Shown: in pieces, positions 1-18,002 of the stretch
How the letters are laid out: every line of letters begins with the position of its first letter
Numbering within the stretch: the stretch's first letter is position 1
DNA from: Eubacteriales bacterium
Lineage (GTDB): Bacteria > Bacillota > Clostridia > Christensenellales > CAG-138
DNA length: 18,002 nt
Reading direction: 5' to 3'
Assembly: GCA_030695285.1 (NCBI GenBank)
Contig: JAUYTF010000008.1
Coordinates: 1 to 18,002, forward strand
The notes under the pieces: generated by a model
Seen by the model: only the letters and a program-made list of their open reading frames with translations
The model's database searches: none
What the model was told of the DNA's origin: nothing
Position numbers and translations under genes: made by a program

Positions 1-42
1 GTCGTCTGATCGATATAAGTCCCATGCATCATACAACAAAAT

Positions 43-107
43 CGCTCCGTACAGCACGCTTTCTGGCAACAGTTCACGGAAAGTTACGGTTTTATCGGAG
101 CGTTTTT
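43..107 (+). terminator. Terminator-like hairpin with long loop
   Basis: The arm CGCTCCG (43-49) is complementary to CGGAGCG (96-102), which is followed directly by five T (103-107). The 46-nt loop is unusually long for an intrinsic terminator, so this may be only part of a larger fold. It would end a transcript entering from the left edge. No gene is visible in 1-147. Confidence 0.4.
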
Positions 108-147
108 AGGCGGGCGGGCAGCGTTGTGTAAAACATAACGCATGGAT

Positions 148-179
148 TTGACTTTTTTTGCGCTTGTCACTATCATAAT
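148..179 (+). promoter_or_regulatory. Candidate sigma-A promoter for the small-ORF / protein A operon
   Basis: TTGACT (148-153) is followed after 17 nt by TATCAT (171-176), with an overlapping CATAAT at 174-179. Transcription would begin near 183-187, only 5-12 nt before the tandem ATG codons at 192 and 195. The first message would therefore have a very short leader. No other convincing promoter was seen before protein A. Confidence 0.5.
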
Positions 180-191
180 ACAGAGGGTAAA

Positions 192-347
192 ATGATGAAA
201 CAAAAAACAGACAAACTGACGAAACTCTTCATCTTCAACGTGCTGCTTCTCGCGCTCGCCATTGTGATCACGATCAATCTGCTCGAAACGAGCGGAGCGC
301 GCGCCAGCCAGCATGCGACACCGGTAGCGACACAGACCGTTTCCTGA
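192..347 (+). CDS. Small single-pass membrane protein, 51 aa, unknown
   Basis: This short ORF runs from tandem ATG codons (192 and 195) to TGA at 345-347. A purine-rich AGAGGG at 182-187 lies 7 nt before the second ATG, which may be the true start. The N-terminus is basic (several Lys in the first dozen residues). A strongly hydrophobic stretch of about 18 residues (FIFNVLLLALAIVITINL) follows, then a polar Thr/Ala/Ser-rich tail of about 20 residues. This fits an N-in, C-out single-helix protein or an uncleaved signal anchor. It stands right after the only visible promoter and 166 nt before protein A, so it is probably co-transcribed with the envelope genes. I do not recognise the family. Confidence rests on start context and helix, not homology. 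Confidence 0.5.
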   Translation: MMKQKTDKLTKLFIFNVLLLALAIVITINLLETSGARASQHATPVATQTVS

Positions 348-382
348 CCGGTGGCCCTGGGCACATTGCTGCGCCTGCCGTC

Positions 383-517
383 ATGAGAAACGATAGCGCG
401 AAAGAGTGTATGCGCCCGCCGTTGTCTGAAGAGAAACACAAGAACCGCCTCAGGCAAGCACGACGACAAAAACAATACCGCCGCTATCAAGCGTGTGCGA
501 AGGAGTATGGAGCATGA
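383..517 (+). CDS. Possible small basic protein, 44 aa, overlapping protein A start
   Basis: An ATG at 383 opens a 44-codon frame that ends in TGA at 515-517. The stop shares the ATGA overlap with the ATG (514) of the large protein A, the classic arrangement for translational coupling. The product is very basic in its second half (many Arg, Lys and Gln) and has no membrane segment. Against it, there is no clear ribosome site before 383, the family is unknown, and protein A has its own good AAGGAG. If real, it could couple translation of A to the upstream small ORF. If not, the overlap is chance. Confidence 0.25.
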   Translation: MRNDSAKECMRPPLSEEKHKNRLRQARRQKQYRRYQACAKEYGA

Positions 518-2994
518 GTTTCAAAAGCGTCTACGGTTCTAAACTGGTCAGGAGCGCAGCCGCTTTCTTTCTATTGAGCGCCATGCTATTGCCCGAAGCT
601 GCCGTCGCACACGCCGAAAGCAGCACAGAGCCGCGAGAGTTGACCGCGCTGTGCAGCTTTACGCTGCCAGAGCGCTCCGCATCGTTTGAGCCGCGCCTGA
701 CGGACGCGCGCTACAACTCCCGCATTTCGTTTACCAAGGACGAGGCGCTCGTAGTCTCGCTGGCGAGCGGGGCAGCGGGGCTTTATATCGGCTGGTACGC
801 CGCGCCGGAATCGGCAGCGATAGAGGCGCTGGATGCTGCGGGGACGGTGCTTTCGAGCATTCCTGCAAACGCCGACCTGCTCAACGAGTATTTCGCGCTG
901 CCCTCGGCGTGTTCAAGCGTACGCGTCACGGGAGAAAAGGGATTCGCCGTCTCCGAGGTGCGCGTGTTTGACGCAGATACCCCTCCTGAGCAGCTCTGCA
1001 TCATGAAAGCGCAGCAGGCGCAGCCGAAGGCAATGCTCATCCTTGCGCACACGGCGGATGAATCGTATTATTTCGGCAGCCTGTTGCCGTATCTCTCGGG
1101 TTCAGACGCGGCGATGGTCTTCCTCTCCGTTGAAAGCAGGCAGGCACAGCAGGAGGCCATCGAAGCGCGGTATGCGCTGGGCTCGCGCACGCAGCCTGTA
1201 TTCGGCAGCTTCCCGTTTTACCGCAGCGCGATCGATATGAAACGGCTGTATAGCTATGTAGATAAATCCGATGTCAACAACTGGCTCATCCAGCTCATCC
1301 GCCGCTATCAGCCGGATACGCTGATCACCCACGCTGCAACGGGTCAGGATGGCATAGGCATGCATCAGCTCACTGCGACGCACGTGCTCCTCGTTTCGGA
1401 TCTGGCAGCCGACGAGTCCAAGGAGTACGTCAGCGAACGGGCATACGGCAGCTGGCAGGTCAGCGCGGTTTATCAGCAGCTGGAGACGGGCACAAACCCG
1501 CTTTACGATACACAGTCTCCGCTGGCGGCGTTTGGCGGGGAAAGCGCCATCTCCCTTTCGCAGGCGGCATATGATCGCTATTCGTCGCTACGGGTGACGC
1601 ATTTTTCCGTGACCGACACGCCGTATTTTGTCCAGACCTATCCGGCAGGGATCGAAACGACACAAGCGCAGAGCGCGAGCGACCTATTCGGGCTGCTCGT
1701 TTCGCTCGATGGCCCGTCCGCGGTGCCTGCCGCCGCCGTGACCCCCGCACCAAGCGCCTCGCCCGCGCCCCAGGAGACGAGCGAGCCAGAGGCCGCGCAG
1801 ACGCAGAGGGAGCAGGCGCTCTTTGCGGAACCAATCCAAGATGAAGCAGGTCAGGCGCGCTATCTGGGCGCAGGGCTTGTGCTCCTTGGCGTTCTTTGCG
1901 CCGTGTTCAGCCTTCTCGCGCTCAAGCGCGCAGAGGCAGCCAGAAAGCGCGTTCTTTGCATCGCTGGCATCCTATGCGGCGCGCTGCTGCTTGTGAGCGG
2001 CGCGTTTCTGTTGCTGCGTGCGGGCTTGGCGACGGTTGCGCCCGCACCCACGCCCAACGCTACGCCGTCCCCGACGGCGACCCAGCCCGCGCCGACGGCA
2101 ACCACCGAGGCAAGCGAGCCGGAGGCGGAGAAAACCAGCGAGGTTGCATCGCATTTCCGCAAGCAGAGCGACCCGGAAGAGGTCGTGGTGTTTGATCAGG
2201 AGAACGGCATCTACGAATATCGCAGCGACACGCTCGCCGTCGAAATACGCAGAGTGGAGCGAGACAATAAGCCGCTTGCGTACTATATTGCGCACATTTA
2301 TATGCGAGAATTCGACTCCTACCGCTCCGGCTTTGGCTCCGTGCGGATCAACGGCAGGGACACGGTAGATGCCTGCGTGATGGCGCGCCGCTATCGCGCC
2401 GTGCTTGGGGTGACGGGGGATAACCTGCTGCACTCCGACTACAACCGCGGTATGATGCTGCGCGACGGGCGAATCTTCCGCGCGCAGACGCAGGTGTCCG
2501 TCATGGCGCTGACGGAAGACCTCTCAATGCGCATCTACTACAAAAAAGACCCTGCCATGCTCAACGAGATTGAGGAGGGCACGCAGGATACCTATGCCTT
2601 CGGGCCACCGCTGGTGCTAAACGGCGTGGTCTGCGAAAACATCGATCAGGATCGCGTGGGGCGCATCAATCCGCGCGCCGGACTCGGTCTGGTCGAGCCG
2701 GGACACTTCGTTACCATCGTTGCAGACGGGCGGCTGCCGCATTACAGCCACGGGATGATGCTGTCCGATTTTGCACAGCTCTTTCTCGACGAGGGCTGTG
2801 TGATGGCCTATAATCTGGACGGAGGTGCTTCCGCAACCATGGTTTTCATGGGCGAATACATCAACAAGCGCGCGGAAAACCACTATCGCTCCGTGCCGGA
2901 TCAGTTGCTCTGGGGCTATTCCGAACTGGTTCCGACCGAGGATGAGCCGTATTTGATGCAGGGGCTTGTCCCGCAGGGCTGGCGCAAAGGCTAA
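514..2994 (+). CDS. Protein A: membrane-anchored discoidin-like / PIG-L-like / NAGPA phosphodiester glycosidase
   Basis: This is an 826-aa protein when started at ATG 514, where AAGGAG (500-505) is 8 nt upstream; an in-frame GTG at 493 is less likely. Residues 1-34 form a Sec signal peptide. Residues about 45-160 look like a discoidin (F5/8 type C) beta-sandwich, possibly glycan-binding. Residues about 172-315 resemble the PIG-L/LmbE deacetylase fold: AHTADE (178-183) matches the usual AHPDDE and GMHQLT carries the distal His. The Asp that acts as base in the family is Ala here. Membrane helices at about 450-470 and 479-501 with a basic loop are flanked by Pro/Thr/Ala linkers. Residues about 553-808 are a NAGPA/COG4632-type domain ending in YNLDGGASATM. 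Both large domains would face outside. A GT14 gene and a Wzy-like gene follow. The deacetylase activity is doubtful; the NAGPA call is firm. Confidence 0.85.
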   Translation: MSFKSVYGSKLVRSAAAFFLLSAMLLPEAAVAHAESSTEPRELTALCSFTLPERSASFEPRLTDARYNSRISFTKDEALVVSLASGAAGLYIGWYAAPESAAIEALDAAGTVLSSIPANADLLNEYFALPSACSSVRVTGEKGFAVSEVRVFDADTPPEQLCIMKAQQAQPKAMLILAHTADESYYFGSLLPYLSGSDAAMVFLSVESRQAQQEAIEARYALGSRTQPVFGSFPFYRSAIDMKRLYSYVDKSDVNNWLIQLIRRYQPDTLITHAATGQDGIGMHQLTATHVLLVSDLAADESKEYVSERAYGSWQVSAVYQQLETGTNPLYDTQSPLAAFGGESAISLSQAAYDRYSSLRVTHFSVTDTPYFVQTYPAGIETTQAQSASDLFGLLVSLDGPSAVPAAAVTPAPSASPAPQETSEPEAAQTQREQALFAEPIQDEAGQARYLGAGLVLLGVLCAVFSLLALKRAEAARKRVLCIAGILCGALLLVSGAFLLLRAGLATVAPAPTPNATPSPTATQPAPTATTEASEPEAEKTSEVASHFRKQSDPEEVVVFDQENGIYEYRSDTLAVEIRRVERDNKPLAYYIAHIYMREFDSYRSGFGSVRINGRDTVDACVMARRYRAVLGVTGDNLLHSDYNRGMMLRDGRIFRAQTQVSVMALTEDLSMRIYYKKDPAMLNEIEEGTQDTYAFGPPLVLNGVVCENIDQDRVGRINPRAGLGLVEPGHFVTIVADGRLPHYSHGMMLSDFAQLFLDEGCVMAYNLDGGASATMVFMGEYINKRAENHYRSVPDQLLWGYSELVPTEDEPYLMQGLVPQGWRKG

Positions 2995-3032
2995 AGACGT
3001 AGCGTACTGACAAACCCTAATTCTGATTTAAT

Positions 3033-3126
3033 GAGTATTCGAACTGACGAATTAACGATTTGATGCATGCGAGCATGGCGATTACTCGGGCTGACGAATT
3101 TGCGTTTTGATGCATACGAGTGAAAG
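3033..3126 (+). repeat. Tandem 47-bp repeat, two copies
   Basis: Copy one (3033-3079) and copy two (3080-3126) have an exact 47-bp period. The best conserved core is 3044-3073 against 3091-3120, identical at 26 of 30 positions, and begins CTGACGAATT and ends in GATGCAT-N-CGAG. Copy one also contains a small hairpin, ATTCG (3037-3041) with CGAAT (3048-3052). The second copy runs into the ribosome site of the next gene. The stretch is AT-richer than the genes around it. No terminator was seen between protein A and the glycosyltransferase, so the repeat probably lies within the message. Confidence 0.75.
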
Positions 3127-3136
3127 GATGAAGCGA

Positions 3137-4039
3137 ATGGAACACGCGAAACACCTGCAGCATGCTTATCTGATTACTGCGCACAGCAAAAAGGCGCAGC
3201 TGCTCAACCTGCTGCACCTGCTGGACGATCCAAAGAACGATATCTACATCCACATCGACAAAAAAGCGCAGGGGTTTGCGGAGGAAGAGATGACCGCCGC
3301 CGCGCCAAACGCCCGCGTGGCATTCGTGCCGCGGCAGGACGCGCGCTGGGGCAGCGAGGTGTTCATCGACGCGATCGTGTCGTTGATTTCGTTGGCCATA
3401 CAGGAGGAGCATGCGTTTTACCATCTGCTCTCCGGCGTTGATCTGCCGCTCAAGCCCCAGCGGGAGATTCGCGCGTTCTTTGATGCGCATGCTGGGCAGG
3501 AGTTTGTGTCCTTTGAGCGCGAGACGGCAAAGCCACATGTCATCGAGGGCAGGATCGGCCGCTGGCACTGGCGGCAGCCGAAAAATCCGCTGATCAGGAA
3601 GTTCGAGCGCAGGGCTGCTCCTGCGTTTGCCACGCTGCAGAAAGCATTCGGCGTCAACCGGCTCAAGCATGTGCCTGTTGCGTTCCAGAAAGGCGGTGTG
3701 TGGTTTTCCATCACGCATGCGCTGGCATGCTATGTGGTAGAGCACATGCCCGAGTACAGAGCGTATTATCGCAAGTCGTCCTGCGCGGATGAAATATGGC
3801 TGCAAACGCTGGTCGCCAACTCGCAGTTTATGAATCGCCGTGCGTTCATAGGTTGGGATGACGAGATGTCCGCCACCATGCGGTTTGTGGATTGGTCGGG
3901 CGGCGGCGCGTCCCCGCGCACGCTCACGGGCGCGGATTATGATATGCTTATGCAAAGTGGCATGCTCTTTGCTCGAAAGTTTGACGAGGCGGTGGATGCG
4001 GATGTGATCCGCCGCATCAGCGATAGCATTAGCGGCTGA
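3137..4039 (+). CDS. GT14 family glycosyltransferase (core-2/I-branching type)
   Basis: This is a 300-aa soluble protein when started at ATG 3137, which has AAAGGA (3123-3128) 8 nt upstream. In-frame starts at 3107 (TTG), 3110 and 3128 have poorer spacing. The N-terminus AYLITAHSK and the segment IYIHIDKKA match the first Rossmann strands of the core-2/I-branching family (PF02485). The segments RWGSEVFIDA and YHLLSGVDLPL match its conserved WG and LLSG.D.PL blocks. Eukaryotic members add beta-1,6-GlcNAc branches; bacterial members occur in capsule and exopolysaccharide clusters, with donors such as UDP-GlcNAc or UDP-xylose. It likely acts on the cytoplasmic face, extending or branching the polymer handled by the neighbouring Wzy-like protein. 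The actual donor cannot be read from sequence. Confidence 0.85.
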   Translation: MEHAKHLQHAYLITAHSKKAQLLNLLHLLDDPKNDIYIHIDKKAQGFAEEEMTAAAPNARVAFVPRQDARWGSEVFIDAIVSLISLAIQEEHAFYHLLSGVDLPLKPQREIRAFFDAHAGQEFVSFERETAKPHVIEGRIGRWHWRQPKNPLIRKFERRAAPAFATLQKAFGVNRLKHVPVAFQKGGVWFSITHALACYVVEHMPEYRAYYRKSSCADEIWLQTLVANSQFMNRRAFIGWDDEMSATMRFVDWSGGGASPRTLTGADYDMLMQSGMLFARKFDEAVDADVIRRISDSISG

Positions 4040-4095
4040 TCCGATCGATAGAGCGCGCTGAAAGAACCGAACATTTTTAAGTCAGGAATGCAATC

Positions 4096-5574
4096 ATGAA
4101 ACAGAAAGATCAAAACATAAAAAAAAGAACGGCTGCGCGCACGCTGCCGTTGCGGGACGGAGGCGTGTTTTCCTGGCGTTTTGTGGCGGTGCTATCGCTT
4201 ATGGGCTGCATCGCAATCGAGATTCTATTCAATCTGCTGCCCGTCGATCACGACACGCTGCTGCTCTTTTGGTTTTATCCGGCGTCCTTGTTGCTTGTTG
4301 CACAGCTCTACTTCAACCTGCGCTTCGCAAAGCATTTTGAGATCAAGCTGTTGCTGGCGTTTCTTGCGTGGTCTTGTACAACCGTGGTGTTGAATTTTCG
4401 GCGCGCACAGCTGGTCGATTCCTATGGGTGGTTTGCCAGCGCCTGCACAACGATCTTCCTCTGTTTCTCGCTTCCGTATGCGTTTACGAAAGACGGGGCA
4501 AAGCGCGTGATCACGCTGCTTGCAATCACAACGGTCGTATCGGTCACGCTGCTGAGCGTCTTGAGCCTGATCGCGGTTTATGCCACAGATATTGCGGCAA
4601 AAGTGCCGTCCGTCTTTGAAGGCATCGGCATAACAGCGGGAAGGCTCGGCATCGACACCCATCCCAACAGGAGCGCGACTGGGCTTGCAGCCGCGGTGAT
4701 TCTGGCCGGATATCTCATTGCGCAAACCAAGCAAGCGTGGCGGCGCATCGCTTGGGCGCTGTGCGGTGTGATTTGCTTTGTTCCGCTTGCGCTCACCGTT
4801 AGCCGGACGGCGATCATCGCAGCGGGGATCGGGGTTGGGTTCGAAGTCTTTCTGGCGCTGCAGGTCTCTTTGCAGGAGAAGATGCGCGCCGCACTGCGCT
4901 GGGTTTTGAGCACGCTGGCCGCTTGTCTCGTGATCGTTGCGCTCTATCAAGGCGCGACAATGGTCGGCCAGGCAAGCAATGATATGATCGCCCGTCTTGA
5001 GCCGGTTGCCATAGCGCAGGCACAGCAAAGCACGGATACGCAGGAAACAGAGGTGCCTGCCGCGCTAGAAAGCGGGGACTCCGTATTCGTCCCGCGGGAT
5101 TTATCCGACGCGGATAGCCTCAACGGCAGAACGGATATCTGGTTGGGCGTATGGAACGGGCTATTGGAAAATCCGAAAATTCTCGCGTTCGGTACTGGCC
5201 CGATGGTCGCGGGAGAGTTGATGATACCGTATTTTCCGGTCGGCTCACCGCTTGGACTGTTTCACAATTCGCTACTCGGCACGCTGGTGTCCTTTGGGGT
5301 TGTCGGCCTGCTGTTTGTGCTGGCGTTTCTCGTGCTCGTCGCGGTGTCTGCCTTCAAGCTCTCGTTTGGAAACTTAAAGAGCGCAGAGACGCTCGCCGTG
5401 CGGATGCTTCCCGCGATGCTACTCTTTGCGGTAGCGGAGGGTATGATGGAGGACTTCCTCTTTGCATACGGTTCGCTCAACATCGTCTGGATATGGTTGA
5501 TGATTGCGGCGGGGTTTGTGTTGCGCATGGGCAAGCAGGAGCCGGAGACGATAGAGGACGCCGCGAAACTTTAG
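4096..5574 (+). CDS. O-antigen ligase / Wzy-like polysaccharide polymerase
   Basis: This is a 492-aa polytopic membrane protein with about ten to twelve hydrophobic helices. ATG 4096 has AGGA (4084-4087) 8 nt upstream. The pattern fits the Wzy_C / O-antigen ligase superfamily (PF04932): a THPNRSATGL segment (189-198), LTVSRTAII before a helix (about 233-241), a large loop at about 290-385 carrying GRTDIW (344-349), and FHNSLLGTLVSFG after it. Loop Arg and HN residues are typical of these lipid-linked glycan polymerases or ligases. In a Gram-positive cell it would polymerise an envelope or exopolysaccharide, or attach it, on the outer membrane face. It lies 56 nt after the GT14 gene and before a strong terminator, so it ends the operon. 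Polymerase and ligase cannot be told apart by sequence. Confidence 0.85.
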   Translation: MKQKDQNIKKRTAARTLPLRDGGVFSWRFVAVLSLMGCIAIEILFNLLPVDHDTLLLFWFYPASLLLVAQLYFNLRFAKHFEIKLLLAFLAWSCTTVVLNFRRAQLVDSYGWFASACTTIFLCFSLPYAFTKDGAKRVITLLAITTVVSVTLLSVLSLIAVYATDIAAKVPSVFEGIGITAGRLGIDTHPNRSATGLAAAVILAGYLIAQTKQAWRRIAWALCGVICFVPLALTVSRTAIIAAGIGVGFEVFLALQVSLQEKMRAALRWVLSTLAACLVIVALYQGATMVGQASNDMIARLEPVAIAQAQQSTDTQETEVPAALESGDSVFVPRDLSDADSLNGRTDIWLGVWNGLLENPKILAFGTGPMVAGELMIPYFPVGSPLGLFHNSLLGTLVSFGVVGLLFVLAFLVLVAVSAFKLSFGNLKSAETLAVRMLPAMLLFAVAEGMMEDFLFAYGSLNIVWIWLMIAAGFVLRMGKQEPETIEDAAKL

Positions 5575-5637
5575 AACAAAGCCCATTATGAATGCATAAA
5601 CGGTACAGTACGCACGAAACCGTCTTCCTGCAACAAA

Positions 5638-5672
5638 GCCCGCGGCAATCGATCTGCCGCGGGCTCGTTTTT
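5638..5672 (+). terminator. Strong intrinsic terminator
   Basis: A perfect 10-bp stem, GCCCGCGGCA (5638-5647) with TGCCGCGGGC (5655-5664), closes a 7-nt loop and is followed by TCGTTTTT. It ends the Wzy-like operon. It also lies between that gene and the convergent capA-like gene and might slow transcription from the minus strand, where the T-run is poorer. Confidence 0.9.
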
Positions 5673-5689
5673 GCGTTGGAGGATGAAAA

Positions 5690-6988
5690 TCAGTTCACCC
5701 AGTCTGCGTCTTGCATGACAGGGATTGCTTCTGTCGTGCAGATTTCTATGACATACTCCCGTGCGGTCTGGGTGCGTTCGAGCTCCTTTTCGGTCAGCTC
5801 CGAATAGGAGCGGATCAAGGAGGTGTCTAAGAGCGCGGGCACGACCTGATGCACATACTTGCCATCGATGGACCGATAGAAGCACAAGAGCGGCATATAA
5901 GCGGCACTCTTGAGCGTGGTTGTGCCATCGAGCGCTTTTTCAACCGAAAGCTGCACGTAAAGACCGTATTTGAGCGGATCTACCTCTTTTTTACCGGACA
6001 TGTTGGAGATAAAATTACCCATGGAATACACGACTAGGCCAGTATAGGGCGCTCCGTCCCGCTCGACGGTGACGTATTCAATGCTCTGCACAACGTGCGG
6101 ATGAGACCCGAGAATGACATCCACGCCGGACTCCAGCAGCAGCACTGTCGATGCGCGCGTGCGCGAATTTGGCGCTTTCTTGTGCTCCTTGTCCCAGTGC
6201 GGATAGGCGACGATGAAGTCCGCGCCCGCCGCGCGTAGCGCCTTGACCTCTAAGACAAGCCGCTCCTGCTGCGAATACAGGCGGGTGACGGCATATTCGG
6301 TCTCTTCGTCGTTCATGTAACGGTCATGCTTGTTGATGATTTCGGTCGGCGCGATGAATCCGATTTTGACGCCTTTTACGTCGATGATCAGCGGCGTGTC
6401 GCGCTCCTCGTTCGAGCGAGCGGTGCCGGTGTGATAAATCCCCTTTTCGTCCAGCACATCTAGCGTGCGCAAAAGCCCGGGCATTTGCCGGTCGAGCGCG
6501 TGATTGTTACCGGTACTCAAAAAATCAAAACCGATGTCCTTGAGATTGTCGATCAGGACATCCGGCGCGTTGAAGGTGTCCGCCGGTTCGTCAGGGCGTT
6601 TCTTTACGGAGTAGCCGGCGTCTTTTCCGGCGAGCGTGGTTTCGAGATTTCCGCACATGAGATCGACCGAGCGGAACTCATTGGCAACGCCAAGGAAACT
6701 GCGCGAAAAATCATGTGTATCCGTCTCCTCCAGATACGCGCCGTTGATCTGCACCGCCATCATCATGATATCCCCGATCGCGCCGATGGTGACGACGGTC
6801 GGGGTTGGCTCCGGCGTCGGGGTCGGTTCCGGTGTGGGTGCCTCGGTGGGGCTCGGGACTATGCTGGTTGTTGGCGTGGCGGGCGGGGCTTCCGCGTTCT
6901 GCTGCTGCTGCTGCGTGCAGCCCGTCAGCGCGAAGCACAACAGCAGGAAAAGCGCGGCCAGAATTCCGAATAAGAGGCGTTTCTTCAT
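5690..6988 (-). CDS. CapA family lipoprotein (poly-gamma-glutamate capsule CapA-like metallophosphatase fold)
   Basis: This 432-aa protein begins at ATG 6988, with GGAG 6 nt upstream (6998-6995). It opens with a lipoprotein signal; the lipobox LTGC gives Cys24 for lipidation, so it would be anchored outside the membrane. Residues about 25-64 are Gln- and Pro/Thr/Glu-rich linker. The CapA fold (PF09587) follows: GAIGDIMM (69-76), GNLETTL (113-119), STGNNHALD (158-166), PHWDKE (263-268), GSHPHVVQSIE (294-304) and YSMGNFIS (321-328). These carry the Asp/His/Asn/Glu positions of the calcineurin-like metal site. CapA proteins are tied to poly-gamma-glutamate capsule anchoring, but many are merely envelope-associated. 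No capB, capC or pgs gene is visible, so an envelope polysaccharide role with its neighbours is as likely. It is transcribed divergently from protein B. Confidence 0.88.
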   Translation of the reverse strand: MKKRLLFGILAALFLLLCFALTGCTQQQQQNAEAPPATPTTSIVPSPTEAPTPEPTPTPEPTPTVVTIGAIGDIMMMAVQINGAYLEETDTHDFSRSFLGVANEFRSVDLMCGNLETTLAGKDAGYSVKKRPDEPADTFNAPDVLIDNLKDIGFDFLSTGNNHALDRQMPGLLRTLDVLDEKGIYHTGTARSNEERDTPLIIDVKGVKIGFIAPTEIINKHDRYMNDEETEYAVTRLYSQQERLVLEVKALRAAGADFIVAYPHWDKEHKKAPNSRTRASTVLLLESGVDVILGSHPHVVQSIEYVTVERDGAPYTGLVVYSMGNFISNMSGKKEVDPLKYGLYVQLSVEKALDGTTTLKSAAYMPLLCFYRSIDGKYVHQVVPALLDTSLIRSYSELTEKELERTQTAREYVIEICTTEAIPVMQDADWVN

Positions 6989-7078
6989 GTTGAACTCCGA
7001 TCATTGTCAAAAAAGGGGCAAAGTCAAAAAGAGCGGGGTGCGCGCGGTGCACGCATGGCTTTCTTAAGCCTTACTGGA

Positions 7079-7107
7079 ATTATAGTAAAAATCTCGGTGA
7101 AAAACAA
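7079..7107 (-). promoter_or_regulatory. Promoter of the capA-like gene
   Basis: Read on the minus strand, TTGTTT (7107-7102) is followed after 17 nt by a perfect TATAAT (7084-7079). Transcription would begin near 7072, giving a leader of about 84 nt before the ATG at 6988. Confidence 0.65.
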
Positions 7108-7143
7108 TCGCTGCACAAAACAAAGCGGGGAGGCGAGCGTTTT

Positions 7144-7170
7144 GCGCTAGGCAAGCGCAGAATACTGCGC
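7144..7170. promoter_or_regulatory. Two overlapping inverted repeats between divergent promoters
   Basis: GCGCT (7144-7148) pairs with AGCGC (7154-7158). Overlapping it, GCGCAG (7155-7160) pairs perfectly with CTGCGC (7165-7170) around AATA. The two hairpins share bases and exclude each other. The element lies between the capA-like promoter (7079-7107) and the protein B promoter (7246-7275). No T-run follows on either strand, so an operator or RNA switch is likelier than a terminator. Confidence 0.35.
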
Positions 7171-7193
7171 CTGAAAAAACACCGTTTATAAAA

Positions 7194-7231
7194 GTGCCGG
7201 ACATATGAATTTTAAATGAAAATGTGCCGGA
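7194..7231 (+). repeat. Direct repeat GTGCCGGA, 30-bp period
   Basis: GTGCCGGA occurs at 7194-7201 and again at 7224-7231, each preceded by an A-rich run. Three helical turns separate the copies, which suits a protein binding both on one DNA face. The pair ends 14 nt before the -35 box of protein B. Confidence 0.35.
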
Positions 7232-7245
7232 TGCGTACAAACGCT

Positions 7246-7275
7246 TTGACGAGACGGCATGGGTTTGTGTATACT
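7246..7275 (+). promoter_or_regulatory. Promoter of protein B, placing the transcript start at its ATG
   Basis: TTGACG (7246-7251) is followed after 18 nt by TATACT (7270-7275). The expected transcript start, about 7 nt on, falls at or next to the ATG at 7282. No ribosome site precedes that ATG. Confidence 0.6.
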
Positions 7276-7281
7276 GAAAAC

Positions 7282-9804
7282 ATGTTTACGATTTTAAGAA
7301 GAACGAAGTTTCAGAGCCGAATCTTAGCCGCAATCGCCGTTGTGCTGCTGCTGGGTTCGGGCGTTGTCCCGCTCTCCGGCGCGCGAGCGGAAGCGGCCGA
7401 TCTTCAGACCGGGCAGGCTGAAACGGTGACGCAGGATTGTACGATCACATTGCCCGAAGAACTTACGGGCAAGGAGTACCGCATCACAGACGGCCTTGTT
7501 GAGAGCTATCAAAACTTCAAGTCCGGGCAGACGATTCGAATCGATCTGCCGCAGGGTGCGCAGGGGCTGTATCTGGAGTGGTTCAATCCCGCGAGTCAGT
7601 ACACGGTGATCCAGTATGATCAGAGCGGAGCTGCTTTGTCCGAAGAGGCCGCATCGCCCTACCTTAACGCGTATTATCCGTTGCAAGCGGGGACGGCGCG
7701 GGTCAGCGTATCCTTTACCGGCAGCGCCTCGCTCTCCACGCTTGCCGTATACGGCGAGGGGGAACTGCCTGGGCATATGCAGCGCTGGAGCCTGCCGTCG
7801 CAGGCGGATCTGCTCGTCATCGCGTCAACCTCCAAAACCGCGTTGGATGAGTTCTTCGGCGTGATCGCGACGTATGCCTGCAATCACGATATCCCGACCG
7901 CGCTCGTGGTCATGTCCCGCAACACGCGCAGCGCACAGCAGGAGCTGCTCAGCGCGCTCTGGCACGCGGGTTACGATCAATATCCCTATTTCGGCGAATT
8001 CACGAGCGTGAACGACACGATCTACGGCATGGTGAAAAACGAATGGGGCAGAAAGCCGACGCTCACTTTTATCACAGACCGCATCGAGCAGTATCAGCCC
8101 AAGGTGATCGTCACGCATATCGACGACGAGAACGCGCCGGAAGGCACGGCGCAGTTAACGGGCGAATACACACTGCGCGCCGCGGAAGATGTCGATATAC
8201 AGAAGATCTATTTCGCATCCGCAAGCGGCGGCACGACGCTTTCCTACGACACGGCGCTCAACGGCTGCTTTGGCAAAACGGTTTTAGAGCTTGCTTCGGA
8301 GGCGCTAGCGCTTTGCGCCTCACGCCATGCGTATCAGAAAGCACTGATCCCGTCCTCCGTGTTTCTGCTCACCCAGAGCACGGTTGGGGAGGATGCGGCG
8401 GCAAACAACCTATTTGAAAACATCGATACCGCTTCGTTGGGCGGATATGTAGACCCGACACCGACGCCGGAACCGACGCCGGAGCCGACGCCGGAGCCAA
8501 CCGCTGAACCCGCGACAGAGTCCGCAGCGCCCTCCGCGGAGATTGGCGAACCCCTGGCGGATGCCCAGGAGCAGAGCGCGCCGCTGCTGACGGAGCGCGT
8601 AGCAACGCTGGTTTTACACATCGGCATCGCCGCAGCCGGAGGCTTGCTCTCGCTGCTGCTGCTTTTCACGTATGGTCTCAAGCGACGCCGGCGCAAGGTG
8701 CGCGGCGGCGCGGTCGTGCTTTCTTTGCTCCCGCTGCTGCTGGGCTTGCTTGCGTCCGGCGCGCTGAGCTATTTTAGCAAGAAACAGGTTGCGGAGGAAG
8801 CGCCCGTTGCAACGCCGGCGCCGACCGCGACGGCAACCATAGAGCCAACGCCCACGCCGGAGCTCACGCCGGAGCCGGAGCCGGAGCCGGAGGCGGAGCA
8901 GATCGCCGCTTCCGCCAGCGACGAATTCTACCGCCAGCCGAGCGATCCGGAAGAAGTGATACTCGTGGATGAAGAGAACGGCCGCTGGGAATACCGCACG
9001 GACACGCTCTCCATCATGATTGACCGTGTGGTCACGGATTATGTCAACAGAAGCGAAAGAACATTTCCGCTGGTCTATTTTGTCGCGCATATCCGCATGC
9101 GGGAAGTCGACCAGTTCCGCACGGTGCAGGCCGCGGACAACCGCAACGGAGCGGGCGCCATCAAACCTTGGGTACTCGCGCGGCGCAACAAAGCCGTGAT
9201 GATGATCACGGGGGACAATCTGACCGAGAGCGACACGCAATACAAGAGCATCCTGATTCGCGACGGCAAGGTGTTTTTAGACAGCGCAAAGAGCGATATC
9301 ATGGCGATGTATCCCGATATGACGCTGCGCATCTTCTCTCCAAAGCAGGTCAACGCATCTGATTTGCTCATGGACGGCGTGCGCGAGGCGTTTTCATTTG
9401 GGCCGACGATGATTCGCGACGGCCAGTTTACAACTGAAAACATCGATCACACGTCGCGCATCGGCAACGAGACAAATCCGCGCACCGGCATCGGCATGAT
9501 CGAACAAGGCCACTTTGTCGCAATCGTCGTGGACGGGCGGCAAAAGGATTATAGCTACGGCATGCTCCTCTCCGCGTTCGGTCAGCTCTTCGTCAAGGAA
9601 GGGTGTGTCGAGGCGTATAACCTCGACGGCGGCGTCTCCGCCTGCATGCTCTTCATGGGCGAGCAGCTCAACCGTCATGGCAACAAACGCGTCGGCACCG
9701 TCGAGGACACCTATCAGCGTAGAATACCGGACGGGCTCGTCTGGGGCTACTCGGACACGGTGCCGAGTGAAGACGACCCGATCTATCACCGCGGCGAAGG
9801 TTAA
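7282..9804 (+). CDS. Protein B: paralogue of protein A with a pseudo-PIG-L module and NAGPA domain
   Basis: This is an 840-aa protein if started at ATG 7282. An in-frame ATG at 7216 adds 22 residues, but the promoter lies inside that extension and the signal peptide sits best with 7282. The domain order equals protein A: signal peptide (about 1-38); discoidin-like module with a YRITDG start (about 66-165); PIG-L-like fold (about 174-305); PTPE-repeat linker; helices at about 442-462 and 477-497 around a KRRRRK loop; Pro/Glu-rich linker; NAGPA domain (about 565-820) with YNLDGGVSAC (779-788). The PIG-L metal motif is gone: the AHPDDE position reads ASTSKTALDE and the distal HPDH-like His is missing (GTAQLT). 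It is therefore likely a binding or structural module. The NAGPA domain keeps the same blocks as A, except Cys for Thr after NLDGG.S. It has its own promoter and terminator. Confidence 0.85.
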   Translation: MFTILRRTKFQSRILAAIAVVLLLGSGVVPLSGARAEAADLQTGQAETVTQDCTITLPEELTGKEYRITDGLVESYQNFKSGQTIRIDLPQGAQGLYLEWFNPASQYTVIQYDQSGAALSEEAASPYLNAYYPLQAGTARVSVSFTGSASLSTLAVYGEGELPGHMQRWSLPSQADLLVIASTSKTALDEFFGVIATYACNHDIPTALVVMSRNTRSAQQELLSALWHAGYDQYPYFGEFTSVNDTIYGMVKNEWGRKPTLTFITDRIEQYQPKVIVTHIDDENAPEGTAQLTGEYTLRAAEDVDIQKIYFASASGGTTLSYDTALNGCFGKTVLELASEALALCASRHAYQKALIPSSVFLLTQSTVGEDAAANNLFENIDTASLGGYVDPTPTPEPTPEPTPEPTAEPATESAAPSAEIGEPLADAQEQSAPLLTERVATLVLHIGIAAAGGLLSLLLLFTYGLKRRRRKVRGGAVVLSLLPLLLGLLASGALSYFSKKQVAEEAPVATPAPTATATIEPTPTPELTPEPEPEPEAEQIAASASDEFYRQPSDPEEVILVDEENGRWEYRTDTLSIMIDRVVTDYVNRSERTFPLVYFVAHIRMREVDQFRTVQAADNRNGAGAIKPWVLARRNKAVMMITGDNLTESDTQYKSILIRDGKVFLDSAKSDIMAMYPDMTLRIFSPKQVNASDLLMDGVREAFSFGPTMIRDGQFTTENIDHTSRIGNETNPRTGIGMIEQGHFVAIVVDGRQKDYSYGMLLSAFGQLFVKEGCVEAYNLDGGVSACMLFMGEQLNRHGNKRVGTVEDTYQRRIPDGLVWGYSDTVPSEDDPIYHRGEG
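8461..8496 (+). repeat. 12-bp tandem repeat coding PTPE in protein B linker
   Basis: Three 12-bp units of CCGACGCCGGA(A/G) run head to tail and encode Pro-Thr-Pro-Glu. They form the linker between the PIG-L-like fold and the first membrane helix. A second run of four CCGGAG hexamers at 8869-8892 codes Pro-Glu repeats in the linker after the second helix. Both are prone to slippage in multiples of three. Confidence 0.8.
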
Positions 9805-9820
9805 TCTTTCCAAACAATAG

Positions 9821-9851
9821 AACGGCTTGCAGCAACATGCGAGCCGTTTTT
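9821..9851 (+). terminator. Intrinsic terminator of protein B
   Basis: AACGGCT-T-GCA (9821-9831) pairs with TGC-G-AGCCGTT (9838-9848) around a short loop, with one mismatch. T residues run to 9851. It starts 17 nt after the protein B stop. Confidence 0.85.
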
Positions 9852-10210
9852 GCTTGTTCCGCTGTAGAGAAAAAGCGGGCAAGCAGGGAACGGGCTCGGT
9901 TGCCGGAGTTGGTGTGGGTGTTGGCGAAGGGGTCGCTTCGCTGTCATTTTGCGGAGATTTTCACCTCCATCTTGCGTAGGAAGGCGCAGAGGGCGTATAA
10001 TATGTCTGTAACAAATGGGCGAGCATAGTTGCCGGGGTCGCAACTCTCAGCGCTTGGCAAATACGGCTAAGATAGCAGTAGATTCAAGAGCGATGCGCGC
10101 ATTTGCTTGCGCTTTACCATCGGTTTGCAGCATAGTAGAGATGGAAACGGACAGGCTCTCTTTCCAGCTTGCAGCTACGGCGGGAAAACCATGATAGAAG
10201 GAAGTTTGCG
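9852..10210. other. Gene-free stretch between protein B and nagA
   Basis: This 359-nt stretch has no convincing gene. It holds the nagA promoter (9972-10001) and a long leader. The leader contains a hairpin, GTTGC (10028-10032) with GCAAC (10040-10044), and a perfect palindrome ATGCGCGCAT (10093-10102). On the minus strand 9898-9933 reads as an alternating Thr-Pro/Ser-Pro run like the linkers of A, B and the CapA-like protein, but without a start codon or domain. Confidence 0.5.
9972..10001 (+). promoter_or_regulatory. Candidate promoter of nagA
   Basis: TTGCGT (9972-9977) is followed after 18 nt by a perfect TATAAT (9996-10001). The transcript would start near 10008, leaving about 200 nt of leader before the nagA ATG. 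Confidence 0.55.
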
Positions 10211-11350
10211 ATGGTATTTGAAAACGCAATGGTGCTCGGCCCCGATTTCCGCTTTCACAAAGGCGGCTTCTCGGTGGAAAACGGCCACTTTTCGCGCGTG
10301 CTCGCCGTCAATAGCGGCGAGGGGATCGACCTTGGCGGCGCATATGTCGTGCCTGGGTTTATCGACGTGCATAACCACGGCAACTCCGGCAAGGATTTTT
10401 CGGACGGTGATGATGCGGGACTAAGAACCATTGCGCGGTATCTCGCAAAAAACGGAATCACCTCCTTTGCGCCCGCCTCCTTGACGCTACCGGAGGAGCA
10501 TCTGCGTGTGGCTTATGAATCAGCTGCACGCTTCGCAGAAGAAGCGCCCGCGGGCTGCGCCGTGCTGCGCGGGATTCACATGGAAGGCCCGTTTTTCTCG
10601 GACAAGAAGAAGGGCGCGCAAAATGGCGCATATTTGCAAAACCCGGACGATCAGATGTTCCTGCGGCTCAACGCAGCGGCGCGGGGTTTGATCAAGATTG
10701 CGGATGTCGCACCGGAACTGCCGGGCGCCATCGAATACATTGAGAACGTCAGCAAGATCTGCAGGGTCTCGATTGCACATACGGACGCGAACTATGAGCA
10801 GGCTAAAGCTGCGATTCAGGCGGGAGCGAGTTACGTCACACATCTTTATAATGCCATGCCACCCTTTCTTCACCGTGCGCCCGGCGTGGTCGGCGCAGCG
10901 GCGGAGTCTCCGTCTGTGCTGGCCGAGCTGATTTGCGACGGGGAGCACGTGCACGAGAGCGTCGTTCGAGCAACGCTCGCCATGTTTGGCGCGGATCGTT
11001 TATGCCTCGTGAGCGATGCGCTCTCCTGCTGCGGCATGCCGTGCGGCGAATACATGCTCGGCGGGCAGAAGATCGTGCTCGACGGCACGGTGGCGCGGCT
11101 TGCGGACGCGCCGGATACGCTGGCTGGCTCGGCGAACAACCTCTTTGGCATCTTCCGCCTTGCGCTGTCCTTCGGCATCCCTGCTGAGGACGCGGTGCGC
11201 ATGGCGAGCGAAACGCCGGCCCGCGCGCTGGAGGTGGAGGGCGAGGTCGGCTCCATCGACAACGGCAAGCGCGCGGACTTCCTCGTGCTCAACGCGGACT
11301 ACTCGCTCAACCGCGTCTTTCTTGCGGGCAGCGAAATCGTGAAGAACTGA
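10211..11350 (+). CDS. nagA: N-acetylglucosamine-6-phosphate deacetylase
   Basis: This cytoplasmic amidohydrolase converts GlcNAc-6-phosphate to glucosamine-6-phosphate and acetate. The 380-aa length is normal for NagA. ATG 10211 was chosen because AAGGA (10198-10202) is 8 nt upstream; a TTG at 10169 would add 14 unlikely residues. Visible motifs are the metal HxH in PGFIDVHNHG (H54, H56), the bridging Glu in GIHMEGPFFS (E125), His190 in SIAHTDANY, THLYNAMPP with H211, and the catalytic Asp in LVSDALS (D269), with LAGSANNLFG near the C-terminus. The HxH form is like Bacillus-type enzymes. The block after D269 (CCGMPCGEY) has extra Cys where other members have none. nagB follows after 172 nt, so the pair channels GlcNAc-6P to fructose-6-phosphate. 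No nagE-type transporter or kinase is present in the window. Confidence 0.93.
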   Translation: MVFENAMVLGPDFRFHKGGFSVENGHFSRVLAVNSGEGIDLGGAYVVPGFIDVHNHGNSGKDFSDGDDAGLRTIARYLAKNGITSFAPASLTLPEEHLRVAYESAARFAEEAPAGCAVLRGIHMEGPFFSDKKKGAQNGAYLQNPDDQMFLRLNAAARGLIKIADVAPELPGAIEYIENVSKICRVSIAHTDANYEQAKAAIQAGASYVTHLYNAMPPFLHRAPGVVGAAAESPSVLAELICDGEHVHESVVRATLAMFGADRLCLVSDALSCCGMPCGEYMLGGQKIVLDGTVARLADAPDTLAGSANNLFGIFRLALSFGIPAEDAVRMASETPARALEVEGEVGSIDNGKRADFLVLNADYSLNRVFLAGSEIVKN

Positions 11351-11462
11351 GCTGAAGGATAGGGCCGACCGCTAGCGCGACAACCGCATTGCCCGGCGCA
11401 CCGTTCGTCTGGAACAAGCAGACATTCTCATTGCGCTGTGCGCAAACGCGATCTGACGTATC

Positions 11463-11492
11463 CCGACATCACAGCAGTTGATTTTTTATAAT
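11463..11492 (+). promoter_or_regulatory. Weak candidate promoter of nagB
   Basis: A perfect TATAAT at 11487-11492 has CCGACA at 11463-11468 as the best -35, with an 18-nt spacer. The -35 is poor. It would allow nagB to be expressed apart from nagA across the 172-nt gap, which shows no terminator. Confidence 0.35.
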
Positions 11493-11522
11493 ACTGGAAG
11501 CAACGAGTAAGGAATAACCAAC

Positions 11523-12257
11523 ATGAACATCATCGTAACTAAGAATTTCGAGCAGACATGTGAACGCGCGGCATGTATGATCGCAGACGTGATCCGCCAA
11601 AAGCCGGACGCGCGATTGGGCCTCGCCACAGGCAGCACCGCGCAAGGCGTTTACCCCCATCTCGTGAAAGCGAACAGGGTGGGCAAGCTCAATTTTTCGC
11701 GCGTGAGCACCATCAACCTCGACGAATACGTGGGCCTCGCGCCGGATCATCCGCAGAGTTACCGCCGCTTTATGGACGAAAACCTCTTTGACCAAGTCAA
11801 TATCGACAAAAGCAACACGATGGTCGCCAAGGGCACGGGGGATATCGAAGAAAACGTGCGCGCGTTTCGCGAGGCGCTTGCCGAAAAGCCCATTGACGTG
11901 CAGCTGCTGGGTATCGGCGTGGATGGCCACGTGGGCTTCAACGAGCCGGGCGAGGTGCTCTACGACGGCGCGCATGTCGCGGAGCTGGACGAGAGCACCA
12001 TCGACGCGAACGCACGCTTTTTTGCCACGCGAGACGGGGTGCCCACCAGAGCCCTCTCTATGGGCATGGGCGACATCCTCCGCGCAAAAAAGCTGATTCT
12101 GCTCGCGACGGGCGAGAGCAAGGCTGCTGCGATGAAGGGACTGCTGCTCAACGAGGAGCTGGACGTGCAAAACCCCGCGACACTGGTCAAGATGCATCCC
12201 GACGTGACGGTGATCATCGACCGCGCGCTGGCGGAGGATATCGGGTATTGCGGGTAA
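11523..12257 (+). CDS. nagB: Glucosamine-6-phosphate deaminase
   Basis: This enzyme isomerises and deaminates glucosamine-6-phosphate to fructose-6-phosphate and ammonia, the step after NagA. It is 244 aa, the short Gram-positive form that lacks the C-terminal extension of the E. coli enzyme. AAGGA lies before ATG 11523 at normal distance. Family motifs are GLATGSTAQGVY (33-44, phosphate-binding loop), NLDEYVGL (65-72, with general base Asp67), and GIGVDGHVGFNEP, which carries Asp134, His136 and Glu141. It is a soluble cytoplasmic protein. A terminator follows the gene. Confidence 0.95.
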   Translation: MNIIVTKNFEQTCERAACMIADVIRQKPDARLGLATGSTAQGVYPHLVKANRVGKLNFSRVSTINLDEYVGLAPDHPQSYRRFMDENLFDQVNIDKSNTMVAKGTGDIEENVRAFREALAEKPIDVQLLGIGVDGHVGFNEPGEVLYDGAHVAELDESTIDANARFFATRDGVPTRALSMGMGDILRAKKLILLATGESKAAAMKGLLLNEELDVQNPATLVKMHPDVTVIIDRALAEDIGYCG

Positions 12258-12308
12258 CACGCAACGCTATTTTCGAATAAAGAGAAAAATCGGGCAACAC
12301 AACAACAA

Positions 12309-12336
12309 CCCTGCGACGCAAGCCGCAGGGCTGTTT
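12309..12336 (+). terminator. Intrinsic terminator after nagB
   Basis: CCCTGCG (12309-12315) pairs with CGCAGGG (12324-12330) around an 8-nt loop, followed by CTGTTTT. It lies between nagB and the convergent glpP-like gene and may serve both, though the minus-strand tail is less T-rich. Confidence 0.75.
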
Positions 12337-12350
12337 TCTGATGCGTTTGT

Positions 12351-12926
12351 TTACATCGACCAGATCTTGGGGCTGGAGGCGGAGACGGCGAGCGCGCCCG
12401 CCTGAAGCGCTGCGATGACGTCCTCTTTTTCGTGAATGAACCCGCCTGCGATGATGGGAGCGGTGATGCGGTCTTTCAGCTGCGCAATCACCTTTGGCAA
12501 TAGCCCCGGCAAAATCTCTACAAAGTCGGGCTTGCTCTGCGAAATCTGCTGCTCGAAGCTATTGAGCGAGCGGGAATCGAGCATAAACCCGCGCTGCACC
12601 GCCGCGAGCCCCAGCTGCTTGGCCCGCTTGATGAGCGCACCGCGCGTGCTGATGATGCCCTCGGCTCCGGTCACTCTCTGAATCGCGTCCACGGCGATCT
12701 CCTTGCTGGAAAACCCCTCGATGAGATCGAGATGGATCACGCAGAGCTTGCCGCTCTCGTGTACGCGGCGGGTGAGATCGCCGATGTCGAGCAGATTCCC
12801 CATGAGCAGGAAGACCACGCGGCAGTCGGAATCAAGCGCGAGGAGTAGCTCCTCCTCGTTGCCGACTGCCGCGATGACCGGGTTATTTTGAAGCTGCTCA
12901 AGCAGCTGCTGTGCGCCATGTTCCAA
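12351..12926 (-). CDS. glpP: GlpP-family glycerol-3-phosphate-responsive antiterminator
   Basis: The family (PF04309) is an RNA-binding TIM-barrel protein. In Bacillus subtilis GlpP, with glycerol-3-phosphate bound, prevents termination in glp leader transcripts. Visible signatures are NPVIAAVGNEEEL near the N-terminus, VFLLMGNLLDIGDL, VIHLDLIEGFSSKE, GIISTRGALIKRAKQLGL, RGFMLDSRSL, PDFVEILPGLLPKVI and IIAGGFIHEKEDV. A TTG at 12926 gives 191 aa, the usual family length, with GGAAAGGCAGG upstream and a fitting promoter at 12957-12985. A TTG at 12989 would add 21 residues and overlap that promoter. No glpF, glpK or glpD is in the window. The divergent dehydrogenase/malic enzyme operon has a leader with a terminator-like hairpin, so it is a possible target. 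That link is inference, and the ligand may differ from glycerol-3-phosphate. Confidence 0.85.
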   Translation of the reverse strand: MEHGAQQLLEQLQNNPVIAAVGNEEELLLALDSDCRVVFLLMGNLLDIGDLTRRVHESGKLCVIHLDLIEGFSSKEIAVDAIQRVTGAEGIISTRGALIKRAKQLGLAAVQRGFMLDSRSLNSFEQQISQSKPDFVEILPGLLPKVIAQLKDRITAPIIAGGFIHEKEDVIAALQAGALAVSASSPKIWSM

Positions 12927-12956
12927 AGCAAAAGACCTGCCTTTCCATTTGATATA

Positions 12957-12985
12957 AGCATAGTGAACTTCGCCAAAAAGCGCAA
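12957..12985 (-). promoter_or_regulatory. Candidate promoter of the glpP-like gene
   Basis: On the minus strand TTGCGC (12985-12980) is followed after 17 nt by TATGCT (12962-12957). The transcript would begin near 12950, about 25 nt before the TTG start at 12926. This supports the shorter reading of the gene. Confidence 0.4.
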
Positions 12986-13025
12986 GCAAACTACGGAAAA
13001 ATCGCAGTAAAATCTAAAATGAAGT

Positions 13026-13054
13026 TTGACAGGCAGTGATATTCGGGATATGAT
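13026..13054 (+). promoter_or_regulatory. Near-consensus promoter of the dehydrogenase / malic enzyme operon
   Basis: A perfect TTGACA (13026-13031) is followed after 17 nt by TATGAT (13049-13054). Transcription should begin near 13061, giving a leader of about 178 nt before ATG 13239. Confidence 0.75.
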
Positions 13055-13090
13055 AAACATGTACAAATGTTCCACTGAGATTTGGAGTTT

Positions 13091-13128
13091 GGAGCGGCGC
13101 ACGAGTTGTTTGCGTATGCTCCTTTTTT
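13091..13128 (+). terminator. Terminator-like hairpin inside the leader (possible attenuator)
   Basis: GGAGC (13091-13095) pairs with GCTCC (13118-13122), with an inner CGC (13098-13100) to GCG (13112-13114). Six T follow at once (13123-13128). It starts 30 nt after the expected transcript start and lies 111 nt before the first gene, where a plain terminator would make no sense. Antitermination is the natural reading. The stem is short and interrupted, so its strength is uncertain. Confidence 0.5.
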
Positions 13129-13238
13129 CATGCCCGCGCGAAGAGATGAGCAAGCAAAGCAGCAGAACAGGACTACCTTTGGCGCGATATCTTTTTCTAC
13201 GATTCACAAAAAATAATCACACAGGAGGAGAATGACTT

Positions 13239-14351
13239 ATGGCAGAGACCAGACCGTATATCCCTTGGGACATGATTCAAGGCTTTATGATCGACACATT
13301 TGTGGCCTACGGCATACCGCTGGAGGACGCGAAAATCTGCACGGACGTACTGCTGGAAAGCGACCGCCGCGGCATCGAAAGCCACGGCTGCAACCGCTTT
13401 AAACCCATCTATCTCGACCGCATCGAGCAGGGTATTCTCTATCCCGTCACCGAATACGAAGTCGTGAGAGAGACGCCGACCACGCTCGTGGTGGACGCGC
13501 ACGACGGCATGGGCATGGTCGCAAGCTACAAGGCGATGAAGACCATCATCGAGAAGGCGAAGAAAAACGGCATGGCAATGGCCGCCATTCGCAACAGCTC
13601 GCACTACGGCATCGCGGGCTACTGGACCAGCATGGCGGTGGGCGAAGGCATGATCGGCATCTCCGGTACCAACGCGCGTCCCAGCATCGCGCCGACCTTC
13701 GGCGTGGAAAACATGCTCGGCACCAACCCGCTCACCTTCGGTCTGCCGACGGATGAGGACTTCCCCTTTACGCTGGACTGCGCGACGAGCATCAGCCAGC
13801 GCGGCAAGATCGAATACTACGCCCGTACCGGCCAAGACACACCCGCGGGTATGGTCATCGGCCGCGACGGTAGCGCCATGACGGACAGCAAAGCAATCCT
13901 CAAAGGCCTCACCGACGGCAGCGCGGCGCTAGCTCCCTTGGGCGGCATCGGCGAAGACCTCGCGGGCTACAAAGGCTACGGCTATGCAACGGTGGTGGAG
14001 ATTCTCTCCGCGGCGCTGCAGGCGGGGAGCTTTCTCAAGATGTGCATCGACCGTGACGAAAACGGCAACAAGAAACCGTATCAACTGGGGCATTTCTTCA
14101 TCGTTATCGATCCCGAAGCGTTCTGCGGGCTTGAGACGTTCAAAAAGATCGCGGGGGACATCCTGCGTGAGCTGCGTGCTTCGGAAAAAACGCCGGGACA
14201 GGAGCGCATCTACACCGCGGGCGAAAAAGAGCACGACGTATGGCTGGAGCTCAAGGACAAAGGTGTTCCCGTCGGCGAAGCGGTGCAAAAGGAGTTCATG
14301 TCCATCCGCGATAAAAAGAATCTCCCGTATAAATTCCCGTTTGAGCAGTAA
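13239..14351 (+). CDS. Ldh_2-family malate/L-lactate dehydrogenase
   Basis: This is a 370-aa NAD(P)-dependent oxidoreductase of the malate/L-lactate dehydrogenase type (PF02615), a fold distinct from classical Rossmann LDH/MDH. ATG 13239 has a full AGGAGG (13223-13228) 10 nt upstream. Motifs are DRRGIESHGCNR (catalytic His in SHG), IRNSSHYGIAGYW, GTNPLTFGLPT, FTLDCATS and GYKGYGYATVVEILS. Family members act on malate, lactate, ureidoglycolate or related 2-hydroxyacids. The malic enzyme 36 nt downstream makes malate or lactate the best guess, since that enzyme yields pyruvate. It is soluble and cytoplasmic. It is the first gene of a two-gene operon with the promoter and leader hairpin noted upstream. 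The exact substrate cannot be settled from sequence. Confidence 0.88.
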   Translation: MAETRPYIPWDMIQGFMIDTFVAYGIPLEDAKICTDVLLESDRRGIESHGCNRFKPIYLDRIEQGILYPVTEYEVVRETPTTLVVDAHDGMGMVASYKAMKTIIEKAKKNGMAMAAIRNSSHYGIAGYWTSMAVGEGMIGISGTNARPSIAPTFGVENMLGTNPLTFGLPTDEDFPFTLDCATSISQRGKIEYYARTGQDTPAGMVIGRDGSAMTDSKAILKGLTDGSAALAPLGGIGEDLAGYKGYGYATVVEILSAALQAGSFLKMCIDRDENGNKKPYQLGHFFIVIDPEAFCGLETFKKIAGDILRELRASEKTPGQERIYTAGEKEHDVWLELKDKGVPVGEAVQKEFMSIRDKKNLPYKFPFEQ

Positions 14352-14387
14352 CGCGTTGATCAGCGAAGCAATAAGGAGAGAATAACA

Positions 14388-15563
14388 ATGGATTACGCAA
14401 AAGAGTCCCTCCGCCTGCACAAGGAATGGAAGGGCAAAATCGAAGTTAAGGCCACTGTACCGGTCGCCACGCGCGAAGACCTCTCTCTGGCGTATACGCC
14501 GGGTGTGGCGCAGCCGTGCCTCGAGATCGAGAAAGACGTCAACCTCAGCTATGAACTCACCCGCCGCTGGAATCTCTGCGCCGTGGTGACGGACGGCACC
14601 GCCGTGCTGGGCCTCGGCGACATCGGCCCGGAGGCGGGCATGCCGGTCATGGAGGGCAAGTGCGTGCTCTTCAAGGCCTTTGGCGACGTGGATGCCTTCC
14701 CGCTCTGCGTCAAGAGCAAGGAGGTGGACGACATCGTCAACGTGGTCTATCTCATCAGCGGCAGCTTCGGCGGCATCAATCTCGAAGTCATCTCCGCCCC
14801 GCGTTGCTTTGAGATCGAGCGCAAACTCAAGGAAAAGTGCGATATCCCGATCTTTCATGACGACCAGCATGGCACCGCCGTGGTTACCCTCGCGGGGCTC
14901 ATCAATGCCCTCAAGGTGGTCGGCAAGAAGAAGGAAGACATCAAGATCGTCATCAACGGCGCGGGAGCTGCTGCCATCAGCGTGACCAAGCTCCTGCTTT
15001 CGGACGGCTTTACAGATGTGACTCTGTGCGACCGCGCGGGCATCATCTGCGAAGGCCGCAAAGAGGGCATGAACTGGATCAAGGAGGAGATGGCGCTCAT
15101 CACCAACCGCGAAAAACGGCAGGGTTCGCTTGCCGATGCGATGCAGGGCGCGGATGTGTTCATTGGCGTTTCCGCACCCAAGATGGTCAGCGTGGACATG
15201 GTTAAGCGCATGGCAAAGGATCCGATCGTATTTGCCTGCGCAAACCCCACGCCGGAGATCTTCCCGGATGAGGCGAGAGAGGGCGGAGCCGCCGTCATCG
15301 CGACCGGCAGAAGCGACTTCCCCAACCAGATCAACAATGTGCTGGCGTTCCCGGGCATCTTCCGCGGTACGTTTGACGTGCGCGCGAGCGACATCAACGA
15401 CGAGATGAAGATCGCGGCTGCCTACGCGCTCGCGGGGTTGATTTCGGATGCGGAGTGCACGGCGGACTACATCATCCCCAAGGCATTTGACCCGCGTGTG
15501 GGCAAGGCGGTTGCGGCAGCGGTTGCTGAAGCTGCCAGAAAGAGCGGAGTCGCGCGCATCTAA
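14388..15563 (+). CDS. Malic enzyme (oxaloacetate-decarboxylating), short bacterial form
   Basis: This enzyme oxidatively decarboxylates malate to pyruvate with NAD+ or NADP+. The 391-aa length is the stand-alone bacterial form, without the phosphotransacetylase-like tail of MaeB. AAGGAG precedes ATG 14388. Motifs include LAYTPGVAQPC (catalytic Tyr), TDGTAVLGLGDIGPEAGMPVM, KSKEVDDIVN (catalytic Lys), PIFHDDQHGTAVV (metal-binding Asp pair), the nucleotide loop INGAGAAAISV and CANPTPEIFPDE. Cofactor choice cannot be read safely. Together with the Ldh_2 gene it could interconvert malate, pyruvate and lactate or oxaloacetate, balancing redox in a fermenter. Confidence 0.93.
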   Translation: MDYAKESLRLHKEWKGKIEVKATVPVATREDLSLAYTPGVAQPCLEIEKDVNLSYELTRRWNLCAVVTDGTAVLGLGDIGPEAGMPVMEGKCVLFKAFGDVDAFPLCVKSKEVDDIVNVVYLISGSFGGINLEVISAPRCFEIERKLKEKCDIPIFHDDQHGTAVVTLAGLINALKVVGKKKEDIKIVINGAGAAAISVTKLLLSDGFTDVTLCDRAGIICEGRKEGMNWIKEEMALITNREKRQGSLADAMQGADVFIGVSAPKMVSVDMVKRMAKDPIVFACANPTPEIFPDEAREGGAAVIATGRSDFPNQINNVLAFPGIFRGTFDVRASDINDEMKIAAAYALAGLISDAECTADYIIPKAFDPRVGKAVAAAVAEAARKSGVARI

Positions 15564-15586
15564 GCGCAAATCGCGAAACACAAATG

Positions 15587-15630
15587 AGGCGACGGCTGTA
15601 AGCTTTGGCGGACGGTTGTCGCCTTCTTTC
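15587..15630 (+). terminator. Probable terminator after malic enzyme
   Basis: AGGCGAC (15587-15593) pairs with GTCGCCT (15618-15624), followed by TCTTTC. The 24-nt loop and interrupted T tract make it a modest candidate, but it stands at the end of the operon and before a new promoter. Confidence 0.45.
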
Positions 15631-15670
15631 GCGGCGCTCAGCAACGGTAAAAAAGAATTCGGCGCGAAAG

Positions 15671-15699
15671 ATGACAAACGCCGGAATAACCGATATAAT
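15671..15699 (+). promoter_or_regulatory. Promoter of the diguanylate cyclase gene
   Basis: ATGACA (15671-15676) is followed after 17 nt by a perfect TATAAT (15694-15699). The transcript would start near 15706, with an A-rich leader of about 78 nt. Confidence 0.65.
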
Positions 15700-15783
15700 T
15701 CAGACTAGCATTCAAAAAAACAAACACAATAAACCAATCTATTTATTTTCTCCAAACGCTGATCAAGAGAAGGGCGGGTTACC

Positions 15784-17775
15784 GTGCAACAGGGCGAAAA
15801 AAAACGCATCACCCTGGAAAAAATCCTGCGGCATTTCGGCTTTCCGCTGTTTGCGGCAGTCGTGCTTCTGGTCACGTTTTTCATCACGCAAGGGCAGATG
15901 GCAAAAGAACTGCGCAAAGGCACCTATCAAATCCTCTGGGATGCGACGCGACAGCAATGTATCTCGCTGGAGCAGTATATTGGCCTTCTCGCTACGCGCG
16001 TGCAGCTCATCGCGCACTACGACGCGGATACCGGACCCAATACGCTGGTTGAGTCGCTGCGCACCGAGCTGCGGCAAAGCGCGGCGGATGTGGAGATCGG
16101 CTTTGCAAACACGATGGGTGACTTGCTCTACAGCGACCAGCTGCATCAGAACGTCAGCGACCTAGACTGGTTCTTGCGAAGCCTTAACGGAGAGACCGTC
16201 GTGACCATATGCACGCAAAACAAAGACGACGGGCTGGCCGATGTGCTCGTTTCCGCCCATGTAAACCCGCATTCCGGCGCGAACGGCGTGCTGTTTGCAA
16301 CGCTGAGCAACCGAAATTTCGCAGCCCAGCTGCATACGCTCGCCTATGAGGGAAGAGCGCACTCCTTTGTTTGCGATGCCAAAGGCACCGTGCTATTTGT
16401 GGAACGGGGCGGAAGCATCATCAAGCCCGGCGACCAGATTCAGGCGCTGATCAACGATCAGGCGCTCAACAAAGGCGTTACCGTGGATGACCTGAAAACG
16501 ATCTTGCAGCAAGACCAGATCGTCACGTTTCGTTTCAGCGCTGCAGGCAAGGGCTATTACGCTGTTTGTGAGAGCTTGCCTGAATACGGCTGGTTTGTTT
16601 TCTCCGTTGCTTCAAGCGATGTGGCGGATACGATTGCGCGGCAGGTCAGCATGCAGCAGATGGGCATGCTGCTCATCATTCTGCTCGTTGGCGTCGCGAT
16701 GGCGGCGCAGGCATATGAGCACGAGCGCGTCGCGGTGGAGAAGCTGTTGGCGGACAAAGAATTGCTGCAGCAAAGCGCGCAGCGGTATCAGTTGATCACG
16801 CGGCTTTCCAATGAGGTGCTGTTCCAAATACGGCTGGACACAGGCGAGATTTCGTTTAACGATAGCTTTGAGGCCATGTTCGGGTTTCAGCCGCCCGCTT
16901 GTACGGTAGACGACCTGGAGAGTTGCACCAGTCTCTTTTATGAGCTGGATTGGCAGGTGTTTACGTGTCTCATCAACCAGCTGCGCGCCGGAGAAGCGGA
17001 GGCGCGCGAGGAGCTCCGCATGGTCAACTCCCGTAACGTCGTGCGCTGGAAGCGCGCGGAGATCTTCTCCGTTTACGACCAGAGCGGGCATGCGGTGCAG
17101 CTCGTGGGTAAAATTGTGGATATCCATCGGCAGAAGCAGTCGCTGCAGCGGCTGATTCGCCAGGCGGACAGCGAGCCGCTGACGGGCCTTCTCAACCGCG
17201 GCGCGATGGAACGAAACGTCAAAGGCTTTCTTCAGGGCGAGGGCCTTGGCGGAAGGCACGCGCTACTGATGATGGATTTTGACAATTTCAAGTCCGTCAA
17301 CGATACCCTCGGCCACGCGAAGGGAGATACGCTGCTCGTCTCGTTTGCGGTGGCGATGCGGCGGCTCTTCCGCGCGGGCGATTATCTATCCCGCATTGGC
17401 GGAGATGAGTATATGGTGTTTATCAAAAACATCGGCGAAGACGGCGTGGCGCTGGACAAGACGGAGGCGCTGCGGGAAGAGATGGTCGTTCTCAGCAGAA
17501 AGATCAAAATTCCTGTGTCGGTCAGCGTCGGCATCGCCGTGTATGACCGCGACGGGGAAACGTTTGAAAAACTCTATCATGCCGCGGACGAGGCGCTCTA
17601 TCAGGTAAAGCGAGGCGGGAAGAACGCGGTCTGCTTCTTCTCTGTACCGCAGGATGTTCCGCAGAACGGGGTGGGAACGCTGCCGGATGAAGGCGACGAG
17701 ATTTGCGACATCGACGGGATGTGCACCAACAAAGAAGGACAGGCGGAGCTGGCAAAACAGCAGGCGGAAAAATAA
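15784..17775 (+). CDS. Membrane-bound diguanylate cyclase, Cache-like sensor + PAS + GGDEF
   Basis: This is a 663-aa sensor that would make cyclic di-GMP from GTP. It starts at GTG 15784, with AAGGG (15770-15774) 9 nt upstream. The first helix is at about 19-37. An extracytoplasmic region of about 250 residues follows, likely a double Cache ligand sensor. A second helix lies at about 292-311, then a short coiled segment, a PAS-like domain (about 336-450) and the GGDEF domain (about 464-620). The cyclase appears active: MDFDNFKSVNDTLGH holds the metal and base-contact residues, and GGDEY (539-543) is the signature loop. RAGD (530-533) sits exactly five residues before it, as in an inhibitory I-site. 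The acidic 40-residue tail has two Cys. No EAL or HD-GYP partner is in the window. It has its own promoter and terminator. A link to polysaccharide output is possible but not shown. Confidence 0.92.
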   Translation: MQQGEKKRITLEKILRHFGFPLFAAVVLLVTFFITQGQMAKELRKGTYQILWDATRQQCISLEQYIGLLATRVQLIAHYDADTGPNTLVESLRTELRQSAADVEIGFANTMGDLLYSDQLHQNVSDLDWFLRSLNGETVVTICTQNKDDGLADVLVSAHVNPHSGANGVLFATLSNRNFAAQLHTLAYEGRAHSFVCDAKGTVLFVERGGSIIKPGDQIQALINDQALNKGVTVDDLKTILQQDQIVTFRFSAAGKGYYAVCESLPEYGWFVFSVASSDVADTIARQVSMQQMGMLLIILLVGVAMAAQAYEHERVAVEKLLADKELLQQSAQRYQLITRLSNEVLFQIRLDTGEISFNDSFEAMFGFQPPACTVDDLESCTSLFYELDWQVFTCLINQLRAGEAEAREELRMVNSRNVVRWKRAEIFSVYDQSGHAVQLVGKIVDIHRQKQSLQRLIRQADSEPLTGLLNRGAMERNVKGFLQGEGLGGRHALLMMDFDNFKSVNDTLGHAKGDTLLVSFAVAMRRLFRAGDYLSRIGGDEYMVFIKNIGEDGVALDKTEALREEMVVLSRKIKIPVSVSVGIAVYDRDGETFEKLYHAADEALYQVKRGGKNAVCFFSVPQDVPQNGVGTLPDEGDEICDIDGMCTNKEGQAELAKQQAEK

Positions 17776-17787
17776 ACATAACAAACG

Positions 17788-17821
17788 AGAACCTCCGAAT
17801 ATTGCTCGGAGGTTCTTTATT
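17788..17821 (+). terminator. Strong intrinsic terminator, probably bidirectional
   Basis: An 11-bp perfect stem, AGAACCTCCGA (17788-17798) with TCGGAGGTTCT (17806-17816), has a 7-nt loop and is followed by TTATTAT. It ends the diguanylate cyclase message. It may also serve the convergent YitT-type gene, together with the small hairpin CAGGGC-GTA-GCCCTG at 17850-17864. Confidence 0.9.
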
Positions 17822-17874
17822 ATGCGCTTGAATTCTAAACGTCAAGGTACAGGGCGTAGCCCTGAAAAACACCT

Positions 17875-18002
17875 TTACTCCATCGACTTAAACCCTTCCC
17901 CATGCACCTCCGTTGCGTCGGTAACGAAGATGAACGCCTGCCTGTCGATCTGCTTGATTGCCTTGAGCGTCTGCGCGAACGAACTGCGCCGCACGACCAG
18001 CA
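17875..18002 (-). CDS. YitT-family membrane protein, C-terminal fragment (DUF2179 domain)
   Basis: Only the last 42 codons lie in the window; the gene continues past the right edge. The minus-strand reading ends in TAA (17877-17875). The segment LVVRRSSFAQTLKAIKQI and then AFIFVTDATEVHGEGF match the DUF2179 domain that closes YitT-type proteins, whose ending is usually D..AFv.vtd..EV.GeGF. Full-length members have five or six N-terminal membrane helices, which cannot be seen here. Function in the family is unknown. Confidence 0.8.
   Translation of the reverse strand, partial: LVVRRSSFAQTLKAIKQIDRQAFIFVTDATEVHGEGFKSME

Follow-up and report, generated by a model that had tools for sequence, protein, structure and literature searches.

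Two large proteins encoded in the window (the whole stretch of 18,002 nucleotides that was analysed) each join a beta-sandwich, a PIG-L-type deacetylase fold, a membrane hairpin and a NAGPA domain, and the question raised by this locus is what such a chain could do at the cell surface. The preliminary description had taken proteins A and B to be paralogs, each running from a signal peptide through a discoidin-like beta-sandwich, a PIG-L-like fold, a first linker, a helix hairpin and a second linker to a NAGPA domain, and had noted no known function for this order. These points were borne out: A and B are full-length paralogs with this order, and the open-access literature yielded neither a function for the architecture nor one for the surrounding gene cluster, nor anything joining LmbE with a phosphodiester glycosidase, PF09992 with PF02585, or PIG-L with a pseudoenzyme. 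The two proteins are laid out as follows.

514..2994, + strand: protein A, 826 aa from the ATG at 514 (ORF, Pfam, structure model)
514..615, + strand: predicted signal peptide of A, approximate (hydropathy; model helix 10-25)
628..975, + strand: CBM32/discoidin-like beta-sandwich of A, aa 39-154
1006..1713, + strand: PIG-L/LmbE-fold domain of A, aa 165-400
1045..1062, + strand: broken HXDD motif of A, AHTADE, catalytic Asp changed to Ala (alignment columns; motif roles from the available part of PMC4101496)
1843..2028, + strand: two-helix membrane hairpin of A with basic loop, aa 444-505 (model and hydropathy)
2146..2934, + strand: NAGPA (PF09992) domain of A, aa 545-807
7282..9804, + strand: protein B, 840 aa from the ATG at 7282 (ORF, Pfam, structure model)
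7417..7764, + strand: CBM32/discoidin-like beta-sandwich of B, aa 46-161
7798..8433, + strand: PIG-L-fold domain of B without metal site, aa 173-384
8584..8790, + strand: two-helix membrane hairpin of B, aa 435-503 (model and hydropathy)
8905..9765, + strand: NAGPA domain of B, aa 542-828

Structure models of A (pLDDT 86.1) and B (pLDDT 85.6), together with PDB matches, backed the sandwich, PIG-L and NAGPA folds in both proteins, including the middle region that had been read as PIG-L. The sandwich has a CBM32/F5-8C (discoidin)-like fold and gave no Pfam family match at E up to 1. The PF09992 profile scored 90.5 bits in A and 94.3 bits in B (cut-off 25), and PF02585 reached 21.3 bits in A, under its cut-off of 28.2, with no match in B. 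Homologs were gathered as sets of 64 sequences for A (itself counted) and 128 for B. In both proteins, models and hydropathy placed a pair of neighbouring hydrophobic helices, linked by a basic loop, downstream of the predicted signal peptide, and the predicted topology agrees with the earlier proposal that the hairpin leaves both large domains outside. The loop was more positively charged than both flanks in 79 of the 80 homologs having exactly two mid segments, a count that left out 61 homologs with three or more such segments and 11 with none or one.

The claim that did not survive was that of a fusion of two working enzymes, which was rejected on the active-site columns. In the HXD1D2 plus H motif, in which D1 is the general base, A reads HTAD: neither the catalytic base nor the substrate histidine is left, and all three positions of the metal ligands (His, Asp, His) are kept. 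In B, the metal site has disappeared, with every ligand and D1 lost. The general-base position, Ala in A, is occupied by Ala, Ser or Gly in 38 aligned A-type relatives, several of which carry Met or Tyr in place of the first His. Among 144 sequences that combine a NAGPA domain with one or more hydrophobic segments in mid-protein, A and B included, none kept His13, Asp15, Asp16 and His147 together, and none kept the equivalents of Tyr142 or His144 (MshB numbering). A crude regular expression had found HXDD in many B-type proteins, and this was discarded, the match in B being an HxDDE at the second motif and not the metal site. Judged by their sequences, both PIG-L domains are catalytically dead; with a broken active site in each, neither A nor B is likely to carry out a deacetylase step itself.

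The NAGPA domain presents the opposite picture. Its conserved core residues (PR, GH, DGR, NLDGG, S) are present in A and B and, among 157 sequences longer than 700 aa that have a residue at the position concerned, Arg721 was kept in 156, His731 in 156, Asn767 in 156, Asp769 in 151 and Gly770 in 157 (A numbering); the domain is judged intact by this conservation. The NLDGG aspartate is changed in five long relatives (P0062, P0063, P0064, P0065, P0067), and the N-terminal motif is TGDN in A and B versus NTDY in fusions with no transmembrane segment (P0092, P0093, P0095). Proteins of the NAGPA family were found in 21 of the 22 related genomes examined, and no substrate assignment for a NAGPA protein of the A/B kind was found in the open-access literature. 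Mean pairwise identity among A and 13 orthologs was 0.77 for NAGPA, 0.58 for PIG-L, 0.57 for the sandwich, 0.35-0.37 for the linkers and 0.32 for the hairpin, and the same pattern was observed for B and 14 B-type proteins. Since its identity of 0.58 in the A set compares with 0.35-0.37, the dead PIG-L domain is constrained well above the linkers. NAGPA is the only likely enzyme in A and B; the lost PIG-L domain could be decaying ballast instead of a binding module.

The proposed link to surface GlcNAc chemistry was supported by the genes that lie between and after A and B:

3107..4039, + strand: Core-2/I-branching glycosyltransferase, which we take to be GT14-like (PF02485, 1.3e-18; between A and B in 5/5 relatives)
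4096..5574, + strand: Wzy_C (O-antigen ligase/polymerase-like) membrane protein (PF04932, 1e-10; in 3/5 relatives)
5690..6988, - strand: PGA_cap (CapA-like) putative lipoprotein, the lipoprotein call made by eye (PF09587, 1.7e-60; in 5/5 relatives)
10169..11350, + strand: NagA, GlcNAc-6-P deacetylase (TIGR00221, 270.6 bits, over cut-off; after B in 4/5 relatives)
11523..12257, + strand: NagB-like glucosamine-6-P deaminase (TIGR00502, 221.3 bits, just under the cut-off of 236.9; PRK00443 family; in 4/5 relatives)

A, the GT14 gene, the CapA-like gene and B occur together in all five same-genus genomes, which were picked for possession of A, and are followed by NagA and NagB in four; in the remaining one (L039) the fetched stretch shows neither of these two genes after B. 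Being housekeeping genes, NagA and NagB may have come to lie near B by chance. A glycerol-3-phosphate antiterminator gene adjoins NagB and recurs in the fetched stretches of three of the five relatives, and a D-Ala-D-Ala carboxypeptidase gene was seen upstream of A in L036. Searches of the genome for a maker of a GlcNAc-1-P polymer identified none: Glyphos_transf (PF04464), sought as a maker of teichoic-acid-type polymers, was absent, and the Stealth search was uninformative, with no match even in control genomes. The genome encodes two LytR-CpsA-Psr proteins. None of the seven plasmid records with a match covered 80%, so that no full-length relative was found on a plasmid.

The suggested coupling of PIG-L with NAGPA stood in part: it failed for A and B themselves, whose PIG-L active sites are broken, and it holds in their relatives, because one locus (L019) carries unfused PIG-L, NAGPA and PGA_cap genes as neighbours and two hairpin fusions from other genera (L016, L072) keep an intact PIG-L motif. 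A NAGPA match lay within 5 kb of 8 of 19 unfused long-frame PIG-L matches, versus 0.77 expected, and of none of 10 short-frame ones. An intact surface PIG-L is encoded separately in the A/B genome (contig C37), and of 15 genomes that hold dead fusions, 11 also have an intact sandwich PIG-L. In the other four (G001, G005, G012, G013), none that was fully intact was found; the genomes G001 and G005 are only 73% and 59% complete, and G013 carries HEDYHH.

The possibility that the hairpin fusion arose independently more than once was considered and not adopted, the PIG-L tree and AU tests speaking for it and the NAGPA tree against it. On the PIG-L tree (83 rows), the AU test gave p 2.6e-10 with the dead solo row L072:4785-6179 wrongly placed outside the constrained group and 3.9e-5 with that row removed, for a group named only after tree inspection; six rows were dropped for the first test and seven for the second, including the broken-motif fusions L104:1745-4078 and L074:3292-5340, which had sat on long branches apart from the dead clade. 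On the NAGPA tree (80 rows), dead and intact hairpin fusions formed one clade of 47 rows (SH-aLRT 95); after 11 long or uncertain rows were dropped, it comprised 41 of 69 rows (SH-aLRT 93, not starred), and the dead fusions alone as a clade were not rejected (p 0.67). The conflict could stem from long-branch effects or from replacement of the PIG-L part. Because the two parts yield conflicting trees, one fusion followed by one loss is no more than a possible history, and the claim is limited to the existence of both intact and dead hairpin fusions.

The explanation favoured here, to which we give about even chances, is that A and B are paralogous membrane-tethered phosphodiester glycosidases acting on a surface glycan, with the dead PIG-L domain kept for binding and GlcNAc salvaged by NagA and NagB. 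We infer that both would be anchored at the surface via the hairpin, the C-terminal NAGPA domain cleaving GlcNAc-1-phosphate-type (sugar-1-phosphate diester) groups of the glycan outside the cell, and that the N-terminal sandwich and the dead PIG-L domain would be retained as glycan-binding or partner-binding modules. Any deacetylation would probably fall to the separately encoded PIG-L, and the freed GlcNAc would be imported and enter salvage via NagA and NagB, encoded nearby. The family may have originated from a membrane PIG-L deacetylase with a C-terminal anchor, paired with a NAGPA enzyme with an N-terminal anchor; their end-to-end joining, anchors included, would have produced the hairpin, and PIG-L catalysis would have been lost within the A/B clade.

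It is possible, though clearly less probable, that the NAGPA domain cuts another phosphodiester-linked sugar, a glycerol-phosphate group or cell-wall material, the sugar not being GlcNAc. Few substrates are assigned to bacterial PF09992 members in the open-access literature, and the antiterminator gene beside NagB, also in three of five relatives, and the carboxypeptidase gene upstream of A in L036 would suit such a role; however, the PIG-L relatives that are found paired with NAGPA or fused to it come from a family made up mostly of GlcNAc deacetylases (the available part of PMC4101496), and in four of five relatives B has NagA and NagB next to it. In a quite unlikely alternative, the whole protein, NAGPA included, would catalyse nothing and would serve the glycan machinery of GT14 and Wzy_C as a receptor or assembly factor. 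The loss of PIG-L catalysis does show that such a protein can function with one enzyme missing, and five long relatives have also changed the NLDGG aspartate, yet NAGPA motifs are kept in A, B and nearly all relatives examined, under a constraint much above that of every other domain.

Bifunctional proteins, whose PIG-L domains would still deacetylate via other residues, are very improbable. The metal-ligand positions retained by A, the well-kept fold and the two intact-motif hairpin relatives are set against the missing general base of A and its 38 relatives, the Met or Tyr at the first His in several of these relatives, the loss of every ligand in B and the disappearance of the Tyr142 and His144 equivalents; according to the available part of PMC4101496, which assigns roles to the MshB active-site residues, replacing His144 of MshB by Ala cuts activity to at most 1%.

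The phosphodiester glycosidase reading can be extended, in a form that we hold to be doubtful, to a two-protein surface system of uncultured Clostridia, in which the dead deacetylase would act as a receptor or docking module, coupling deacetylation and phosphodiester cleavage of one polymer whose amino sugar is salvaged via NagA and NagB; as part of this same doubtful extension, the docking target would be a de-N-acetylated or GlcNAc-1-P glycan, or the separately encoded active PIG-L. The genome points to a PIG-L deacetylase as the partner chemistry, to GT14, Wzy_C and the CapA-like protein as candidates for assembling the glycan, and to NagA and NagB as the salvage route, and the substrate hypothesis is therefore directly testable. 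With one domain's catalysis lost, the other strictly conserved and intact relatives in neighbouring genera, the family offers a natural experiment on how an enzyme domain turns into a surface-binding module.

Among known systems, the LmbE-like/PIG-L deacetylases (MshB, BshB, diacetylchitobiose deacetylase; PF02585) differ from A, which has no general base and no substrate histidine, and from B, which is without any metal ligand. The sandwich differs from CBM32/CBM47-like lectin modules in having no sequence-family match. Human/vertebrate NAGPA (the mannose-6-phosphate uncovering enzyme) and the DUF2233 protein 3ohg (PF09992) share 15-18% identity with A and B in structural alignments, whereas A and B are bacterial and carry a sandwich, a dead PIG-L domain and a hairpin in the same chain. 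Further comparisons are offered by NAGPA fusions of calcineurin-like, ShfP-type surface phosphoesterases and by the prok-TelC plus NAGPA two-enzyme proteins, described in the available parts of PMC11188070 and PMC12419801. In these parts, the partner enzyme is calcineurin-like or a lipocone, in contrast to the PIG-L of A and B, and neither a dead-enzyme partner nor a hairpin, both features of A and B, is seen; like A and B, these proteins bring to the bacterial surface a NAGPA domain joined to another enzyme and to binding domains, which in the ShfP-like proteins are discoidin-like, FN3 or SLH.

The ORF scan placed the two proteins under study in long reading frames of the same strand, 4.3 kb apart:

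514-2994, + strand: protein A
7282-9804, + strand: protein B

The preliminary description had suggested a surface machine combining PIG-L and NAGPA enzymes; for the PIG-L deacetylase, this reading did not survive inspection of the active site. LmbE-like enzymes carry an HXD1D2 motif and a further His, in which D1 acts as the general base (PMC4101496). In the alignment columns, the motif of A was H-T-A-D with the last His kept, which retained the three metal-ligand positions while D1 and the equivalent of His144 (MshB numbering) were gone, and in B the whole site was lost. The PIG-L deacetylase of A and B is thus predicted to be dead. The alignment comprised A, B and 183 proteins from two homolog searches, which scored only candidates sharing most words (185 sequences in total). 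Among these sequences, one source list of which gave the best 120 of 128, the four essential residues (His13, Asp15, Asp16 and His147) were found together in none of the 144 proteins with a NAGPA motif and at least one mid-protein hydrophobic segment, the equivalent of Tyr142 or His144 was likewise found in 0/144, and all four essential residues were kept by 21 of the 31 sequences classed as "other". Five of the remaining ten in the latter class (P0062, P0063, P0064, P0065 and P0067) were long fusions whose NAGPA motif was altered. Of the ten proteins classed as devoid of a mid-protein hydrophobic segment, four kept all the essential residues, namely the fusions P0092, P0093 and P0095, and P0109, a PIG-L protein with no NAGPA domain according to the homolog list.

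The NAGPA glycosidase, judged by its residues, looks alive. Conservation was counted over those sequences that exceed 700 aa and have a residue at the position concerned, 157 in all, including A, B, three fusions with no transmembrane segment and the leucine-rich-repeat protein P0115. In A numbering, Asp636 and Gly770 were present in all 157, and Arg721, His731 and Asn767 in 156 each; Asp738 (143/157) and Asp769 (151/157) were less strict. The six exceptions at Asp769 were P0115 and the five long fusions mentioned above, which, with the aspartate of NLDGG changed, may be double pseudoenzymes.

The description of A and B as a paralogous pair was upheld. By BLASTP, the NAGPA part alone aligned between them (44% over 289 aa), and the shared blocks first quoted lie within NAGPA or just before it. 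Since comparisons of A or B with orthologs of the other reached almost full length at 30-34% identity in nine of ten cases (the exception, in locus L038, aligned A with a B ortholog over residues 452-817 only), A and B are paralogs over their whole length, and their N-terminal halves evolve fast. Among A and 13 orthologs, pairwise identity averaged 0.77 in NAGPA, 0.58 in PIG-L, 0.57 in the sandwich and 0.32-0.37 in the linkers and hairpin; the values for B and 14 B-type proteins were 0.74, 0.54, 0.54 and 0.36-0.44, respectively.

Unfused (solo) relatives offer a possible origin for the architecture. A membrane helix and a basic tail were located at the C-terminal end of five of the seven solo PIG-L relatives found, and each of the 13 solo NAGPA ORFs had a hydrophobic stretch close to its N-terminus; by eye, some ten of these resembled signal anchors and three signal or lipoprotein peptides. 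The hairpin could have arisen by end-to-end joining of a C-terminally anchored PIG-L and an N-terminally anchored NAGPA. Proximity was assessed in 22 genomes picked out of 61 (of 40 rows, the second row of genome G050, a piece of the same frame as the first, was omitted). Ten of 29 long-frame PIG-L matches lay in one frame with NAGPA. Of the remaining 19, 8 had a NAGPA match, solo or fused, no more than 5 kb away in another frame, where uniform placement predicts 0.77; in the same genomes, no NAGPA match lay within 5 kb of the ten short-frame PIG-L matches, one of which was truncated at the end of its contig. Two other genera each provided a hairpin fusion whose PIG-L motif is intact (L016 and L072); in both, PIG-L and NAGPA scored above their Pfam cut-offs. 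L025, which runs off its contig, is likely a third such fusion. The arrangement was reversed in L072, where the solo PIG-L (4785-6179) was dead and the adjacent hairpin fusion intact in its PIG-L motif.

The trees of the two domains disagree. In the PIG-L tree, built without the active-site columns, most dead domains, including those of A, B and the third paralog C, formed one clade of 42 rows (SH-aLRT 100), apart from L016, L025 and L072:2449-4881; the broken-motif fusions L104:1745-4078 and L074:3292-5340 fell outside it on long branches. When these two and five other rows were removed, 38 chosen dead rows formed a clade (99), and a constraint uniting them with the three intact hairpin rows was rejected (p 3.9e-5), the group having been named after the tree was inspected. 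The NAGPA tree grouped all hairpin fusions (support 95, then 93 in a second tree), and on the NAGPA data monophyly of the dead ones was not rejected (p 0.67). These data are most simply read as one fusion event with later loss of catalysis, and the conflict with the PIG-L tree may reflect long-branch effects or an exchanged PIG-L part.

Dead and intact PIG-L domains also occurred within single genomes. In a table of 65 PIG-L ORF rows from 21 of the 22 genomes (A and B not included), in which loci were drawn from matches rather than full genome surveys, one G013 solo protein was entered twice and the cut A of G001 was scored as solo, the essential residues were kept by 2/33 fusion rows versus 25/32 solo rows. 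Of the 15 genomes that carry one or more dead fusions, 11 also had a fully intact sandwich PIG-L; the other four were G013 (Glu for Asp), G001 (73% complete), G005 (59%) and G012 (other-type PIG-L only). An intact solo PIG-L lay directly upstream of the dead fusion C in G002, G003, G004, G006 and G007, and upstream of another dead fusion in G019; the genome of the window has the counterparts on two contigs, C37 (solo PIG-L, intact) and C17 (fusion, cut). This coexistence is suggestive only, because intact PIG-L genes are common in the family (14/22 genomes with a match over the cut-off).

Between A and B, Pfam identified a Core-2/I-branching (GT14-like) glycosyltransferase, a Wzy_C protein and, on the opposite strand, a PGA_cap (CapA-like) protein. 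NagA follows B, then a NagB-like deaminase and, adjoining it:

12351-12989, - strand: glycerol-3-phosphate responsive antiterminator (GlpP-like; PF04309, 7.1e-61)

The latter possibly hints at glycerol-phosphate chemistry. Genes for a malate/lactate dehydrogenase, a malic enzyme and a Cache-PAS-GGDEF protein come after the glycan locus (13239-17775). The window is the entire contig C500 of a 2.54-Mb assembly in 515 contigs.

Seven genomes of the same genus were searched, and five were picked for a full-length A (G001, in which a contig end truncates A, and G004, with no close A, were excluded). All five kept the order A, GT14 gene, PGA_cap, B; Wzy_C was at the locus in three, NagA adjoining B plus NagB in four, and the antiterminator inside the fetched stretch in three. 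A D-Ala-D-Ala carboxypeptidase gene lay upstream of A in L036. In the relatives' stretches scanned, leucine-rich-repeat (LRR_4) proteins joined the locus in three and adjoined the B relative in L050:

L036:8309-9802, LRR_4 protein
L037:10372-11865, LRR_4 protein
L040:6445-7980, LRR_4 protein
L050:8137-9837, LRR_4 protein

No LRR_4-type gene was seen among the larger ORFs of the window; in P0115 and P0116, LRR Pfam domains accompany PIG-L or NAGPA. Across 297 sampled genomes of the order, 20 had a match to B at E 1e-40 or better, many via NAGPA alone, and the near-full-length frames listed among B matches all belonged to the family of the window, except that of G050, whose match spans two separate genes of L019. 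NAGPA matches were numerous in G008 (13), G019 (12), G021 (9) and G033 (9). In L019, from another family of the order, three unfused genes follow one another on the same strand (104-3942), for an intact PIG-L, a NAGPA that by eye resembles a lipoprotein, and PGA_cap; this row suggests that the CapA-like protein is part of the same pathway.

Motif states and locus are direct observations; the folds of A and B are predicted models. In the proposed mechanism, NAGPA would cleave sugar-1-phosphate diesters at the cell exterior, the sandwich and dead PIG-L would bind the glycan or some partner, and deacetylation, if any, would fall to an intact surface PIG-L. NagA and NagB would consume the released GlcNAc following uptake and phosphorylation. 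Genome searches identified no enzyme that would build a GlcNAc-1-P polymer.

In open-access papers, the terms used retrieved no work joining PIG-L/LmbE to NAGPA. Related systems include surface phosphoesterases fused to NAGPA and discoidin-like domains (PMC11188070), TelC-NAGPA two-enzyme proteins (PMC12419801) and human NAGPA, with its UDP-GlcNAc activity (PMC12024695). The architecture of A and B is best filed among the known surface glycan-processing enzymes, as a variant.
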